Positions 1-64,000 of a stretch of 64,000 nt of DNA are shown one piece after another; position 1 is the first letter of the stretch, and the number at the start of each line of letters is the position of its first letter. The notes below the pieces were generated by a model. It saw only the letters and a program-made list of their open reading frames with translations. It did no database searches and was not told the DNA's origin. The translations under genes and the position numbers were made by a program. This DNA is from Rariglobus hedericola (lineage in GTDB: Bacteria > Verrucomicrobiota > Verrucomicrobiia > Opitutales > Opitutaceae): contig NZ_VMBG01000001.1 in assembly GCF_007559335.1 (NCBI RefSeq), forward strand, positions 1,612,001 through 1,676,000, given 5' to 3'.

Positions 1-1
1 T

Positions 2-79
2 TGCGATTCCGACGAGCGCATCGAAACCACGCTCGATGCGCTGCTGCCCGGCGCTTTCGGTCCGGCCAACCTGCTCTGA
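2..79 (+). CDS. C-terminal end of an unidentified protein (5' partial)
   Basis: An open frame enters from the left edge and stops at TGA 77-79, leaving about 25 codons that end in GPANLL. Codon use is GC-rich and similar to the neighbours, so it is probably the tail of a real gene. It converges with hisS, whose stop lies 33 bases away. Too little remains to identify the family. Confidence 0.5.
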   Translation, partial: CDSDERIETTLDALLPGAFGPANLL

Positions 80-111
80 TTCAACCGCCGCGCAGATCGC
101 GGCGGCGTCAC

Positions 112-1434
112 TTACTCCGCACCCGCCGAGAAGAAATCGCGCACCATCGCCGCGACTTGATCACAGGGCACGTCCATCTCGGTGCGCGCACCGAGGTCGC
201 GCACTTTGACCACACCCTTGGCGAGTTCATCGCCACCATAGATGAGCGCGAGTTTCGCGCCCGCCTCGGTCGCGGCTTTGAACTGTTTTCCAAAGGCCAG
301 ATCCTTGAGCGGATACTCGACGCGAAAGCCGTTCGCACGCAGCGCATGGATATCGGCAAACGCCGCCGCACGCTCCGCCTCGCCGCCCCCGATCACCGCA
401 TAAATATCCGTAGAGTTGGCGAAGGTCGGCATCAGACCGCGTTGCTCCAGCAACAGCGCCATGGTCACGTCACCGATCGCAAAGCCCACGGCCGGCAAAG
501 CCGGTCCGCCGAGCTTCTGCACCAGATCATCGTAACGTCCGCCGCCCGCGATCGCGCGCAGCTCGCCTTTGCGATCAAACGCCTCGAACACGAAGCCCGT
601 ATAATAGGCGAGGCCGCGCACGACGCCGAAATCCACCTCGATGAATTCCGCCAGGCCCATGGACTGGAGCCCGCCGAGCAGCTTGCGCCAGTCGGCCAGA
701 CGCGCGGCGATTTTTTCGCCGGCGATGGACGCGAGCGTCTCTTCGAGCACGGCCAGGCTCTTCACTTTCAGGAAGGCGATGATCTTGTCTTTTTTCTCCG
801 GCTCGAGCGCGCCGTGCGCCTCGATATAGCCCTTGAAGGCATCTTCGCCGACCTTCTCGTATTTATCGATCGCACCGAGAATGGAGCGCGTCTGCGCCTC
901 GTCGAAGCCGAGCGCTTCGAGGTAATAAAACCACAGATTGCGGTCGCTCAGGCGCACATAAAAATCCTGCGCCGAAAGTCCGAAGCCGCGGATCGACTGC
1001 ACGAGCAGCGCGATGAGCTCGATCTCGGCCTCCGGACCGGGTTCGCCGAAGATGTCGCAGTTGTATTGGAAAAATGCGCGCTCACGGCCCTTCTGCGCGC
1101 GTTCGTAGCGGTAGAATTCCGCGATGCTGAACCACTTGATCGGACGCTTGAGCGCGTTGGCTTTGGCGCCGACAAGACGGCAGACCGTCGGGGTCATCTC
1201 GGGACGCAGCGCGACCTCGCGGCCGCCCTTGTCGGTGAAACTGAAAAGCTGCGTTTCGATTTCGTCGCCCGACTTGGCCTTGTAGAGATCGAGCGGCTCC
1301 AGCACGGGCGCATCGTATTCTTGAAATCCAAACGTGTGCGCAGTCTGCCGCCACAAGCGGAACACATGATTCCGGCGCGCGAACGCATCGGGATAGAACT
1401 CACGAAAACCGGGCAATGACTGAAACTGGGCCAT
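112..1434 (-). CDS. hisS: Histidyl-tRNA synthetase
   Basis: Cytoplasmic class II aminoacyl-tRNA synthetase that charges tRNA-His. The N-terminus has the family opening (GFREFYPDAFARRN). Motif 2 is visible as YRYERAQKGRERAFFQ, the histidine-specific loop as GLAYYTGFVFEAFDRKGE followed by GGRYDDLV, and motif 3 around AVGFAIGDV. The C-terminal 90 residues form the anticodon-binding domain. The frame stays open upstream to 1533, but those codons run into a terminator hairpin and do not resemble the family. The ATG at 1434, giving MAQFQSLPG and 440 aa, fits normal HisS length and is chosen. The HU-type gene upstream has its own terminator, so hisS is probably transcribed separately. Confidence 0.96.
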   Translation of the reverse strand: MAQFQSLPGFREFYPDAFARRNHVFRLWRQTAHTFGFQEYDAPVLEPLDLYKAKSGDEIETQLFSFTDKGGREVALRPEMTPTVCRLVGAKANALKRPIKWFSIAEFYRYERAQKGRERAFFQYNCDIFGEPGPEAEIELIALLVQSIRGFGLSAQDFYVRLSDRNLWFYYLEALGFDEAQTRSILGAIDKYEKVGEDAFKGYIEAHGALEPEKKDKIIAFLKVKSLAVLEETLASIAGEKIAARLADWRKLLGGLQSMGLAEFIEVDFGVVRGLAYYTGFVFEAFDRKGELRAIAGGGRYDDLVQKLGGPALPAVGFAIGDVTMALLLEQRGLMPTFANSTDIYAVIGGGEAERAAAFADIHALRANGFRVEYPLKDLAFGKQFKAATEAGAKLALIYGGDELAKGVVKVRDLGARTEMDVPCDQVAAMVRDFFSAGAE

Positions 1435-1516
1435 GGAAATGGAGAAATTGAAAACCGCCGCCGCCGAGGGCGAATCTAAAACACGAACCGCTTCACCGTT
1501 GAAATTACACGGACAC

Positions 1517-1541
1517 AAAAAAAGCCGGCCCAAAGGCCGGC
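1517..1541 (-). terminator. Rho-independent terminator of the HU-type gene
   Basis: A perfect 7-bp stem, GCCGGCC at 1524-1530 and GGCCGGC at 1535-1541, encloses a CAAA loop. A run of seven A on the plus strand (1517-1523) reads as a T-run on the minus strand after the hairpin. It lies 43 bases past the stop of the HU-type gene, between it and hisS. Confidence 0.85.
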
Positions 1542-1583
1542 CTAGCTAGAAGTGACTAGATTTCGTTGGATCGCGTCGCCTGC

Positions 1584-1892
1584 TCAGAGCTTGGCGATGT
1601 CGATCTTCTTGAGCATCTGCTTTAGGATCTTGCCGGCCTTGAACTTGACGACGGCGCGCTCGGGGATGACGACCTCGGCTTCGGGCTTGTTCGGATTGCG
1701 ACCGATGCGGGACTTGCGACGCTGCACTTCGAGGACGCCGAAGTTACGAAGTTCCACATTACGGCCATCAGCCAAGGCCTTCTGGATGATGTCGAGGGTC
1801 AGCTGCACAGTCGCGACAACTTCCTTTTGGGGGAAGGCGGTCTTTTCGTAGATTTCGAGAACGATCTCACGTTTGGTCAGGTTGTTGGACAT
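1584..1892 (-). CDS. HU/IHF-family DNA-bending protein
   Basis: Small basic histone-like protein of 102 aa that binds and bends DNA as a dimer in the nucleoid. It starts NLTKREIVLEIYEKT, like IHF/HU subunits. The central segment (ELRNFGVLEVQRRKSRIGRN) is the signature beta region, and the arm carries the conserved RNP (GRNPNKPEAEVVIPERA). The end is a helix-rich FKAGKILKQML. It is slightly longer than typical HU (about 90 aa) and closer to the IHF pattern, but partner specificity cannot be decided from sequence. A purine-rich ribosome site (AAAAAAGGAAAA) precedes the ATG. It appears to be a single-gene unit with a promoter at 1932-1959 and a strong terminator. Confidence 0.93.
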   Translation of the reverse strand: MSNNLTKREIVLEIYEKTAFPQKEVVATVQLTLDIIQKALADGRNVELRNFGVLEVQRRKSRIGRNPNKPEAEVVIPERAVVKFKAGKILKQMLKKIDIAKL

Positions 1893-2237
1893 AGTGTTTT
1901 TTCCTTTTTTAAGCGATGCGGGTTTATCTAAGTTATTTCCCAGTCTTTAATTACGTCAACCATCAGAACGGTTTTAATTGCAAAAAAAGCGTAAAAATCG
2001 AAATGATTATATTGAATAAGTTATTACACAGAGGCGACTTCCACGAAAAGGTTCCGCGGTTCCAAAATTTTTAATGGATTTCACGGGATGCCAAAAATGC
2101 ACCCATAGAATTGAACGAGGGAGACTTGGGTGCGGATGCATCAACCCGTAATGACCGCATCACTTGAAGATGGTGCCCCTCGGCTTTAAGCTCGTCGCGC
2201 TTGGTCCGCCGCTTAGTGATTACGAACCTTTGCCTCC
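1893..2237. other. Divergent intergenic region between the HU-type gene and menG
   Basis: This 345-base stretch is clearly more AT-rich than the rest of the window, especially 1930-2060. Apart from the candidate HU-type promoter I see no gene, tRNA or strong hairpin. The part nearest menG (2100-2237) returns to genome-like composition and presumably holds the menG promoter, which I could not pin down. Confidence 0.5.
1932..1959 (-). promoter_or_regulatory. Candidate promoter of the HU-type gene
   Basis: On the minus strand a TTGACG box (plus 1954-1959) and an AATAAC box (plus 1932-1937) are separated by 16 bases, about 40 bases upstream of the ATG. This fits a sigma-70 type promoter by pattern only. 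Confidence 0.4.
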
Positions 2238-2933
2238 ATGCCTGATCCCGTTGCCGTCAACTCCATGTTCTCCCGCATCGCCCGTCGCTATGACGTGGCG
2301 AACCATTTGTTGAGCGGAGGCGTCGATGTGTGGTGGCGTCGCCGGCTGGTATCCGCCGTGCGCCGACATGGCCCCACGGATGTTCTGGATCTAGCGACTG
2401 GCAGCGGCGACGTGGCCTTCGCCATGAGCAAAGGCCTGCCGTCCACGATCGCGATCACCGGCATGGATTTCTGCCAGCCCATGCTCGACGAAGCCGTGAT
2501 CAAACAGGAAACGCGCGGCGGGTTTGCCAACATCACTTTTCGCCAGGGCGACGGCATGGCCCTCCCGCTGGCCGATCAATCATTCGACGCCATCACCATT
2601 TCCTTCGGACTGCGCAACATGGGCGACCGCCATCGCGCACTCAGCGAAATGCACCGCGTGCTCCGTCCGGGCGGACGGCTGTTCGTCCTCGAATTTTCAC
2701 AGCCTTACCGCTGGTTCCGGCCGTTTTATTATCTTTATTTAAAAAAGCTGCTGCCGGCCATCGCCGCACTGGTGACGGGTGACCGCGGAGCCTACGAATA
2801 TCTGTGCGGCTCCATCGAACAATACCCCGACCATAAAGCCATGAGTGGGGAAATCACCCGCGCCGGCTTTGGCACGGTGGCCGTAACCCGCATGACCTTC
2901 GGCTCGGTGGCGCTGCACGCAGCCACGAAATAA
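2238..2933 (+). CDS. menG: Demethylmenaquinone methyltransferase (UbiE/MenG family)
   Basis: SAM-dependent C-methyltransferase of 231 aa for the last step of menaquinone synthesis. The family N-terminus (VNSMFSRIARRYDVANHLLS) is followed by SAM motif I (VLDLATGSGDVAF) and the UbiE signature SFDAITISFGLRNM near residues 115-130. The late block is VLRPGGRLFVLEFSQP. The family also methylates ubiquinone precursors, but Verrucomicrobia generally use menaquinone, so the MenG role is inferred. It stands alone, divergent from the HU-type gene and convergent with the HesB-type gene. Confidence 0.93.
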   Translation: MPDPVAVNSMFSRIARRYDVANHLLSGGVDVWWRRRLVSAVRRHGPTDVLDLATGSGDVAFAMSKGLPSTIAITGMDFCQPMLDEAVIKQETRGGFANITFRQGDGMALPLADQSFDAITISFGLRNMGDRHRALSEMHRVLRPGGRLFVLEFSQPYRWFRPFYYLYLKKLLPAIAALVTGDRGAYEYLCGSIEQYPDHKAMSGEITRAGFGTVAVTRMTFGSVALHAATK

Positions 2934-3001
2934 GGGAACGCGCTCGCGGCACGGGTGGCGCACAGCTAGCGGCCGACACCCGATCAGCGCCGAATACCGA
3001 T

Positions 3002-3319
3002 TCAGTTAAACGACTTGCCGCAGCCACAGGTGCTCTGGGCGTTGGGGTTCTTAATCTCGAAGCCTTTGCCGTGCAGGCCGTCGTCGAAGTCGATGGTCGA
3101 GCCGTCCAGATACGCGAGGCTGGTTGCATCGATGACGATTTGAACGCCTTCACTTTCAAAGCGCGTATCATCGGCCTTCGGTTCGTCGAACGACATGCCA
3201 TATTGGAATCCGGAGCAGCCGCCGGTTTCCATCAGCAGGCGCAACGCTTGGTTGGCTACGGGTAAATCGGCCTGCATGACACGGACTTGGGCGGCGGCGC
3301 GGGGACTGAGCATGATCAT
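3002..3319 (-). CDS. HesB/IscA-type iron-sulfur carrier
   Basis: A-type Fe-S carrier of 105 aa that would accept clusters from a scaffold and pass them to apoproteins. The three family cysteines are present: C35 in GGCSGFQYGM, and C98 and C100 in the C-terminal TCGCGKSF. Length matches IscA/ErpA/SufA proteins. A GGAGGG ribosome site lies about 12 bases before the ATG at 3319; an in-frame ATG at 3313 is an alternative. Which A-type subfamily it belongs to is not decidable here. The scaffold and desulfurase genes sufU and sufS lie about 55 kb away in the same window, so the pathway genes are not clustered. Confidence 0.93.
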   Translation of the reverse strand: MIMLSPRAAAQVRVMQADLPVANQALRLLMETGGCSGFQYGMSFDEPKADDTRFESEGVQIVIDATSLAYLDGSTIDFDDGLHGKGFEIKNPNAQSTCGCGKSFN

Positions 3320-3429
3320 AAGGGAAAACTACCCTCCGCTCCTCTGCTGTCAATCGATGTAGCAGTTCCCGTGCTAGGGACGATTTCGCCTCTTGCCAGC
3401 GCCGCCCGTCTCCCCTTGGCTCCTGTTCC

Positions 3430-4412
3430 GTGGCAGCCATCAAACACATCTTCAACGAACTGCACTACGAGATGACCCGCACCATCGCAGAAGGCGGCAT
3501 GGGTGTGGTTTACGAAGCCGTCCAGCGCGGCGCAGGTGGGTTCACCAAGGTCGTCGCCGTAAAGCTGATTCGCGAGGAATACTCGACCATCACCGAGTTC
3601 CAAAAAAATTTCATCGGTGAGGCGCGACTGGTCGCCAATTTAATTCATACCAACATCGTCCAGACCTACCACCTCGGCCAGATCGGCGGGCAGTATTTCA
3701 TGGTGATGGAATACGTCTCGGGCGTTAATCTGGAGCAATTGATCGAGCGCCACACCGCCCTCGGCCGCCTGATGCCGGTCACGATCGCGGCCTTCATCAT
3801 TTCCCGTATCGCCCGCGGCCTCACCTACGCTCATCAAAAGTGCGATCGCGAAGGCCGCCCGCTGGGTATCGTCCACCGCGACATCGGTCCGAAGAACGTC
3901 ATGATCGCCGAAGAAGGCGACGTAAAGCTCACCGACTTCGGTATAGCGAAGGCCCTCGATCTTATGTATAACGAGGAAGGCAAGGTCATCGCCGGCAAAG
4001 ACGAATACCTCTCTCCGGAACAGGCCAACTACGCCGTCACCGACGGACGCGCCGACCTCTTCCCCCTCGGCATCGTTCTTACGGAACTCCTGTTGGGTCG
4101 TAACATCTTCCGCGACGCCGACCGCATGGTCTCGCGCCAGAATATCCTCACGATGCCGATCCCGCGGTTTTCCAATCTGCGCCCCGAGATCGATCCGAAG
4201 CTTGAAGCCATCCTCCAAAAGGCCCTGCAGCGCGACCGTGAAAAGCGTTACCAAAGCGCCTACGAGATGCTCAACGATCTCGAGGTCTACCTTTACAGCG
4301 ACGGCTACGGTCCCACCAACGAGAAGCTCGGTGCCTATCTCAAAACGATCATGAACGAGCCGCTGCCCGCGGCCAAAGCTCCCCTGCCCCGGCTGAGCTT
4401 GCGCCCGAATTC

Positions 4413-4416
<4 letters not shown>
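3430..4416 (+). CDS. Serine/threonine protein kinase (Hanks type)
   Basis: Cytoplasmic Hanks-type kinase of 328 aa without a transmembrane segment. The glycine loop is [12 protein letters not shown] (about 19-30), the ATP lysine is K45 in VAVKLI, and the likely helix-C glutamate is E64. The catalytic loop reads HRDIGPKN (149-156), so D151 and N156 are kept but the usual lysine two after the aspartate is Gly153. The DFG is at 169-171 and the activation segment ends SPEQ. The GTG start at 3430 is preferred over the ATG at 3472, because the later start would remove the first strand of the N-lobe. The stop overlaps the rpoN start in an ATGA, so the two are translationally coupled. Substrates are unknown. 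Confidence 0.9.
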
Positions 4417-5879
<1,463 letters not shown>

Positions 5880-5896
5880 CTTCCGCCCTGCCCCGC

Positions 5897-6838
5897 GTGA
5901 ACGCTTCTTGGGACACCCTTAAACTTCTCTCCGACCCGACTCGCCTGCGTTTGCTCGCGCTGCTGCTTCGCGAGGAGCTCTCCGTCGCCGAGCTGCAGGA
6001 AATCCTCGGCATGGCCCAGTCGCGCATCTCATCGCAACTCGCCTTGCTCCGCCAAGCCGATGTCGTGATCGACCGGCGCGACGGCAAAAAAGCATTCTAC
6101 TCCCTGCGCCCCGCGCTCGACACCCGCACCCTCGCCTTGCTCCACGCAGCCTGCGATTCCGTCGCCGAGCTCCCGGAGATCTCAGAAGACCGCGCCAACC
6201 TCGATCGCATCCTCAAAAAACGCCGCGATCAACAGGAACAGTATTTCAACCTCATCGCCGGCAAGCTGGGCAAAAATTACTGCCCCGGCCGTTCTTGGGA
6301 AGCCATCGGCCACCTCGCGCTGCGCCTCACTCCGCACATCGTCATCGCCGATCTCGGCGCCGGCGAAGGCCTGCTCTCCCAGCTCCTCGCCCGTCGCGCC
6401 AACAAGGTCTGGTGCATCGATAATTCACCTCGCATGATCGAGGTCGGCACCGAACTCGCCGATAAAAACGGCCTCGCCAATCTGTCCTATAAACTGGGCG
6501 ATATCGAAAACGTCCCGCTTCCCGACAAATCCGTAGACCTCGCCATTCTCAGTCAGGCGCTTCACCACGCCCAGCACCCCGAGACCGCCGTCAAGGAAGC
6601 CTACCGCATCCTCAAGCCCGGCGGTCAGATCCTCATTCTCGATCTGAAGGAGCACACCTTCGAAAAAGCCCACGAGCTCTACGCCGACGTGTGGCTCGGC
6701 TTCAAGGAAAGCGCGTTGCACGCCTTCCTCAAAAAATCCGGCTTTCAACAGGTCGATGTAGCCACCGTCGCCCGCGAAGAAAACGAACCGTGGTTCGAGA
6801 CCTTGCTCGCCAGTGGCGTAAAACCCGCCCGCGGTTAA
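5897..6838 (+). CDS. ArsR-type regulator fused to a SAM methyltransferase
   Basis: Fusion protein of 313 aa. The first ~90 residues are an ArsR/SmtB winged helix (LSDPTRLRLLALLLREELSVAELQ, then QSRISSQLALLRQADVV). Residues ~130-310 form a class I methyltransferase with motif I IADLGAGEGLLSQLL and the later ILKPGGQILILDL. This architecture is known in other bacteria, where SAM or S-adenosylhomocysteine sensing has been suggested, but no methionine-cycle gene is adjacent. I see no CxC metal site in the ArsR half. It starts with GTG 17 bases after rpoN. Its stop overlaps the stop of the convergent NUDIX gene by 4 bases. Confidence 0.88.
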   Translation: MNASWDTLKLLSDPTRLRLLALLLREELSVAELQEILGMAQSRISSQLALLRQADVVIDRRDGKKAFYSLRPALDTRTLALLHAACDSVAELPEISEDRANLDRILKKRRDQQEQYFNLIAGKLGKNYCPGRSWEAIGHLALRLTPHIVIADLGAGEGLLSQLLARRANKVWCIDNSPRMIEVGTELADKNGLANLSYKLGDIENVPLPDKSVDLAILSQALHHAQHPETAVKEAYRILKPGGQILILDLKEHTFEKAHELYADVWLGFKESALHAFLKKSGFQQVDVATVAREENEPWFETLLASGVKPARG

Positions 6839-7374
6839 ACGCCGATTGCCGCCCTCACCCGCGGCCAGATCAGCCTGAACGGACGCGTGAATTCCAGCGG
6901 ACGCTCCGCCATTCCTCGCGTAATATCGTCCGCCGTGAACCAATCACCCCGCTCGATCTCCGCTGGGTGCAGCACGAACGGCCCTTCGCTGCGCAACCGG
7001 TAAACCCACACAAATTCCCAACCGGTATCGAGACTCGGCGGCAGCTTGAACAGCGGCTCCAGTCCGTGTTCCGGCGTGACCACCAGCCCGATTTCCTCTC
7101 CCAATTCGCGCACCACAGCGGCGTCGTAGTGCTCGCCGCCGTCCACATGCCCCGAACACGACGCATCCCATTTGCCCGGCGACGAGTCCTTGAGCATCGA
7201 GCGTTTTTGTAAAAACACCCGGCCATCGCCCCCAAAAACCAGTGCATGAATGGACCGGTGCATCAACCGCTGGCGATGAACCTCCTTGCGCGTGGATTGC
7301 CCGGTCACTTCGTCGCGGTCGTTGACCACGTCAAAAATCTCATCGTCACGCTGGGCGGTTAAAATCAGGTCCAT
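6835..7374 (-). CDS. NUDIX hydrolase, YfcD/IDI-like
   Basis: NUDIX enzyme of 179 aa with a complete box: G-H-V-D-G-G-E-H-Y-D-A-A-V-V, then RELGEEIG (the REUXEEXGU core). The lead-in (DVVNDRDEVTG, then RSIHALVFGGDGRVFLQKRS) is that of YfcD and isopentenyl-diphosphate isomerase-like NUDIX proteins. The substrate is uncertain; no isoprenoid genes are adjacent. I use the ATG at 7374. A TTG at 7419 would add 15 residues but leave only 17 bases to the divergent neighbour. Confidence 0.88.
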   Translation of the reverse strand: MDLILTAQRDDEIFDVVNDRDEVTGQSTRKEVHRQRLMHRSIHALVFGGDGRVFLQKRSMLKDSSPGKWDASCSGHVDGGEHYDAAVVRELGEEIGLVVTPEHGLEPLFKLPPSLDTGWEFVWVYRLRSEGPFVLHPAEIERGDWFTADDITRGMAERPLEFTRPFRLIWPRVRAAIGV

Positions 7375-7436
7375 GTTTTTAATGTCGCTTCGCGGGAAGC
7401 GGACTCTTTCGTCTGTCAAAACTGTCCTAAGTTCCC

Positions 7437-7913
7437 ATGCCCAAAATCGACGTCAACAAGGTAGCTGAAATTCTTAAACGCAACGAGCTGGATCCCGCCC
7501 TCCTGCGCACGATCGTCGAAGAGATGAACCTGCTCGTGCAGCCCGAGGTGGACGAAGAAAAGCCGCCCGCACAAAAGAAACAATTCGTCATCCTCATCTC
7601 CGACCCCGACAAGCGTCTTCCCGAAGGCAATGATTTCGCCGGCTGGGTCTTGCAGGTCCCCGAGAACGAGAGCGTGATGACCACGCAGGAACGCATTTTC
7701 AAAGCCGTTTACGAATTCAACACGACCAAGAAAGGCCGCCTCATGCCCGCTAAAACCGTGGGTGAAGCCCTGGAACACGTCCCCGCCAAACACTTCAAGG
7801 AAGCCGGCGTCTTCGTGAAGACCAAAAACGCGGTCCTGATGCTCAAGACCGACAACGAAATCCCGACCGACGAAGCCAAGGGCAAAGACGCCCGCCGCGG
7901 TCGCATGGAATAA
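7437..7913 (+). CDS. Conserved-looking hypothetical protein
   Basis: Hydrophilic protein of 158 aa, not recognised. It has no signal peptide or membrane segment. The N-terminal ~45 residues are helical and acidic (NELDPALLRTIVEEMN). The middle part (KKQFVILISDPDKRLPEG) looks like a small alpha/beta fold ending in a lysine-rich tail (KGKDARRGRME). Codon use matches the neighbours. It is the only plus-strand gene between two minus-strand genes, so it is probably monocistronic. Confidence 0.75.
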   Translation: MPKIDVNKVAEILKRNELDPALLRTIVEEMNLLVQPEVDEEKPPAQKKQFVILISDPDKRLPEGNDFAGWVLQVPENESVMTTQERIFKAVYEFNTTKKGRLMPAKTVGEALEHVPAKHFKEAGVFVKTKNAVLMLKTDNEIPTDEAKGKDARRGRME

Positions 7914-7929
7914 CGTCGCGGAAAGCGGT

Positions 7930-8466
7930 TTACCGCACTCCGTATTCCCACGGCTCAAAGCCGCGGGCCTTCAAGGCCGCGGCCAAAGCCTTCAGGTCGA
8001 GCTTGGCGCCGACCTTCACTTTGTTGGCCGAGAACCAGCCTTGGTTCATCTCGAGCGCAAATTTCAGTTGTTCGCTCTGCGAACGCACCGGCGTCTCGTC
8101 GTAAGGATACATCGGATAGATTTCCTTCAACACGCCATCGGCCGTGAAGAAACCGATGTCGAGTGGCGTGGGCGTATTGCGCATCCAAAAGCTCATCTGC
8201 TGCGGCGTGAGATAAAGGAACAGCATCCCCTCGTCGGCCTTGAGGTCGCGCCGGTCCATCAAACCGCGCTCCATTTCCCGAGGGCGCACCGCCAGCTGCA
8301 TGTTTACCGGCTTGTCGCCCACGGTGATGACAAAGAAATCCGCGACCGTTTTGGGCGCGCTTTGCTCAAGTGCCGCATCGCTGCGGCCACAGCCCGTGGT
8401 CATCAAGAGCGCTGCGAACAGCACCACCACGCGCAACAGCATCGAAACCGGATTTGCGTTTTTCAC
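7930..8466 (-). CDS. DUF192 lipoprotein
   Basis: Protein of 178 aa with a lipoprotein signal peptide: a hydrophobic core (LLRVVVLFAALLM), then TTGC with the lipidated Cys at residue 26. The rest is a DUF192 domain, with the markers ERGLMDRRDL, MSFWMRNTPTPLDIGFF and the terminal FALEMNQGWF segment. It is therefore probably anchored in the periplasm. Function of the family is unknown. The GTG at 8466 leaves only 14 bases to the divergent peptidase gene; an ATG at 8442 would still keep a signal peptide. Confidence 0.88.
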   Translation of the reverse strand: MKNANPVSMLLRVVVLFAALLMTTGCGRSDAALEQSAPKTVADFFVITVGDKPVNMQLAVRPREMERGLMDRRDLKADEGMLFLYLTPQQMSFWMRNTPTPLDIGFFTADGVLKEIYPMYPYDETPVRSQSEQLKFALEMNQGWFSANKVKVGAKLDLKALAAALKARGFEPWEYGVR

Positions 8467-8480
8467 TCCGCAGGTGACTG

Positions 8481-9638
8481 ATGGTTTCCCAAACCAAACA
8501 CAACTTCATCGTGGCCCGCACCGCACCTTCCCCGCTCCTCTACGCCGACACCGCCCGCAGCGCCGATATGCTTTACTTCGGCCGTTTCAGTGTGCCCGAT
8601 CCGTTCATTGCCTTCGGTGTGCGCGGCAAAAAAATCGCGGTCCTCAACGCCCTCGAATTCGGCCGCGCCCAAAAATCCTCCGGCTTCGACACCGTCCTCC
8701 CACTCGAACCCTGGCTCGAGAAGGCCCGCGCCAAATCCCCCAAGGCCGGTGCCGCCGAGGTCATCGGCCTCCTCGCCAAACATTACAAACTCTCCGCCTT
8801 CGAGGTGGCTTCTGATTTCCCGCTCGCCCTCGCCGACAAACTCCGCGCGCTCGGCCTGAAACTCACGCCCGTCCCCGCCCTTTTCCCTGAACGCGAGATC
8901 AAGACTGCCGCCGAGGCCGCCGCCCTCCGCGAAGGCAATCGCTGCAGCGCCACCGGCATCGCCGCCGCCGAGCAATTCCTCCGCCGCAGCAAAATCAAAG
9001 CCGGCCAACTCATGCTCGACGGCAAGCCGCTCACATCCGAGCGCCTCAAAACCGCCATCGAGATCGCGTGCCTCGAAGCCGGCGCCCTTTCCATCGACAC
9101 CATCGCCGCCGGCGGCGACCAGGCCTGCGATCCACATGAACGCGGACACGGTCCGCTCCGTGCCCACGAGCTCATCGTCGTCGACGTGTTCCCCCGCGTA
9201 ACATCCACCGGTTACCACGGCGACATGACGCGCACGTTTCTCAAAGGCCGCGCCAGCGAAAAGCAACAGCACCTCGTCGCCGCCGTGCGCACCGCCCAAC
9301 TCGCCGCACTCGATGCCGTTCGCGCCGGTGTCAACGGACGCCACGTGCATCAACAATGTCTCAACACCTTCGAACGCCACGGTTTTGAAACCAAACGCAC
9401 GCCCAAGGGTAGCGTCGGCTTTTTCCACGGCACCGGCCACGGTCTCGGCCTCGAAGTCCACGAAGCGCCGCGCATGAGCTCGGTCGATTACATCCTAAAA
9501 AAAGGCTCCGTCGTCACCGTTGAACCCGGCTTGTATTATCCGGGTCTGGGCGGTTGCCGCATCGAGGACGTCGTGCAGGTCACCGACGGCAAACCAAAGA
9601 TGCTCTCGTCTTACCACTACGATTGGGAAATCCGCTAA
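8481..9638 (+). CDS. M24 family metallopeptidase (Xaa-Pro aminopeptidase-like)
   Basis: Cytoplasmic dinuclear-metal peptidase of 385 aa. The N-terminal ~150 residues are the creatinase-like domain. The catalytic domain has the M24 ligands: two aspartates in VVDVFPR and YHGDMTRTF, the histidine in GTGHGLGLEVHEAP, and two glutamates in VVTVEPGLYYPG and GCRIEDVVQV. Likely action is removal of N-terminal residues before proline. An AGGTG ribosome site precedes the ATG. It is the first gene of a five-gene run (8481-12737) with gaps of 2-22 bases. Confidence 0.92.
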   Translation: MVSQTKHNFIVARTAPSPLLYADTARSADMLYFGRFSVPDPFIAFGVRGKKIAVLNALEFGRAQKSSGFDTVLPLEPWLEKARAKSPKAGAAEVIGLLAKHYKLSAFEVASDFPLALADKLRALGLKLTPVPALFPEREIKTAAEAAALREGNRCSATGIAAAEQFLRRSKIKAGQLMLDGKPLTSERLKTAIEIACLEAGALSIDTIAAGGDQACDPHERGHGPLRAHELIVVDVFPRVTSTGYHGDMTRTFLKGRASEKQQHLVAAVRTAQLAALDAVRAGVNGRHVHQQCLNTFERHGFETKRTPKGSVGFFHGTGHGLGLEVHEAPRMSSVDYILKKGSVVTVEPGLYYPGLGGCRIEDVVQVTDGKPKMLSSYHYDWEIR

Positions 9639-9641
9639 ACC

Positions 9642-10451
9642 GTGCCCGAACTCGCCGAAGTCGAATTCTACCGCCGCCGCTGGAACGCCGGCCTGGGCGC
9701 ACGCATCGAGACCGTGCTGGTCCATCCGAAGGCCGGCGTTTTCAAGACCAGTGATCCCGCGCTCATCGTCAGCCATGTTACCGGGGCAAAACTCGTTTCT
9801 TCCGCCGCCGCCGCGAAACAGATGCTCTTCCGCACCGGCAAGGATGGCTGGCTCGGTATCCATCTCGGAATGACCGGCGAACTCACCGTGCAGCCCGCAG
9901 ACTTCGTTCCGCGCAAGAGCGACCACCTCGTCCTCGTGCAACGCGACCGTTCCCTCGTGTTCACCGATCCGCGCATGTTTGGACGCGTGCAATTTCACAT
10001 CGGCTCCGACGCACCCGAGTGGTGGTCTTCCATCGCACCGGCCATTCTCTCCGCGGAATTCACGGTCGGCGCGGTCTCAGCGTTTCTTCGCCGCCGGGCC
10101 CGCACACCGATCAAACCGGTGTTGCTCATGCAAGAGCGCTTCCCCGGCATCGGCAACTGGATGGCCGACGAAATTCTCTGGCGCGCAGCCCTTCACCCCA
10201 AGCGCCTCGCCGGCTCGCTCACCGCAGCCGAAGTCGTCACGCTTCATCGCGAAATCATCTGGGTAACCAGGCACGCCCTCAAAATCATCGGCTCGGCCGA
10301 CACGCCGGTGACACCTGATCCGCCCAAAAGCTGGCTGTTCCCCCACCGTTGGCAAAACGGCGGTAAATGCCCCAAGACCGGCGCCCCACTCGTTCGCGAA
10401 GAAATCGGCGGACGCACTACCTGCTGGTCACCCGCCCGCCAAAAGCTGTAA
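9642..10451 (+). CDS. Fpg/MutM-like DNA glycosylase with degenerate zinc finger
   Basis: DNA repair glycosylase/AP lyase family, 269 aa. The start (P2, E3 in MPELAEVEFYRR) carries the catalytic proline and glutamate, and the central GIHLGMTGEL matches the family. The helix-two-turn-helix region is FPGIGNWMADEILW. The C-terminal finger, normally four cysteines, keeps only one in each half (KCPKTG and TTCWSPARQ), so it probably cannot bind zinc. Zincless relatives exist in the family. The GTG start gives the required N-terminal proline. It follows the M24 gene by 3 bases. Confidence 0.88.
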   Translation: MPELAEVEFYRRRWNAGLGARIETVLVHPKAGVFKTSDPALIVSHVTGAKLVSSAAAAKQMLFRTGKDGWLGIHLGMTGELTVQPADFVPRKSDHLVLVQRDRSLVFTDPRMFGRVQFHIGSDAPEWWSSIAPAILSAEFTVGAVSAFLRRRARTPIKPVLLMQERFPGIGNWMADEILWRAALHPKRLAGSLTAAEVVTLHREIIWVTRHALKIIGSADTPVTPDPPKSWLFPHRWQNGGKCPKTGAPLVREEIGGRTTCWSPARQKL

Positions 10452-10473
10452 GATCCATCCTCTTTTTCTTCCC

Positions 10474-11124
10474 ATGAAGCTACCTCCCAACACCAAGTTT
10501 GTCCTCATCGGCGATTCCATTACCGACGCCGGCCGCGATCCCTCCGGCGAAGCCACTCCTTGGGGCGCGCCCGGTCATGGTCGTGGTTACGTGGGTTTGA
10601 TCGAGGCATGGATCGGCGCAACGCGTCCTGCGGATCACATCCGCCTCATCAATCGCGGCACCGGCGGACACACTGTGCGCGATCTAAAGAACCGCTGGCA
10701 GACCGATGTCCTCGATCTCAAGCCCGACTGGGTTTCGATCATGATCGGCGTCAACGATGTCTGGCGCCAGTATGACACGCCCCTCCGTCCCGAGGGCCAC
10801 GTATTGATCGACGAATACACGCGCACGCTCGAGGAACTTGTCACCCGCACCCGTCCGCACGTCAAAGGTCTCGTGCTCGCCACTCCGTTCCTGATCGAAG
10901 GTCATCGTGGCGACGCCATGCGCAAAACCATGGATGCCTACAGCGACGTTGTCCGCACGCTCGCCAAAAAACATGACGCCGTTTTCGTGGACATCCAAGG
11001 CGCCTTCGACGAGGTGCTCGTGCACACGCATCCCATGACGCTCGCGTGGGATCGCATTCATCCGAATACCACCGGCCACATGATCATCGCCCGCGCCTTC
11101 CTAAAGGCCCTCGGCGCACTCTGA
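10474..11124 (+). CDS. SGNH/GDSL-type hydrolase
   Basis: Esterase/lipase-like hydrolase of 216 aa without signal peptide. Block I is [12 protein letters not shown] with the nucleophile serine, block II is NRGTGGHTV, block III is IMIGVNDVW, and block V is [10 protein letters not shown] with the catalytic Asp and His. The substrate is unknown; such enzymes act on acyl or acetyl esters, often on sugars. It sits in the middle of the five-gene run, 22 bases after the MutM-like gene and 2 bases before tlyA. Confidence 0.9.
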
Positions 11125-11126
11125 GC

Positions 11127-11876
11127 ATGGCCGCCAAACGTCAACGTCTCGACGAACTTCTCGTCACCCGCGGTCTCGCCGAATCCCGGTCGCAGGCCAA
11201 GGCGTTGATCATGTCCGGCCGCGTGCTCCACGGCACCGAACGCCTCGACAAACCCGGCAAGGAATTCGCCGGCGACATCGAACTCATCGTGGAACAGCCG
11301 CCGCGCTTCGTCTCCCGCGGTGGCGAAAAACTTCTCGGTTTCATCAGCCGGTTTTCCATCGATCTGAACGGAGCCCAGGTGCTCGATGTAGGCGCATCCA
11401 CCGGCGGTTTTACCGATTCTTCTCTGCAAGCCGGCGCGACCTCCGTCGTCTGCGTCGATGTCGGGCGGGCGCAACTTCACCCGAAGCTCCAGAAAGACCC
11501 CCGCGTCACCAATCTCGAAAAGATCAACGCCCGCCACCTCCGGGCCACCGATCTCCCGCAGCCCGACTACGACGCAATCGTGATGGATCTGTCTTTCATC
11601 TCCCTCAAGAGCGTGCTCCCCGCCGTCTGGCCGCTTTTGCGTCCCAGCGGCATATTGATTGCTCTCGTGAAACCCCAGTTCGAAGCGGGCAAGGCCGAGG
11701 TGGACAAAGGCCGCGGCATCATCCGTGACGCCGCCGTGCAGGACGCCGTTCTCGCCGACATCCAAGCCTTCGCGCTCGGTCAGCTTCCCGGCGCCACCCT
11801 CGTCGGCACGATGGACTCGCCCATCACCGGAACCGATGGCAATCGCGAGTTTTTGCTCGGACTGCGCAGGGCTTGA
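11127..11876 (+). CDS. tlyA: TlyA-family rRNA methyltransferase
   Basis: Protein of 249 aa with an N-terminal S4 RNA-binding domain ([20 protein letters not shown]) and an FtsJ-like methyltransferase domain. SAM motif I is [16 protein letters not shown], followed by [19 protein letters not shown] and the family's [19 protein letters not shown]. Members 2'-O-methylate ribosomal RNA and were once called hemolysins. The ATG at 11127 is used because the S4 domain starts right after it; upstream codons of the same frame overlap the hydrolase gene. It follows that gene by 2 bases and precedes nadK by 21. Confidence 0.93.
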
Positions 11877-11897
11877 ACGCAGATTGTCGCCACTGCC

Positions 11898-12737
11898 ATG
11901 CCGCCCATCCGCAAACTTGCCTTCGTGGTCAACGAGCCCAAAGCCGGCGCACCCGAGTTGGCCGATGCATTGATCGCGCTCGCCCAGGCAGCCGGCGTCA
12001 CCGTAAAGCGCGCCGACAGCCATCCGGTAGCCGATGATTTTCTCGCCGGTCAGGACGCCTGCTGCGTCATCGGTGGCGATGGCACGCTCCTCGGTATCGC
12101 CGCGCAAGCCGCTCGCGCCCAAGTTCCGATTATCGGCGTGAATCGCGGCAGCCTCGGCTTCCTCACCACATTTTCCGCCGACGATATTCGCGACTGTTTT
12201 CCCACGCTTCTTTCCGGCGATTTTCAAATCGCCCAGCGCGCCCTCCTCTCCTGCTCGACCGGCCCCGGCCACTCCGACCTCGCGCTCAATGACGTGCTCA
12301 TCAAAGCCAAGGTCAACTCACGCCTGGTCGGTCTCGAGGTGATTGCCGACGGCGAACTCGTCACAAACTACGATTGCGACGGTCTCATTTTTTCCACGCC
12401 GACTGGTTCGACCGCCTACAATCTCTCCGCCGGCGGCCCGTTGATTCACCCCTCGGCCGAAGTCGTCGCCCTCACGCCGATCTGTCCGCATACGCTGAGC
12501 AACCGTTCGATCATCTTTCGAGCCGGCGTAAAACTCGTTGTGCGCAACCTCGATGCGACGTCGACATTGATGGTGACCGTGGACGGCCAGCGCGACCACC
12601 CGGTGTCCGACGGACGCCCCATCACCATCACGCTCGCCGCCGAACGCCTGCCCCTCGTGCAACGTCGTGATTACGCCCATTTCGCCGTGGTTCGCAGCAA
12701 GCTTAACTGGAGCGGCGGCGTAGTCGCCCGCAGTTAA
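11898..12737 (+). CDS. nadK: NAD kinase
   Basis: Phosphorylates NAD to NADP, 279 aa. The GGDGTLL motif is in CCVIGGDGTLLG (about residues 54-65), followed by GVNRGSLGFLTTF. The second family block YDCDGLIFSTPTGSTAYNL and GGPLIHP is intact. The C-terminus is the beta-rich NAD-binding domain with TVDGQRDHPV. It is the last gene of the operon; the hairpin at 12747-12771 could end it as well as the convergent EF-hand gene. Confidence 0.96.
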   Translation: MPPIRKLAFVVNEPKAGAPELADALIALAQAAGVTVKRADSHPVADDFLAGQDACCVIGGDGTLLGIAAQAARAQVPIIGVNRGSLGFLTTFSADDIRDCFPTLLSGDFQIAQRALLSCSTGPGHSDLALNDVLIKAKVNSRLVGLEVIADGELVTNYDCDGLIFSTPTGSTAYNLSAGGPLIHPSAEVVALTPICPHTLSNRSIIFRAGVKLVVRNLDATSTLMVTVDGQRDHPVSDGRPITITLAAERLPLVQRRDYAHFAVVRSKLNWSGGVVARS

Positions 12738-12746
12738 GCGGGCATG

Positions 12747-12771
12747 AAAAAAGCGCGGGGTTAACCGCGCT
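12747..12771 (-). terminator. Terminator between nadK and the EF-hand gene
   Basis: A 7-bp stem (AGCGCGG at 12752-12758, CCGCGCT at 12765-12771) is preceded on the plus strand by an A-run (12747-12752). The A-run gives a T-run on the minus strand, so it mainly serves the EF-hand gene, whose stop is 38 bases away. Confidence 0.7.
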
Positions 12772-12808
12772 CGAATCATACGGCGAAGACCCAACTTCTG
12801 ACTCAGTT

Positions 12809-13162
12809 TTACTGAGTGCCGGCTGCCTTTTCAGCCTTCTTCTTTTCAGCGGCTTCCTTGGCGTCCTTCTTCGCCTTTTTTTCAGCGGCGATCTCGGACT
12901 CGTCCAGCTTGCCGTCTTTGTTGGTGTCGAATTTTTCCAGACGTTTGGCTTCGGCTTCAGCCTTTTTCTTGGCTTTCGCAGCCTCCATCACGGCCTTCTC
13001 GCTCTCATCGAGCTTACCGTCGTTATTGGCGTCGTATTTTTTCAGAACCGAATCAGGGACTTTCTTTTCGGTAGGTTCTTCGGCTCGGGAGACCGAGACC
13101 GCGCACAAGGCAACAACTGCAAATAGCGCAGAGCGCAGGATCGAAATAGTAGGGTTTTTCAT
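12809..13162 (-). CDS. Secreted EF-hand protein
   Basis: Protein of 117 aa with a signal peptide (SALFAVVALCAVSVSRA) and two EF-hand-like calcium loops: DANNDGKLDESE and DTNKDGKLDESE. Both keep the D-x-N-x-D-G pattern. The two hands are separated and followed by lysine/alanine/glutamate-rich helices. Such small proteins are common in Verrucomicrobia; their role is unknown. It is a single gene, with an AT-rich TATACATAAT stretch just upstream of the start that may hold its -10 element. Confidence 0.85.
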   Translation of the reverse strand: MKNPTISILRSALFAVVALCAVSVSRAEEPTEKKVPDSVLKKYDANNDGKLDESEKAVMEAAKAKKKAEAEAKRLEKFDTNKDGKLDESEIAAEKKAKKDAKEAAEKKKAEKAAGTQ

Positions 13163-13226
13163 TTCGTCATTATGTATAACCGACTCCCTCTGAACGGCAA
13201 GCGCGTTACCGCCTGCCGTCCAGAAT

Positions 13227-15791
13227 TCACGGACGCACCACCAATTGCGTGCGTAGCGTCTTCTGGAAGCGCTGTTTGGCGAAGGCCTTCAGGTCGGCGA
13301 TCGTCACCGCGTCGATGTGCGCATCATAGGTCGCCGCATCATCCACGGGCAGACCATAGAGCGTGTTCAAACCGGCGTGCATCGCACGGGAACCATTCGT
13401 TTGAAGTCCCATGCGGCGCCCAGCCTTGAGTCGCGTCTGGCAGCGGATCAGCTCGGTTTTCTCCACTTTGCCGGCCTGCACGCGGGCGATCTCGGCATCG
13501 ATTTCCACCAACACTTCGTCAGCCGTGGCCGGCGCCGTGCCCGCGTAGAACGTGAACATGCCTGTATCGATTCCGGTGATACGGCTCGAGCGCACAAAAT
13601 ACGCCAGTCCCTTCTCTTCGCGCACGCGTTCAAACAGACGCGACGACATGCCGCTGAACAATTCGTCGGCCACTTCGCCGATGTAGTAGTCCGCCGACTT
13701 CAGCCCCGGCCCCGGAAATGACTGAAACACCACCGCTTGCTCGCGCGGCTGTTTTTCCACGAAGTTACCCACTTCGCCCGGCGCCATGAATTTCGCCGTG
13801 CCCACGGGAGCGGATCCACGCGGAAGTCGGGCAAGGAACGCCTTCAATTTCGGGGTCAGCACCTTCGGATCGAAAGCACCGGCGGCCACCAAAACCACAT
13901 TGCCGGAAACACCGAGCCGTTTCCACAGCGCGGAAAGATCGGCCGCCTTCAACGCCTTGATGCCTTCGATCGTCCCGTGGGAATCAATGGCCAGCGGATG
14001 CGTGCCGAAGAACTTCCGGCGAACCAGTTTGCGTCCCACCGTGACCACGTCGTCGGCGTCTTGCTGCAAGTCGGCGAGCTGGGCATCGCGTTCGATTTCG
14101 AACGTGGCCTTCGCAAACGCCGGCGCGAGCACCGCATCCGCCATCGCTTCCAATGCGCGCGCGTAGTCACCCGGCAGCACTTCGGCGGCGAGACCAAAAC
14201 TATTATTTCCGGAGAATGGATAAAACGAACCGCCCACCTCTTCGATGAACCGGGCGACTTCCGCCGCGGTGCGTTTCTTCGTATCTTTGGTCAGCAACGT
14301 GGCCATCAACGACGTCGCGCCCCGCAACGCGGCGGGCTCATGCACCGGTCCGCCTTCACAGAGGAGGCGCAAATGGAGATTAGGCAGACGCCGGTCGGGC
14401 CGCAGCAGGAGGCGCGCACCATTGGCCAGCGTGTGCTCGGTAAATGCATCCGAGACACGATCCACACCGGCGGCAGTCGAGACCACCGGCGCGTTGTTTT
14501 TCGGATTAAGCGAGACCTCGGTCACGCGGTCCGCGCCGAGATAGGTGCGCACGGCGCGACGGAGATCGGTCGTCGTTACCCGCGCAATCCGCGCAAAATA
14601 AGTCTTCGAAAAATCAACATCACCCGCCACCACCTCGGCCGCACCGAGTCGCGAAGCCTGGCCGGACATGGTCTTGCGTGTGTTGATTTCCCCCACCACG
14701 AGCTGGCGCAGCGCCTTGCGGATCAGTGCGGGCGCAAAGCCCTGCGCGGCCACCCGGTCCAGTTCGCGTCGCACCGCTTTGGTCGCGGCTTCGCGATGCT
14801 TGGACTCACAGATAAACGATACGTAGAACAAACCGGTCTCACCGGGATTCCAGCAGGTCGCATCGATGGAGTGAACGAGGCGCGCCTTCTCGCGAATCGC
14901 CTGCCACAGAACGGAGCTGTCGCCCTGCCCCAACAGCACGCCCAGCAAATCCAGCACGGGTGCGTCTGCATGGGTGAGGCCGGGAATCTGCCACGACAAA
15001 CCGGCGCGCGTCAGCTCCACATCCTCGTGCCGGTGCAGGGCGCGCGGTGCGAGTTGCGGCGGCTCGGACAATACCAGCACGGAAGCGAGTTTCGCGCGCG
15101 GCGCGGAACCGAAATGCGTTTCCACCAATGCCTGCACGGCCGCGACATCGACATCACCGGCCACGACAACCACGAGGTTGTTGGGAACGTAGCGCGCCTT
15201 GTAATACGCAACGAGGTCATCGCGCGTCACCGCAGTGAACACATCTTTGTAACCAATGATCGGATACCGATACGGATGCTGGCGGAATGCGGTGTCGAAC
15301 AGCGCCTCGCCGAGACGGTGATCTGGATCGTCATTGCCCATGGCAATCTCGCGCAGGATGACGTCTTTTTCGCGGGCGACTTCATCGGCCGGCAACGTCG
15401 AGTGGAGCACGGCATCGGCCAGCACATCGAGGGCGACACCGACATGATCCGACGGCAGATCGATGTAATAAACGGTGCGATCAAACGTGGTGTAGGCGTT
15501 GATGTTGCCGCCGTGCTCCTGGACGGTCGTGGAAATCTCACGGCCCGCACGCCGTTCGGTGCCCTTGAAGAGCAGATGCTCCAGATAGTGCGAGAGACCC
15601 GCACCCAGCAGACCGCCTTCGTGGATGCTGCCGGTTTTAACCCACACTTGCACCGATGCCACCGGAGCCGAGGTATCGCGCTGCACCAGCAACGTCAGAC
15701 CATTGGCGAGCACGGTCCGGACCGGCGGTTGTTTCCAAAAGGTCTCCAAGAGTCTGAGATCGGAGGCGAACGAAGGGGCGGATTTAGGCAT
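13227..15791 (-). CDS. M16 family zinc peptidase (two-domain)
   Basis: Pitrilysin-type peptidase of 854 aa with both M16 halves in one chain. The inverted zinc motif HxxEH is H68-Y-L-E71-H72, and the third ligand is E148, 76 residues on, as the family requires. The second half (about 430-854) lacks the motif and contains the R/Y-type segment GMSSRLFERVREEKGLAYF. I see no signal peptide, so it is probably cytoplasmic, although many relatives are periplasmic. It is flanked by unrelated genes. A long open frame on the opposite strand is only a shadow. Confidence 0.93.
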   Translation of the reverse strand: MPKSAPSFASDLRLLETFWKQPPVRTVLANGLTLLVQRDTSAPVASVQVWVKTGSIHEGGLLGAGLSHYLEHLLFKGTERRAGREISTTVQEHGGNINAYTTFDRTVYYIDLPSDHVGVALDVLADAVLHSTLPADEVAREKDVILREIAMGNDDPDHRLGEALFDTAFRQHPYRYPIIGYKDVFTAVTRDDLVAYYKARYVPNNLVVVVAGDVDVAAVQALVETHFGSAPRAKLASVLVLSEPPQLAPRALHRHEDVELTRAGLSWQIPGLTHADAPVLDLLGVLLGQGDSSVLWQAIREKARLVHSIDATCWNPGETGLFYVSFICESKHREAATKAVRRELDRVAAQGFAPALIRKALRQLVVGEINTRKTMSGQASRLGAAEVVAGDVDFSKTYFARIARVTTTDLRRAVRTYLGADRVTEVSLNPKNNAPVVSTAAGVDRVSDAFTEHTLANGARLLLRPDRRLPNLHLRLLCEGGPVHEPAALRGATSLMATLLTKDTKKRTAAEVARFIEEVGGSFYPFSGNNSFGLAAEVLPGDYARALEAMADAVLAPAFAKATFEIERDAQLADLQQDADDVVTVGRKLVRRKFFGTHPLAIDSHGTIEGIKALKAADLSALWKRLGVSGNVVLVAAGAFDPKVLTPKLKAFLARLPRGSAPVGTAKFMAPGEVGNFVEKQPREQAVVFQSFPGPGLKSADYYIGEVADELFSGMSSRLFERVREEKGLAYFVRSSRITGIDTGMFTFYAGTAPATADEVLVEIDAEIARVQAGKVEKTELIRCQTRLKAGRRMGLQTNGSRAMHAGLNTLYGLPVDDAATYDAHIDAVTIADLKAFAKQRFQKTLRTQLVVRP

Positions 15792-15879
15792 GTAAAAACA
15801 AGACGATGCGCACGAGCGAACGAGGCGCGAGCGACTTCAACACAAGATTCGCATCGCCAGCCACGCTGACTCGACGAGC

Positions 15880-16320
15880 TCAGGCCGAGGGAGCCTGCGA
15901 TGCCGAAACAGTCCCACCCGTGCGCGGATGCTTGGGTTGGAACGGTTTTACAAATGCCTCTTCGAAGGTGTAAACCTCCGAAAAATCCTCACGACGATCG
16001 TTCTCGGTCTTACTGAACACGTTATATTCGATCAGATTAAAAACAATCTCACCGAAATCGCCGCAACGATTTATTCCCCATGAGTTTAACACGGTAATAG
16101 CCAAGGGCCCAAATTGATCGAGCGCATATGCACGAATGCCCATCAGCAACTCGGCGCCGGATACATGCAGCGACTGCTTGGCGCGCTCATTTTCCTTCTT
16201 CTTCAGTTCCTTGACTGCATAATCAAGTCCTTCACGTAGAAAGCCATAAGCTTTCCGGTCGTAGCGTGAATCCTCTTTGCAAATGAGATTTACAATCTCG
16301 TTGAAATCCAAATCCGACAT
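15880..16320 (-). CDS. Conserved Planctomycete/Verrucomicrobia family protein
   Basis: Protein of 146 aa of a family I recognise from Planctomycetes and Verrucomicrobia (Minf_1886-like), function unknown. Typical segments are YDRKAYGFLREGLDYAV, HVSGAELLMGIRAYAL and WGINRCGDFGEIVFNLIE. It has no signal peptide or membrane segment. Start ATG 16320 (MSDLDFNEIV) is where family similarity begins; the frame upstream is open to 16362 but unlikely. Its promoter region faces that of the Fur-family gene, so the two are divergent. Confidence 0.85.
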   Translation of the reverse strand: MSDLDFNEIVNLICKEDSRYDRKAYGFLREGLDYAVKELKKKENERAKQSLHVSGAELLMGIRAYALDQFGPLAITVLNSWGINRCGDFGEIVFNLIEYNVFSKTENDRREDFSEVYTFEEAFVKPFQPKHPRTGGTVSASQAPSA

Positions 16321-16413
16321 GGTGGTAATCGCGGAGTGTGCAGACCGCTCTTCGCTGCGCAATCCGCAACCTAGCGAAAGAGAATCTCCACGAGATGTAA
16401 AATTCGCCGGCGC

Positions 16414-16478
16414 TCAATTGTAAACAAAGAGTAAAAATCACCAGCCTTTTTACATTACGCCTTTCAATTGTGTAACAA
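16414..16478. repeat. Direct repeat in the promoter region of the Fur-family gene
   Basis: TCAATTGTAAACAA at 16414-16427 recurs as TCAATTGTGTAACAA at 16464-16478, exactly 50 bases later, in an otherwise AT-rich divergent intergenic region. The second copy overlaps a possible -35 (TTGTGT, 16468) with TATAAA at 16493. It could be a regulator-binding site; this is inference. Confidence 0.4.
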
Positions 16479-16509
16479 TAGGCTGAAGTAGCTATAAATC
16501 ACTATATCC

Positions 16510-17031
16510 ATGATCTCATCGACCCAAACCAATCATCCGTTGAACAGCTTCGCCTCCTCCTCCCAGTCCGTCGGCAGCGCCCTTGAGCATGCCTGCAGCC
16601 GCCTCAAGTCCGCCGGCCTCCGCATCACCCAGCCGCGTATCGCGATCCTCACCGCGCTCATCAACCGCACCGAGCCTGCCACCATCGAGCAGATCCATCT
16701 CGATCTCAAAGACAGCGCCTGCGATCTCGTCACCGTTTACCGCTGCCTCGCCGCCTTTGAAGACCTCGGCCTCGTTCGCCGCTGCTTCTTCCACAACGGC
16801 ACCAGCCTCTACCAGATCCAGCTCAGCGACGAGCCCGTCTATCACGTCGTCAGCAAAGAAGGCTCCATCCTCGAGACCCTCCCCGCCGAACTCGCCAAGG
16901 AACTTAGCGCCGTCATCGTCAAGATCGAGGCCGACCTGAAAGCCCGCGGCTACGCCGATGTTACCAACATGGCTGCGTTCTTCGCAACCGCCAGTGCCCG
17001 CCAGCCGGCCGCTGTCGCCGAGAAGGCCTAA
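16510..17031 (+). CDS. Fur-family regulator lacking canonical metal sites
   Basis: Protein of 173 aa with a clear Fur-type winged helix: GLRITQPRIAILTALI, then TVYRCLAAFEDLGLVRR. The dimerisation part, however, does not carry the HHDH metal cluster or any CxxC pair. The corresponding stretch reads DEPVYHVVSKEGSILETL. It may therefore answer to something other than iron, zinc or peroxide, or use other ligands. The superoxide dismutase gene is convergent next to it, but that does not prove control. The promoter region holds a direct repeat and a strong terminator follows. Confidence 0.85.
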   Translation: MISSTQTNHPLNSFASSSQSVGSALEHACSRLKSAGLRITQPRIAILTALINRTEPATIEQIHLDLKDSACDLVTVYRCLAAFEDLGLVRRCFFHNGTSLYQIQLSDEPVYHVVSKEGSILETLPAELAKELSAVIVKIEADLKARGYADVTNMAAFFATASARQPAAVAEKA

Positions 17032-17060
17032 TAGCTTCAAGCGCCCAACGCGCTTAAAAC

Positions 17061-17095
17061 AAAAGCCACGACCGATCAGGCCGTGGCTTTTTTGC
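17061..17095 (+). terminator. Terminator of the Fur-family gene
   Basis: A 10-bp stem, AAAAGCCACG at 17061-17070 and CGTGGCTTTT at 17082-17091, is followed by more T. The A-rich left arm makes it able to stop the convergent superoxide dismutase transcript as well. Confidence 0.85.
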
Positions 17096-17117
17096 GTCTG
17101 CTTTTTTAAGCCGAAGC

Positions 17118-17891
17118 TTAGCTGGCAAAGGCCTCGTAGCGGCGTCCAGCGGCGTCCCAATCCACGACGTTCCAATACGCCGTGATGTAGTCGGCCCGAC
17201 GGTTCTGATACTTCAGGTAATAAGCATGCTCCCACACATCGAGACCGAGCACCGGCTGCGCGCCTTCCATAAGCGGTGAATCCTGATTGGCTGTGGAGCT
17301 GATCGCGAGTTTGCCGTCTTTGACCACCAGCCAGGCCCAGCCGCTGCCAAACCGCTTCGTGGCCGCTTCAGCAAACTGCGTCTTGAACGCATCGAAAGAG
17401 TCGAAGGATTTCTCAATGGCCTTGGCCAGATCATCTCCCGGCGCACCACCGCCCTTGGGACTGAGTGACGACCAGAAAAACGAATGATTCAGGTGGCCGC
17501 CCACATTGTTGCGCAACGTCGTGCGCAACGGTTCTTCCACACGATCAAGTCGCGAAATAATCGCCTCTCCGCTGAGCGCGCCCAACTCCGGATGCCCGGC
17601 CAGAGCCTTGTTCGCATTGGTGATGTAGGCCTGGTGATGCTTTCCATGATGGATCTCCATCGTGCGCGCATCGAAGTGCGGCTCGAGGGCGTCATATGCG
17701 TAGGGCAGCTTTGGCAGGCTGAACGGTTGATCGGTGGCACCGCCCGGATTCGCGCTTGTGCCTGTGGCCGCCACTGCACGACCGGCACCCGAAAGTCCCA
17801 TTCCCAGCAACACAGCACCCGCTCCCAAGGTTTTCAAAACGTCACGACGGCTCAAGGATGCGGAACGATCAAGCGATGGAGTTGTTTTCAT
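17118..17891 (-). CDS. Superoxide dismutase (Fe/Mn type) with Tat signal
   Basis: Enzyme of 257 aa that removes superoxide. The N-terminus has a twin-arginine signal ([20 protein letters not shown], then GRAVAA), so export in folded form is predicted. The SOD domain has the ligands in [24 protein letters not shown] and [10 protein letters not shown]. The NQDSPL and GGHLNHSFF segments favour a manganese or cambialistic enzyme, but metal choice is not certain. The two-component system lies just upstream (the regulator stop is 31 bases before this ATG), so read-through from it is possible. Confidence 0.94.
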
Positions 17892-17922
17892 AAGAGGATG
17901 TCACCCTGACCTCAAAAATGGT

Positions 17923-18627
17923 TCAAGGTTCATAAAGATAACCTATTCCGTGGACCGTCTGAATAACGGACTCACCGCTTTCAAGCGGCTCCAGTTTTTT
18001 CCTCAACTGCGCCACATGCTGGTCCAGCGTGCGCGTCGTCCCGAAATAATCCACGCCCCACACCGCGTTGAGCAACACATCCCGCGTGAGCACTTCCCCT
18101 GGATGCGCCGCAAACACCTCCGCCAGCTTCATCTCTCGCGCCGTGACTGCCTCCGTGCGTCCTCCTCTCGAAACGACGAACCTGCGTCGGTCGATCTCCG
18201 CTGAACCCAGATAGAAAACCGGCGCCAGAGCAGCCGCGCTTTCCGACACCGCAATCGTCGCCCGCGAACGCCGTAGCAACGCCTCCACACGGGCCAGCAA
18301 CTCCTGCACGCCGAAGGGCTTCGTCACGTAGTCATCCGCGCCGAGTTTCAGACCCACCACCTTGTCGATTTCCTCGCCCTTCGCCGTGAGAAACAACACC
18401 GGCGTGCGCCCGCCGCCCGCACGCAATTCGCGGCACACATCGTAACCGCTCATCTTCGGCATCATCACATCCAGAATCACCAAATCAAACTTGCCCTGCG
18501 GGTAGAGCTTCAGCGCCTGCACTCCGTCCGCCGCGGCGATCACCTCGTAACTTTCACTTTCTAGCGTGGCGATGAGCCCCAGACGGATGGGCGTGTCGTC
18601 TTCGGCGATCAAGATTCGGGCCTTCAT
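17923..18627 (-). CDS. OmpR/PhoB-family response regulator
   Basis: Regulator of 234 aa. The receiver domain has the acidic pair D10/D11, the phosphoacceptor D53 (LVILDVMMPKMSG), T81 and K104 (YVTKPF). The C-terminal winged helix contains EVLTRDVLLNAVWG and TLDQHVAQLRKKLE. The start overlaps the kinase gene stop by 4 bases (ATGA), so this is the cognate pair. Targets are unknown; the upstream Wzz-like and rhodanese genes are candidates. Confidence 0.95.
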   Translation of the reverse strand: MKARILIAEDDTPIRLGLIATLESESYEVIAAADGVQALKLYPQGKFDLVILDVMMPKMSGYDVCRELRAGGGRTPVLFLTAKGEEIDKVVGLKLGADDYVTKPFGVQELLARVEALLRRSRATIAVSESAAALAPVFYLGSAEIDRRRFVVSRGGRTEAVTAREMKLAEVFAAHPGEVLTRDVLLNAVWGVDYFGTTRTLDQHVAQLRKKLEPLESGESVIQTVHGIGYLYEP

Positions 18628-20273
18628 GGTAATTCGAGAATAAATTCGGCGCCGCCGCCCGCTCGTGGCGAATGACTCAACTCTCCGCCCATCCCGCGTG
18701 CAAGTTGACGCGCGATGCTCAAGCCCAGGCCCGCGCCGTCCCTTTCCCTCGTCAGCGTTTCGTCCACCCGGTGGAATTTATGGAAAATACGACTGCGATG
18801 CTCCGCCGGCACGCCGGGCCCGCGATCACTCACGCGCACCTCCGCGCCACCGCCCGCCCGCATGATCAGTGACACAGTCACTTCGCCTCCATCCGCCGCG
18901 TATTTGCAGGCGTTATCAATGAGGTTGATCACGATCTGTCCGACCGCGTCGCGATCCGTCTTCACCACGCCGCCCGCTTCAGGGAAATCCCTTAGCAACG
19001 TCAACCCCGACTCGGCTACACGGGGCGCATGCATATCGCACAACGCCGCCAACTCCGCCACCAGATCAATCTCTGCAAGTTCGAACCGCTTTTGCCCCTG
19101 CTCCAGCCGGCTGAAATCCAAAACATTGTTCACCAACCGCGCCAACCGCTGCGTCTCGCGTCCGATAGTGCGGAGGTAGTCCTGCCGCTTTCCCTCGTCG
19201 GGCACACGCCCCTGCTCCAGCAATTCCGAATAAAGCCGGATGGTCGTGAGCGGAGTTTTAAATTCGTGGGACACATTCGCGACGAACGAGATTTTTTGCA
19301 CCGCCTCCTCTTCGCTGCGCCGCGCGTGCCGCAATAACAGCGTGCCGCCCACCAGAATCGCCGAGACCAAGGTTCCCGCCAAAACCCCGCTCAACGCCAT
19401 CAAAACTCCGTTGGAAATCTGAGTCGATTCGCTCTCCTCCAAAAACCCCACCACCTCCCACCCCGGCAGCACCGCCTCCGAGACCGGCACAGTGATCAGA
19501 GGCGTGCGTGCCGATACCGCGCGGTCCTGCGAGGACAGCATCTTCTGCGTATACACCGCCCCTCCGATTTCACGCAGTTCGTAAATTTCACCCGGTTCGC
19601 GATCCGCCGGAAGCACATCCCCGAGACGCGCCGCGATCTGCGAAAGCTCCACCTCGACGCCGATCACCCGCCCAAACGTCAACCGTCGCCAGCCGATCAA
19701 GTGCAAGCTCCCGCCACTCTCACGCGACGGCACCCAGCCGGTCCGCTGCGGAGAACCCACCGCCCCACCCTTGAGTTTGGCGGTTACATTGAATTCGTTG
19801 CGCAATGCGTTCACTTGAGACGCGTTTGAACCCGACCAGTCTTGTTGCGCAACAGGAGCGGCGGCCTGCGACGATGTTTGATTCTTGGCAGCCTCCAACT
19901 CGATCAAACGCGCCATCCTTTCTTTTTCCTCACCCGTGGACGTGTGATTGATGGTCGCTTTAACCAACGGGTTCGTGCGTTTCCATTCGGCAAGATAGCC
20001 GTCCAGCCTGGACTCGTCTTCGGGTGCTTCGAGCAGCGTCGCCATCAACCCGCTCTGCACATCGCCGACCAGCAGCTCCACATTTTCCGCGATGAGCCGC
20101 GCCCGCGCACCGACGGCCGCCTGACGTGTTTCCACCGCCGCGCGCGTCTGCTCATCCAGCCGCGCCTGTTCACGCCCCAACAACCACAACACGCCGCCGC
20201 CCACCGCCAGCGTCGGCAGCAGGAGAAGCACCCAGTAAAGCAGCACGCGCCGCGAGCCGGAGGTCATAGGCAT
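18624..20273 (-). CDS. Sensor histidine kinase
   Basis: Membrane kinase of 549 aa. A transmembrane helix near the N-terminus (VLLYWVLLLLPTLAVGGGVL) and another around residue 300 (GVLAGTLVSAILVGGTLLL) enclose a large periplasmic sensor without a recognised domain. No HAMP is apparent; the second helix is followed almost directly by HisKA (FVANVSHEFKTPLTTIRLYS) and the ATPase domain (RVSDRGPGVP, GAGLGLSIARQLARGMGG). I use the ATG at 20273; a TTG at 20303 also opens the frame. It is the second-last gene of the run that begins with the Wzz-like genes. Confidence 0.92.
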   Translation of the reverse strand: MPMTSGSRRVLLYWVLLLLPTLAVGGGVLWLLGREQARLDEQTRAAVETRQAAVGARARLIAENVELLVGDVQSGLMATLLEAPEDESRLDGYLAEWKRTNPLVKATINHTSTGEEKERMARLIELEAAKNQTSSQAAAPVAQQDWSGSNASQVNALRNEFNVTAKLKGGAVGSPQRTGWVPSRESGGSLHLIGWRRLTFGRVIGVEVELSQIAARLGDVLPADREPGEIYELREIGGAVYTQKMLSSQDRAVSARTPLITVPVSEAVLPGWEVVGFLEESESTQISNGVLMALSGVLAGTLVSAILVGGTLLLRHARRSEEEAVQKISFVANVSHEFKTPLTTIRLYSELLEQGRVPDEGKRQDYLRTIGRETQRLARLVNNVLDFSRLEQGQKRFELAEIDLVAELAALCDMHAPRVAESGLTLLRDFPEAGGVVKTDRDAVGQIVINLIDNACKYAADGGEVTVSLIMRAGGGAEVRVSDRGPGVPAEHRSRIFHKFHRVDETLTRERDGAGLGLSIARQLARGMGGELSHSPRAGGGAEFILELP

Positions 20274-20277
20274 GGGA

Positions 20278-20355
20278 TTACGGGGTGTTCTCCGACAACA
20301 CAACGCCGAGCTGACGCGCCCGTTCGCGATAAGGGAGCAAGTCGCGGTCGTTCAT
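20278..20355 (-). CDS. Possible 25-codon ORF between Wzz-like gene and kinase
   Basis: An ATG overlaps the stop of the Wzz-like gene (ATGA at 20352-20355) and runs 25 codons to a TAA, ending 4 bases before the kinase ATG. The product would be MNDRDLLPYRERARQLG followed by 8 residues. The tight packing on both sides suggests it is translated, perhaps only to couple the genes, but length gives no statistical support. It is not in the kinase frame. Confidence 0.3.
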   Translation of the reverse strand: MNDRDLLPYRERARQLGVVLSENTP

Positions 20356-21290
20356 ACCTGACACGCCGCAGTCTTTTCGGAAACAGCCCTGCGTTTGAAT
20401 ATGACGGCAGCAAGCACGCCTGTCATGACCGCAATCGCCGCACCCCACGCCGCGGTGACGATCAACGGTGCCAGCAGATATTCACCTTCGTCGGGAGTCG
20501 TCGGCAACAGGCTGATTCGCCAAGCGTCCGCCTCATACTTTTCCAATGCCTGCATACGGGCGATTCGGTCAAAATTCATTTTGTCCATCTTATACAAACC
20601 CTTCTCCTCATCTGCATTTTTGACCAACACCTGATATTGTTTATCCTTTTCCAGTTCATCGCCTCTCAATTCCGATCGACTTTCTCGATAAGTAACGACC
20701 GCACGCTCGCAGTTCTGAACCTGCTGCTCCATCTCCTCCACCCGCTTTTGATAATAAGCGATATCTGCGTCAGAAATTCGCCCACTTGCATTGGAAGCCA
20801 CGGCCTCTTGCAGAAAAAAATCAACGATTCGCGTAGCTAGATAGCGGTCGGGGTGACGGTAACGTATCTCCACCGTCCTCGTCTTTGAGTCGATTACCAG
20901 AATCCGGTTGGCCAAAATCCGTCGATTAATGAAATCGTCTGAATCATCCGCCAATCCATAAGGCCAAAAAAAAGCCTTCCGATCTTCGACCGAAAAACGG
21001 TCGATCACGAGTGATTGCATTTTTCTCGAATTCAAAACCGCGTGTGCCGTGTCTATGTTTGCCCTACTTCTATCAACGAAGAATGAAAAGACGGTGGGCA
21101 CCATGTCCACATGATCCCGAATCTGTGTTCTAGGAATCTCCAGTGCCCCACGGGCTTCATACAAACGCGTCTGTCCCGAAACATAGATCGCGGTGGCGAT
21201 CATGATGACGAAGAAAACCCACCCGAAGATATGCCAATCAAATCGGATCACCCAGTAGCGCATCGAAAGGGGTATCGAATTGATCTTCAT
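20352..21290 (-). CDS. Wzz-like membrane protein (chain-length determinant type)
   Basis: Protein of 312 aa with a helix near the N-terminus (HIFGWVFFVIMIATAIYV), a large periplasmic part with the Wzz-like HPDRYLATRIVDFFLQEAV segment, a coiled coil (about 175-215), and a C-terminal helix (AAWGAAIAVMTGVLAAVIF). A proline-rich stretch (LLPTTPDEGEYLLAP) precedes the last helix, as in polysaccharide co-polymerases. No glycosyltransferase, polymerase or kinase domain is nearby, so its role in polysaccharide length control is only inferred. Its ATG overlaps the rhodanese gene stop. Confidence 0.8.
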   Translation of the reverse strand: MKINSIPLSMRYWVIRFDWHIFGWVFFVIMIATAIYVSGQTRLYEARGALEIPRTQIRDHVDMVPTVFSFFVDRSRANIDTAHAVLNSRKMQSLVIDRFSVEDRKAFFWPYGLADDSDDFINRRILANRILVIDSKTRTVEIRYRHPDRYLATRIVDFFLQEAVASNASGRISDADIAYYQKRVEEMEQQVQNCERAVVTYRESRSELRGDELEKDKQYQVLVKNADEEKGLYKMDKMNFDRIARMQALEKYEADAWRISLLPTTPDEGEYLLAPLIVTAAWGAAIAVMTGVLAAVIFKRRAVSEKTAACQV

Positions 21291-21835
21291 TTTCCTCCAG
21301 CCGCACGCTCCGCCATTTCAGTGCCGGCCAGCGGCAGCAAGGTGGTCTTCACATCCAACAACGGCCCGAGCTCATAAATATTGGTATAGCCATAAGAGTT
21401 GAGTGTCACGTAGGTGGAGACGTTGAGCGAAGCGGGCGCGATCTTCGACGCCATCGCCACCGGACTGCCGAGAAAGTTGTTGTTACAATAAATCAGCACG
21501 AGCGTGTCCTTGGTCGGAATGATCTTCGCCAACCGCTCCTCAGTGAAATCCGGAAAGGTCAGATTGACCGCGCCGCCGATATGAAGCCGCCCAAACATCG
21601 GTCCGCTGCGGGCGTCGAACAACACGGCACCGGGCTCGCGCATCTTGGCCTGAAACTCCGCCTCGGTCAGCCGACGCTGAGCCCGTATCGGTCCGGTCTT
21701 CAGAACGGCATTTTGAAACGCACTGTAATCGATCAGCGGATTGGAAAGTCCTTTGGATGAGGCGGACTCGTCGGCACAAAACGCCGCGAAGGGAAGGCTA
21801 ACAACACAGGCGAACAGACAGAGGATGTTTTTCAT
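21287..21835 (-). CDS. Secreted rhodanese-like protein
   Basis: Protein of 182 aa with a signal peptide (ILCLFACVVSLPFAAFC). The rhodanese domain has VLFDARSGPMFGRLHIGGAVNL and the active-site cysteine in LVLIYCNNNFLG. It would act in the periplasm on sulfane sulfur or as a cysteine-based binding module. The ATG at 21835 is used because the signal peptide begins there; the frame is open to 21868. It lies between the Wzz-like remnant and the intact Wzz-like gene and overlaps the latter by 4 bases. Confidence 0.88.
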   Translation of the reverse strand: MKNILCLFACVVSLPFAAFCADESASSKGLSNPLIDYSAFQNAVLKTGPIRAQRRLTEAEFQAKMREPGAVLFDARSGPMFGRLHIGGAVNLTFPDFTEERLAKIIPTKDTLVLIYCNNNFLGSPVAMASKIAPASLNVSTYVTLNSYGYTNIYELGPLLDVKTTLLPLAGTEMAERAAGGK

Positions 21836-21939
21836 GGGTAGTAGTGGTTCGCCAGCAGTGAACCACAAATAGCCCCGTCAGTTGTCAGCCGAACATAAGG
21901 AAGTTGTCAGGAGATTGTCAGGCCACACGGGCTCATCAG

Positions 21940-22349
21940 TTAAATCATCGTGGCTTTACGTCGAAAGATTAGAGCCGCCATCAGTCCGGCTAAGGCCGAA
22001 ATCGCCAATCTCCATCGAACAAAACCTAAAATAGAATGCCGCACGTATTCGTCAGGCTTTGCCAACACCGGATGATCCACGACCCGTAAAAGAGGTTTTA
22101 GTGATTCCGCAGACATCGTTTCCTGACGCGCCTTCAAGTTGCCCAAAAACTCCCTGTTCAACGCAAGTCTGCGTTCATACGCCTCAACATCCAAAGGCTG
22201 GTGCGTTTTCGCATTCTTTAACTCCTCCACGTCACGAGCCTGTTGCCCAACACGTATGTTCAACTCCTCGACCCTCTGTGCTATTTCCTGCTCACGCAAC
22301 AGAAGACCCGAAAATCGAAGCGTCGCATAATTTGAGTTAAGCGGAACAT
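21940..22349 (-). pseudogene. Deleted remnant of a third Wzz-like gene
   Basis: An ATG one base after the stop of the upstream Wzz-like gene opens a frame whose first residues (MRRFDFRVF) match the start of the paralogues, but it stops after 22 codons. The continuing homology is in another frame: a coiled coil (EIAQRVEELNIRVGQQ), the PDEYVRHSILGFV segment and a final helix (LAISALAGLMAALIFRRK) aligning with the C-termini of both neighbours. The periplasmic domain is missing and the frame is broken. A 119-aa C-terminal piece could still be made from a TTG at 22299. Confidence 0.7.
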
Positions 22350-22350
22350 G

Positions 22351-23241
22351 TCAGTGTGCGTCCGCCCATCCGCGCTTTCGCGTAAAAAAAGTCCTCACTC
22401 CCACCGCCAAAAGCCCGCCAACCACGGCCAGTGCAAATCCCACCGCCAAGCACTTCGCAATGGGTGCGATCAAGTAGTCGGCTTCATCAGGAGGCACTGC
22501 CTTTTTATTAGGACGCCAAAACTCCGTCACCGGGCCCGAGATCATCGAAATATCGCGCATTCTCATGATGAGCTTATCCAGCAAATTTTCCTCATTCGTG
22601 TGCCGTTGCTGCATCGCCTCAAAACCCTGATCCGCAACAAACGCAGCCCCTGTAGTTTTTTCGCTTCTCTCACGGTAGGCCGTCATCGCCTCCGCCAGTT
22701 CTTGCACGTGCCGCTGCTGCGCCTGCACTCGCGGCTTCAGTTCCTCCACCTCCTTCATCGACTCATCAATTCGCTTCCGCGCCTGATAGCCGATCACTTC
22801 ATCCACCAGCACACTCACCACCCGCGCCGCGACCAACCGGTCCGGATGCTGAAACTCAATGGTCAACTCGCCCTTCACCCCATCAAAGGAAACCCGCTGG
22901 TTTGCTCCCATCACCTGCTCGATAAACATCGCCGCCGCCTGCTCCGATTGAGCGGCATAAGGCGCGATGAATCCGGTTCTCTCCTCTTCGCTCATCCGCT
23001 CGATTGCACGACGAATAAGTTCGGGTGATTTGAGCGCCAACCGCAGCTCATTCCAGTCCCATCCTGACAGGCGCGCCTCACGCTCCCCTGTAATTATTGC
23101 ACGATGACATTTCAACGTCCCGATCGCCTCATGCCAACGCGGTTGCCTCACCACATGTATAACTGCCACCACCATAATCGCAGTAAAAACCAGGCCAAAA
23201 ATCCACAGGTCAGACTTAACGAGAGAGTGTAAAAGGTTCAT
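22351..23241 (-). CDS. Wzz-like membrane protein
   Basis: Protein of 296 aa, paralogue of the product of 20352-21290. N-terminal helix LWIFGLVFTAIMVVAVIHV, periplasmic domain with FQHPDRLVAARVVSVLVDEV, a coiled coil around residues 160-195, the pre-helix segment AVPPDEADYLIAP, and C-terminal helix VGFALAVVGGLLAVGV. It is the first gene of the run leading to the two-component system. Its substrate is unknown. The gap to the VWA gene is 66 bases, on the same strand, so partial co-transcription is possible. Confidence 0.8.
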   Translation of the reverse strand: MNLLHSLVKSDLWIFGLVFTAIMVVAVIHVVRQPRWHEAIGTLKCHRAIITGEREARLSGWDWNELRLALKSPELIRRAIERMSEEERTGFIAPYAAQSEQAAAMFIEQVMGANQRVSFDGVKGELTIEFQHPDRLVAARVVSVLVDEVIGYQARKRIDESMKEVEELKPRVQAQQRHVQELAEAMTAYRERSEKTTGAAFVADQGFEAMQQRHTNEENLLDKLIMRMRDISMISGPVTEFWRPNKKAVPPDEADYLIAPIAKCLAVGFALAVVGGLLAVGVRTFFTRKRGWADAH

Positions 23242-23307
23242 AGAATAAGCCCCGACAGGGCACCAATCAGTGAACCTTAAAAAACGCCGCCGGTTGTCAG
23301 CGGCGCG

Positions 23308-24492
23308 TCATGGAGTTGTCAGAGATTTGTCAGCCGAGGCCAGTTTGATACCGTGCTGTGCCGCCCATTGGCCGAGTTCCCGCTTCGCGAGCGCGGCGGC
23401 CATCAACGCAGGGAAATGATCCGGCGTGCAGGCGAACACCGGCACTCCCAACGCCGCATACGCTGCCGCATTTCTCGCGTCATACGAGGGACGTCCATCG
23501 TCGCTCAACGCCAGTAGCGCGATCATGCGCACACCCGCCAGCACAAGTCGGGCGACCGTCTTGATCATCTGCGCTTGATTGCCGCCTTCAAACAAATCGC
23601 TAACCAGCACGAGCACCGTGTCGGCCGGACGCGTCATCAGACCTTCGCAATACACAAGCGCACGGTGGATGTCCGTGCCACCACCCAACTGGGCACCGAA
23701 GAGTAGATCAACCGGATCGCGAAGATCGGCGGTCAGATCCACCACCGCTGTATCAAACACCACCATGCGCGTGCTCACTGCGGGCAACGACGCCAGCACC
23801 GCGCCGAAGATCGATGAATACACCACCGACGTCGCCATCGATCCGCTTTGATCCACACACAGGATAACATCCCGCAAAGAGGCGCGCTTCCTCCCGTAAC
23901 CGATCAGCTTCTCCGGAATGATCGTGCGCTGTGCCGGTTGATAATGACGCAGGTTCGCCTGAATCGTCCTCGCCCAATCGATCTCGCGCAAACGCGGACG
24001 GTTGTTGCGCACATTGCGCGCCAGCGCTCCGCCTACCGCCTGCCTCATCGGCTCGGCCAGCCGGCGCAGGATTTCATCCACGATGCGACCCACCACCAGA
24101 CGAGCGGTCTCCCGCGTCTTTTCCGGCATGGCACGATTGAGCGAGATAAGGGTCGCCGCCAGGTGCACGTCGGGCTCCGCGGCTGAAAGCATCTCCGGCT
24201 CAAGCAACAACTGCTTCAAGTCGAGTCGATCCATCGCATCGCGCTGCAGAATACTCACCACGCTGGATGGGAAAAAGCGCCGTATGTCACCCAACCAACG
24301 CGCCACCTGGGGTGCACTGGCCCCGAGCCCGCCCCGCTGCGACTTCGGGTGCTCGCCGGCCTGATACAACGCACCGAGAGCTTCATCCATGCGCGACTCT
24401 TCCAACGAAAGTTCAACCTCCAACGAGGTCGCACTCTCTTCGCCTAGCACCAGCCGCCACCGCCGAGCCTCCTCTGTGTTTAAGGTTTTCAT
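23308..24492 (-). CDS. VWA-domain protein of the MoxR cluster (YehP-like)
   Basis: Protein of 394 aa. The N-terminal ~200 residues are helical; the C-terminal half is a von Willebrand A domain with an intact metal site: DQSGS in ILCVDQSGSMATS, the threonine in GGGTDIHRAL, and the aspartate in LVSDLFEGGN. There is no signal peptide. VWA proteins of this kind are the partners of MoxR ATPases (as in RavA-ViaA or NorQ-NorD). It is the last gene of the six-gene operon, overlapping the DUF5682 gene by 4 bases. From memory it resembles E. coli YehP in size and context; a search would settle this. Confidence 0.9.
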   Translation of the reverse strand: MKTLNTEEARRWRLVLGEESATSLEVELSLEESRMDEALGALYQAGEHPKSQRGGLGASAPQVARWLGDIRRFFPSSVVSILQRDAMDRLDLKQLLLEPEMLSAAEPDVHLAATLISLNRAMPEKTRETARLVVGRIVDEILRRLAEPMRQAVGGALARNVRNNRPRLREIDWARTIQANLRHYQPAQRTIIPEKLIGYGRKRASLRDVILCVDQSGSMATSVVYSSIFGAVLASLPAVSTRMVVFDTAVVDLTADLRDPVDLLFGAQLGGGTDIHRALVYCEGLMTRPADTVLVLVSDLFEGGNQAQMIKTVARLVLAGVRMIALLALSDDGRPSYDARNAAAYAALGVPVFACTPDHFPALMAAALAKRELGQWAAQHGIKLASADKSLTTP

Positions 24493-26783
24493 GATGCGTT
24501 TCGAGAAACTGTGGAAAGTCCGAGCAACCGCGCCGTCATATCCACCGCAGGTCTCGCCCGCGTTTCGTCGAGCACCAGGGTGCCGGCGTCGGCCGCCACG
24601 CGCCCTCCTACCCCACCTGCGCCCAGTTGCGCCACCGACTGCCCGATCTGGCCTCGTTCGGGTCCGGTGAAGCGACTGAAGGTCCGCCGCAACAACGGCA
24701 GCACTGCTTGAAAATAATCCGCCGGCACGCGACTCAACCAGGCATGCAACAAGCCCAGCAGTTCAGGATCGTGCACCAACACTGCCCCGCCGCCGCTCAA
24801 AAACCCGTCCAACCACGCCGCCGCCGCATCGGGCGTCTGGGCCGCCGACAGCGCATGAGAAAGCCGCGTGGCCGCCTCGTCGCCTTCGAGTGCGTCCGCA
24901 TCCCGCTGCATCCGCGTGCAAAGTCCGCGCAGCAACGGATGCGCCGAACCGTGTTCCATGATCCGGCGCGTAACCGCTCTCCACTCCTCCGCCAGCGCGG
25001 CGTCCTCTAGCAGACGAATCGCTTCGTCGTGCCCTCCGATCAACTTCGCAAGCGCCTCCGCCGCCTCATCCGCAAGGCCCGACACGGACGCCGGCAGCTC
25101 CACATGCGCACGGGTCGCCAGACCCGTGACGATGGCCCGCACCTGATTCAAATCCGTCTGCCGCACGCTCCCGTAGCGGGCCAGCCGTGCCAGCGGTGCG
25201 ATGGCGCGAAGCAATCCCGGCGGGTCATCAACCATCGCTGCGGCCGCTTGCACCCGCCCCAAAATGACTTCACCCGCGCCGGGTAACTCCGCCAGCAACG
25301 CGTGCTCCAGTAATGTCACGAGATTCTCCAGCGTCGGATCGGCCGCTGCGGCACGCACCAGCCGGGCTTCGGCGGCGGCAACCAGCGTATTGCCGAACGA
25401 CGATGCATCCACAACCGCGAGCACCATATCCGCCTCCCACTTGAGCGACCATTGCTCTTTAAATGTGCCCTTGCCCCCGCGCGTGTCCGCCTTGCGCCCC
25501 CAGTTGATCTTCACCGCCAGCAGGCGATGCAAAAACACGCTGCGCGCCCGTCCTCCCGGCTCGCGCAGATCGAGTTCCAGTGGAGTCACGCTCGCCGTCG
25601 GTTTCAACCGCAGCGTCTTCTGCTGCCGCTCAATGTCTTCCTGCAAAGGCAGCTGCGCGAGCCCCTCCGGCAGTTCGCCCAACCGCTCGCCAATCAAGAG
25701 CGGTCTTCGCAACAAACTCAGCGCCATCGGATCGCCTTCGCAAAACACCGCGCGCATCGCCTCCAGCGTCTCGGGCAGTCCCGGCTTCGGCCGCCCCCGT
25801 AATCCCGCCAAAGCCTCCGCCAGCCGCACCGCCTCGATGGAGTTCGCACTCGATGCCGACATATCCGCCTCACGCAGCACCCGTGCAGCCTTCGTCATCC
25901 AACGCACCGTCGTATCGCTCCCGCCCTGCCAAAGATGCTCATACCAGCCGGGCGATTCGATGCCCGCTCCATAGCCGCTGGCCGTCGCCAGCCGTTCATA
26001 AGTCCACGGTGCCCACGTCGCGCGCACCTTCGTCTTGGGCAACCCCTTCAACAATGCCGCGTCGTCGGACGCACGCACCGTCCGGCGCAGCGCCGGCACG
26101 TGCCACGCCCCGCAGACGACCGCGATGTTCTGTGCGCCGGATTTTTCCGCCTCGCGGATGCCCCGCCGCATCCACGCCTCGCGCCGTAGGTCGCGCTCCG
26201 ATTCCGGTAATGCCAGCTCGGTGCGCAATGCCGTCAGCGCCTCCGCCACCGCCGCAAACAAATCGCCGTCATGCTCGCGCTCCTCCACGCGATCGTTCCA
26301 CCAACGTTCGCCGTCGCTGTAACCATCCGCCTTGGCCAGCCATTGCAACGGATCATGACGCGCGGAACCCGGCTCCTCCGTTTCCCGAACCTCTGACTCC
26401 GCCTCCTTCGTGTTCTCGGCGTTCGCAGCGGCGGCCGCCTCCGCGCGAGCCTGCTCCTTCGCAGCGTCGATTCCATAATGGTGCGCGCACGGCAGGTCGA
26501 GGAACCGCATCGTGACCGCGTTCGCCGCAGCCCATTTCATCGCCTGCCACTCGGGCGAAAACTCCGCGAAGGGATAAAACGCCGCGCGACGCGGACTCTC
26601 CGCATCGTAAACCAAAATCGCCACCGGCGGCTTCAACGACGCATCGGCCACCGCACCCATTAATTCGTCCGCATCCGGCGGCCCCTCGATCAGGACAAGA
26701 TCGGGCCGCAACGCATCGAGCGACTTCACCAGGCTGCGTGCGCAACCCGGTCCATGGTGACGAATGCCAAAAACCGTCGTCAT
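24489..26783 (-). CDS. DUF5682 protein (YehM-like)
   Basis: Protein of 764 aa. It opens with the family motif FGIRHHGPGCARSL (H9, H10) and IEGPPDADE (E33), and later has VVCGAWHVPAL. This set of motifs resembles the TraB/TIKI/EreA/ChaN group, where such His and Glu residues form a metal or active site; that link is my inference. The rest is largely helical with alanine-rich repeats. No signal peptide is seen. It overlaps both neighbours by 4 bases. Confidence 0.85.
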   Translation of the reverse strand: MTTVFGIRHHGPGCARSLVKSLDALRPDLVLIEGPPDADELMGAVADASLKPPVAILVYDAESPRRAAFYPFAEFSPEWQAMKWAAANAVTMRFLDLPCAHHYGIDAAKEQARAEAAAAANAENTKEAESEVRETEEPGSARHDPLQWLAKADGYSDGERWWNDRVEEREHDGDLFAAVAEALTALRTELALPESERDLRREAWMRRGIREAEKSGAQNIAVVCGAWHVPALRRTVRASDDAALLKGLPKTKVRATWAPWTYERLATASGYGAGIESPGWYEHLWQGGSDTTVRWMTKAARVLREADMSASSANSIEAVRLAEALAGLRGRPKPGLPETLEAMRAVFCEGDPMALSLLRRPLLIGERLGELPEGLAQLPLQEDIERQQKTLRLKPTASVTPLELDLREPGGRARSVFLHRLLAVKINWGRKADTRGGKGTFKEQWSLKWEADMVLAVVDASSFGNTLVAAAEARLVRAAAADPTLENLVTLLEHALLAELPGAGEVILGRVQAAAAMVDDPPGLLRAIAPLARLARYGSVRQTDLNQVRAIVTGLATRAHVELPASVSGLADEAAEALAKLIGGHDEAIRLLEDAALAEEWRAVTRRIMEHGSAHPLLRGLCTRMQRDADALEGDEAATRLSHALSAAQTPDAAAAWLDGFLSGGGAVLVHDPELLGLLHAWLSRVPADYFQAVLPLLRRTFSRFTGPERGQIGQSVAQLGAGGVGGRVAADAGTLVLDETRARPAVDMTARLLGLSTVSRNAS

Positions 26784-29700
26784 ACCTCCGCACTCCCTTC
26801 ATCCACCGCCGCGACGATGCCGGCGATGGCCTTCAGGTCTCCCACCGTTTCCGAATACACCACGGGCGGCACGTCACCAAAGGCCAGCACGCGCACGTCG
26901 CCCGCCTGCGGATCGTCATACGTGTAACTGCCGCGCTTCACGCTGTCCGCACGCACGAAGCGCGCCGCACCCAGCGTGATCGTCTCCATCGGATCCACGC
27001 CGATGTAGAGTCCTTCGATTTCGAGCGACACTTCCACACCCGCGCCGGGAAACGCCTTGAAATATCCGGCCACCCCGCCCGCATCGACCACCGATCCGCG
27101 CATCCAGCCGCGTCGTTCCGCCCGCGAACGGAATGTGCCCGCGCCTACGGACCGATCCTTGGCCACGGCCAGTTCGCGCCGGTTCGCATGCAGCGGATCA
27201 AGCCTCTCAACCGCCCGATCCAGTTGCGGAAACGGAGGCGTCACCTTGAAGCGCCCCAAGTGCGCGCGCCAGGCCGACACCGCCTCGGTCTCCAGTTCCA
27301 GCGGATGCACCATCCCGATGCATGCATCCTTCTCGGGCAGTTCCTCCAACGCGCCCGCCGCATCCGCGAGCAGCCCGTTCGGATAACGACGGAAGCACCG
27401 CAGCAACGCGCCGTCGATTCCATACACGCCCCACACCAGACGCGTGGCATACGCCCGCAGCACCGGATGGGTTTCATACAGTTCGCGCCACCGCGCTACC
27501 GGCCAACGCCGCTGCCGCACGAGCGCGAGTTCCAGCCGCACCGCCTGCCCCTTGGCGGCCTCGCGAAGCAGTTTCCCGAGTTCCTTAACCTCGGCCTTGA
27601 GTGCATCGGGAGCGGACGTCGGCAATCCCTTAAGCGTCTTGTCCGAATCGGGATCGGACCAACTCAACTTCAGCTCGACGCCCAGTTCCGCCCGCGCCAT
27701 ACCGCCCTCCCAGGCAAAATCACGCACGCCTTCCGCATCGAAGCCAAACGTCGGCACGACCACGTCGCCCAGTTCATCCGCCGACAGGCCGCGCGCCGCG
27801 GCCGCCGCCTGAAACGCCTGCGCCGCCGCCGTGCCGATGTTGCGCTGCTTGCTGCGATACCGCGTCGCCAATGCGTCGAGCAACATGAGCGCCTCGTTGC
27901 TCCCCTGAAGCGCGATGGCCTGCGCCGCATATTCCGCGAGTTTTCCACGCGACGCCTCGCACCACTTTGGTATCCAGGAATTCAACACCGACAAAATCCG
28001 CGTGTCGCCGAGCACTCCCGCCACCGCCAGCGCCCAACGATCCTTCGCGTCCTGCGGAGAAACCAGCCACGCGTTCAGGATCCCGAGCGCAAAGTCCCCG
28101 GACCGCGCCCGGTCGAGCTGCGACAGCACGCCGTTCAGATCGGGAGCGGCTTCAATCGCCTTGTGCGCAGCCTGCGTCGCCAGCACATGCGCAATCACAG
28201 CCTCCCCTACCCGCACACCTTCGGCTCCGTAAAGCGGCGGCAACACTGTCACGTCGATCCAACCAGCTCCCGGTGTCTTCGTCACACGCTTCTGCCCTGC
28301 GAGTCGTTTCTCCAGCTCCGCCAATCCGGCCGGCAATGCGGCCGTTCCAGCGACCACCGGCCCCGCTCCCTTCACTCCCAGGGCTTCACGGATCGCCGCG
28401 CGCACTGCGGACGACTTCTCCGCCTCAAGGGCGGCCCCCAATGCGACGATCACCTTGGGATCGTCAATTTGGTTCAACAAGGCGACTGCACCGAGCCGGC
28501 TATCCGCCTTGCGTGAACCGAGACGCTCGATCGCAGGCCAGAGCGCCTCTTTCCCCATTACGTGAAACAACGCCCCTGCGGCATGGGCACGAATCTGCTT
28601 CGACGAATCGGCCAGACACTCCCACCAAGCGGCGACAAACCACGCCGGCCGATGCTGCGCCAAAACCGCGAGAATCGGCTCGCGCTCGTTGACCACCGTC
28701 ACCGTAGCGAGCAGTCCAAGACTAAGCTCAGTCGCTTTCGGCGCTACGTCCTCCGACGCGTGGACGACCAACGCCTTTACAGCCGCTTGCTTCCCTTGCC
28801 AGCTGGACTCACTCAACAACGCGAACACTTCTGCGCCCCCAGTCGAAAGTGCGCGAGCAGCCGCGGCATAACCGGCCTCATATTGTTCCGGTCCGACATA
28901 CGGATGCCCCTGATAAAGCTTTCGCTTCAGTATCTCACCCAATACACCCACCGCGAGTTTCGGAGCGCTTTCGGCAAGCATTTCGAGCAAAGCAGGAGAT
29001 GCGGAGATCTCTGGTCGGGCCGCATACTTCAGGAAATCAGGATGATGCTTTATCCCGCGTAGTTTGATCAGGTCCACCAAAACCTCCGCCTGATTTGCGG
29101 GCGTCGGACACTGCTCCATATAAAGAATGCCATCCGCATCAAACAATGCGTTGCCCGCGATTAATGCGTTGATCCGCTTCGGTTCGATCTTAGCCAAGCC
29201 CCCGTTGACGGCCACGGCTTGATCGAGCCAGAACCGGGCGTCGGCCGGACGTTCCATCGCCACGGCTGTCAGCAAGTATTGGCACAAACCGTCGTCCACA
29301 TCGATTGCGTCGCTCAGCTCCGCCTGACTTAGGCCCAAAATATACGTCTCAAATGTGGTAGGCCGCAACGGCGGGCGGCCAGGCCGGTCCCAACCGCGCA
29401 CCCAGCCGCTGAACGAACTCGAATAAGATGTCCACGAGATCAAATTCATCAGGTCGTCGATGTGCTGCAAGGGCTTCAAAACTATCTCCAGAAGCTTTCG
29501 CCCCTCTGCCTCAACCCCTTCGCTTTCCCGATCCACCACAACACGCATCACACCGTCGATGAGGCCATGAAAATTAGGCCAGCGACGACTCGGATGCGCC
29601 GCATAAAGTCCCGCCGCGAATTCAGCCACACGTTCTTCGATAACGCCCCACGGATAAGTCGCCCCCACGCGGCGGCCCAACTTGTTTATTTCTTCCGCAT

Positions 29701-29851
29701 GTGACGGAGTGGCAATGCGCGTGATCCACGCAAAATCTCCGGATTCGATGAACGCCTGAAGGCACTTGGCAAACTCCACGTCTTCGCTCTTCGCACTCGC
29801 GGCGAGACGTTGGATATATTCCGGCAAGGACAGATCGTCGTTCTTCGACAT
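26780..29851 (-). CDS. DUF4132-domain protein (YehI/MolR-like)
   Basis: Large protein of 1023 aa, mostly helical, probably HEAT-like repeats in the middle (about 430-640). The C-terminal third is the DUF4132 region, with THPVLRAYATRLVWGVYG, ACIGMVHPLELE, AWRAHLG and PPFPQLDRAVERL, ending in a beta-rich part. It has no membrane segment. The function of the family is unknown. It starts 38 bases after the MoxR gene, the only gap in the operon, and overlaps the DUF5682 gene by 4 bases. Confidence 0.85.
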   Translation of the reverse strand: MSKNDDLSLPEYIQRLAASAKSEDVEFAKCLQAFIESGDFAWITRIATPSHAEEINKLGRRVGATYPWGVIEERVAEFAAGLYAAHPSRRWPNFHGLIDGVMRVVVDRESEGVEAEGRKLLEIVLKPLQHIDDLMNLISWTSYSSSFSGWVRGWDRPGRPPLRPTTFETYILGLSQAELSDAIDVDDGLCQYLLTAVAMERPADARFWLDQAVAVNGGLAKIEPKRINALIAGNALFDADGILYMEQCPTPANQAEVLVDLIKLRGIKHHPDFLKYAARPEISASPALLEMLAESAPKLAVGVLGEILKRKLYQGHPYVGPEQYEAGYAAAARALSTGGAEVFALLSESSWQGKQAAVKALVVHASEDVAPKATELSLGLLATVTVVNEREPILAVLAQHRPAWFVAAWWECLADSSKQIRAHAAGALFHVMGKEALWPAIERLGSRKADSRLGAVALLNQIDDPKVIVALGAALEAEKSSAVRAAIREALGVKGAGPVVAGTAALPAGLAELEKRLAGQKRVTKTPGAGWIDVTVLPPLYGAEGVRVGEAVIAHVLATQAAHKAIEAAPDLNGVLSQLDRARSGDFALGILNAWLVSPQDAKDRWALAVAGVLGDTRILSVLNSWIPKWCEASRGKLAEYAAQAIALQGSNEALMLLDALATRYRSKQRNIGTAAAQAFQAAAAARGLSADELGDVVVPTFGFDAEGVRDFAWEGGMARAELGVELKLSWSDPDSDKTLKGLPTSAPDALKAEVKELGKLLREAAKGQAVRLELALVRQRRWPVARWRELYETHPVLRAYATRLVWGVYGIDGALLRCFRRYPNGLLADAAGALEELPEKDACIGMVHPLELETEAVSAWRAHLGRFKVTPPFPQLDRAVERLDPLHANRRELAVAKDRSVGAGTFRSRAERRGWMRGSVVDAGGVAGYFKAFPGAGVEVSLEIEGLYIGVDPMETITLGAARFVRADSVKRGSYTYDDPQAGDVRVLAFGDVPPVVYSETVGDLKAIAGIVAAVDEGSAEV

Positions 29852-29889
29852 AGGAAAACAGATCGGATTTTACTCAGGATTCGCCTCTT

Positions 29890-30972
29890 TCACTTCATCT
29901 GATCCCGGCACGCGCGATACAGGTCTTTCCAGCCGTCGCGTTCCTTGACGACAGTCTCGAGGTATTCGCGAAAAACCACCGGATCCTGCACCGGATCTTT
30001 CACAATCGCACCCACCATGCTGGAGGCGATGTCGGCGGCCTTCAGCGTGCCGTCGCCAAAATGCGCGGCGAGCGCGAGTCCGCTCGTCACCACGCTGATC
30101 GCCTCCGCCGTGCTCAGCGTGCCGCTCGGGCTCTTCACCTTCGACTTGCCGTCCTCTGTCGAACCGCTGCGCAACTCACGGAAAATCGCCACCACGCGGC
30201 GGATCTCCTGCAACGCCGGCGGCTGCGCCGGCAGCGAAAGCGCCTTGCTCATCGAGGCAACCCGCTGGCTCACAATCGCCACTTCTTCGTCGATGGTCGC
30301 AGGCAGCGGAAGCACCACGACGTTGAAGCGCCGCTGCAACGCGCTCGACAGCTCGTTCACGCCGCGGTCGCGGTTGTTCGCAGTGGCGATCACGTTAAAC
30401 CCCTTCGCGGCCAGCACCTCGCGGCCGAGCTCGGGCACGGGCAGGGTTTTCTCGGAGAGAATGGTGATTAACGTATCCTGCACGTCGGAAGGCATGCGCG
30501 TCAGTTCCTCGACCCGGCACAGGCGCCCTTCACGCATCGCCCGCATGATCGGACTCGGCACCAGCGCGGCGTCGCTCGGCCCCTCGGCAATGAGTCGCGC
30601 GTAATTCCATCCGTAACGCATCGCCTCCTCACCCGTGCCCGCCGTGCCTTGCACCAGCAAGGTCGAGTCGCCGCTGATCGCCGCCGCGAGGTGCTCCGAC
30701 ACCCAGCTCTTCGCCGTGCCGGGCACGCCGAGCAACAACAGCGCCCTGTCCGTCGCCAACGTGGACACCGCCACCTCGATGGTGCGCCGGTCGCCGATGT
30801 ATTTCGGCGTGATCACCGTGCCGTCGGCGAGCGTCTTGCCGAGCAGGTAGTCGGTCACCGCCCACGGCGACAATTTCCACTGCGGCGGACGCGGACGGTC
30901 GTCCTGCGCCCCGAGGGCGGTGAGTTCGTGGGCGTAGTCGGTCTCGGCGTGGGCGCGCAGCGCGGTGTTCAT
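29890..30972 (-). CDS. MoxR-family AAA+ ATPase (YehL-like)
   Basis: ATPase of 360 aa. Walker A is GVPGTAKSW (about residue 90). Walker B reads LCRVEELTRMP, with Glu where most MoxR proteins have Asp, followed by DVQDTLITILSEK. Sensor 1 is FNVIATANNRDRG and the arginine-finger region is LSSALQRRFNVV. MoxR ATPases remodel partners, often for cofactor insertion, together with a VWA protein, here encoded three genes downstream. The ATG at 30972 overlaps the DUF5691 gene stop; the frame is open much further upstream but overlaps that gene. Confidence 0.92.
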   Translation of the reverse strand: MNTALRAHAETDYAHELTALGAQDDRPRPPQWKLSPWAVTDYLLGKTLADGTVITPKYIGDRRTIEVAVSTLATDRALLLLGVPGTAKSWVSEHLAAAISGDSTLLVQGTAGTGEEAMRYGWNYARLIAEGPSDAALVPSPIMRAMREGRLCRVEELTRMPSDVQDTLITILSEKTLPVPELGREVLAAKGFNVIATANNRDRGVNELSSALQRRFNVVVLPLPATIDEEVAIVSQRVASMSKALSLPAQPPALQEIRRVVAIFRELRSGSTEDGKSKVKSPSGTLSTAEAISVVTSGLALAAHFGDGTLKAADIASSMVGAIVKDPVQDPVVFREYLETVVKERDGWKDLYRACRDQMK

Positions 30973-32492
30973 GATGGAATGGAAACGGTGAAGGCTTGAT
31001 GGACTTGCTGACGAAATTCGATGGCTCGCAAGAGTTCCTCCGCCGGTGAGGACAGTTCGGACAGCGCGGCGAGCCGGCGCACCGCCTCGCCCGCCGTCGC
31101 CAGCGGCAGACGGCGGGCGAGCTCCCGGGCGTGGTTCGATTGCAGGCGGGGATACGGCTTGGCCTGAAACGCCGCCAGACAGCGTTGTAGCGCCTCCCGC
31201 GCGGCGGCATCCGGCAGGTGAAACCTCGTGCAAAACAACAACTCGAAATACAGCCCCTCGCCCGCATCCGTCGCCGGCACGGCGGCCAGCACGCGCGCGC
31301 CCGCCTCGGGATCGAGCACCGTCAACAAACGCGGCAACACCTCGGCAGGCGACGGCGCGGCCTTGGGCCAGTCGGCGAGTCCGATGAGATGCAGTGCAAA
31401 TGCCTCTGCGTTTTCCTTCTCCGGCGCGGCGGTCGCCGCGTCGATCCAACCGAGCAAAATGATCTCGCGCCACTCGTCGTCACGATTGAGTGCGAAGAGT
31501 TTTTCCACACCCACATCAAGCCGGCTCGTCCACGCGGAGAGCGGCACGCTCGCAATCCATTGCCGCGCCCAGAACGCTCGCGGCCCCGTGCCCGCCGGTG
31601 GTTTTTCTTCGATTCCGTCCGCCTTCCACGCGGCGTCAAAAGTCTCCGGCAGGCGTAACGCAAGCCGGCGCATCATCAGCATGCCCTCAATCACGACCAT
31701 GGAGGCGACCAGTGTCCGCGCCCGCTGGGAAAACGCCGATTCGGGCAGTCTCAGCAGACTCGCGCGCGCGGACAACCGCACCTCGCGGCGGCGATCACGC
31801 AGCGCCTCGCCCTCGAGTAGCGCAACGTCCTGCGACGTCGGTGCCTCGGCCAACACCGTGGTGAAACGCTCGCGCTCCTCACCCGTGGCCCCCGCCCAGG
31901 CCTTGGCCAGCGCCTCCGCCGCGCGAGTCGGATCGCTGGCGCGGGTTTGCCTCAGCCAGGCGATCCGCTCGGACAACTCTCCCGTCTCCCACGCCGTGTC
32001 CTCGACCTTCGCGGTTTCAAGCACCCGCCGCCACTCGTCGGCACGACGCGCCAGCCACACACCTCGCTCGCCCAACACCGGCAGCACCGCCTCGCGCAAG
32101 GAGCGTTCCCGCGAGGCCACTCGCAGGAGCGCCGGCAAATCACGAAAACGCACCCGGCATTTGCGCGCCGCCGCCAAGGCAAGCCACTCGGACAGCACTA
32201 CCGCGTGCTCACCCGCCAGCATGCGCCGCAGCAATGCGGACGCGCCCGCCGGACACGCAGACAAGCTTTCCTCCGGCGCTGGATCGGGCTCGGGTGCAGA
32301 GTCTTTCACGGCCACCGCCCCTGCACCTCGCGCCGAGGCAACCAGCGCCATCGCCGAGAGCGCGGCGGTTTCGCGTGCCGTCCAGTCCAATCCCGCCCAC
32401 GCCTCGGCCAGCACCGGATGCGGCGCGGACGGCGGCGCAGTCATGCGTTCGGTGCCCAGCAAGGTGAGGATGCTGAAGGGATCGCGGTTCAT
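30969..32492 (-). CDS. DUF5691 protein
   Basis: Protein of 507 aa, helical and rich in Ala, Arg and Leu, with repeated armadillo/HEAT-like helices. The start MNRDPFSILTLLGTERM is the family opening and fits the ATG at 32492, which overlaps the SWIM gene stop; upstream in-frame codons are not used. It has no signal peptide or catalytic motif that I can see. It occurs in such MoxR/SWIM clusters and may be a scaffold; its function is unknown. Confidence 0.82.
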   Translation of the reverse strand: MNRDPFSILTLLGTERMTAPPSAPHPVLAEAWAGLDWTARETAALSAMALVASARGAGAVAVKDSAPEPDPAPEESLSACPAGASALLRRMLAGEHAVVLSEWLALAAARKCRVRFRDLPALLRVASRERSLREAVLPVLGERGVWLARRADEWRRVLETAKVEDTAWETGELSERIAWLRQTRASDPTRAAEALAKAWAGATGEERERFTTVLAEAPTSQDVALLEGEALRDRRREVRLSARASLLRLPESAFSQRARTLVASMVVIEGMLMMRRLALRLPETFDAAWKADGIEEKPPAGTGPRAFWARQWIASVPLSAWTSRLDVGVEKLFALNRDDEWREIILLGWIDAATAAPEKENAEAFALHLIGLADWPKAAPSPAEVLPRLLTVLDPEAGARVLAAVPATDAGEGLYFELLFCTRFHLPDAAAREALQRCLAAFQAKPYPRLQSNHARELARRLPLATAGEAVRRLAALSELSSPAEELLRAIEFRQQVHQAFTVSIPS

Positions 32493-33847
32493 CGTTCCAG
32501 ATTCTGCCGGGTGAGCGGCACCCACTCGTCGCCATCCGCAACCGCAAGGGGATCGAGTGCCTCGCCATCCCAAAGCACGGACATCGACGCAGCGTGCCCG
32601 CCGGTGATCGCCAGCAGCAGATCCCGCGTGTCCTCATCGGCGCTCAAGGGCAATGCGTCGCCACATGCATCGAGCAACGCGGCACCGCCCCCGCGCAAAA
32701 CGCCGAGACGCGCCGAAATCAGGACAGGCACCCGCGTGCGCCACGGGTTGAGCGCAAGCCCCGACGCATAGCGGACCAGCAAGCCCTCGATCGATTCCTC
32801 GCCGGGCGATTCTTTTTGCGCGGGGTTCGCCTGCGGATCAGAGCGCCATAAGGCGCGCAACGGTTCGACTCCCGGATAAAAACACAGTTCGCCGGTCAAA
32901 CTCCGGCCAGGCGGCCAGGTATCCACCGCCGGCTGCACCAGCGGACTCGTCCGGACCAGCTGAGCCCAGCGTCCGCTCGTCGATCCGCGCAACCAGGTAT
33001 TGGAGACGACCAGACGATCTTCTTCGCGCACAGTGCGCGCGGCGACGAACCAAGTGTCTTGCACCGGCGTCCCCGCCAACACCTGTTCCTGAGGCAGTGT
33101 CCAGCCGACCTGTTGTTCCAGTTCGATGCGCAGATCTTCGTCACATGCCTCGCGCTTCGCGTAGGCGACGAGCAGGAGGTGCAACCGTCCGAGATGCTCG
33201 GCGAGCCCGGCCTCCCACCCCGCACCGCCTCGCGCCGTCTCGGCGGCGTAACGCAGGCGGCGCGCCAAGCCGGTCGCCTGCGCATCGACCATGCGGCGGA
33301 TGATGTCGTCCCACGCGGCATGGGCGTTGAGTCCGGAATCGGCGAGGCCGCGTCGCGCCAAATCGGCCAGCCACTGCGAAAGCAACGCCACGCCGTCGTC
33401 CACGCGTCCGGCGCGCTTTTCCTGACGCTTTGCCTTCGCGGCTTCGTCAACTGGAGTGGCCGCGCCGGTGGCTTTTTGCTCGGCGCGTTCCTTGCTTTTT
33501 TCCTGGCGCTCGGCACGGCCTTCCAACCATTCGACCAGCCAGGCAGGACGGTTTTTATCGGTGAGCGCAGCGGGTGTGGTCGCCGCAATGAAAAGCAACC
33601 CGAGCGCGTGTTTGCAGGGGAATTTACGACTCGGACACGAGCACTTGGTGGACAACCCGTCGAGAGCAACGCGGGTTTGATACGGCTCTTTGCCTGATCC
33701 TTGGGCGAGTCCCCACAGTGCATCCGCGTCGGCACCCAAAAGCGTCCATTTGCGAGGTGCAGCCAGATCCCGGCCAGCCTTCAGCGACGCCGCATCCGGT
33801 GCCAGTGCGGTGATTTGATCGGGTGTGGGAAGGGCGGCCACGCGCAC
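32489..33847 (-). CDS. SWIM zinc-finger protein (YehQ-like)
   Basis: Protein of 452 aa. The SWIM finger CxCx(n)CxH is present: C69, C71, C78 and H80 in KCSCPSRKFPCKHALG, predicted to bind zinc and possibly DNA or protein. A lysine/glutamate-rich linker follows (about 110-150), then a helical domain and a beta-rich C-terminus. It is the first gene of the six-gene operon and begins with GTG at 33847; no better start is near. The gatB stop lies 62 bases upstream. Confidence 0.88.
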   Translation of the reverse strand: MRVAALPTPDQITALAPDAASLKAGRDLAAPRKWTLLGADADALWGLAQGSGKEPYQTRVALDGLSTKCSCPSRKFPCKHALGLLFIAATTPAALTDKNRPAWLVEWLEGRAERQEKSKERAEQKATGAATPVDEAAKAKRQEKRAGRVDDGVALLSQWLADLARRGLADSGLNAHAAWDDIIRRMVDAQATGLARRLRYAAETARGGAGWEAGLAEHLGRLHLLLVAYAKREACDEDLRIELEQQVGWTLPQEQVLAGTPVQDTWFVAARTVREEDRLVVSNTWLRGSTSGRWAQLVRTSPLVQPAVDTWPPGRSLTGELCFYPGVEPLRALWRSDPQANPAQKESPGEESIEGLLVRYASGLALNPWRTRVPVLISARLGVLRGGGAALLDACGDALPLSADEDTRDLLLAITGGHAASMSVLWDGEALDPLAVADGDEWVPLTRQNLER

Positions 33848-33909
33848 GGAGCGTGTGTGCTAGCGCGACAGGATCAAGTTTTTGCCGGCTGCTTGCGCAA
33901 AGAATTTAA

Positions 33910-35364
<1,455 letters not shown>

Positions 35365-35388
35365 TTAAAGTGGAGGAATCAGAGTTGG

Positions 35389-35428
35389 GTCACGGAGACG
35401 GAAGGAGGTTGCACAGAGCGTCACAGAG
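35389..35428 (+). repeat. 40-bp inverted repeat, copy 1 (flank of GxxExxY gene)
   Basis: This 40-base segment matches, in inverse orientation, 35799-35838 at 34 of 40 positions. The inner 19 bases differ at one position only (TGCACAGAGCG then CACAGAG). It overlaps the last codons of the GxxExxY gene and ends 25 bases upstream of the gatB start. Confidence 0.85.
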
Positions 35429-35798
35429 CGAGGCGACGGAGGCCACGTGTGAGGACGGTAGAGCGGAAGTTCATCAAGAGGCCCACATGGCAGTTAGAGA
35501 ATTTGAGATAAGTCAGCACCTGTGAATCGTGGATTTCTAAAAGCGACTCGACGGTTTTGATTTCAACCACGACCACTCCGTTGATCAGGAAGTCCAAACG
35601 ATAGGCGTCCTCGATTAAGAGATCTTTGTATTTAATCGGGCAGAGCTTTTGTTCCTCGAAAGGCACATTCCGCAACATCAACTCATGCGCCAGCGCACGT
35701 TGGTAAGCTGACTCCAAAAGCCCGGGCCCCAGCTCACGGTGAACCTCAATGGCCGCCCCAATCACCTGCTCGGTAAGTGCATTGATCTCGGTATTCAT
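35421..35798 (-). CDS. GxxExxY protein
   Basis: Protein of 125 aa with the motif GPGLLESAY that names the family, and a PD-(D/E)XK-like core: DFLINGVVVVEIKTVESL, then TYLKFSN and GLLMNF. It is a nuclease-like fold of unknown activity. The ATG at 35798 fits the family; the frame is open to 35840. Both ends are bordered by 40-bp inverted repeats, and the gene sits between gatA and gatB, so it looks like inserted cargo. Confidence 0.88.
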   Translation of the reverse strand: MNTEINALTEQVIGAAIEVHRELGPGLLESAYQRALAHELMLRNVPFEEQKLCPIKYKDLLIEDAYRLDFLINGVVVVEIKTVESLLEIHDSQVLTYLKFSNCHVGLLMNFRSTVLTRGLRRLAL

Positions 35799-35838
35799 CT
35801 CTGTGGCGCTCTGTGCATCCTCTTTCTGCCTCTGTGAC
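35799..35838 (-). repeat. 40-bp inverted repeat, copy 2 (flank of GxxExxY gene)
   Basis: Partner of 35389-35428 in opposite orientation. It abuts the GxxExxY start codon on one side and ends 5 bases before the gatA stop codon on the other. Confidence 0.85.
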
Positions 35839-35843
35839 AAAAA

Positions 35844-37322
35844 TCAGAGATTGGGAGTTTTACGGCTCCAGTCGTGCTTCGAGTCGTAAGCATGTGCGAT
35901 GGCCAGCAAATCGGCTTCCTTGAACGGCTGGCCGATCAATTGCATGCCAATGGGCAGGCCACTCGATGAGAAACCGCAGGGCACGCTGATGCCGGGTAAA
36001 CCCGCCAAGTTTACGCCGATGGTGTAAACATCGCACAGATACATCGCCAAGGGGTCGGCCTTGGCTCCGCGTTTGAACGCGGGCGTGGGCGTCGTAGGCG
36101 TGATGATCGCATCGACCTCGTTGTAGGCGTTGAGGAAATCCTGACGGATCAGCGTGCGGACTTTTTGTGCGCGCAGATAATACGCGTCGTAGTAACCGCT
36201 GCTCAGCACGTAGGTGCCGAGGATGATGCGGCGCTTCACCTCGGGACCAAAACCTTCGGCGCGCGACTTGTAGTATAGATCGACAATGTCCTTCGCGTCG
36301 GCCGAACGGTGCCCGTAGCGAATGCCGTCGTAGCGACTCAGATTCGAGGAACACTCGGCGGTCGCGATGATGTAGTAAACGCCGACGCCATACTCGGTGT
36401 GCGGCAGCGAGACCGGTTTGATTTCGCAGCCGAGCGATTTGTAGAACTCGATCGCTTTCTCGACGGCGGCGGCGACCTCGGGATCGAGGCCTTCGCCGAA
36501 GTATTCCTTCGGGATGCCGATGCGCCACGGACCTTTCTTTTCCTTCAACGCGGCGCGATAGTCGGGGATCTCAACTTTGACCGAGGTCGAATCGTTTTCG
36601 TCGTAACCGGCAATTGCTTGAAGCGTGATCGCGGCGTCTTCGACTGTGCGATTGAAGGGGCCGATCTGGTCGAGCGACGAGGCGAAGGCGATCAGGCCGA
36701 AACGCGAAACGAGGCCGTAGGTCGGCTTGAGACCGACGACATTGCAGAGCGCGGCCGGCTGGCGGATGGATCCGCCGGTGTCGGAGCCGAGCGTGGCGAT
36801 GGCTTCACCGGCCGCGAGCGCGGCGGCGCTGCCGCCGGAGGAACCGCCTGGGACGCAATCGAGGTTGTAGGGATTGCGCGTGGTGTGGAACGCGGAGTTC
36901 TCCGTGGAGGAACCCATGGCGAATTCGTCGAGATTCAGACGGCCCCAGATAACGGCACCGGCTTTTTTAAGCTTCTGTGTGACGGTCGCATCGTAGGGCG
37001 AAACGAAGTTCGCCAGCATCTTCGAGGATGCGGTGAGCGGCTGGCCGGTGACGGCGATTACGTCTTTGATACCGATCGGGATACCATCGAGCGGTCCGAG
37101 GGCTTGGCCGGCGGTGCGGCGCGCGTCGGACGCGGCGGCTTGCGCGAGGGCATCGGCGGCATCGAAGGAGTTAAACGCTTTGACGCGCTCATCGACCGCC
37201 TGCGTGCGGGCGATGACGGCCTGCGTGAGTTCAACCGACGTGATCTTGCCCGAGGCAAGTTCGTCGGCGAGCTGTGCGATGGTTTGGTTGAAAAGTTCGG
37301 TGGACATGGCGGCTGTGCTCAT
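35844..37322 (-). CDS. gatA: Asp/Glu-tRNA amidotransferase subunit A
   Basis: Glutaminase subunit of GatCAB, 492 aa, amidase-signature family. The Ser-Ser-Lys machinery is visible: the lysine in [10 protein letters not shown], and the serines in [19 protein letters not shown] and [16 protein letters not shown]. It releases ammonia from glutamine for subunit B. Its start overlaps the gatC stop by 4 bases; ATG 37307 is an alternative. gatB does not follow directly because of the inserted GxxExxY gene. Confidence 0.97.
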
Positions 37323-37609
37323 TCGACGACCTTGGGAACGACGATCATGTTGTCGCGCTGGGCGGGAGCGTTGCGGAGAACGTCTTCAACGGAGAGGCCC
37401 GGCTTGGCGACGTCGTCGGCCCAGACGTTGTAAATCGGGAAGGCGTGAGCGGTCGGTTCGACGCCATCGACGTTCACCTGCTTAAGCTTCTCGATGTTGG
37501 TCAGCACATCGGCGAGTTGGGCGGAGAATTTGACCTTTTCCTCGGGAGTGAGCGCGAGCCGGGCGAGGTTCGCGATGCGGTCGATGTTGAGATCTTCGTT
37601 GGCTGCCAT
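37319..37609 (-). CDS. gatC: Asp/Glu-tRNA amidotransferase subunit C
   Basis: Small subunit of 96 aa that holds GatA and GatB together. The family pattern is clear: [42 protein letters not shown] and the [11 protein letters not shown] end. The ATG at 37609 is used; the frame is open further upstream but outside the family. First gene of gatCA(B). Confidence 0.95.
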
Positions 37610-37729
37610 GGAGTTTGGATGAACCGATAGGGTGCAAGCCAACGCCCCCCGAGTGCAAGCCATGCCTATCTACAAAAATGAGGGAAAAGTGGCTGGCCCC
37701 CGTCCGGCCGAACCGTTCATCGTGGGCGC

Positions 37730-38086
37730 ATGTTTGAAATCACCGGCACGGTCAAAAAAGTCTTCGAAGAGCAAACGTTCGGCAGCGGCTTCAACAAGCG
37801 CGAGTTCGTGCTCACCACCGAAGCGGGCAAATTCCCGCAGGACATCAAATTCGAGTGCGTAAAGGATAAAGTCGCCCTCGTCGGCGCCCTCAAGACAGGC
37901 GAAAAAGCCAAGGTCTTTTTCGACCTGCGCGGACGCGAATGGAAAGAGAGCTATTTCGTGAACCTCAACTGCTGGAAAATCGAATCGCTCGGCGGCGGTG
38001 CTGCCGACGCGCCTCCTGTCGATGATGACGGCGCGCCCCTGCCCGAAGAGCCCGGTGCCTCGGTGGACGAAGACGTGCCGTTCTAA
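37730..38086 (+). CDS. DUF3127 protein with SSB-like acidic tail
   Basis: Protein of 118 aa. Residues 1-85 fit the DUF3127 pattern, an OB-fold-like domain ([20 protein letters not shown], then KREFVLTTE and FFDLRGREW). A linker and an acidic tail ending in DEDVPF follow. That tip resembles the C-terminal hexapeptide of single-stranded DNA-binding protein (DDDIPF), which recruits repair and replication proteins. Nucleic-acid binding is therefore plausible but unproven. It stands alone and shares a bidirectional terminator with pheT. Confidence 0.88.
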
Positions 38087-38098
38087 ATCGGCAGACAC

Positions 38099-38132
38099 AA
38101 AAAAAGGCGCTCACAAAATGAGCGCCTTTTTT
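38099..38132 (+). terminator. Bidirectional terminator between the DUF3127 gene and pheT
   Basis: Perfect 8-bp stem GGCGCTCA (38106-38113) and TGAGCGCC (38119-38126) with a 5-base loop, flanked by seven A on the left and six T on the right. It can end both convergent genes. Confidence 0.93.
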
Positions 38133-38135
38133 ATG

Positions 38136-40601
38136 TTATTTGCGGATCTGGTAGCCGGTGGCTTTTACCAGTTCGTCCTGGATCTTGGTGAAGACGGCGT
38201 TCACTTCGTCGTCGGTCAACGTGCGGTCGGCGGCACGGAAGACCAGGCTGTAGGCCAGGCTCTTGGTGCCTTCGGGCAGGCCCTTGCCTTGGTAAACGTC
38301 GAACACGTTCACGGCTTCGAGAGCGAAGGTGTTGCCCACTGCCGCACGGACGACTTTGGCGAGGGCCTTCTGGACTTCGGACGACGAAGCCGCTTCGGGC
38401 ACGATCAGCGCGAGGTCGCGGAGCGCGGCGGGTTGCAGGCCGAAGGGCTTGTAGCTGCGGCGGTCGGCGTCGGCGGTGACTTTCTCCGACACGATGGCGA
38501 AGAAGCCGGCGTAAACTTTGCCAGTGATGCCGAGCGCCTTGAGGTGCGCTAGGCTCACGAGGCCGAAGGTGGACGTCCAACCGTGCTGGATGTTGCCGGC
38601 GGTGGCGGCGTGGCCTTCCTGCCAGCCGAGCGCGGGCGCGGCGACGAGCGTCGTGGGCTGACGTTCCAGTTCGATGCCGGCGAAGGACGCGATAGTGGCG
38701 GTGTGGCGTTTCACGGTGTAGAAATCGGCGGCCTCGCGTGTGCGCCAGCTGCGTTCGCCGGTGTCTTCGGCGATGATGAAGGCGGCAGCGACGCACTCGG
38801 AGAGTGATCCGTTGCGCTCGATGAAGACGCGGCCGGTTTCGAAGAAGTGCGAGGCGGCGACTCCGCGGGATTGGTTGAGCTTCAGCGATTCGAGCAGACC
38901 CGAGACGAGGTTGTTGCGCAGGTGCGACTGGTCCTCGACGAAGGGATTCGAGAGCGCGAGATCGGCGATGGCGGCAGGCGTGGCCCATGCGGCGAGTTCC
39001 TTGGCGGGACGCAGCGTGTAGTTGACGCACTCGTTGAAACCCTGGCCGACGAGAGCGGCGGACACGGCGCGGTTGAAGAGCACGATGGGATCGTCGTTGC
39101 CGACGAGGCCGGGCGCGCTGACTACGGATGACGGGATTTTCTCGGCGCCGTAGAGACGGACAACTTCCTCGACGAGGTCGATGGGGCGGTCGAGGTCGTC
39201 GCGCCAGCTGGGGACGGAGAACGTCCAGGCGGGGCCGCGGCTTTCGGTGGGCTCTTCGCGGACGACGGCGAGTTCGAGGGATTCGAGCGCGGCGCGTTGT
39301 TCGGCGGCAGGGATTTCGAAGCCGAGCTTTTCGTTGATGTAGGCAGGCGTGACGGTGATCTCGCGTTCCCAAGGAATGTCGGCGCCGACGCGGTGAATCG
39401 GACCAGCGACTACGCCGCCGGCGTGAGCAAGGATGAGGTCGATGAAGCGGTGCGCGGCTTCGTCGAGCGAATGAACATCGACGCCGCGCTCGTAGCGGTA
39501 GGACGAGTCCGAGGCGAGGCCGAGACGCTTGACGGTCGCGCGGACGGACTGGCGTTTGAAGTAGGCGACTTCGAGAACGAGGTCGGTCGTTTCGGCGGAC
39601 ACGCCGGAGTCGGCGGAACCCATGATACCAGCGATGACGACGGGGTTTTGGGCGTCGGCGATCACGAGTGTGGTGGCGGAGAGCACGCGCTCTTTGTTGT
39701 CGAGCGTGGTGATCTTTTCGCCCTCGGCGGCGTGGCGGACGATGATCTCGGCACCGGCGAGTTTCTTGGCGTCGAACGCGTGCACGGGCTGACCGTATTC
39801 GAGCATCACGTAGTTGCCGATATCGACGATGTTGTTGATCGGGCGCAGGCCGATGGCGGTGAGGCGCGCCTGAATCCAATCGGGCGATGGACCGACTTTG
39901 ACGCCGGTGACGACGGTCGCGGTATAGAGCGGGCAATCGGTCGCGGCCTCGACGCGGACGGACTTGAGCAAGTCGGCGCGCGGGTCGGCGGTAATCGCAG
40001 CGGGCGTGAACCTGACGGTCGGATAGGTGAGGTCTTTCTTGAACCAAGCGGCGAGTTCGCGGGCGACGCCGAGGTGGGACAACGCGTCGGGGCGGTTGGG
40101 CGTGATCTCGATGTCGAACACGGTGTCGCCAGCAGGGAGCACGTCGTTGATCGCGGTGCCGACGTCGGGCGTGCCGGTGAGGAGGAGCAGACCCTGAGCG
40201 TCTTCGGCGAGAGTGAGTTCCTTGGCGGAGCACATCATGCCGGACGAAGGTTGTCCGCGGACCTTGGCTTCTTTGATGACGAAGTCGCCGGGGAGCACGG
40301 CGCCGGGGAGCGCGACGGGGACGCGGTTACCGATGTCGCAGTTGGGCGCGCCGCAGACGATGGTGCGCACGCCGCCATTGGCGGAGCCGACATCGACGGT
40401 GCAGACGGAGAGCTTGTCGGCGTTGGGGTGTTTGTCGCGCGTGAGGATGTGGCCGACGACAACGTTGTTGAACTTGGGGGCGCCGGTGCGGATGACCTGC
40501 TCGACCTCGAAGCCTAGGAAGGTGATCGCGCCCGAAATGTCATCGGCGGAAACACCGGTGAGATCGACGTAGGACTGGAGCCAAGAGAGGGAAACTTTCA
40601 T
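38136..40601 (-). CDS. pheT: Phenylalanyl-tRNA synthetase beta subunit
   Basis: Beta chain of 821 aa of the heterotetrameric enzyme. The N-terminal EMAP-II-like tRNA-binding domain has VVVGHILTRDKHPNADKLSV and IKEAKVRGQPSSGMMCS. The B3/B4 editing and B5 domains follow, and the C-terminus is the ferredoxin-fold anticodon-binding domain (from about residue 730, starting AALRDLALIVPE). The start ATG is preceded on the sense strand by three 7-base repeats. Between pheS and pheT lies a CAGAG-rich inverted repeat. Confidence 0.96.
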   Translation of the reverse strand: MKVSLSWLQSYVDLTGVSADDISGAITFLGFEVEQVIRTGAPKFNNVVVGHILTRDKHPNADKLSVCTVDVGSANGGVRTIVCGAPNCDIGNRVPVALPGAVLPGDFVIKEAKVRGQPSSGMMCSAKELTLAEDAQGLLLLTGTPDVGTAINDVLPAGDTVFDIEITPNRPDALSHLGVARELAAWFKKDLTYPTVRFTPAAITADPRADLLKSVRVEAATDCPLYTATVVTGVKVGPSPDWIQARLTAIGLRPINNIVDIGNYVMLEYGQPVHAFDAKKLAGAEIIVRHAAEGEKITTLDNKERVLSATTLVIADAQNPVVIAGIMGSADSGVSAETTDLVLEVAYFKRQSVRATVKRLGLASDSSYRYERGVDVHSLDEAAHRFIDLILAHAGGVVAGPIHRVGADIPWEREITVTPAYINEKLGFEIPAAEQRAALESLELAVVREEPTESRGPAWTFSVPSWRDDLDRPIDLVEEVVRLYGAEKIPSSVVSAPGLVGNDDPIVLFNRAVSAALVGQGFNECVNYTLRPAKELAAWATPAAIADLALSNPFVEDQSHLRNNLVSGLLESLKLNQSRGVAASHFFETGRVFIERNGSLSECVAAAFIIAEDTGERSWRTREAADFYTVKRHTATIASFAGIELERQPTTLVAAPALGWQEGHAATAGNIQHGWTSTFGLVSLAHLKALGITGKVYAGFFAIVSEKVTADADRRSYKPFGLQPAALRDLALIVPEAASSSEVQKALAKVVRAAVGNTFALEAVNVFDVYQGKGLPEGTKSLAYSLVFRAADRTLTDDEVNAVFTKIQDELVKATGYQIRK

Positions 40602-40622
40602 CGGGGATGAGAAATCTGAAAT
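40602..40622 (-). repeat. Three 7-bp repeats abutting the pheT start
   Basis: On the minus strand ATTTCAG, ATTTCTC and ATCCCCG follow each other and end exactly at the ATG. This is a weaker case than the arrays before coaX and sufS. Confidence 0.4.
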
Positions 40623-40707
40623 TTAAACGCAGAGGTCGCAGAGAGCGCAGAGGAAATGCCTGTCAGTTGTGTGATCTCAGTGACCTCCGTGCGCTGTGTG
40701 TTGAATT
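40619..40707. repeat. CAGAG-rich imperfect inverted repeat between pheS and pheT
   Basis: The left arm holds three 9-base units (CGCAGAGGT, CGCAGAGAG, CGCAGAGGA at 40628-40654). The right arm (40676-40707) is roughly its inverse complement (containing CACGGAGGTCAC on the other strand). It has no gene between the arms. The motif resembles the repeats flanking the GxxExxY gene. Confidence 0.5.
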
Positions 40708-40716
40708 CGTTTTTAT

Positions 40717-41760
40717 TTAGGCGAATTGGCGGAGGAAGCGGGCGTCGTTTTGGTAGAAGTAACGGATGTCATCGATGCCGTAGAGGAGCATCGCGAGGCG
40801 TTCGAGGCCCATGCCGAAGGCGTAGCCGCTCCAGACTTCAGGATCGTAGCCGACATCCTTGAAGACGATGGGATCGACCATGCCACAGCCGCCGATTTCG
40901 ATCCACGGTTTGTTAACCTTGGGAAGATGCGTGGCGGAGAGATCCACCTCGAAGCTCGGCTCGGTGTAGCCAAAGTAGTGCGGACGGAAACGGGTCTTGG
41001 TGTCTTTGCCGAGGAGCGAGGCGAAGATGTAATCGAGGAGCGCCTTCAGGTCGCGGACGGTGACGTTTTTATCCACGTAGAGACACTCGAGCTGGTGGAA
41101 GTTGGCGGAGTGCGTGGCGTCGGTGGTGTCGCGGCGATACACGCGTCCAGGGGAGACGATGCGGATGGGCGGCTCGCCTTTGAGCATCGTGCGGATCTGC
41201 ACGGAGGACGTGTGCGTGCGGAGAAGGTATTTCTCGTTCGGATTCTTTTTGGAGACGTTGCCGAAGCGGGCCGACTCGGGGAGGTAGAACGTGTCCTGCG
41301 CGTCGCGGGCCGGGTGGTCGGCGGGGGTGTTGAGCGCGTCGAAGCAGTAATACTCGGTCTCGACCTCGGGGCCTTCGACGACGGTGAAGCCGACTTTGCG
41401 GAGGATGCGGGTCATCTCCTCGCGGACGAGGGTGAGCGGGTGATGCGTGCCGAGGGCGCGGTCAGGCGACGGGAGCGTGGGATCGACGGACGGCCCGAGT
41501 TGGGCGGCGAGCGCGGCGGCTTCGATGCGGGCGAGCGCGGCGTCGAGGTGGGCCTGGAGCGCGGTCTTGGCCTCGTTGACGAGTTTGCCGACGACGGGCT
41601 TCTGCTCCTTGGGCACGGAGCCCATCTGCTTCATGAGCGCGGTGAGTTCGCCGTTGGGGCCGACGAAGCGGGCCTTGGCGGCCTCGAAGTCGGGGCGCGT
41701 GGCGACAGCGGGGAATTCGGCGGCGGCTTTAGCGAGGAGGGCGGAGAGCTGGTCTTGCAT
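40717..41760 (-). CDS. pheS: Phenylalanyl-tRNA synthetase alpha subunit
   Basis: Catalytic alpha chain of 347 aa, class II. The coiled-coil N-terminus is followed by HPLTLVREEMTRILRKVGF, motif 2 (RIVSPGRVYRRDTTDATH) and motif 3 (YAFGMGLERLAMLLYGIDDI). FRPHYFGYTEPSFEVD is the phenylalanine-site region. It forms an operon with pheT; a terminator separates it from rplT, so expression may be independent or attenuated. Confidence 0.97.
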   Translation of the reverse strand: MQDQLSALLAKAAAEFPAVATRPDFEAAKARFVGPNGELTALMKQMGSVPKEQKPVVGKLVNEAKTALQAHLDAALARIEAAALAAQLGPSVDPTLPSPDRALGTHHPLTLVREEMTRILRKVGFTVVEGPEVETEYYCFDALNTPADHPARDAQDTFYLPESARFGNVSKKNPNEKYLLRTHTSSVQIRTMLKGEPPIRIVSPGRVYRRDTTDATHSANFHQLECLYVDKNVTVRDLKALLDYIFASLLGKDTKTRFRPHYFGYTEPSFEVDLSATHLPKVNKPWIEIGGCGMVDPIVFKDVGYDPEVWSGYAFGMGLERLAMLLYGIDDIRYFYQNDARFLRQFA

Positions 41761-41802
41761 GGAAAAGAAAGAGTCGGAAGCAAACGATCCGTGTAGAAAA
41801 AC

Positions 41803-41839
41803 AAAAAGGACGGCGCCTCAAAAAATGAGGCCCGTCCTT
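41803..41839 (-). terminator. Terminator or attenuator between rplT and pheS
   Basis: A long stem (GGACGG and GCCTCA on one side, TGAGGC and CGTCC on the other, with one mismatch) and a T-run on the minus strand end about 40 bases before the pheS start. Two further GC hairpins lie at 41845-41902. No leader peptide with phenylalanine codons was found. Confidence 0.75.
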
Positions 41840-41910
41840 CGGGAGGGCGGCCCGCCTTGCGGCGGACCGTGCCTTTGGGAGCGAGCCGGGCGGGCTCGCG
41901 TTTTTAAGAG

Positions 41911-42300
41911 TTAGGCTTTCGCAGCGGTAGCGGCGGCGGCCTTGGTCTTCAACGCGTCCTTAACCTGGTTAACGACGGCGGTGAAAGCGGCTTCGTCACG
42001 GATCGCGAGATCGGACAGAACCTTGCGGTCGAGACCGATGTTGGCGGCGTGAAGGCCTTCGATGAAGCGGCTGTAGCTGAGATCGTGGGCGCGAACGGCG
42101 GCGTTCAAGCGGATGATCCAGAGGCTGCGACGGTCGCCCTTCTTCTTTTTACGAGCGGCGTAAGCATACTGCCAGGCGTGCTGGACAGCGTCTTTGGCGT
42201 AGCGGAAAAGCTTCGACTTGTTGCCGAAATAGCCACGGGCGTATTTCAGCGTTTTCTTGTGCCGCTTACGGGAAGCGGGTGAGTTTGTTGCACGAGGCAT
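41911..42300 (-). CDS. rplT: 50S ribosomal protein L20
   Basis: Protein of 129 aa that binds 23S rRNA early in large-subunit assembly. It has the family's [19 protein letters not shown] and [19 protein letters not shown]. The C-terminus has a lysine/alanine-rich extension. Gene order rpmI-rplT-pheS-pheT is that of many bacteria, but infC is not upstream. In other bacteria L20 represses its own mRNA; no site for this was identified here. Confidence 0.97.
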
Positions 42301-42380
42301 GTTATTTTATATGTATTTTTGAGCCTTCAGGTCGTCTCGTTAGGATTCACCTGACTGGCAGTTATGGTTGCGCCTGGTTC

Positions 42381-42575
42381 TTAGAGGCCGAACGGCAAGC
42401 AGCGCTTAAGCGGCTTGGCGTGGCCGGGAGCCACGAGCTTGTCTTTGGAGGCACGACGCTTCTGCTTCGTGCTCTTCGCGGCAAGCAAGTGACGGAAACC
42501 GGGCGTGCGGCGAATCAGCTTACCGGTGGCGGATAGCTTGAAGCGCTTGGCGACGGACTTTTTGGTCTTTTGCAT
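42381..42575 (-). CDS. rpmI: 50S ribosomal protein L35
   Basis: Protein of 64 aa, strongly basic: TKKSVAKRFKLSATGKLIRR and the AGRHLL-like block FRHLLAAKSTKQKRRAS. The gap to rplT is 80 bases. Upstream lies the tRNA cluster on the other strand, so this gene is the first of its unit. Confidence 0.95.
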   Translation of the reverse strand: MQKTKKSVAKRFKLSATGKLIRRTPGFRHLLAAKSTKQKRRASKDKLVAPGHAKPLKRCLPFGL

Positions 42576-42737
42576 GGAGGGAGCGGAAGAAAACAGGGGG
42601 TGCGCCCGCGGTTGGCAAGGGGAAAGTTGCGGACGCTTGAATCATCTAACTGGAAATCTGGGGTGGCTACGTGAGAATCTTCAAAAAGACCGTTGACAAA
42701 GTGGTCCGTGTTTTGAGTTTCTCACCCCTCGTTTTTT

Positions 42738-42809
<72 letters not shown>

Positions 42810-42902
42810 CCAAATTTTCCCGCCCGCGGCCAACGCCAAGGGCGGTTTTAGTTAGCTGACAGCGTTCTTTATCTCACTTCTTATCGTGTCGGCTTCAGTT
42901 TC

Positions 42903-42974
42903 GCCGGCGTAGCTCAATGGTAGAGCACCTGTTTTGTAAACAGGCGGTTGCGGGTTCGAATCCCATCGCCGGCT
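42903..42974 (+). tRNA. tRNA-Thr (TGT)
   Basis: Acceptor GCCGGCG/CGCCGGC, D-arm AGCTCAATGGTAGAGC, anticodon stem CCTGT/ACAGG with loop TTTGTAA (anticodon TGT), T-loop TTCGAAT, discriminator T, and encoded CCA (42975-42977). Confidence 0.96.
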
Positions 42975-43010
42975 CCACTTTCCGTGAGCACAACTCACAC
43001 ACGATTTTAC

Positions 43011-43081
43011 TGCTCGATGGTGTAATGGTAGCACAAGCGACTCTGACTCGCTTAGTCTAGGTTCGATCCCTAGTCGGGCAG
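43011..43081 (+). tRNA. tRNA-Gln (CTG)
   Basis: Acceptor TGCTCGA/TCGGGCA, anticodon stem AGCGA/TCGCT with loop CTCTGAC (anticodon CTG), T-loop TTCGATC, discriminator G, and encoded CCA (43082-43084). It is the last of three tandem tRNA genes. Confidence 0.95.
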
Positions 43082-43090
43082 CCACTTTTA

Positions 43091-43125
43091 CCCGCAAGAC
43101 CTTCGTTGGTTTTGCGGGTTTTTTT
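43091..43125 (+). terminator. Terminator of the tRNA cluster
   Basis: Stem CCCGCAA (43091-43097) with TTGCGGG (43112-43118), followed by seven T (43119-43125). It lies 6 bases after the CCA of tRNA-Gln. Confidence 0.9.
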
Positions 43126-43149
43126 ATGCCCAAAGCCCGCGCTCCGGTA

Positions 43150-43428
43150 TCAGCCCAGTTCGATCACGATAGCCGCCCACTCGGCATCGAGCGTCACCGA
43201 TTCCAAAGGCATGCGGCGCCCCGCACGCGAATACCAATAACCCGCATTGCCGGGGTCGCCTTCCTTGCGATGCAGGTAGGCATGCACCCAATCGCCTTCG
43301 CGGCTCTTGGCCTGTTGGGAAACCTCGTGCGCGCGATCCCAATCACCGTGTGCATCATGCCACAATGCCTGCAACGGCAGGCTCAATTTCACGGGATCCA
43401 CGAGCACTTTGAGTTCAGCTGGAGTCAT
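43150..43428 (-). CDS. Small conserved hypothetical protein
   Basis: Protein of 92 aa, one compact domain with WHDAHGDWDRAHEVSQQ and EGDWVHAYLHRKEGDPGNAGYWYSRA split by a short spacer. I recognise this as a widespread small family of unknown function, rich in Trp, His and Tyr. No signal peptide. It converges with the tRNA cluster and is divergent from nadC. Confidence 0.8.
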   Translation of the reverse strand: MTPAELKVLVDPVKLSLPLQALWHDAHGDWDRAHEVSQQAKSREGDWVHAYLHRKEGDPGNAGYWYSRAGRRMPLESVTLDAEWAAIVIELG

Positions 43429-43493
43429 GCTTCCCTACCTGCCTGATCCACAGCCGCAGGGCAATCTCCGCAACAGGCCTTGCCTTGACCGCC

Positions 43494-43514
43494 GGTCCTT
43501 GGTCTTTGGTCACT
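43494..43514 (+). repeat. Heptamer array before nadC
   Basis: GGTCCTT, GGTCTTT and GGTCACT are three exact-phase 7-base units ending 5 bases before the nadC ATG. Confidence 0.7.
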
Positions 43515-43519
43515 TAACG

Positions 43520-44437
43520 ATGCCCGCGCCCGCCGATACTTTGCTCAAACGCCTCTCTTGGGACGATCTCGACATCGCGGCCCTTCGCAAACTCATCGAA
43601 CTGGCCCGCGACGAAGATCTCGCCGGCCTCGGCCTGCGCATCAAACCGCGCATCACCGGCGATCGTTCAACCGCCTCGCTCGCGACCGCACCCCGTCAAA
43701 GCTCCGCCGATCTCGTCGCCCGTGAACCGCTCGTCGCGTGCGGACTTCCGCTGATCCCGCTGATTCTCTCCGCCTACGGTGGTAACGCCTCCGTGCAACT
43801 CCGCGCTCGTGATGGCCGCGCCGTCGCCAAGGGGGATATTCTCGCCACCCTTTCCGGCGATCCGCGCATCCTGCTTTCCGCTGAACGCGTCATCCTCAAT
43901 TTCCTCCAGCGCCTTTCAGGTATCTCCACCCAAACGCACACCTACGCCGTCGCGCTCGGCGAGGGACGCACGCGCCTCCTCGACACCCGCAAAACCACCC
44001 CCGGCTACCGCATGCTGGAAAAATACGCGGTCGCCTGCGGTGGTGGTTGGAATCACCGGCTCGGCCTGTTCGACCGCGTTATGCTGAAGGACAACCACCT
44101 CGCCTTGCTTGGCTCGGCCGACGACCTCGCCTCCGCCGTCGCCCGCGCCAAAAAAGCCGCCCCCGATCTCGCCGTCGAAGTCGAGGTGGACGACATCGCC
44201 CAGATACAGCCCGTGCTCGCCGCCGGCGCCGATGTCATCCTGCTGGATAACTTCACTCCCGCGCGTATCAAGAAAGCGGTTACACTCATCGCCGGCCGCG
44301 CCTTCACCGAGGCGAGCGGCGGCATAACATTGAAAACCCTCCCCCGCTTCGCCGATCTCGGACTCGACTTCATATCGACCGGCGCACTTGTCCACCAGAG
44401 CATCTGGGTCGACATCGGTCTCGATTGGCGCCCATGA
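43520..44437 (+). CDS. nadC: Nicotinate-nucleotide pyrophosphorylase
   Basis: Quinolinate phosphoribosyltransferase of 305 aa in NAD synthesis. Signature parts are LNFLQRLSGISTQTHTY, LLDTRKTTPGYRMLEKYAV, CGGGWNHRLGLFDRVMLKDN and DVILLDNFTP. ATG 43520 gives the normal length; the frame is open upstream to 43307 but those codons overlap an unrelated gene. It overlaps birA by 4 bases (ATGA). nadK lies elsewhere in the window. Confidence 0.95.
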   Translation: MPAPADTLLKRLSWDDLDIAALRKLIELARDEDLAGLGLRIKPRITGDRSTASLATAPRQSSADLVAREPLVACGLPLIPLILSAYGGNASVQLRARDGRAVAKGDILATLSGDPRILLSAERVILNFLQRLSGISTQTHTYAVALGEGRTRLLDTRKTTPGYRMLEKYAVACGGGWNHRLGLFDRVMLKDNHLALLGSADDLASAVARAKKAAPDLAVEVEVDDIAQIQPVLAAGADVILLDNFTPARIKKAVTLIAGRAFTEASGGITLKTLPRFADLGLDFISTGALVHQSIWVDIGLDWRP

Positions 44438-45447
44438 AGAAAAACACACCCTCCGCCCCGCCCGAGACCGTCATTCTCACCGAGCTCATCGCCGCCGAGC
44501 CCGAATTTGTATCCGGCAGCACACTCGCCAAGAAGCTGGGCATCAGCCGTGTCGCCATCTGGCAATACATGGAGAAACTCCGCGAACAGGGCTTCGCCTT
44601 CGAAGCCGTCCGTGCCCGCGGCTACCGTCTCACCGCCCGCCCCGCCGGCCTGAGCGCCGCGTTGGTCCAGGCCTACCGTCGCGACCGCGCCGGTGATTTC
44701 CCGATGCAACTGCTGGCCGAAATCGACAGCACCAATGACGAGGCCGCCCGCCAGCTCGCCGCGGGCAAGGAGGCTCCGTTTGCCATCATCGCCCAGCGCC
44801 AGACCAAGGGCCGCGGACGCTTCGGTCGCGTCTGGCACAGCGAGGACAACGGCAACCTCTACGCGAGCTTCGCATTCCGTCCGCGCTTGGAGCCGGCGCG
44901 CATGCAGATGTTCACCCTTTGGATGGGCGCCAACGTCTGCGAACTCGTCGCCAATTTCTGCCGCACTGCGCCGGGCCTGAAGTGGCCCAACGATCTGCTA
45001 TTCGACGGACGCAAGGCCGGCGGCATGTTGACCGAGGCGCGCATGGACGCCGACCAGATCCGCGATCTCGTCTTCGGCCTCGGTCTCAACGTCAACAGCC
45101 CCGCCGGCGGCTGGCCTGCCGACCTTGAGGATCGCGCCGTGTCGCTCGCCGAACACACCCGCCAGCCGCTCGATCTCAATAAATTCACCGCCGCACTCAT
45201 CGGCCGCGTATTGCAAGCCTACGACCGTTTCGTGGACGGCTCTTACGCAACCACGTTTGCCGATCTGTGGAATCGCTACGATGTGCTGCGCAACCGTCCT
45301 GTCGCCGTGCTCACACCGACGCAACGCGTGGCCGGCATCGCGTTGGGAATCGACGACGAAGGCTCATTCATGGTCCGCACCGACAAAGGCCGCACCGAGC
45401 GTTTCCGCGCTGGCGAGGTCACGTTGGAAAAACCGGTCAGAAACTAA
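44434..45447 (+). CDS. birA: Biotin-[acetyl-CoA-carboxylase] ligase
   Basis: Protein of 337 aa joining biotin to carboxyl-carrier proteins. It has an N-terminal winged helix (LAKKLGISRVAIWQYMEKL), so it may also repress biotin genes. The ligase has the GRGRFGRVWHS motif, LKWPNDLLFDGRKAGGMLTE and GLGLNVNSP. The ATG overlapping the nadC stop is used. The gap to coaX holds a heptamer array. Confidence 0.94.
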   Translation: MKKNTPSAPPETVILTELIAAEPEFVSGSTLAKKLGISRVAIWQYMEKLREQGFAFEAVRARGYRLTARPAGLSAALVQAYRRDRAGDFPMQLLAEIDSTNDEAARQLAAGKEAPFAIIAQRQTKGRGRFGRVWHSEDNGNLYASFAFRPRLEPARMQMFTLWMGANVCELVANFCRTAPGLKWPNDLLFDGRKAGGMLTEARMDADQIRDLVFGLGLNVNSPAGGWPADLEDRAVSLAEHTRQPLDLNKFTAALIGRVLQAYDRFVDGSYATTFADLWNRYDVLRNRPVAVLTPTQRVAGIALGIDDEGSFMVRTDKGRTERFRAGEVTLEKPVRN

Positions 45448-45468
45448 GCGCGCGGGCCGTTGCGGAGT

Positions 45469-45524
45469 TCGTGATTCTCAGGTCTGGACTCGCAGCGTCC
45501 GACTCTAGACTATCGACTCTCCGC
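45469..45524 (+). repeat. Heptamer array before coaX
   Basis: Eight consecutive 7-base units, most starting with TC and having a purine or C near the end (TCGTGAT, TCTCAGG, TCTGGAC, TCGCAGC, GTCCGAC, TCTAGAC, TATCGAC, TCTCCGC). The array ends directly at the ATG of coaX. Confidence 0.7.
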
Positions 45525-46304
45525 ATGCCCCTTCTCTGCATCGACATTGGCAACACCCACACGCACTACGGCGTCGTCAACCCTGACGGCTCCGTCCGCG
45601 AACAAGGCGTGGTCGTCACCACGTTTCTCGATGATCCGCAAGAAGGCCTTCCGGCACGGCTCAACGCACTTTTTCGCGCACCGTCACAGATCGAGGGCAT
45701 AGCGTTCTGCTCCGTGGTCCCCGTCTTGAACCGCCGCCTGCGCGATGTGCTCGCGGCCGCCACGACACTACCGGTTTTTCAGCTCACCCATGAGTGTCAG
45801 CTCGGCGTTGCGATCACTTACCCCAAGCCTGCCGAGATCGGTCAGGACCGGCTCGCCAACGCCGCCGCGGCCCACGCACTCGGCGGCAGCCCCGCCATCG
45901 TCATCGACTCCGGCACCGCGGTGACTTTCGACATCATCACGCAAAAGGGTGGCTACGAGGGCGGCATCATCGCTCCCGGCCTCGAACTCACGCGGCGTTA
46001 TCTGCACGAACGCACCGCGCAACTTCCGTTGCTCGACGATTCTCTTGAGATCAAAGGCATGATCGGCAAATCCACGAGCGAAGCCATGCGCATCGGCACG
46101 GTCGTGGGATTCCCGGGCCTCATCCAAGCGCTGCTCGACGGCGTGCTCGCCGAACTCACGGGCCGTGGCGAAAAACCGCCTCATATTTTCATCACCGGTG
46201 GCAACGCCGCGTTCCTCCAAAGCCGTCTGCGCCAGCCCGTGAGCATGGTGCCCGATCTCACCTTGATCGGCCTCGCCGCCGCCCGTCGTTTAAACACGAT
46301 ATAA
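45525..46304 (+). CDS. coaX: Type III pantothenate kinase
   Basis: First enzyme of coenzyme A synthesis, 259 aa. The N-terminal ATP site is LCIDIGNTHTHYGVV, the catalytic/binding region is IGQDRLANAAAAHAL, and IVIDSGTAVTFDII and GGYEGGIIAPGLELTRRYL are typical. The ATG at 45525 is chosen since the kinase fold starts immediately. It follows birA and would be expected in the same transcript. Confidence 0.95.
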   Translation: MPLLCIDIGNTHTHYGVVNPDGSVREQGVVVTTFLDDPQEGLPARLNALFRAPSQIEGIAFCSVVPVLNRRLRDVLAAATTLPVFQLTHECQLGVAITYPKPAEIGQDRLANAAAAHALGGSPAIVIDSGTAVTFDIITQKGGYEGGIIAPGLELTRRYLHERTAQLPLLDDSLEIKGMIGKSTSEAMRIGTVVGFPGLIQALLDGVLAELTGRGEKPPHIFITGGNAAFLQSRLRQPVSMVPDLTLIGLAAARRLNTI

Positions 46305-46354
46305 ACCTTTCGTGTTTATCCGTGTCGGAGCCATATCATCCCGCCTGTAAATCC

Positions 46355-47350
46355 ATGTCAGACGAATCCCCCGCCATCGAAGTCCGCGACCTTGTGAAAA
46401 TCTACTCCGGCCACACCGCCGTCAGTAAGATCAGTTTCACCGTGGCCCGTGGCGAGATCCTCGGGTTCCTCGGACCCAACGGCGCCGGCAAGTCCACCAC
46501 GATGCGCATCCTCACCGGTTACCTCCCCGCCACCGCCGGAGAGGTCAACGTGTGCGGGGTTCCGGTCGCTTCGCGTTCCTCCGAGATCAAAAAACTCATC
46601 GGCTACATGCCGGAGAACAACCCGCTGCCCGAGGACATGCGCGTCTCCGAATATCTGCACTACCGCGGACGCCTCAAAGAGATCCCCCGCCGCAAGCTCG
46701 GCCCGCGCATCGACGAGGTCCTTGAGCTGTGCGATCTCACCCGCGTCCGCCACCGCATCATCGGTAAACTCTCCAAGGGTTTCCGCCAGCGTGTCGGCAT
46801 CGCCGAGGCAATTCTCGCCGAACCTCCGGTCATCATCATGGACGAGCCGACCATCGGCCTCGATCCGCACCAGATTCTGATTGTCCGCGATCTCATCGCC
46901 AGCCTGCGCGGTCGCATGACGGTCATCATTTCCTCGCACATTCTCCCCGAGATCGAGATGACCTGCGACCGCGTGCTCATCATTAATCAAGGCCGCGTCG
47001 TTGCCGCCGGCAAACCTTCGGACCTGCGCCGCGAGGTGTTCGGCCAGGCACGCTACATCCTCGAAATCGCCGGCGACATTACGCTCCTGCCCGCCGCGCT
47101 GACTTCCGTCGAGCCCACGCTCAGCATCAACGAATCCGGCGAGCCCGACGCCGCCGGATTCCGCAAACTCACCCTCACCACCGACCGCGCCGACGACATC
47201 GGCGAACCGTTGCTCCACGCCCTCGCCACCGACAGTCGCTTCCGCGTCCGCTCGCTCGGCCGGTCCCAACCGTCCCTGGAAGACGTCTTCCTCGCCGCCA
47301 CCAAACGCGGCTGGGAAACCGTCGACGCGCCCGTCACCCCGTCGAAATGA
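46355..47350 (+). CDS. ABC transporter ATPase (GldA-like)
   Basis: ATPase of 331 aa of the ABC-2 export group. Walker A GPNGAGKST, signature LSKGFRQRVGIAEAIL, Walker B VIIMDEPTIGLDP. The C-terminal ~100 residues form the extra domain found in exporters of this kind. A GTG at 46322 could add 11 residues; the ATG is preferred. It is the first of five genes (to 54410) and precedes its permease by 10 bases. Confidence 0.92.
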   Translation: MSDESPAIEVRDLVKIYSGHTAVSKISFTVARGEILGFLGPNGAGKSTTMRILTGYLPATAGEVNVCGVPVASRSSEIKKLIGYMPENNPLPEDMRVSEYLHYRGRLKEIPRRKLGPRIDEVLELCDLTRVRHRIIGKLSKGFRQRVGIAEAILAEPPVIIMDEPTIGLDPHQILIVRDLIASLRGRMTVIISSHILPEIEMTCDRVLIINQGRVVAAGKPSDLRREVFGQARYILEIAGDITLLPAALTSVEPTLSINESGEPDAAGFRKLTLTTDRADDIGEPLLHALATDSRFRVRSLGRSQPSLEDVFLAATKRGWETVDAPVTPSK

Positions 47351-47360
47351 ACGCCCCCGC

Positions 47361-48122
47361 ATGAAACATTTCACCACCATTCTCAGTCACGAAATCCGCA
47401 TGTTGCTGGTCAGCGCCAGCACCTACATCGCGGCCGTGCTCTTCCTCGCCTTCATGGGCTTCATCTTCTCCGGCGTGCTGGAAAGCTACAGCTCGTCCGC
47501 GCAGGAAACCTCGCCGGCCTCCGTGTTTTTCCAGCTCTTCTGGCTGCCCGTGTGGTTCATGGTGCCGCTGCTCACCATGAAGTGCCTCGCGGAAGAACGC
47601 CGCCTCGGCACCCTCGAAACCCTGCTCACCGCGCCCGTTTCCACCACCGAAGTCGTGCTCGGGAAATACTTCGCCGCTTACTTCCTCTACATGTTGCTCT
47701 GGGGCTCGACCGGCGGATTTTTCTACATCCTGCACCGGTTTGCCGGCGACTCGCGCTTCATCGATATGGGGCCGCTGCTCGGCGGTTATTTGTTCATCGC
47801 CGTGTCCGGCCTGCTCTATGTCGCGCTCGGTGTGTTCGCCAGCTCGCTCACCCGCAATCAAGCCGTCGCCGGCATTTTTGCCTTCGTGATGCTCTTCGCG
47901 ATCACCATCGGCCTGCGCTTCGTCAGCACGATGGAAGTTTTCAATCTCGAATCGATGTCCGGCATCCGCGCCGCGATCGATTACTCGATGGTCTTCCGCC
48001 ATCTGGATGACTTCACCCGCGGCGTCGTCGATACGCGCCAGCTCCTCTTCTATGTGAGCGGCACCGTGCTCGCCCTCATCTTCAGCATCCTCGGCGTCGA
48101 GGCCAAACTCATCCATAGCTGA
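47361..48122 (+). CDS. ABC-2 type permease (GldF-like)
   Basis: Membrane protein of 253 aa with about six helices, e.g. TYIAAVLFLAFMGFIFSGVL near the N-terminus, VFFQLFWLPVWFMVPLL, and FYVSGTVLALIFSILG at the end. The cytoplasmic loop RRLGTLETLLTAPVSTTEVVLG is typical of ABC-2 permeases. It works with the preceding ATPase. The next gene starts 2 bases after its stop. Confidence 0.9.
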   Translation: MKHFTTILSHEIRMLLVSASTYIAAVLFLAFMGFIFSGVLESYSSSAQETSPASVFFQLFWLPVWFMVPLLTMKCLAEERRLGTLETLLTAPVSTTEVVLGKYFAAYFLYMLLWGSTGGFFYILHRFAGDSRFIDMGPLLGGYLFIAVSGLLYVALGVFASSLTRNQAVAGIFAFVMLFAITIGLRFVSTMEVFNLESMSGIRAAIDYSMVFRHLDDFTRGVVDTRQLLFYVSGTVLALIFSILGVEAKLIHS

Positions 48123-48124
48123 TC

Positions 48125-49606
48125 ATGGCCAAGATTCCTACTTTCCGTTCCGTCCGCTGGGTCCGCACCCTCAACCTCCTCGCGCAGGCCGTTCTCTTTG
48201 TAACGCTTTTCGCCGGCCTCAACTACCTCGCGGTCAATTACGCATGGCGCTTCGATCTCACCGAGAATCGCAGCCACTCGCTTTCGCCCGAGACGACCGC
48301 CTACCTGAAGAACCTCAGCCAGCCGGTCCGCATCATCGTCACGCTCACCGAAACCAGTGACAACGCCGACGTCACCCAGGCTTATCGCGATGTGAGCGGC
48401 CTGCTCCGCGAATACGTTTACACCACCGCCGGCAACGAGCGCGGTAAAATCTCAGTCGAGTTCCTCGATGTGTATCAACGCCGTCGTGACGCCGAAGCGC
48501 TCGGCATCGAGCAGCCCAACACCATCGTCGTGCTCGTCGGCAACAAACCACGCATCATCCAGCTCGATGAACTCTACCAGGTGGAAAACAACGAGAAGAA
48601 AGCCTTCCGCGGAGAACAGATTTTCACCTCCGCCATCCTCGAGCTTTCCAGTCCGACCCAGAAAAAAATCTACTTCCTCACCGGCCACGGCGAGATGTCC
48701 CTCGACGATGTCAGCGCCGAGCGCGGCCTCTCCGGCCTCGAAGCCGAGTTGAAGGCACGCAACTTTGCCGTCGAACCGATCGACCTCGCCCAGTCCCGCA
48801 AAATCCCCGACGACGCCGCTGTCATCGTCATCGCCGGACCCCAAGGCCGGTTCGATGCGATCGAGGAAGAGCTCCTGCGCCAGTATCTCTCCAACCGCGC
48901 CGGCCGTGTGCTCGCGCTGCTCGCTCCCGGCTACCCCACGGGTCTCGACAACCTGTTGTTCGACTGGGGCGTGCTCGTGGACGACGTGTTGATTTATGAT
49001 CGCAGCGCCTCCGGCCAGACCGAAACCGGCGACCTCATTCTCCCCGCCCTCGACGAAAAACACGCACTCACCCGCTCGCTCCTGAGTTACAAGATCCCGC
49101 TGCGCTTCGGCCTCTCGCGCTCCGTGCGTCCCGATCCGGGTCGCACGCTCGACCCCAACCTCGTGGTCACTCCGCTCGTCGCCACCACCGAACAAGCCTG
49201 GGGTGAACGCAACTACCGCGAGCGCGTCACGCCTTCCTATGATGTGGGCGTGGACCTGCCGGGTCGCGTCATCGTCGTGACCGCCTCCGAACGCCTGCCT
49301 TCCCGGAAGATCCTTAACACGCCCGATTTCAGCGTTCCCAGCGGCCGCCTCGTCGCCTACGGCAGTGCCGACTGGATCGCCAACGGTCGTCTCGGCGTCA
49401 TCGGCAATCTCTCGTTTTTTCTCTCCGCCGTAAACTGGGCGACCGACCGCGACATCGACTTCAAAGTCCCCGCGCGCCCCATCGCCAAGTTCCAGCTCTC
49501 GCTCAGCGAGGAGCAACTCCAGCGTCTCCGCTACAGCCTGATCTTCGCCCTCCCCGGCCTCGCCGCCGTCATCGGGCTCATCGTTTATTGGACACGCCGC
49601 AACTAA
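48125..49606 (+). CDS. GldG-family ABC auxiliary protein
   Basis: Protein of 493 aa with an N-terminal helix (LLAQAVLFVTLFAGLNYLAV), a large extracytoplasmic domain of the GldG/ABC auxiliary type (YLKNLSQPVRIIVTLTE; KKIYFLTGHGEMSLDD), and a C-terminal helix (IFALPGLAAVIGLIVYW). In Bacteroidetes GldAFG supports gliding; such genes also occur in non-gliding bacteria, so gliding is not implied. Confidence 0.9.
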   Translation: MAKIPTFRSVRWVRTLNLLAQAVLFVTLFAGLNYLAVNYAWRFDLTENRSHSLSPETTAYLKNLSQPVRIIVTLTETSDNADVTQAYRDVSGLLREYVYTTAGNERGKISVEFLDVYQRRRDAEALGIEQPNTIVVLVGNKPRIIQLDELYQVENNEKKAFRGEQIFTSAILELSSPTQKKIYFLTGHGEMSLDDVSAERGLSGLEAELKARNFAVEPIDLAQSRKIPDDAAVIVIAGPQGRFDAIEEELLRQYLSNRAGRVLALLAPGYPTGLDNLLFDWGVLVDDVLIYDRSASGQTETGDLILPALDEKHALTRSLLSYKIPLRFGLSRSVRPDPGRTLDPNLVVTPLVATTEQAWGERNYRERVTPSYDVGVDLPGRVIVVTASERLPSRKILNTPDFSVPSGRLVAYGSADWIANGRLGVIGNLSFFLSAVNWATDRDIDFKVPARPIAKFQLSLSEEQLQRLRYSLIFALPGLAAVIGLIVYWTRRN

Positions 49607-49658
49607 CGTCGCCCACCCGCTCCGGCTTTAAACTCAATCTCCTGACTTCCCCTTCGTA

Positions 49659-51626
49659 ATGCGCACCAAAGTCACGCTCATCCTGATTCTCCTGAATGTC
49701 GCGCTGCTGGCCGTCATCATCTACTCGCGCCGCGAATGGAAACACCAGCAAGACCTCGCCCGCATCAGCAAACGCGTGCTCGGCGACGAGGCCATCGGCA
49801 TGAAGTCCCTCGAGATCACCGCTTCGGGCAGCACGGGGAAAATCCGCCTTGAACGCGCCGACGAAAACGCCTCGTGGAACCTCAAGTCGCCGATCGACTG
49901 GCCCGCCAATGAACACGCCATCCGTCGCATCGTCCATGAACTCGAATTCCTGGAACCCATAAACAGTTTCGACGTGGACGGTCTGGCCAAGAACGGCCAA
50001 TCGCTCGCCGATTATGGTCTGAAGCCACCGAAACTTACCCTCGATTTCACCCGCCCGTCCCGCACCCCCGGCGGCCCCGACATCGCGACCCGTCTGGAGA
50101 TCGGCGATACCACCAAGGTCGGCGGCGAACGCCTCTACGTTCTTTCGCCCGACGGCAAAACCGTGCACGTCGTCAACCGCAGTCTCGCCCAAAGCCTCAT
50201 CGTCGGCATGGACGAACTTCGCACCGACACGCTCTTCACTATTCCCGTGTTCGAAGTGCGTTCCCTCGGTCTGCAAAACGCCGCTCCCGCCCCCCGTGTC
50301 CGCCTTCGCCGCGACGGCGCCCGCTGGTCCTTTGAAGCCCCCATCGTCACCCGCGCCTCCAAGTCCGATGCCGAGGTTGTCATCAGCGGACTCAATCGTC
50401 TGCGCGCACTCGACTTTATCAACGACGTTCCCACGGCCGACACCGGCCTCGACAAGCCGTCCCTCCGCGTGACCCTCGAGGGCAACAGTCGTCGCGAAAC
50501 CCTTCTCCTCGGTCTGCCGTATCCGGAGTCGCCCGCGTTCAAAAAAGAAACGCTCGTCCCCACCACCGCTTACTACGCCCGCATGGAGGAACGTTCGCAG
50601 GTATTCGTTACTTCGATACCCGATGGTTTGCTGACCACCCTCCGTCGCGCCCAGGAAAAACTCCGCGACACCCGCGTGCTCGATTTTGAACCGACGTCCG
50701 TCTCCGCCATTTCCCTCATCGCCGCCGGCCAGACCGAACCCCTCGTGTTGCGTCGCGATGATGCCGCGGCCGATGTCTGGCGGATCGTGCGCCCCGGTGG
50801 AGCACCCGCCCTCCCCGCCGACGCCAAATTCGTGGGCAATCTCCTCCAGCGTCTCTCCCTCCTCACCGCCACTCCGCACAACTCAAAGGATTCCGCCTTC
50901 CTCCGTGACGCGCCTTCCGATGCCGAGGTGGAAAACTACGGGTTCAACCTGCCGCAGCGCGAAATCACCCTCACCCTCGCCGCCGGAAAAACCATTACGC
51001 TCCAGATCGGCGTGAGCGGTGCCAATGGCGGCACCGTGCAGGCCCGCGTGCGCGGCCAGCCGTTCATCTACGCCGTCCCCGCCGATACGCTCAACGAGCT
51101 GCCGGTCGCCGCCAATGTTTACCGCGAACGCACTTTACGCGCCCTCCCCGAGGGCACCCGCATCACAAGCCTCACCCTCACCGCCAACGATGCCGCGGAC
51201 AAACCGCTCGTGTCACTCAAGCCCGCCGACAATCAATCCTGGGACGAGGCGCTCGCCACGGAAACCGAACCCCGTCGCGAAGCGTTGAAAACCGTGCTCG
51301 CCAGCATGGCCACGCTCCGCGCCAAGGAATTCGTAAACGACGTGTTCACCGAGACCACGCTCGTTGACGGCAGGCCCACGCCGTGGAAATACACGCTTGC
51401 GGTGACCTTTACCTCCGGCACCGGCGCCACCCAGACAGGCACCACCACATTGCAGGTGGCCGAACGCTCCGGCGGTGGCGCCCAGCTCGCCGGATCCAAG
51501 GAATTCAACACCGTCTTCGTCATCGAGCAGTCGATGCTGGATGCCCTTTGGACGCTCACCTATGGCGCACGCGATCCCGGCCCTCCCGCCGCCGTCGTGC
51601 CCGCAACACGCGCCGCGGCTCCCTGA
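49659..51626 (+). CDS. DUF4340 protein
   Basis: Protein of 655 aa with an N-terminal signal anchor (VTLILILLNVALLAVIIYS). The rest is extracytoplasmic with repeated beta-rich DUF4340 segments, each with an 'SLEITASG'-like or 'VSAISLIAAG'-like strand and 'ARWSF' or 'DVWRI' turns. DUF4340 genes commonly follow GldG-type ABC genes. Its role is unknown; it probably works with the exporter. Confidence 0.87.
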   Translation: MRTKVTLILILLNVALLAVIIYSRREWKHQQDLARISKRVLGDEAIGMKSLEITASGSTGKIRLERADENASWNLKSPIDWPANEHAIRRIVHELEFLEPINSFDVDGLAKNGQSLADYGLKPPKLTLDFTRPSRTPGGPDIATRLEIGDTTKVGGERLYVLSPDGKTVHVVNRSLAQSLIVGMDELRTDTLFTIPVFEVRSLGLQNAAPAPRVRLRRDGARWSFEAPIVTRASKSDAEVVISGLNRLRALDFINDVPTADTGLDKPSLRVTLEGNSRRETLLLGLPYPESPAFKKETLVPTTAYYARMEERSQVFVTSIPDGLLTTLRRAQEKLRDTRVLDFEPTSVSAISLIAAGQTEPLVLRRDDAAADVWRIVRPGGAPALPADAKFVGNLLQRLSLLTATPHNSKDSAFLRDAPSDAEVENYGFNLPQREITLTLAAGKTITLQIGVSGANGGTVQARVRGQPFIYAVPADTLNELPVAANVYRERTLRALPEGTRITSLTLTANDAADKPLVSLKPADNQSWDEALATETEPRREALKTVLASMATLRAKEFVNDVFTETTLVDGRPTPWKYTLAVTFTSGTGATQTGTTTLQVAERSGGGAQLAGSKEFNTVFVIEQSMLDALWTLTYGARDPGPPAAVVPATRAAAP

Positions 51627-51638
51627 GTCGCTTCCTGA

Positions 51639-54410
51639 ATGAGGAGGCTCCGACAGGCATGGAAGGTCTGCGGCTGGTGCACACGTCATGGTTTCCGCGC
51701 GTCCCTATGGACAACCTGGCTGCTGCTGCTGGCCGCACTCGCCGGACAGATTCACTTGCTTTCGTCGCGGCGCGTGCCGGTGCCGGATCCACTGCACCAA
51801 ATCGCCCTACGCCAACTCGCTGTTCACGGCGTGCACTTCGATTACGATCGGGCGCTCATGGATTTCTACGGCCATGTGATTTTAGAAAACGTCCGCATTG
51901 GCTCGATCAAAACACCGGCCACGCCATTGATCACGGCCCGATCGGTTTACGTGCATATCGATCCGTGGCTCGCACTGGCCGGACGAATCGAAATCGAAGA
52001 GATCCGTGTCGGCGGTCTTGATCTTCACCTGCCGCCGTCACTTTCGCCGTCAGGCATCGACGAAGTGCCCGTGAGCAACATCGATCTGGGCATTCGCCCC
52101 CGTGGCCGCCGCATGGAGTTGTCCTACTTCACTGGATACATCGGTCGCCTTCCCGTGCAGGTCTCCGGGCTGTTCGACATACCCGAGCAACAATCCGGCG
52201 ACACCACTCCCGATCCCACCATTGAAAGCATCACGCGGGCGTGGGTGGGCGTCGCCCGTCATGCCGCCACCGCGCAGGCGTGGCTGGCCCCGGTGGAGGC
52301 ACCTCGCCTTCACATCCGCCTGGATGAGACCAGTGCAGCGATCAGCATTCACGCCGACTCCATCGACGTCGGCGCGTTTCCTTCCAGCCGGTTCGCCGGA
52401 AAGCTGACTGACATTGAAGTCCGCACCACGCTGCCCATTGCGTCCCTGCTCACGTCGTCGCTTGTGCTTCAAGGGTCGATCGGCGAACTCGCACTGGACC
52501 GGCAGATCACCGCCGGCGGCCTCATCTTCCAATTAAACACCGCTGCCGGTTTCGATCCGCGCAGTCTTGAGCTGCAGCTCGGCTCGTTGCGCTGGAAAAA
52601 CATCGAAGTCGGTCCGCTGGCCATCACCGCCGCGCAACCCACTTCAGGGTTCATCACTACCGACACGTCTTTCACCCTCGCGGGTGCCGCCTGGAGGCTT
52701 CAGGCCAGCGCAACTCCGGCCAACGGCACCGCCCAGGTCAGTCTGAATGGATTTATCGGTGACGACACGCTCGCCTTCGCCGGCGGCCTCATCGACCGCG
52801 ACCTCTCCTCGTTACTCGACCCCGATCAACCCGCGCCGGTTTACGCCACGGCCTCCTTCGGCCCCGGCTGGAAACTCACGCATGCATCCGGCCGGCTGCA
52901 CAGCGGCTTCGTGCTCGTGGGCGGAGTGCCGCTGGATGAGACCGGCACCGAGTTCACTTACGATGGCGCCTATGTCGTTTGCGACAACCTCGTGCTTCGC
53001 CTCGGCAACAGCCTCGCCCACGGTAGCTACGAAATGGATACGAAGACGATGGACTTCCGTTTCCTGCTCACGGGCAGTCTTCGGCCGGATGGCATTTCAC
53101 CGTGGTTTCATGCCTGGTGGACTAATTTTTGGCGCACGTTCGATTTCAGCCGCGGCCTGCCAGTCGCCGATGTCGATGTGCGCGGTCGCTGGGGTGACCT
53201 GACCGCCACGCAAGTATTCGTGCAGGCCGACGGTCCGGACATCGGACTCAAGGGCGTGGATTTCGATCGCGTGCGCACGCGCCTTTTCCTGAGACCGCAC
53301 TGGTTCGACATCCGCTACTTCGAAGTCAATCGCGCCGGCAACGAAGCCAGCGGCTGGCTCAGCCGGTCCCTCGATCTTCAGAAGGACACCTGGACTTACA
53401 TGGAATTCGACGTCGATTCCGGTCTGCCGCTGGAAACGATTTCCCGTCTGTTTCCCGACGAGTCCGCTGAACTCCTCGCACCCTATAAATTCAGCCAGCC
53501 TCCGAGCCTCCGTTTGAGCGGCCGGGTCGACAGCGACGCATCTCCTTCCGGCAAGCAGGAGCATATCGACATCGGCCTGACGTCGACCGGCGCGATGACT
53601 TATCACGACTTCCCCCTATCGGACCTGGAAGTGCAGGCGCGCCTGCGTGACGACCGGATCGAGCTGCCCGCCCTGGCCGTGAATTTTGCCGGAGGCCATG
53701 CAACCGGCCAGGCGCGGCTCTGGGGCGAACCCGATAAGCGCAGACTGGCCTTCGACATCAGCCTCGCCAAAGCCAACCTCGGCTCCGTCACCCAGGCCCT
53801 CACCTTGCTGCAACCTGCGCCCGTCGCCCCCGTCGCTCCACTTACGGCAAAGGCCGCCGAGGCCGCCCGCATCCGCCAGGAACGCCTGGATCGCGGCAGC
53901 CTCGATTTCAATCTCGCAGCCGAAGGCTTGTATTCGGATTTCTATACCTACAAGGGCGGCGGCCGAGCCAGAATCACCGGCGCCGAGCTCGCGCAGCTCA
54001 ACCTGTTTGGACCGCTCTCCGAGGCGTTGCACGGGACCTTTTTTAATCTGGGTAGTTTTTCTCTCAATACAGTCGACGCGCCCTTCACCCTAGACGGCGA
54101 ACAAGTGCACTTCGACAACCTGCGCGTGACCGGTCCCAGCGCGCTGCTTCAAGCCAAGGGCGATTACCATCTGCGCGACAGCCGGCTCGCCTTTAACGCC
54201 AAAATCCACCCCTTCGATGAAAACCCCTCAATGGTCGGCACCGCCGTGGATTTCGTGCTCACGCCTTTCTCCAAGGTCTTTGAAGTGAAGCTCCAAGGCA
54301 CCTTGGCGAAACCCTCCTGGATCTTTGCCTACGGCCCGAGCCGCTGGATTAATACCATCACCGGCGGTGAGAAAACCGCCGCCCCCGCGCCGGTCAGCAA
54401 AGGTCCCTGA
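51639..54410 (+). CDS. AsmA-like large envelope protein
   Basis: Protein of 923 aa. One N-terminal helix (ASLWTTWLLLLAALAGQIHL) is followed by long beta-rich repeats of the AsmA/TamB type (the regions around 65-140, 270-420 and 640-900). AsmA-like proteins bridge the envelope and carry lipids or affect outer-membrane assembly. It starts 12 bases after the DUF4340 stop, so it is the last gene of the exporter operon. Confidence 0.83.
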   Translation: MRRLRQAWKVCGWCTRHGFRASLWTTWLLLLAALAGQIHLLSSRRVPVPDPLHQIALRQLAVHGVHFDYDRALMDFYGHVILENVRIGSIKTPATPLITARSVYVHIDPWLALAGRIEIEEIRVGGLDLHLPPSLSPSGIDEVPVSNIDLGIRPRGRRMELSYFTGYIGRLPVQVSGLFDIPEQQSGDTTPDPTIESITRAWVGVARHAATAQAWLAPVEAPRLHIRLDETSAAISIHADSIDVGAFPSSRFAGKLTDIEVRTTLPIASLLTSSLVLQGSIGELALDRQITAGGLIFQLNTAAGFDPRSLELQLGSLRWKNIEVGPLAITAAQPTSGFITTDTSFTLAGAAWRLQASATPANGTAQVSLNGFIGDDTLAFAGGLIDRDLSSLLDPDQPAPVYATASFGPGWKLTHASGRLHSGFVLVGGVPLDETGTEFTYDGAYVVCDNLVLRLGNSLAHGSYEMDTKTMDFRFLLTGSLRPDGISPWFHAWWTNFWRTFDFSRGLPVADVDVRGRWGDLTATQVFVQADGPDIGLKGVDFDRVRTRLFLRPHWFDIRYFEVNRAGNEASGWLSRSLDLQKDTWTYMEFDVDSGLPLETISRLFPDESAELLAPYKFSQPPSLRLSGRVDSDASPSGKQEHIDIGLTSTGAMTYHDFPLSDLEVQARLRDDRIELPALAVNFAGGHATGQARLWGEPDKRRLAFDISLAKANLGSVTQALTLLQPAPVAPVAPLTAKAAEAARIRQERLDRGSLDFNLAAEGLYSDFYTYKGGGRARITGAELAQLNLFGPLSEALHGTFFNLGSFSLNTVDAPFTLDGEQVHFDNLRVTGPSALLQAKGDYHLRDSRLAFNAKIHPFDENPSMVGTAVDFVLTPFSKVFEVKLQGTLAKPSWIFAYGPSRWINTITGGEKTAAPAPVSKGP

Positions 54411-54448
54411 GCGAGTTGCATGACACCTGCATCGGGAGGTAAAAGCCC

Positions 54449-54469
54449 ATGCATCCCTATCACCAATAA
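54449..54469 (+). other. Possible six-codon leader ORF
   Basis: A strong ribosome site (GGGAGGT, 54434-54440) is followed by ATG and the short frame MHPYHQ, ending in TAA. It lies about 80 bases upstream of the hybrid kinase start. It might regulate translation, but such short frames occur by chance. Confidence 0.2.
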
Positions 54470-54549
54470 AGTCCTGCAAGAGACTAGCGTTGTTAGCCAT
54501 AAAATCGGTTGCGCAAACAACCCGCCGCATACTAGGGTGAAACACCCAG

Positions 54550-57500
54550 ATGCTACACCCGCAAAAAAATCCACGTAAGTCATGGATGCGACGTGCTGTC
54601 ATCGGCTTGGCGAGCATTACGAGTCTTTTAGCGTTATGTATCCTTTTTCTCGGAATTGATCCGCTGGGCCACGGTGAGGTTCAAAACGTCGAAACGATCC
54701 CCGCTGTCCTCGGTTTTGGAATTTTCGCCGCCATCCTGATCGCACTGGAGCTCGGTCATCGCAAAGCCGCCTGGCTCGCCCTTGGTCCCGCGTTCATCGG
54801 ACTGATTTCGCTGTTCGAACATTGGTTTGGACTGAGTCACGAACTCGAATCTCGCATCACCGCTTTCATTACCGCGGAGCCCGTGCGCATCCCGGGACCG
54901 ATGCCGATGATCGCCGCAATCTCGCTGTTGATCGTGGGCGTCCTGCTGCCCTGGCTCGTCCTAAGATACGGAGAGAAGCGTCGCCTGCTATCCATCGCCT
55001 TGGGCGGTTCACTGCTCGGCGCCGTCGGCATGACCAGTCTCGCTGGTTATGCACTCAACATGCCCCTCGCCTACCGTTGGGGCTCATCGACCAGCCTCCC
55101 GCCGTCTGTCGCCGCCATCATGCTCCTGACCGGCGGAGCCCTGCTGGCGCTTGCCTGGGCCGAACACGGCTTACGTCACAACACCACACCCGTGTGGCTG
55201 CCCGTTCCCGTCGTCGTCGCGTGCGGCACGTTCACGATTCTTTTTTGGGCTGGTCTGCGCGAACGTGAAACCGCCTACCTCGGCACCAATGCCCAGATCG
55301 CGATCAACAACTTCGCGAGTAACATCAACCTTGAGTTCGAACGCCAGGCCGCCGCTCTTGAACGCATCGCCCGCCGTTGGAACTCCGACAGCACGCCCGC
55401 CGTCTGGGAATCCGATGCGGTGCCTTGGTTGATCGATGCCCCCGGCGCCCACTCACTCGCCCGTATCGCGACCAATGGCCAGACGTCCTGGTATTATCCG
55501 CATGCCGGCAACGAAGGCCTGATTTCCTTCAACCAGTTCAGCGAAGCCGAGCGCCGCTCGACCATCGAAGCCATCGGCAACACCGGCACGCCCCTGGCCA
55601 CCAGCACCATCGAGATCGCCGGTCGCGGTCCGGGTTTTGTCATCTACGCTCCCATTTATCGATCCAGTGTTCTGGTCGGTTACATCAGCGCCGAGTTCAC
55701 CTACCAGCGCTTCCTCGAGGTCCTTGATCAACGCCTTAAACTCAGCCCCAACCACCGTTGCGCCGTCTATCTCGGCTCGGATCCGATCTATACTTCGGTC
55801 AAGCCCGGCCCGCCTTCCCGCGATAATCCCCGCGCCCTCGAATCCGTCTTCACGCTCCAGAACCGCCGCATGCGGATCATCATGGAGCCCACCGAGGAAT
55901 ACCTGACCAACAACCGCCGTTTCCTCCCCGAAATCTCCCTCGCCGCCGGTATCGGCATCACGCTGCTGCTCGGCCTCAGCATCCATCTAGCCCGCGCCGC
56001 CCGCGCCAGTCTCGGCGCCATCGAAACGACCAACCGGTTGCTCCTCGATGAAAACGAAGAGCGCCGGCGCATCGAAGAGATGCTCAAGGTCTCCGACGAA
56101 CGTCTCCGTCTCGCCCTCGACGCGACCGTGATCGGTATCTTCGAATGGGACTGCGTCGCCAACAGCCTCCACTACAGCACCGGCCTCTGGGCCATGCTCG
56201 GCCTGCCTCCGGGCAACGAGGCCTCCACGCCCGAAGCCTGGCAGACGCTCATCCATCCCGATGACTTGGCCGCCTACCAGGCGTCGATGCACACGCAGCT
56301 CAGCGGCGCCCAGTCGTTCATCGATCCCGAATACCGCGTGCGCACCGTCGCCGGCGAATGGCGCTGGCTATATATGCGCTCCAAGACCGTCGGCTACTCC
56401 GACAGCGGCGCCACCATCCGCATCGTCGGCACGTTGCAGGACGTCACCGCCCGCCGTGAGGCCGAGCAGGCGTTGCTCTCCAGCCAGTCCGCCGCGCGCA
56501 AACTCTCCCTCGTGGCCAGCCGCACGGACAATCTCGTGCTCATCGCCACCCCCGGCGGCACGATCGAATGGGTCAACGAATCCTTCGAGCGCGTCATGGA
56601 ATATTCGATACACGAGGTCGTGGGCCGCAACCCCACCACCTTCATGATCGGCCCCGAGACGAACCCGAGCACCATCCGCCGTATCAAAGCCGCACTCGCC
56701 CAAGGCGAAGGCATCTCGACCGACATCGTCAACTACTCGAAGTCCGGTCGAAAATATCACCTGCACCTCGAAATCCAGCCCGTCCGCAACGAGCGCGGCG
56801 TCCTGGAAAACTTCATCGCCATCGAGGCCGACATCACTGCACGCGTTGAAACCGAAAACGCCCTCCGCCGCGCCAAGGCCGAGGCCGACACCGCATCCCG
56901 CGCCAAGAGCGAATTCCTCGCCTCCATGTCGCACGAAATCCGCACGCCCATGAACGGCGTCATCGGCATGACGAGCCTCCTGCTGGAAACCCCGCTCAAC
57001 CACGAGCAGCGCGATTCGGTGAACACCATCCGCACCAGCGGCGAGGCGCTCCTCACCATCATCAACGACCTGCTCGACTTCTCCAAGATCGAGTCCGGCA
57101 AACTCGAGCTCGAGCATCAGCCCTTCGAACTCGCCAACTGCATCGAGGAAACCCTCGACCTCTTCGCCGGCCAGGCGGCCTCCCGCCAGATCGAGGTTGC
57201 CCACCACATCGATTCCGATGTGCCGCCGGTCGTCCTCGGCGACGTCAACCGCCTCCGCCAGGTCCTCTCCAACCTCGTCAACAACGCCATCAAGTTCACC
57301 CCGCGCGGCACCGTTACGCTCACGGTCTCGCTCGCCGGCAAAGACGAGGCCTCTCAACCCCTGCGCATCGGCCACACGCTGCTCTCCATCGCCATTCACG
57401 ACAGCGGCATCGGCATTCCCCACGAGCGTCTCGACCGTCTCTTCAAGCCGTTCTCCCAGGTCGATTCGTCCACCACCCGCAAATACGGCGGCACCGGCCT

Positions 57501-58455
57501 CGGTCTCGTCATCTGCCATCGTCTCTGCGGCCTCATGGGCGGTGACATCCGCGTGAACAGCGACACCAACCAGGGCTCCACGTTCACGTTCACCGTGCAG
57601 GTCGAAGCCGCCGGCTCCTCCCCCATTCACGCACCACGCATTCCCGCGGCACTCCATCTGGGGCCCGTTCTCTGCGTCGACGACAACCCCGTCAACCTCC
57701 GCCGTCTCGCCACGTTCTTCCAATCCGTCGGCGTATCCGTGCTCCCCGCCGCCAGCACCAGCATCGCCGCGGGCATTCTCGCCACGACACGTCCGACGGC
57801 CGCCGTCATCGACCTTGATTTACCCGAGACTCCCGGTGATTCGCCGCTGCATGAGGTGCTCGTTCGTTCCGACATCCCAATCATCGGACAACTCTCCACC
57901 GGCATCGCCGCGGCGCCTTCGTGGACCGAGAAAGCCCGTTTCGCCGCCGTCCCGCGCCCGCTGCGCACACTCGCCCTCGTGCGCGCCTTGCATGCCTTGT
58001 TCCCGTCCGACACGCCCATCACCGCGACCACCACGATCCGCGAGCACGTTGATCTCGCCACGCGCATTCCGCTCAACGTGCTCCTCGTCGAGGACAACCC
58101 CGTCAACCAGAAGGTCGCCCTTCGCTTCCTCGAACGCCTCGGTTACCGCGCCGATGCCGTCGCCAATGGCATCGAGGCGATTAACGCCATCGGCTCCCAC
58201 CACTATCAGCTCGTGTTCATGGATCTCCAGATGCCCGAAATGGACGGCTTCGAGGCCACCCGTCACATCCGACTGAACCTGCCCGAGCACCGCCAGCCCT
58301 GCATTATCGCGCTCACTGCGAACGCGCTGAAGAGCGACCGCGACCTGTGTCTTGCCGCCGGCATGAACGACTTCATCACGAAGCCCATCAAGCTGGCCGA
58401 CATCACCGAGACCATCCGCCGCCACTTCGGCGCCACCCAGTCCGCCGAAGTCTGA
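54550..58455 (+). CDS. Membrane hybrid histidine kinase with two receiver domains
   Basis: Sensor of 1301 aa. Several N-terminal helices (about 15-220) are followed by a CHASE-like extracellular part (about 240-460) and a helix, then two PAS/PAC domains (about 515-770). HisKA has H795 in SMSHEIRTPMNG; the ATPase domain has GTGLGLVICHRL near 980. Receiver 1 (about 1038-1160, D1088) is divergent, with IDLDLPETPG and no clear lysine. Receiver 2 (D1225, FMDLQMPEMDG; K in ITKPIKLAD) looks functional. No partner regulator is adjacent. A short hairpin (GGGTG/CACCC) lies just before the ATG. Confidence 0.92.
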   Translation: MLHPQKNPRKSWMRRAVIGLASITSLLALCILFLGIDPLGHGEVQNVETIPAVLGFGIFAAILIALELGHRKAAWLALGPAFIGLISLFEHWFGLSHELESRITAFITAEPVRIPGPMPMIAAISLLIVGVLLPWLVLRYGEKRRLLSIALGGSLLGAVGMTSLAGYALNMPLAYRWGSSTSLPPSVAAIMLLTGGALLALAWAEHGLRHNTTPVWLPVPVVVACGTFTILFWAGLRERETAYLGTNAQIAINNFASNINLEFERQAAALERIARRWNSDSTPAVWESDAVPWLIDAPGAHSLARIATNGQTSWYYPHAGNEGLISFNQFSEAERRSTIEAIGNTGTPLATSTIEIAGRGPGFVIYAPIYRSSVLVGYISAEFTYQRFLEVLDQRLKLSPNHRCAVYLGSDPIYTSVKPGPPSRDNPRALESVFTLQNRRMRIIMEPTEEYLTNNRRFLPEISLAAGIGITLLLGLSIHLARAARASLGAIETTNRLLLDENEERRRIEEMLKVSDERLRLALDATVIGIFEWDCVANSLHYSTGLWAMLGLPPGNEASTPEAWQTLIHPDDLAAYQASMHTQLSGAQSFIDPEYRVRTVAGEWRWLYMRSKTVGYSDSGATIRIVGTLQDVTARREAEQALLSSQSAARKLSLVASRTDNLVLIATPGGTIEWVNESFERVMEYSIHEVVGRNPTTFMIGPETNPSTIRRIKAALAQGEGISTDIVNYSKSGRKYHLHLEIQPVRNERGVLENFIAIEADITARVETENALRRAKAEADTASRAKSEFLASMSHEIRTPMNGVIGMTSLLLETPLNHEQRDSVNTIRTSGEALLTIINDLLDFSKIESGKLELEHQPFELANCIEETLDLFAGQAASRQIEVAHHIDSDVPPVVLGDVNRLRQVLSNLVNNAIKFTPRGTVTLTVSLAGKDEASQPLRIGHTLLSIAIHDSGIGIPHERLDRLFKPFSQVDSSTTRKYGGTGLGLVICHRLCGLMGGDIRVNSDTNQGSTFTFTVQVEAAGSSPIHAPRIPAALHLGPVLCVDDNPVNLRRLATFFQSVGVSVLPAASTSIAAGILATTRPTAAVIDLDLPETPGDSPLHEVLVRSDIPIIGQLSTGIAAAPSWTEKARFAAVPRPLRTLALVRALHALFPSDTPITATTTIREHVDLATRIPLNVLLVEDNPVNQKVALRFLERLGYRADAVANGIEAINAIGSHHYQLVFMDLQMPEMDGFEATRHIRLNLPEHRQPCIIALTANALKSDRDLCLAAGMNDFITKPIKLADITETIRRHFGATQSAEV

Positions 58456-58518
58456 GCCCCCGCCCCCGCTAATCCTGCCGCGGGCCTCATCAGCCGACAC
58501 TGCCAGCGCCGTCACCAA

Positions 58519-58553
58519 GCCGGTTTGTAACTTAATAAGTTACAAACTCCGGC
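58519..58553. promoter_or_regulatory. Long palindrome upstream of sufU
   Basis: GTTTGTAACTT (58523-58533), AAT, then AAGTTACAAAC (58537-58547) are perfect 11-bp inverse complements. Outer GCCGG and CCGGC extend the symmetry with a 1-base bulge. It lies 69 bases before the sufU ATG and 63 bases after the kinase stop. There is no T-run, so an operator is more likely than a terminator, though the kinase gene could use it. Confidence 0.6.
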
Positions 58554-58582
58554 TGCGTAAGTCCTCGGGGCAGTTTGCGCTT

Positions 58583-58617
58583 CATTCATTCCTGGGCATT
58601 CGTCATTGCTCACTCTT
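58583..58617 (+). repeat. Heptamer array before sufU
   Basis: CATTCAT, TCCTGGG, CATTCGT, CATTGCT and CACTCTT are in 7-base phase and end 4 bases before the ATG. Confidence 0.6.
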
Positions 58618-58621
58618 TCCC

Positions 58622-59053
58622 ATGTCCGATCTCACCGATCTCTATCAGGCGGTCATCCTCGATCACAACAAGCGCCCGCGCAATCGCGGCAAGCCGCCGA
58701 CCGCCAACCGCGTCGCCACCGGTGACAATCCCAGCTGCGGCGACAACTGCACCGTTTACCTGCACCTCACCGACGACGGCCGCATCGACGCCATCGGTTT
58801 CGAAGGTTCCGGTTGCGCCATTTCGCAGGCCAGCACGTCGCTCATGACCACCCAGGTCAAAGGCAAGAACGCCGCCGAAGCCGAGACGCTTTTCAACGAG
58901 TTCAAACACATCGTCACCAGCGGAGAGTCCCCCGAAGAGCTGAGCGACCTCGCCGCTTTCGCCGGCGTCCACGCCTTCCCAGCCCGCATCAAGTGCGCCA
59001 CCCTCGGCTGGCACGCCGCTCTCGAAGCCATCAAACAGCCGCCCTCCGCCTAA
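58622..59053 (+). CDS. sufU: SufU-type iron-sulfur scaffold/sulfurtransferase
   Basis: Protein of 143 aa, U-type. The ligand residues are C39 and D41 (NPSCGDN), C65 (EGSGCAIS) and C125 (RIKCATLGW). SufU accepts persulfide from SufS and in Gram-positive bacteria is zinc-bound. The spacing fits the SufU rather than IscU subfamily. The sufS gene follows after 39 bases, consistent with an operon. No sufBCD is in the window. Confidence 0.94.
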   Translation: MSDLTDLYQAVILDHNKRPRNRGKPPTANRVATGDNPSCGDNCTVYLHLTDDGRIDAIGFEGSGCAISQASTSLMTTQVKGKNAAEAETLFNEFKHIVTSGESPEELSDLAAFAGVHAFPARIKCATLGWHAALEAIKQPPSA

Positions 59054-59054
59054 C

Positions 59055-59089
59055 TCCGTCCTCTGTAGTCCGTCCTTCGTTTTCCGTCC
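59055..59089 (+). repeat. Heptamer array before sufS
   Basis: TCCGTCC occurs three times (59055, 59069, 59083) with TCTGTAG and TTCGTTT between, five units of 7 bases. The array ends 3 bases before the ATG. Confidence 0.75.
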
Positions 59090-59092
59090 TCC

Positions 59093-60328
59093 ATGTCTTT
59101 GTCTCCGAATCTCCGCATCGATTTCCCCGCCCTTGACCAGCACGTCGGCGGCAAGCCGCTCGTCTATCTCGACAACGGAGCCACCACGCAAAAGCCGCGC
59201 TCCGTCATCGATGCGGTCGCCCGCTTCTACGAACGCGACAACTCCAACGTCCACCGCGGCCTCCACGCGCTCTCCATGCGCGCCACCGATGGCTACGAAG
59301 CCGCCCGCGCCCGCGCCGCCCAGTTCATTAACGCCGCCGATCCCGCCGAAATCATTTTCACGCGCGGCACGACCGAGTCCGTCAACCTCGTCGCCTCCTC
59401 GTGGGGCAACACCAACCTCAAGCCCGGTGACGTCATCCTCACCACCGAGATGGAGCACCACTCCAACTTAGTCCCGTGGCAGCAGCTCGCCGCCCGCACC
59501 GGTGCCACGCTCAAATACGTGCCCGTCGCCGGTGCCGACGCCGAACACGGCCTCGACCTCGATGCCCTCGACAAGCTCCTCACTCCACAGGTGAAGCTCT
59601 TCGCGTTCACCCATCTCTCCAACACCCTCGGCGTCCTCAACGAAGCCACCGCGCTCTGCGCCAAGGCCCGCGCCGTCGGCGCCCTCACGCTCATCGATGC
59701 CGCGCAGTCCATCGGACACGAGCCCATCGACGTCCAGGCCATCGGTTGCGATTTCATGGCTTTCAGCGGCCACAAGATGGCCGGCCCCACCGGCATCGGC
59801 GTGCTCTACGGCAAAAAAGCCCTGCTCAACGCCATGCCTCCCTACCAGACCGGTGGCGGCATCGTCGTCAACGTGACCTACGAGGGCGCCACGTGGAAAC
59901 CCTCTCCCGAGCGCTTCGAAGCCGGCACGCCCAACGTCGCCGACGCCATCGGCCTGCACGCCGCATTTGATTATCTGGACGCCCTCGGCCGCCCCGCCAT
60001 CGCCGCGCACGATTATCACCTCGGCGAACTCGCCTGCACCGCCTTGGCCGAACTGCCCGGCATCCGTATCCTCGGACCCAAGTCCGGCCAGAAACGCGGC
60101 GGCCTCGTCAGTTTTGCCTTCGCCGAAGCCCACGCCCACGACGTAGTCACCTTTGCCGACCAGGACGGCGTCGCCCTCCGCGGCGGCCATCACTGCAACC
60201 AGCCACTCATGCGCAAACTCGGCCTCGCCTCCACGACCCGCGCCAGTTTCTACGTCTACAACACCGAGGCGGAAATCGAGATCCTCGTGAAATCGATGCG
60301 CCGCATCCTGAAGTTCTTCGCGGGCTGA
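59093..60328 (+). CDS. sufS: Cysteine desulfurase SufS
   Basis: PLP enzyme of 411 aa, group II cysteine desulfurase. The lysine of the cofactor is in FMAFSGHKMAGPTGIG. The catalytic cysteine is in RGGHHCNQPLM. The N-terminal YLDNGATTQKP and NVHRGLHALS are typical. It supplies sulfur to SufU. The gene ends 28 bases before the convergent PEP-CTERM gene. Confidence 0.96.
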   Translation: MSLSPNLRIDFPALDQHVGGKPLVYLDNGATTQKPRSVIDAVARFYERDNSNVHRGLHALSMRATDGYEAARARAAQFINAADPAEIIFTRGTTESVNLVASSWGNTNLKPGDVILTTEMEHHSNLVPWQQLAARTGATLKYVPVAGADAEHGLDLDALDKLLTPQVKLFAFTHLSNTLGVLNEATALCAKARAVGALTLIDAAQSIGHEPIDVQAIGCDFMAFSGHKMAGPTGIGVLYGKKALLNAMPPYQTGGGIVVNVTYEGATWKPSPERFEAGTPNVADAIGLHAAFDYLDALGRPAIAAHDYHLGELACTALAELPGIRILGPKSGQKRGGLVSFAFAEAHAHDVVTFADQDGVALRGGHHCNQPLMRKLGLASTTRASFYVYNTEAEIEILVKSMRRILKFFAG

Positions 60329-60356
60329 TTATGCCGCGCAGCCGGGCGTAAAAACC

Positions 60357-61397
60357 TTACGTCTGGCGCGCGCGCGTGCGTCGCATCCAGACGATCAAGC
60401 CCGCGCCGAACACCACGGCGGAGAAGGCAAACGTCGAGGGTTCAGGAATAGCCAGCACGCTAAACCCAAGGTCATCCAGCATGGCCACGTCGAGATCGGT
60501 GAGATAGCGACGCGTCCCGGCCGCAATCGAAGGATTCATCACCGAGACTTGGGATTGTGAGTCCATGAACACTTCACTGAAGACGCCACTGGCCACATGG
60601 TCCTGGCCGGCGCTCAACAGGCCCGAACCTGATCCGTTATTGGCCGCGACACCGTTGGCGCCGGTCCAAGTGGTTCCGGTGTGATTTTCGTTCCAAGTCA
60701 CGCCGCTTCCAAAACCCAGTGAATGCAGTATCTCGTGCAACGCCACGGAGTAAAAATCAAACAGTCCCTCACCCACGCCTATGGTATGATCAAATTGCCA
60801 GTTCGTGGTGTTGTCGAAAGCCAGCGAGCCGGCCAGCAATCCAAACTGAAGTGAATACGCCTGATTGGAGGCACCTAACGTCGCGTTTCCAGCAATAACG
60901 CCGATCACCGGACCCGCGCCTCTTGTCATGACTGCATTCGATGCGGTCTGCATCTGGGAGATGGCCCCGGCCCATTCGCCGTCGGAACCTGCGCCTCCCA
61001 AAGCCAAGCCTGCGCCGGCTGCGCCGCCCAAACCCAGCGTGCCACCTCCAATGCTTCGCGATCCAACAAAGATGCGGTATTCGTTGGCCGCCGCACTGAA
61101 GTTATTGAGCTGAATAGCTCCACCCGACGTGGGGTTGGTAAAGTTAACCGACCAGTCTGCCGTGGCGGTAGTCCCGCCATTCACGCCTGAAAAGCTCAAC
61201 GTGGACGGGGTCAACGCCCCGAGGGAAGACGTGATTACCGCGCTCACATCGGAGGCCGCTTGATTCAGCGCAGCCGAGGCGCCGGCATTTGAGCCGAAAA
61301 AATTGTCCGTGTCATACGTGTAATCCACCACGATCGTCAGCGCCGAGGCGCTTTGCAGGGCGGTTATAGCGAGCAGTCCGAGAAGAACACGTTTCAT
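60357..61397 (-). CDS. Secreted PEP-CTERM metalloprotease-like protein
   Basis: Protein of 346 aa with a signal peptide (KRVLLGLLAITALQSASA) and a C-terminal PEP-CTERM sorting signal: PEPSTFAFSAVVFGAGL, then a basic RRTRARQT. A zinc-binding motif HEILHSLGFGSG (HExxHxxG) indicates a metallopeptidase, with the middle domain glycine/alanine-rich. It needs an exosortase, which is not in this window. The ATG at 61397 begins the signal peptide; an in-frame ATG at 61415 is less likely. Confidence 0.88.
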   Translation of the reverse strand: MKRVLLGLLAITALQSASALTIVVDYTYDTDNFFGSNAGASAALNQAASDVSAVITSSLGALTPSTLSFSGVNGGTTATADWSVNFTNPTSGGAIQLNNFSAAANEYRIFVGSRSIGGGTLGLGGAAGAGLALGGAGSDGEWAGAISQMQTASNAVMTRGAGPVIGVIAGNATLGASNQAYSLQFGLLAGSLAFDNTTNWQFDHTIGVGEGLFDFYSVALHEILHSLGFGSGVTWNENHTGTTWTGANGVAANNGSGSGLLSAGQDHVASGVFSEVFMDSQSQVSVMNPSIAAGTRRYLTDLDVAMLDDLGFSVLAIPEPSTFAFSAVVFGAGLIVWMRRTRARQT

Positions 61398-61501
61398 GGA
61401 AACGTGGTTCTGCAAGTATCATGCCCGAAATCAACATCCGCGTTTCCACTCGGTCTCCGGTCGCTCCGAAAACTTCCGCCCAACGCTAAAATTCATCGCG
61501 A

Positions 61502-62929
61502 TTAAGCTGTCTGAACCACCGGCGCCGGCGGCACCACCGCCACCACGCGGCTCGGCAGGAGCGCGGCGTCCTGCATGCCGTGGATAATCTTTTTGTCGGG
61601 CGGGCAAAAGGTCGCGAGCGCACCGGCGAGCGTCGCCTTGCCGCCCTTCACGAAATAATACGGGCACAGGCGCAGGCGTCCGTCTACTTCGCGCACCTGC
61701 TGCTCCTTGTCATAAACGCGGTGCTTGGCGCGGCGTGGCTTTTTATACTCCTGCAGAATGTGCGGGTTGCGCGGCGAATCCTCAATCGCGACATCGATGC
61801 CGCCCTGCCACTCTTCGCGTGAGCAATCACTGCCCAACACCACACTGCGCGCGCCCCACGCGCTTTCATGGTAACCGGAGATTTTAATGATGAGATCGCG
61901 CTCTTTCTGCGAAGCCCCGGCGAGTTGACGCCAGTCGGTCAGCGAGCGTCCGCCCACCTTCGGTCCATCGAGCACGGCCCCCGGAGGCAGCGGCGTGGAG
62001 TCGATCACCCAGGACGCCGGGATGAGTTTGCGCAGAAGCTTCAGCGTGCGACCGCCCAGCGCCTCGGCCCAGTAATCCTGCAACAGGTGGTGATGAAAAA
62101 GCGCGAGCCCGAGTTTCTCCTCCTGGTAGGGGCGCATCGGCGGCACGATGGCCACCTCGCCCGCGGCCCACGCCTCAAAAAAGTAGTGCGCCGTCGGGAT
62201 GTTCGCCAAATCGAACAGCTCAAAAAAACGGTAGATGATGTCGATCTTCTCGGGGTTGCCTTCGACGTCGAAGCACAGTGACGAGCCGAGCGGAAACACG
62301 TCGTCGGGTTCGAGGCAGAACACCCGCCGGCCTTGCAGCTGGAGCTGCTCTGCGAGCCAGCGCATTTCGGGCCGGTAGGTCGCCGCCTCGTCCGAGACCA
62401 CTATGGCGATGAGCGGATTGCGGATGTCGGGCCGGAGCGCGACCAGCGATTCATAGAAACCCTGGATCATCGCATCACCCGCCCCCACGACGTCACCAGC
62501 GGATGAATACAACCGGTTGAGGAAAGCGGTCAGCCCGATGCCGCCGGGAACGGAATCGAGTTCGGTCATCACAAAACCCTCATCCGTGAGCAAAAGATCC
62601 GGACGCAGGACGGTCGGATAAACGCCGCGGTTCTTGGGATCACGCGCATGGGCGACGAGATGGGCGGGTTTACCGCGATCAAGATAATCAGCCACCCACG
62701 GGGCGAGCAGCGGTTTGTTGCGCAGGAGATTTTTCCCGGCGGCCGAGCGCAGATAAAGTGTTTCGAGCGCCTGATGATATTCGATGCAGGCCGCTCCGAT
62801 GGCTTCCAACTCCGACGCCTGCTCCGGCGTCAGCGCCCACGCCTCGGGCGACAGCTGCCACGACTTGTCCTCAAACAACGACGTGGCGGCAAAGGCGGCT
62901 TTAAGATCGGTGTAAGCGAGATCAGGCAT
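61502..62929 (-). CDS. ATP-grasp-like protein of unknown function
   Basis: Protein of 475 aa, cytoplasmic. It has RPDLLLTDEGFVMTELDS followed by VPGGIGLTAFLN, and ISGYHESAWGAR with HILQEYKKPRR. These suggest a glutathionylspermidine-synthase-like or circularly permuted ATP-grasp ligase, but I do not recognise the family and no partner gene gives its substrate. The ATG at 62929 is used; the frame upstream to 62962 is open. A heptamer array precedes it. Confidence 0.75.
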   Translation of the reverse strand: MPDLAYTDLKAAFAATSLFEDKSWQLSPEAWALTPEQASELEAIGAACIEYHQALETLYLRSAAGKNLLRNKPLLAPWVADYLDRGKPAHLVAHARDPKNRGVYPTVLRPDLLLTDEGFVMTELDSVPGGIGLTAFLNRLYSSAGDVVGAGDAMIQGFYESLVALRPDIRNPLIAIVVSDEAATYRPEMRWLAEQLQLQGRRVFCLEPDDVFPLGSSLCFDVEGNPEKIDIIYRFFELFDLANIPTAHYFFEAWAAGEVAIVPPMRPYQEEKLGLALFHHHLLQDYWAEALGGRTLKLLRKLIPASWVIDSTPLPPGAVLDGPKVGGRSLTDWRQLAGASQKERDLIIKISGYHESAWGARSVVLGSDCSREEWQGGIDVAIEDSPRNPHILQEYKKPRRAKHRVYDKEQQVREVDGRLRLCPYYFVKGGKATLAGALATFCPPDKKIIHGMQDAALLPSRVVAVVPPAPVVQTA

Positions 62930-62936
62930 GGCGGCG

Positions 62937-62978
62937 CGAACTATCGAATTACAAACGGCCAATGTCCAACGACCAAAA
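62937..62978 (-). repeat. Heptamer array before the ATP-grasp-like gene
   Basis: On the minus strand TTTTGGT, CGTTGGA, CATTGGC, CGTTTGT, AATTCGA and TAGTTCG follow in phase, all with TT at positions 3-4, ending 7 bases before the ATG. Confidence 0.65.
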
Positions 62979-63052
62979 CAAATTAATCACCAGAAGCCCT
63001 TGAGCATACCCGCCGCGGTCAGGCACTGCACTTGCTCCACGCCCTCAACCCT

Positions 63053-64000
63053 ATGTCGATTCTTGGAAAACTGGCCGGCTCCTCTATCGTCCTTTTGATC
63101 AGCGTTCTTTCGGAAACCACCCTGCTTTCCGACACAGTCAAAGTCTACGATCTCTCCCTCAGCGGGCAGGTTCATCGCTCCGGATTTTATGGTCTGGCTG
63201 GTGAGGTCAGCGCCCCCTCTTCGGTCGATGGCTACAAAGTCGTCGCCCAAGGTAAACTCACGCTGAGTGAAGACGTCGTGGTGAGCGTAAGCGTGAGCCC
63301 CACCGGCATTTTTCTGTTACAGCTTCCCCCGACCCAAGACCGTCATTGGGCGGTTTCCCTGATGGAAGGTGACCACGTGATGGCGGGACCGGTCAGCGTT
63401 GAAGTGTCTCAACCCGGCGTAGGCTTGGACTGGAACCTCGCTTCAAAGCCTTCGGCCACCAACGCCCCGACGGACGTTGAACGTGACGCCAAACTCAACC
63501 GCGCCGTCGCCAAGGCAATCGTGGAAATAGCTCCGTCTTTTGCATCGAACATCGCGGCGAAGAATAAGCGGGAAACTCCGATGCCGCGCCCGGCACATAT
63601 CAAAATACTCGAAGCGGGAGATCCTCCCCAACTTGAGCCCAAGCGACTGGCGCGCGACGTCGACCGCTTGGAAGACGAACGCCTGATCAGCCTCGCCGAG
63701 AAACTCCAAACAAAGGAATGGTCGGATCGGATCGTTCAAAAAATCGGCAAGCCCGCCCTAACCATAAACCTCTATGGCTATAACGGAGCCCATTTTGATG
63801 AAGCGATCGATCTTCAGGTATATTGGATGGAAGATAAAAGCCGCGCATTTTTATCCCTACGTGTCGCCAAACTGGATTCGGCAACCTTGGAAGCGGACAA
63901 AAACAGCCGGGCCAGATTTCTTCTGCGTGATAATTCACGCGCTGTCCCGCCGGCTCGCACGGAGCGCATCGCCGGCTATAACGCCGTATATTTAACCTGG
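63053..64000 (+). CDS. Secreted hypothetical protein (3' partial)
   Basis: An open frame of 316 codons runs from ATG 63053 to the end of the window without a stop. The N-terminus looks like a signal peptide or anchor (KLAGSSIVLLISVLS, followed by a polar, beta-rich part with VEVSQPGVGLDWNLAS). The middle (about 130-230) is charged and helical. I do not recognise a domain. Codon use is less GC-rich than in most neighbours. Frames on the other strand here look like shadows. Confidence 0.7.
   Translation, partial: MSILGKLAGSSIVLLISVLSETTLLSDTVKVYDLSLSGQVHRSGFYGLAGEVSAPSSVDGYKVVAQGKLTLSEDVVVSVSVSPTGIFLLQLPPTQDRHWAVSLMEGDHVMAGPVSVEVSQPGVGLDWNLASKPSATNAPTDVERDAKLNRAVAKAIVEIAPSFASNIAAKNKRETPMPRPAHIKILEAGDPPQLEPKRLARDVDRLEDERLISLAEKLQTKEWSDRIVQKIGKPALTINLYGYNGAHFDEAIDLQVYWMEDKSRAFLSLRVAKLDSATLEADKNSRARFLLRDNSRAVPPARTERIAGYNAVYLTW

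Follow-up and report, generated by a model that had tools for sequence, protein, structure and literature searches.

Six co-directional genes of Rariglobus hedericola contain a real and widely distributed bacterial gene set, a fixed-order five-gene core (SWIM-DUF5691-MoxR-DUF5682-VWA). The operon appears to specify a machine that is powered by ATP and centred on a protease-like enzyme not previously recognised. It lies within a stretch of 64,000 nucleotides that was analysed as a whole (the window). No known activity, interaction or phenotype was found for the operon proteins. The analysis provides several parts that can be tested, namely H9/H10, E33 and H228 as the predicted active site of DUF5682, a predicted nucleic-acid-binding subunit and a counterpart in E. 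coli, in which an uncharacterised sister version, the yeh cluster, sits in nearly every genome.

Gene anatomy and the five-gene core

The features of the operon are as follows (window positions):

33847-32489, minus strand: SWIM protein, 452 aa (Pfam SWIM, 2.6e-6)
32492-30969, minus strand: DUF5691 protein, 507 aa (Pfam DUF5691, 1.3e-95)
30972-29890, minus strand: MoxR AAA+ ATPase, YehL-like, 360 aa (Pfam AAA_5, 1.2e-38)
29852-29889, minus strand: MoxR/DUF4132 gap of 38 nt, the sole junction without an overlap
29851-26780, minus strand: DUF4132 protein, 1023 aa (Pfam DUF4132, 3.4e-32)
26783-24489, minus strand: DUF5682 protein, 764 aa (Pfam DUF5682, 3.9e-248)
24492-23308, minus strand: VWA (CoxE-like) protein, 394 aa (Pfam VWA_CoxE, 6.7e-54)
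23333-33913, no strand: segment absent from a congener, 10,581 bases here versus 89 bases in genome G359

The open reading frames, coordinates and strand given for 23308-33847 in the original prediction were exact, as were the 38-nt gap and the four 4-base ATGA overlaps (at the SWIM/DUF5691, DUF5691/MoxR, DUF4132/DUF5682 and DUF5682/VWA junctions), and this gene anatomy bears out the single transcription unit that had been proposed. Each protein was assigned by profile search to the family named for it (SWIM, DUF5691, AAA_5 for MoxR, DUF4132, DUF5682 and VWA_CoxE), and all six matches exceed the curated Pfam cut-offs.

The unit is not, however, the complete set of six that had been supposed. 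Among 81 loci picked by similarity to the window DUF5682, 68 hold all five core families, with nine phyla spanned, and 67 of these 68 share one order. The multi-subunit MoxR-VWA machine of the original prediction is probable. DUF4132 is an optional subunit, present in just 14 of the 81 loci and at three different positions; it follows the MoxR/DUF4132 gap in the window operon, in four loci of Verrucomicrobiota and in one of Bacteroidota (L079). Across 200 genomes from the order that includes Comamonas (Burkholderiales), DUF5682 and over-cut-off DUF5691 occur in the identical eight genomes, on the same strand and 1.2-2.0 kb apart. The centre genome (G145) was chosen for having the operon. Among the 199 remaining genomes, the odds of a random match for the 7 concerned are about 5e-13 if shared ancestry is ignored, and the pairing is thus not due to chance. 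The distance matrices of the five core proteins show correlations of 0.74-0.92, against a null maximum of 0.10 that was computed for the DUF5682/DUF5691 pair only. Mean pairwise identity decreases from MoxR (0.72) through VWA (0.62), DUF5682 (0.46) and SWIM (0.38) to DUF5691 (0.25), the fastest diverging core subunit, as expected of a constant motor with divergent adaptors. The operon is patchy, being present in 2 of 13 genomes of the genus and, counting matches over cut-off, in 3 of 145 of the phylum, and a blastn comparison of L118 with the window revealed flanks that are collinear on both sides of the empty site. The patchiness and the empty site show that the operon was either gained or lost.

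Motor, adaptor and candidate hydrolase

The MoxR residues G82, P84-G85-T86, K88, E155-E156, N199 and R215 are each conserved in 79 of 79 aligned sequences, and the VWA residues D214-x-S216-x-S218, T273 and D299 in 78 of 78. The sequence shows that the two consist of a MoxR-type ATPase and a VWA protein whose MIDAS residues are intact, like pairs of the NorQ/NorD type. The VWA protein is proposed to partner the MoxR ring. Among solved structures, the window MoxR is closest in sequence to midasin and next to NorQ. NorQ/NorD, CbbQ/CbbO and CoxD/CoxE pairs adjoin one client enzyme, and nor, cox, cbb and mxa clusters encode client or cofactor genes alongside MoxR-VWA. The window operon resembles these pairs in its MoxR ATPase and in the MIDAS residues of its VWA protein, but differs in having three to four extra subunits and no widely recurring client. 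The NorQD mechanism is described in excerpts of PMC9976466.

The SWIM protein is predicted to comprise a SWIM zinc domain (about 34-90), a helical middle and two OB-like folds (253-345 and 348-441; AlphaFold pLDDT 93.2), a type of fold to which single-stranded nucleic acid often binds. Its Cys69, Cys71, Cys78 and His80 are present in 69 of the 69 other aligned sequences with a letter at these positions. In VIA, residues 6-117 match ZSWIM8 (Z 8.9, 104 residues), which works with a cullin according to the title of 9rwz, whereas in the window protein the SWIM region is followed by the two predicted OB-like folds. The C-terminus matches OB folds (Z 5.3-7.3, in the grey zone), and many of these matches are ssDNA-binding proteins, although the list also includes superantigens, NlpE and tRNA synthetases, whose OB folds are not ssDNA binders. 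A Foldseek search with the whole SWIM model gave nothing below 1e-3 (best E 2.3e-3). The predicted structure suggests that the SWIM protein may be a nucleic-acid-binding adaptor, holding ssDNA or RNA. For DUF5691, structure matches are weak and of the alphaRep/HEAT kind, the best, to 'N5' (9r2o, 4.4e-4), being unexplained, and a HEAT-like adaptor or scaffold is proposed. SWIM-DUF5691 fusions are found in three loci (L033, L072 and the contig-end ORF L088), consistent with the two proteins acting as a joint adaptor.

The original prediction spoke of two large repeat-like proteins. For DUF4132, this holds in the form of HEAT-like repeats beside the DUF4132 domain, with a HEAT_2 match slightly under the cut-off (5.7e-6, 27.0 bits versus 27.7). 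The model of DUF5682 (pLDDT 89.8) has a C-terminal HEAT-like solenoid (about 467-725), but the protein is not merely repeats, because its N-terminal domain (about 1-270) appears to be TIKI/TraB-like. This domain contains the motifs GIRH (6-9), E33, R201-E202 and GAWH (225-228); H9, E33, R201-E202, G225 and H228 are invariant in all other aligned sequences that have a letter at the position in question (82-83), a set that takes in E. coli YehM and three type B proteins. H10, next after H9, is equally invariant, and either histidine is a candidate acting residue. The spacing from GxxH to Glu is 24, as in PrgY, and is followed by an R and the second GxxH. All elements of a TIKI/TraB motif set compiled from PrgY and Ere sequences and from parts of the literature are present: two GxxH motifs, a Glu that follows the second strand, and R-[DE] ahead of the last.

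In VIA, DUF5682 residues 1-240 match a Tetrahymena protein named 'TraB family protein' (7w5z_E; Z 9.2, with 186 residues superposed at rmsd 4.9). This score is only a little higher than the top Z of 7-8 that is usual for models lacking any clear match. The Tetrahymena protein is the only one of the 50 VIA matches listed that spans the N-terminus, and neither erythromycin esterase nor any other solved TIKI fold appears among them. The Tetrahymena protein has Asn and Gln in place of the first His and the Glu of PrgY (weak alignment, E 0.056), and thus supports the fold rather than catalysis. With the whole DUF5682 model, Foldseek returned no match below 1e-3, the list being filled by the solenoid, and a PDB search with the DUF5682 profile gave nothing below 0.14. 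Comparisons of the N-terminus by hhalign with erythromycin-esterase and TraB/GumN profiles were not significant, the profiles being thin (4, later 14, Ere-type sequences and 2 GumN-type sequences). In the local alignment to the 4-sequence Ere profile (E 0.21), GIRHHG fell on the Ere His-Gly motif and IEGP on IEGD, and in that to the GumN profile (E 0.098), GAWHVP fell on the GumN GxxH; the GIRHHG/Ere His-Gly pairing was gone with 14 sequences. Searches of viral contigs for relatives of Ere and PrgY, with which to deepen the profiles, found none. When all 60 members were scanned, isolated matches turned up here and there, one of them to DUF5694 at 0.0034; these were taken as noise.

DUF5682 thus shares with the TIKI/TraB/PrgY/erythromycin-esterase proteins the order and spacing of GxxH...E...R-[DE]...GxxH, a predicted topology and a VIA match, but differs from them in its length of 764 aa, its HEAT-like solenoid, its co-encoded MoxR-VWA and a profile match that is not significant. 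The assignment of its N-terminus as a TIKI/TraB/erythromycin-esterase-like hydrolase is supported by structure and motifs, but not proven, and this predicted hydrolase would probably be a peptidase. DUF5682 could alternatively be a degenerate TIKI scaffold in a regulatory or storage complex without catalysis, with MoxR-VWA assembling a large structural particle; the Tetrahymena TraB match is itself degenerate and, according to a figure legend in PMC10060162, part of complex IV. This reading is very improbable, however, as the putative active-site residues are invariant throughout the aligned set, type B proteins included, which is more than a mere scaffold would need.

The yeh cluster of E. 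coli

The E. coli relatives, originally thought to be scattered, prove to form one contiguous, co-directional cluster, yehI-yehL-yehM-yehP-yehQ, without DUF5691. Both systems contain MoxR, DUF5682, VWA, SWIM and DUF4132 families, with a YehL-like MoxR adjoining DUF5682, VWA_CoxE and SWIM, and four of the E. coli proteins match those of the window (YehL MoxR, 2.1e-73; YehP VWA, 2.7e-72; DUF5682, 2.2e-42; YehI DUF4132, 5.7e-37); between YehQ and the SWIM protein of the window, phmmer found no match at E 10. The order differs, being DUF4132-MoxR-DUF5682-VWA-SWIM in E. coli, with DUF4132 last in genome G078. The window operon is therefore a separate subtype, with DUF5691 added, SWIM first rather than last and DUF4132 optional. 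Two genomes (G182 and G283) seem to hold both types, with a second, lower-scoring DUF5682 beside DUF4132. No published function for the yeh cluster genes was found among open-licence papers; excerpts of PMC3893208 list YehL among the seven MoxR subfamilies that have names.

Proposed action, neighbourhoods and mobility

The possibility that we favour, tentatively, is a self-contained ATP-driven remodelling or hydrolysis machine, in which a MoxR-VWA motor would gate a TIKI-like DUF5682 hydrolase aimed by a SWIM/OB-HEAT adaptor. DUF5682, a putative TIKI/TraB-like hydrolase fused to a HEAT-like solenoid, would be an effector encoded within the operon itself, whereas the SWIM protein and DUF5691 would form the targeting adaptor, carrying the complex to a protein that is misassembled or bound to nucleic acid. 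MoxR, on hydrolysing ATP, would shift the VWA domain, and this movement would open, present or activate the DUF5682 site, with the target then being remodelled or cut. DUF4132 would be an optional HEAT-like scaffold, widening or altering the targeting, and would replace DUF5691 in the E. coli version. If this proposal were true, TIKI-type peptidases would be a new addition to the AAA+-coupled proteases.

It is quite unlikely that the operon represents a new class of ATP-dependent protease, with the MoxR-VWA ring driving a TIKI peptidase and the SWIM-tandem-OB protein loading the ring onto ssDNA or RNA to remove or cut stuck proteins, yeh being a second version. If the protease reading were true, the operon would be a bacterial functional analogue of SPRTN/Wss1 together with p97.

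The neighbourhoods of 80 loci (ORFs of at least 100 aa within 6 kb) contain 631 ORFs and 52 clusters shared by at least two loci. Among the 25 largest of these clusters, which were inspected, no seventh partner recurs widely, and the lack of a widely recurring client gene within 6 kb fits an effector encoded inside the operon. The two largest clusters, with 11 and 10 loci, represent the two-component and ABC-ATPase superfamilies. Aminotransferase V makes up the third, with 5 loci, of which four belong to suf clusters.

These suf genes bear on a somewhat unlikely reading, in which the operon encodes a cofactor-insertion chaperone: like CoxD/CoxE, NorQ/NorD and MoxR, the MoxR-VWA pair would load a metal or cofactor into an enzyme, with the client bound by DUF5682 and the HEAT proteins and zinc handled by SWIM. 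The VWA protein belongs to the CoxE family, and MoxR proteins aid methanol dehydrogenase, NO reductase and CO dehydrogenase, according to excerpts of PMC3893208. In Chitinophaga locus L016, SufB/D, an ABC ATPase, aminotransferase V and SufE (Pfam) lie just upstream on the same strand; two further Chitinophaga loci (L039 and L044) have ORFs related to these genes, and in Flectobacillus (L078) suf genes lie upstream on the other strand. These Fe-S assembly genes nevertheless adjoin just 4 of the 80 loci, all from Bacteroidota and three from one genus, and inspection of recurrent neighbours led to the recognition of no further cofactor gene among those covered. Excerpts of PMC8533742 and PMC4245954 tie the old E. 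coli molybdate gene molR to DUF4132/WGR proteins, but moeA and moeB of D. radiodurans are reported to have been unresponsive when a DUF4132 gene responded. The hydrolase-like motifs kept in DUF5682 also argue against this chaperone, and the metal homeostasis suggested originally has gained a little as a metal-cofactor role from the suf genes.

A role in biological conflict, also suggested originally, has gained little. Excerpts of Kaur et al. 2020 (PMC7159879) describe MoxR-vWA ternary conflict systems, which resemble the operon in combining MoxR and vWA with further components; here, DUF5682 would be a toxic effector and SWIM/OB a sensor of the invader, in an anti-phage or suicide system. The window MoxR matches bpMoxR at 4.2e-5 (23.2 bits, below the cut-off of 27), and the patchy distribution described above is in keeping with such a role, as are 36 matching records in a plasmid collection, some of them chromosome-sized and one beside a type I R-M system. 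We nevertheless consider it unlikely. The Pfam scan of the six proteins gave no match to VMAP, iSTAND, FtsH or a beta-propeller, although Pfam may not model each of these, and neither 'SWIM' nor 'DUF5682' appears in the main text of PMC7159879. The defence library gave no meaningful match, but a single weak PADLOC line (mad8, E 0.034), and no defence family was recognised among the 25 largest neighbour clusters. IMG/VR contains no relative, and the single phage record that matches, an unannotated entry labelled 'Bacteriophage sp.' with 28% identity, may be bacterial DNA. Matches to the E. coli version occur in 5301 of 5426 genomes, 5320 of the 5322 places being chromosomal. In a test of effector variability, 67 of the 68 loci with five families kept one order, in a set selected by DUF5682 similarity.

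DUF4132/WGR genes of D. radiodurans and E. coli have reported links to DNA damage, and LexA control was scanned for because these links suggested it. With three LexA-type patterns, sites were not enriched over shuffles in 67 regions upstream of type A SWIM genes (exact sites 0, 1 and 0 versus shuffle means of 0.24, 0.26 and 0.26; one-mismatch sites 3, 5 and 3 versus 6.4, 6.2 and 5.9), and LexA/SOS control was rejected as a general rule. Among the regions upstream of E. coli yehF, yehH, yehI and yehL, a near match was found at yehF only. The case for foreign origin by composition is weak at best: GC is slightly high in four of the six genes (0.656-0.682, versus a maximum of 0.65 among 18 other window genes), whereas GC3 (0.70-0.86) lies inside the range of these 18 genes.

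The operon and its five-family core

The strand, coordinates and junctions of the six ORFs were as originally predicted, and the family of each protein was borne out by Pfam. NCBIfam gave no above-cut-off match for the operon proteins, and PADLOC returned a single weak line (mad8, E 0.034).

Features of the operon region
22351-23241: Wzz-like gene past the operon end (label by eye; no Pfam match)
23308-33847, minus strand: SWIM, DUF5691, MoxR, DUF4132, DUF5682 and VWA genes
33910-35364: gatB, the operon beginning 62 nt downstream
35421-35840: PDDEXK_3 nuclease-superfamily gene between gatA and gatB

A GTDB genome scan with an alignment of four DUF5682 sequences yielded at least 593 stretches, at least 567 being relatives; the best 80 loci were retained, which biases the set towards the window's subtype. 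With genes called by profiles made from the window proteins, the 81 loci (these 80 plus the window) contained DUF5682 in 81 cases, MoxR in 79, VWA in 76, DUF5691 in 75, SWIM in 70 and DUF4132 in only 14. The expected co-occurrence of six families held for a core of five, complete at 68 of the 81 loci, and failed for DUF4132. DUF4132 disregarded, the genes of 67 of these 68 loci run SWIM-DUF5691-MoxR-DUF5682-VWA along a single strand, the exception being L068, with VWA first. The missing side coincides with a contig end at nine of the 13 incomplete loci; real losses or diverged genes are indicated at L025, L063, L085 and (for VWA) L074, which are incomplete away from any contig end.

Complete loci occur in Verrucomicrobiota, Planctomycetota, Chloroflexota, Thermomicrobiota, Acidobacteriota, Bacteroidota, Actinomycetota, Thermodesulfobacteriota and Pseudomonadota, and the identical arrangement is annotated on plasmids of Deinococcus, Rhizobium and Methylosinus (the last without an annotated VWA gene). 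Among 200 genomes of the Comamonas order, sampled around a genome picked for having the operon, DUF5682 and over-cut-off DUF5691 were found in the same eight genomes, a short distance apart on one strand; a ninth DUF5691 match fell below the cut-off. Five of the 200 genomes have DUF4132, two beside a second, lower-scoring DUF5682 and three without DUF5682. Distance matrices of the five core proteins correlate at 0.74-0.92 (permutation maximum 0.10, one pair permuted). In an automated check with uncurated start codons, a possible start lay -20 to +40 of the preceding stop in 60/65 cases for DUF5682/VWA, 59/68 for DUF5691/MoxR, 41/64 for MoxR/DUF5682 and 39/66 for SWIM/DUF5691, a spacing compatible, in part, with an operon.

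Predicted DUF5682 and SWIM protein structures

The DUF5682 model (60 aligned sequences, mean pLDDT 89.8) has an alpha/beta domain at residues 1-270, in which His9/His10 follow strand 1, Glu33 follows strand 2, Arg201-Glu202 lie on the helix preceding strand 220-225, and Gly225-x-x-His228 lies past that strand. R8, H9, H10, E33, R201, E202, G225 and H228 are invariant in the 82-83 further sequences of the alignment that have no gap at the position, including E. coli YehM and two further type B proteins. PrgY, a pCF10-encoded TraB/GumN protein, has GTAH at 18-21, Glu45, ERD at 190-192 and GQAH at 212-215, and the His-Glu distance is 24 in this protein, the window DUF5682 and YehM alike. VIA (958 chains re-aligned) ranked 7w5z_E, labelled 'TraB family protein' in the PDB, second, with Z 9.2 and an rmsd of 4.9 over 186 residues (model 1-240); it is the only one of the best 50 matches listed to cover the N-terminus. 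A TraB-family fold is among the Tetrahymena complex IV subunits, according to a figure legend (PMC10060162); unlike the window DUF5682, the Tetrahymena protein is without the first His and Glu. Foldseek gave no match below 1e-3 for the model, and profile comparison with the Ere and GumN sets failed. The N-terminal fold is probably of TIKI/TraB type, and a putative hydrolase activity of DUF5682 is slightly favoured. In TIKI-type enzymes, a His-Glu pair is thought to activate water (PMC6254334, PMC7979712).

In the SWIM protein model (49 sequences, pLDDT 93.2), residues 6-117 match ZSWIM8 (Z 8.9), and two further segments, 253-345 and 348-441, match OB folds (Z 5.3-7.3); Foldseek gave no match below 1e-3. 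Taken together, the two OB-like segments resemble RPA70 (1jmc; Z 5.5, 170 residues, rmsd 5.2), and many OB matches are ssDNA-binding proteins (SSB, PriB, RPA, CST, telomere proteins), alongside superantigens, NlpE and tRNA synthetases.

Proposed motor and neighbouring genes

The ATPase residues of MoxR and the MIDAS residues of VWA are intact. In the NorQ/NorD model of PMC9976466, the VWA domain uses a finger to plug the ATPase ring and relays motion to the client via the MIDAS site. By analogy, the window MoxR-VWA pair may work likewise. In the favoured reading, this pair would be the motor, DUF5682 the effector, SWIM-DUF5691 the adaptor and DUF4132 an optional scaffold. Conservation, which ranks motor above effector above adaptors, agrees with this reading, and so does the finding that no client gene is widely shared within 6 kb of the 80 loci. 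The pair might instead load a metal or cofactor into a client enzyme, and suf genes, the sole cofactor-related group recognised in these neighbourhoods, adjoin the operon at four loci, which speaks for such a role. In L016 (Chitinophaga), SufB/D, ABC ATPase, aminotransferase V and SufE (Pfam; 102-5479) share the operon's strand and stop about 440 nt ahead of SWIM; L039 and L044 (both Chitinophaga) have related ORFs on the operon's strand, and in L078 (Flectobacillus) the opposite strand carries SufB/D, ABC ATPase and aminotransferase V. The 631 neighbour ORFs compared gave 52 clusters common to at least two loci, 30 of them to just two.

DUF5682 and DUF5691 are not mentioned in the open-licence literature searched, and none of the papers listed there for yehL, yehM, yehP and yehQ deals with their function; as the search covered few subscription journals, this does not prove absence. 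A LexA link of the operon was tested and not found. The molR gene maps to yehF/yehH. Molybdate (molR) and DNA-damage connections from PMC8533742 and PMC4245954 are leads only.

Subtypes and patchy distribution

The window's subtype (type A) can be distinguished from type B, represented by E. coli yehI-yehL-yehM-yehP-yehQ (contiguous, 2.200-2.211 Mb) and found also in G078 (L086), a member of the window's own family, in G015 (L087) and, going by annotation, on an Iodobacter plasmid. All four type B clusters have DUF4132 and lack DUF5691. Type A DUF4132 proteins form a clade that excludes the E. coli and G078 proteins; the placement of the G015 protein is unsure. SWIM and DUF5691 are fused as a single ORF in L033 and L072, and in L088, where it runs off the contig. 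The Iodobacter cluster, on a mobilizable plasmid (L129 1330-18734), includes DUF4132 twice; IS elements and a set of type I restriction-modification genes lie close by. Three consecutive DUF4132 matches adjoin a second, lower-scoring DUF5682 at G283:C32:96278-102715, which might reflect local amplification of this proposed scaffold gene.

Whereas yehL-Q are near-universal in E. coli (matches in 5301/5426 genomes, at least 80% coverage in 5162), the operon is patchy in the window's genus and phylum: 145 genomes of the phylum gave over-cut-off DUF5682 in three, DUF5691 in two and DUF4132 in six. Within the genus, 2/13 genomes (the window's and G353) have over-cut-off DUF5682, and G361 has a match of 17.8 bits, below cut-off. 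The window's genome and G353 carry the operon at the same site, beside gatB; in G359, only 89 bases lie between collinear flanks at the place of window 23333-33913. GatB identity to the window's is 97% in G359 and 95% in G353. G353 has about 1.6 kb of extra DNA between gatB and operon (L117 14915-16540), one ORF of which was scanned without a Pfam match.

An intergenic 66-nt element occurs twice in the window (21856-21921 and 23268-23333; 73% identical), each copy fronting a minus-strand gene, and the second ends at most 1-2 bases from the operon indel's downstream edge. L117 has a shorter match at 198-241. The element's TTGTCAG heptamers, at 22- and 11-nt spacing, resemble a Pho-box array. 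Two Wzz-like paralogues (20352-21290 and 22351-23241; ~300 aa, 27% identical, 3e-31), both without Pfam match, lie near a histidine kinase gene (18624-20303), and one adjoins a rhodanese-domain gene. The small PDDEXK_3 gene, to which an ORF of G359 is similar (L118 6407-6787), also appears to have been gained or lost among congeners, because gatB and gatA matches lie about 10 nt apart in G352 and G354.
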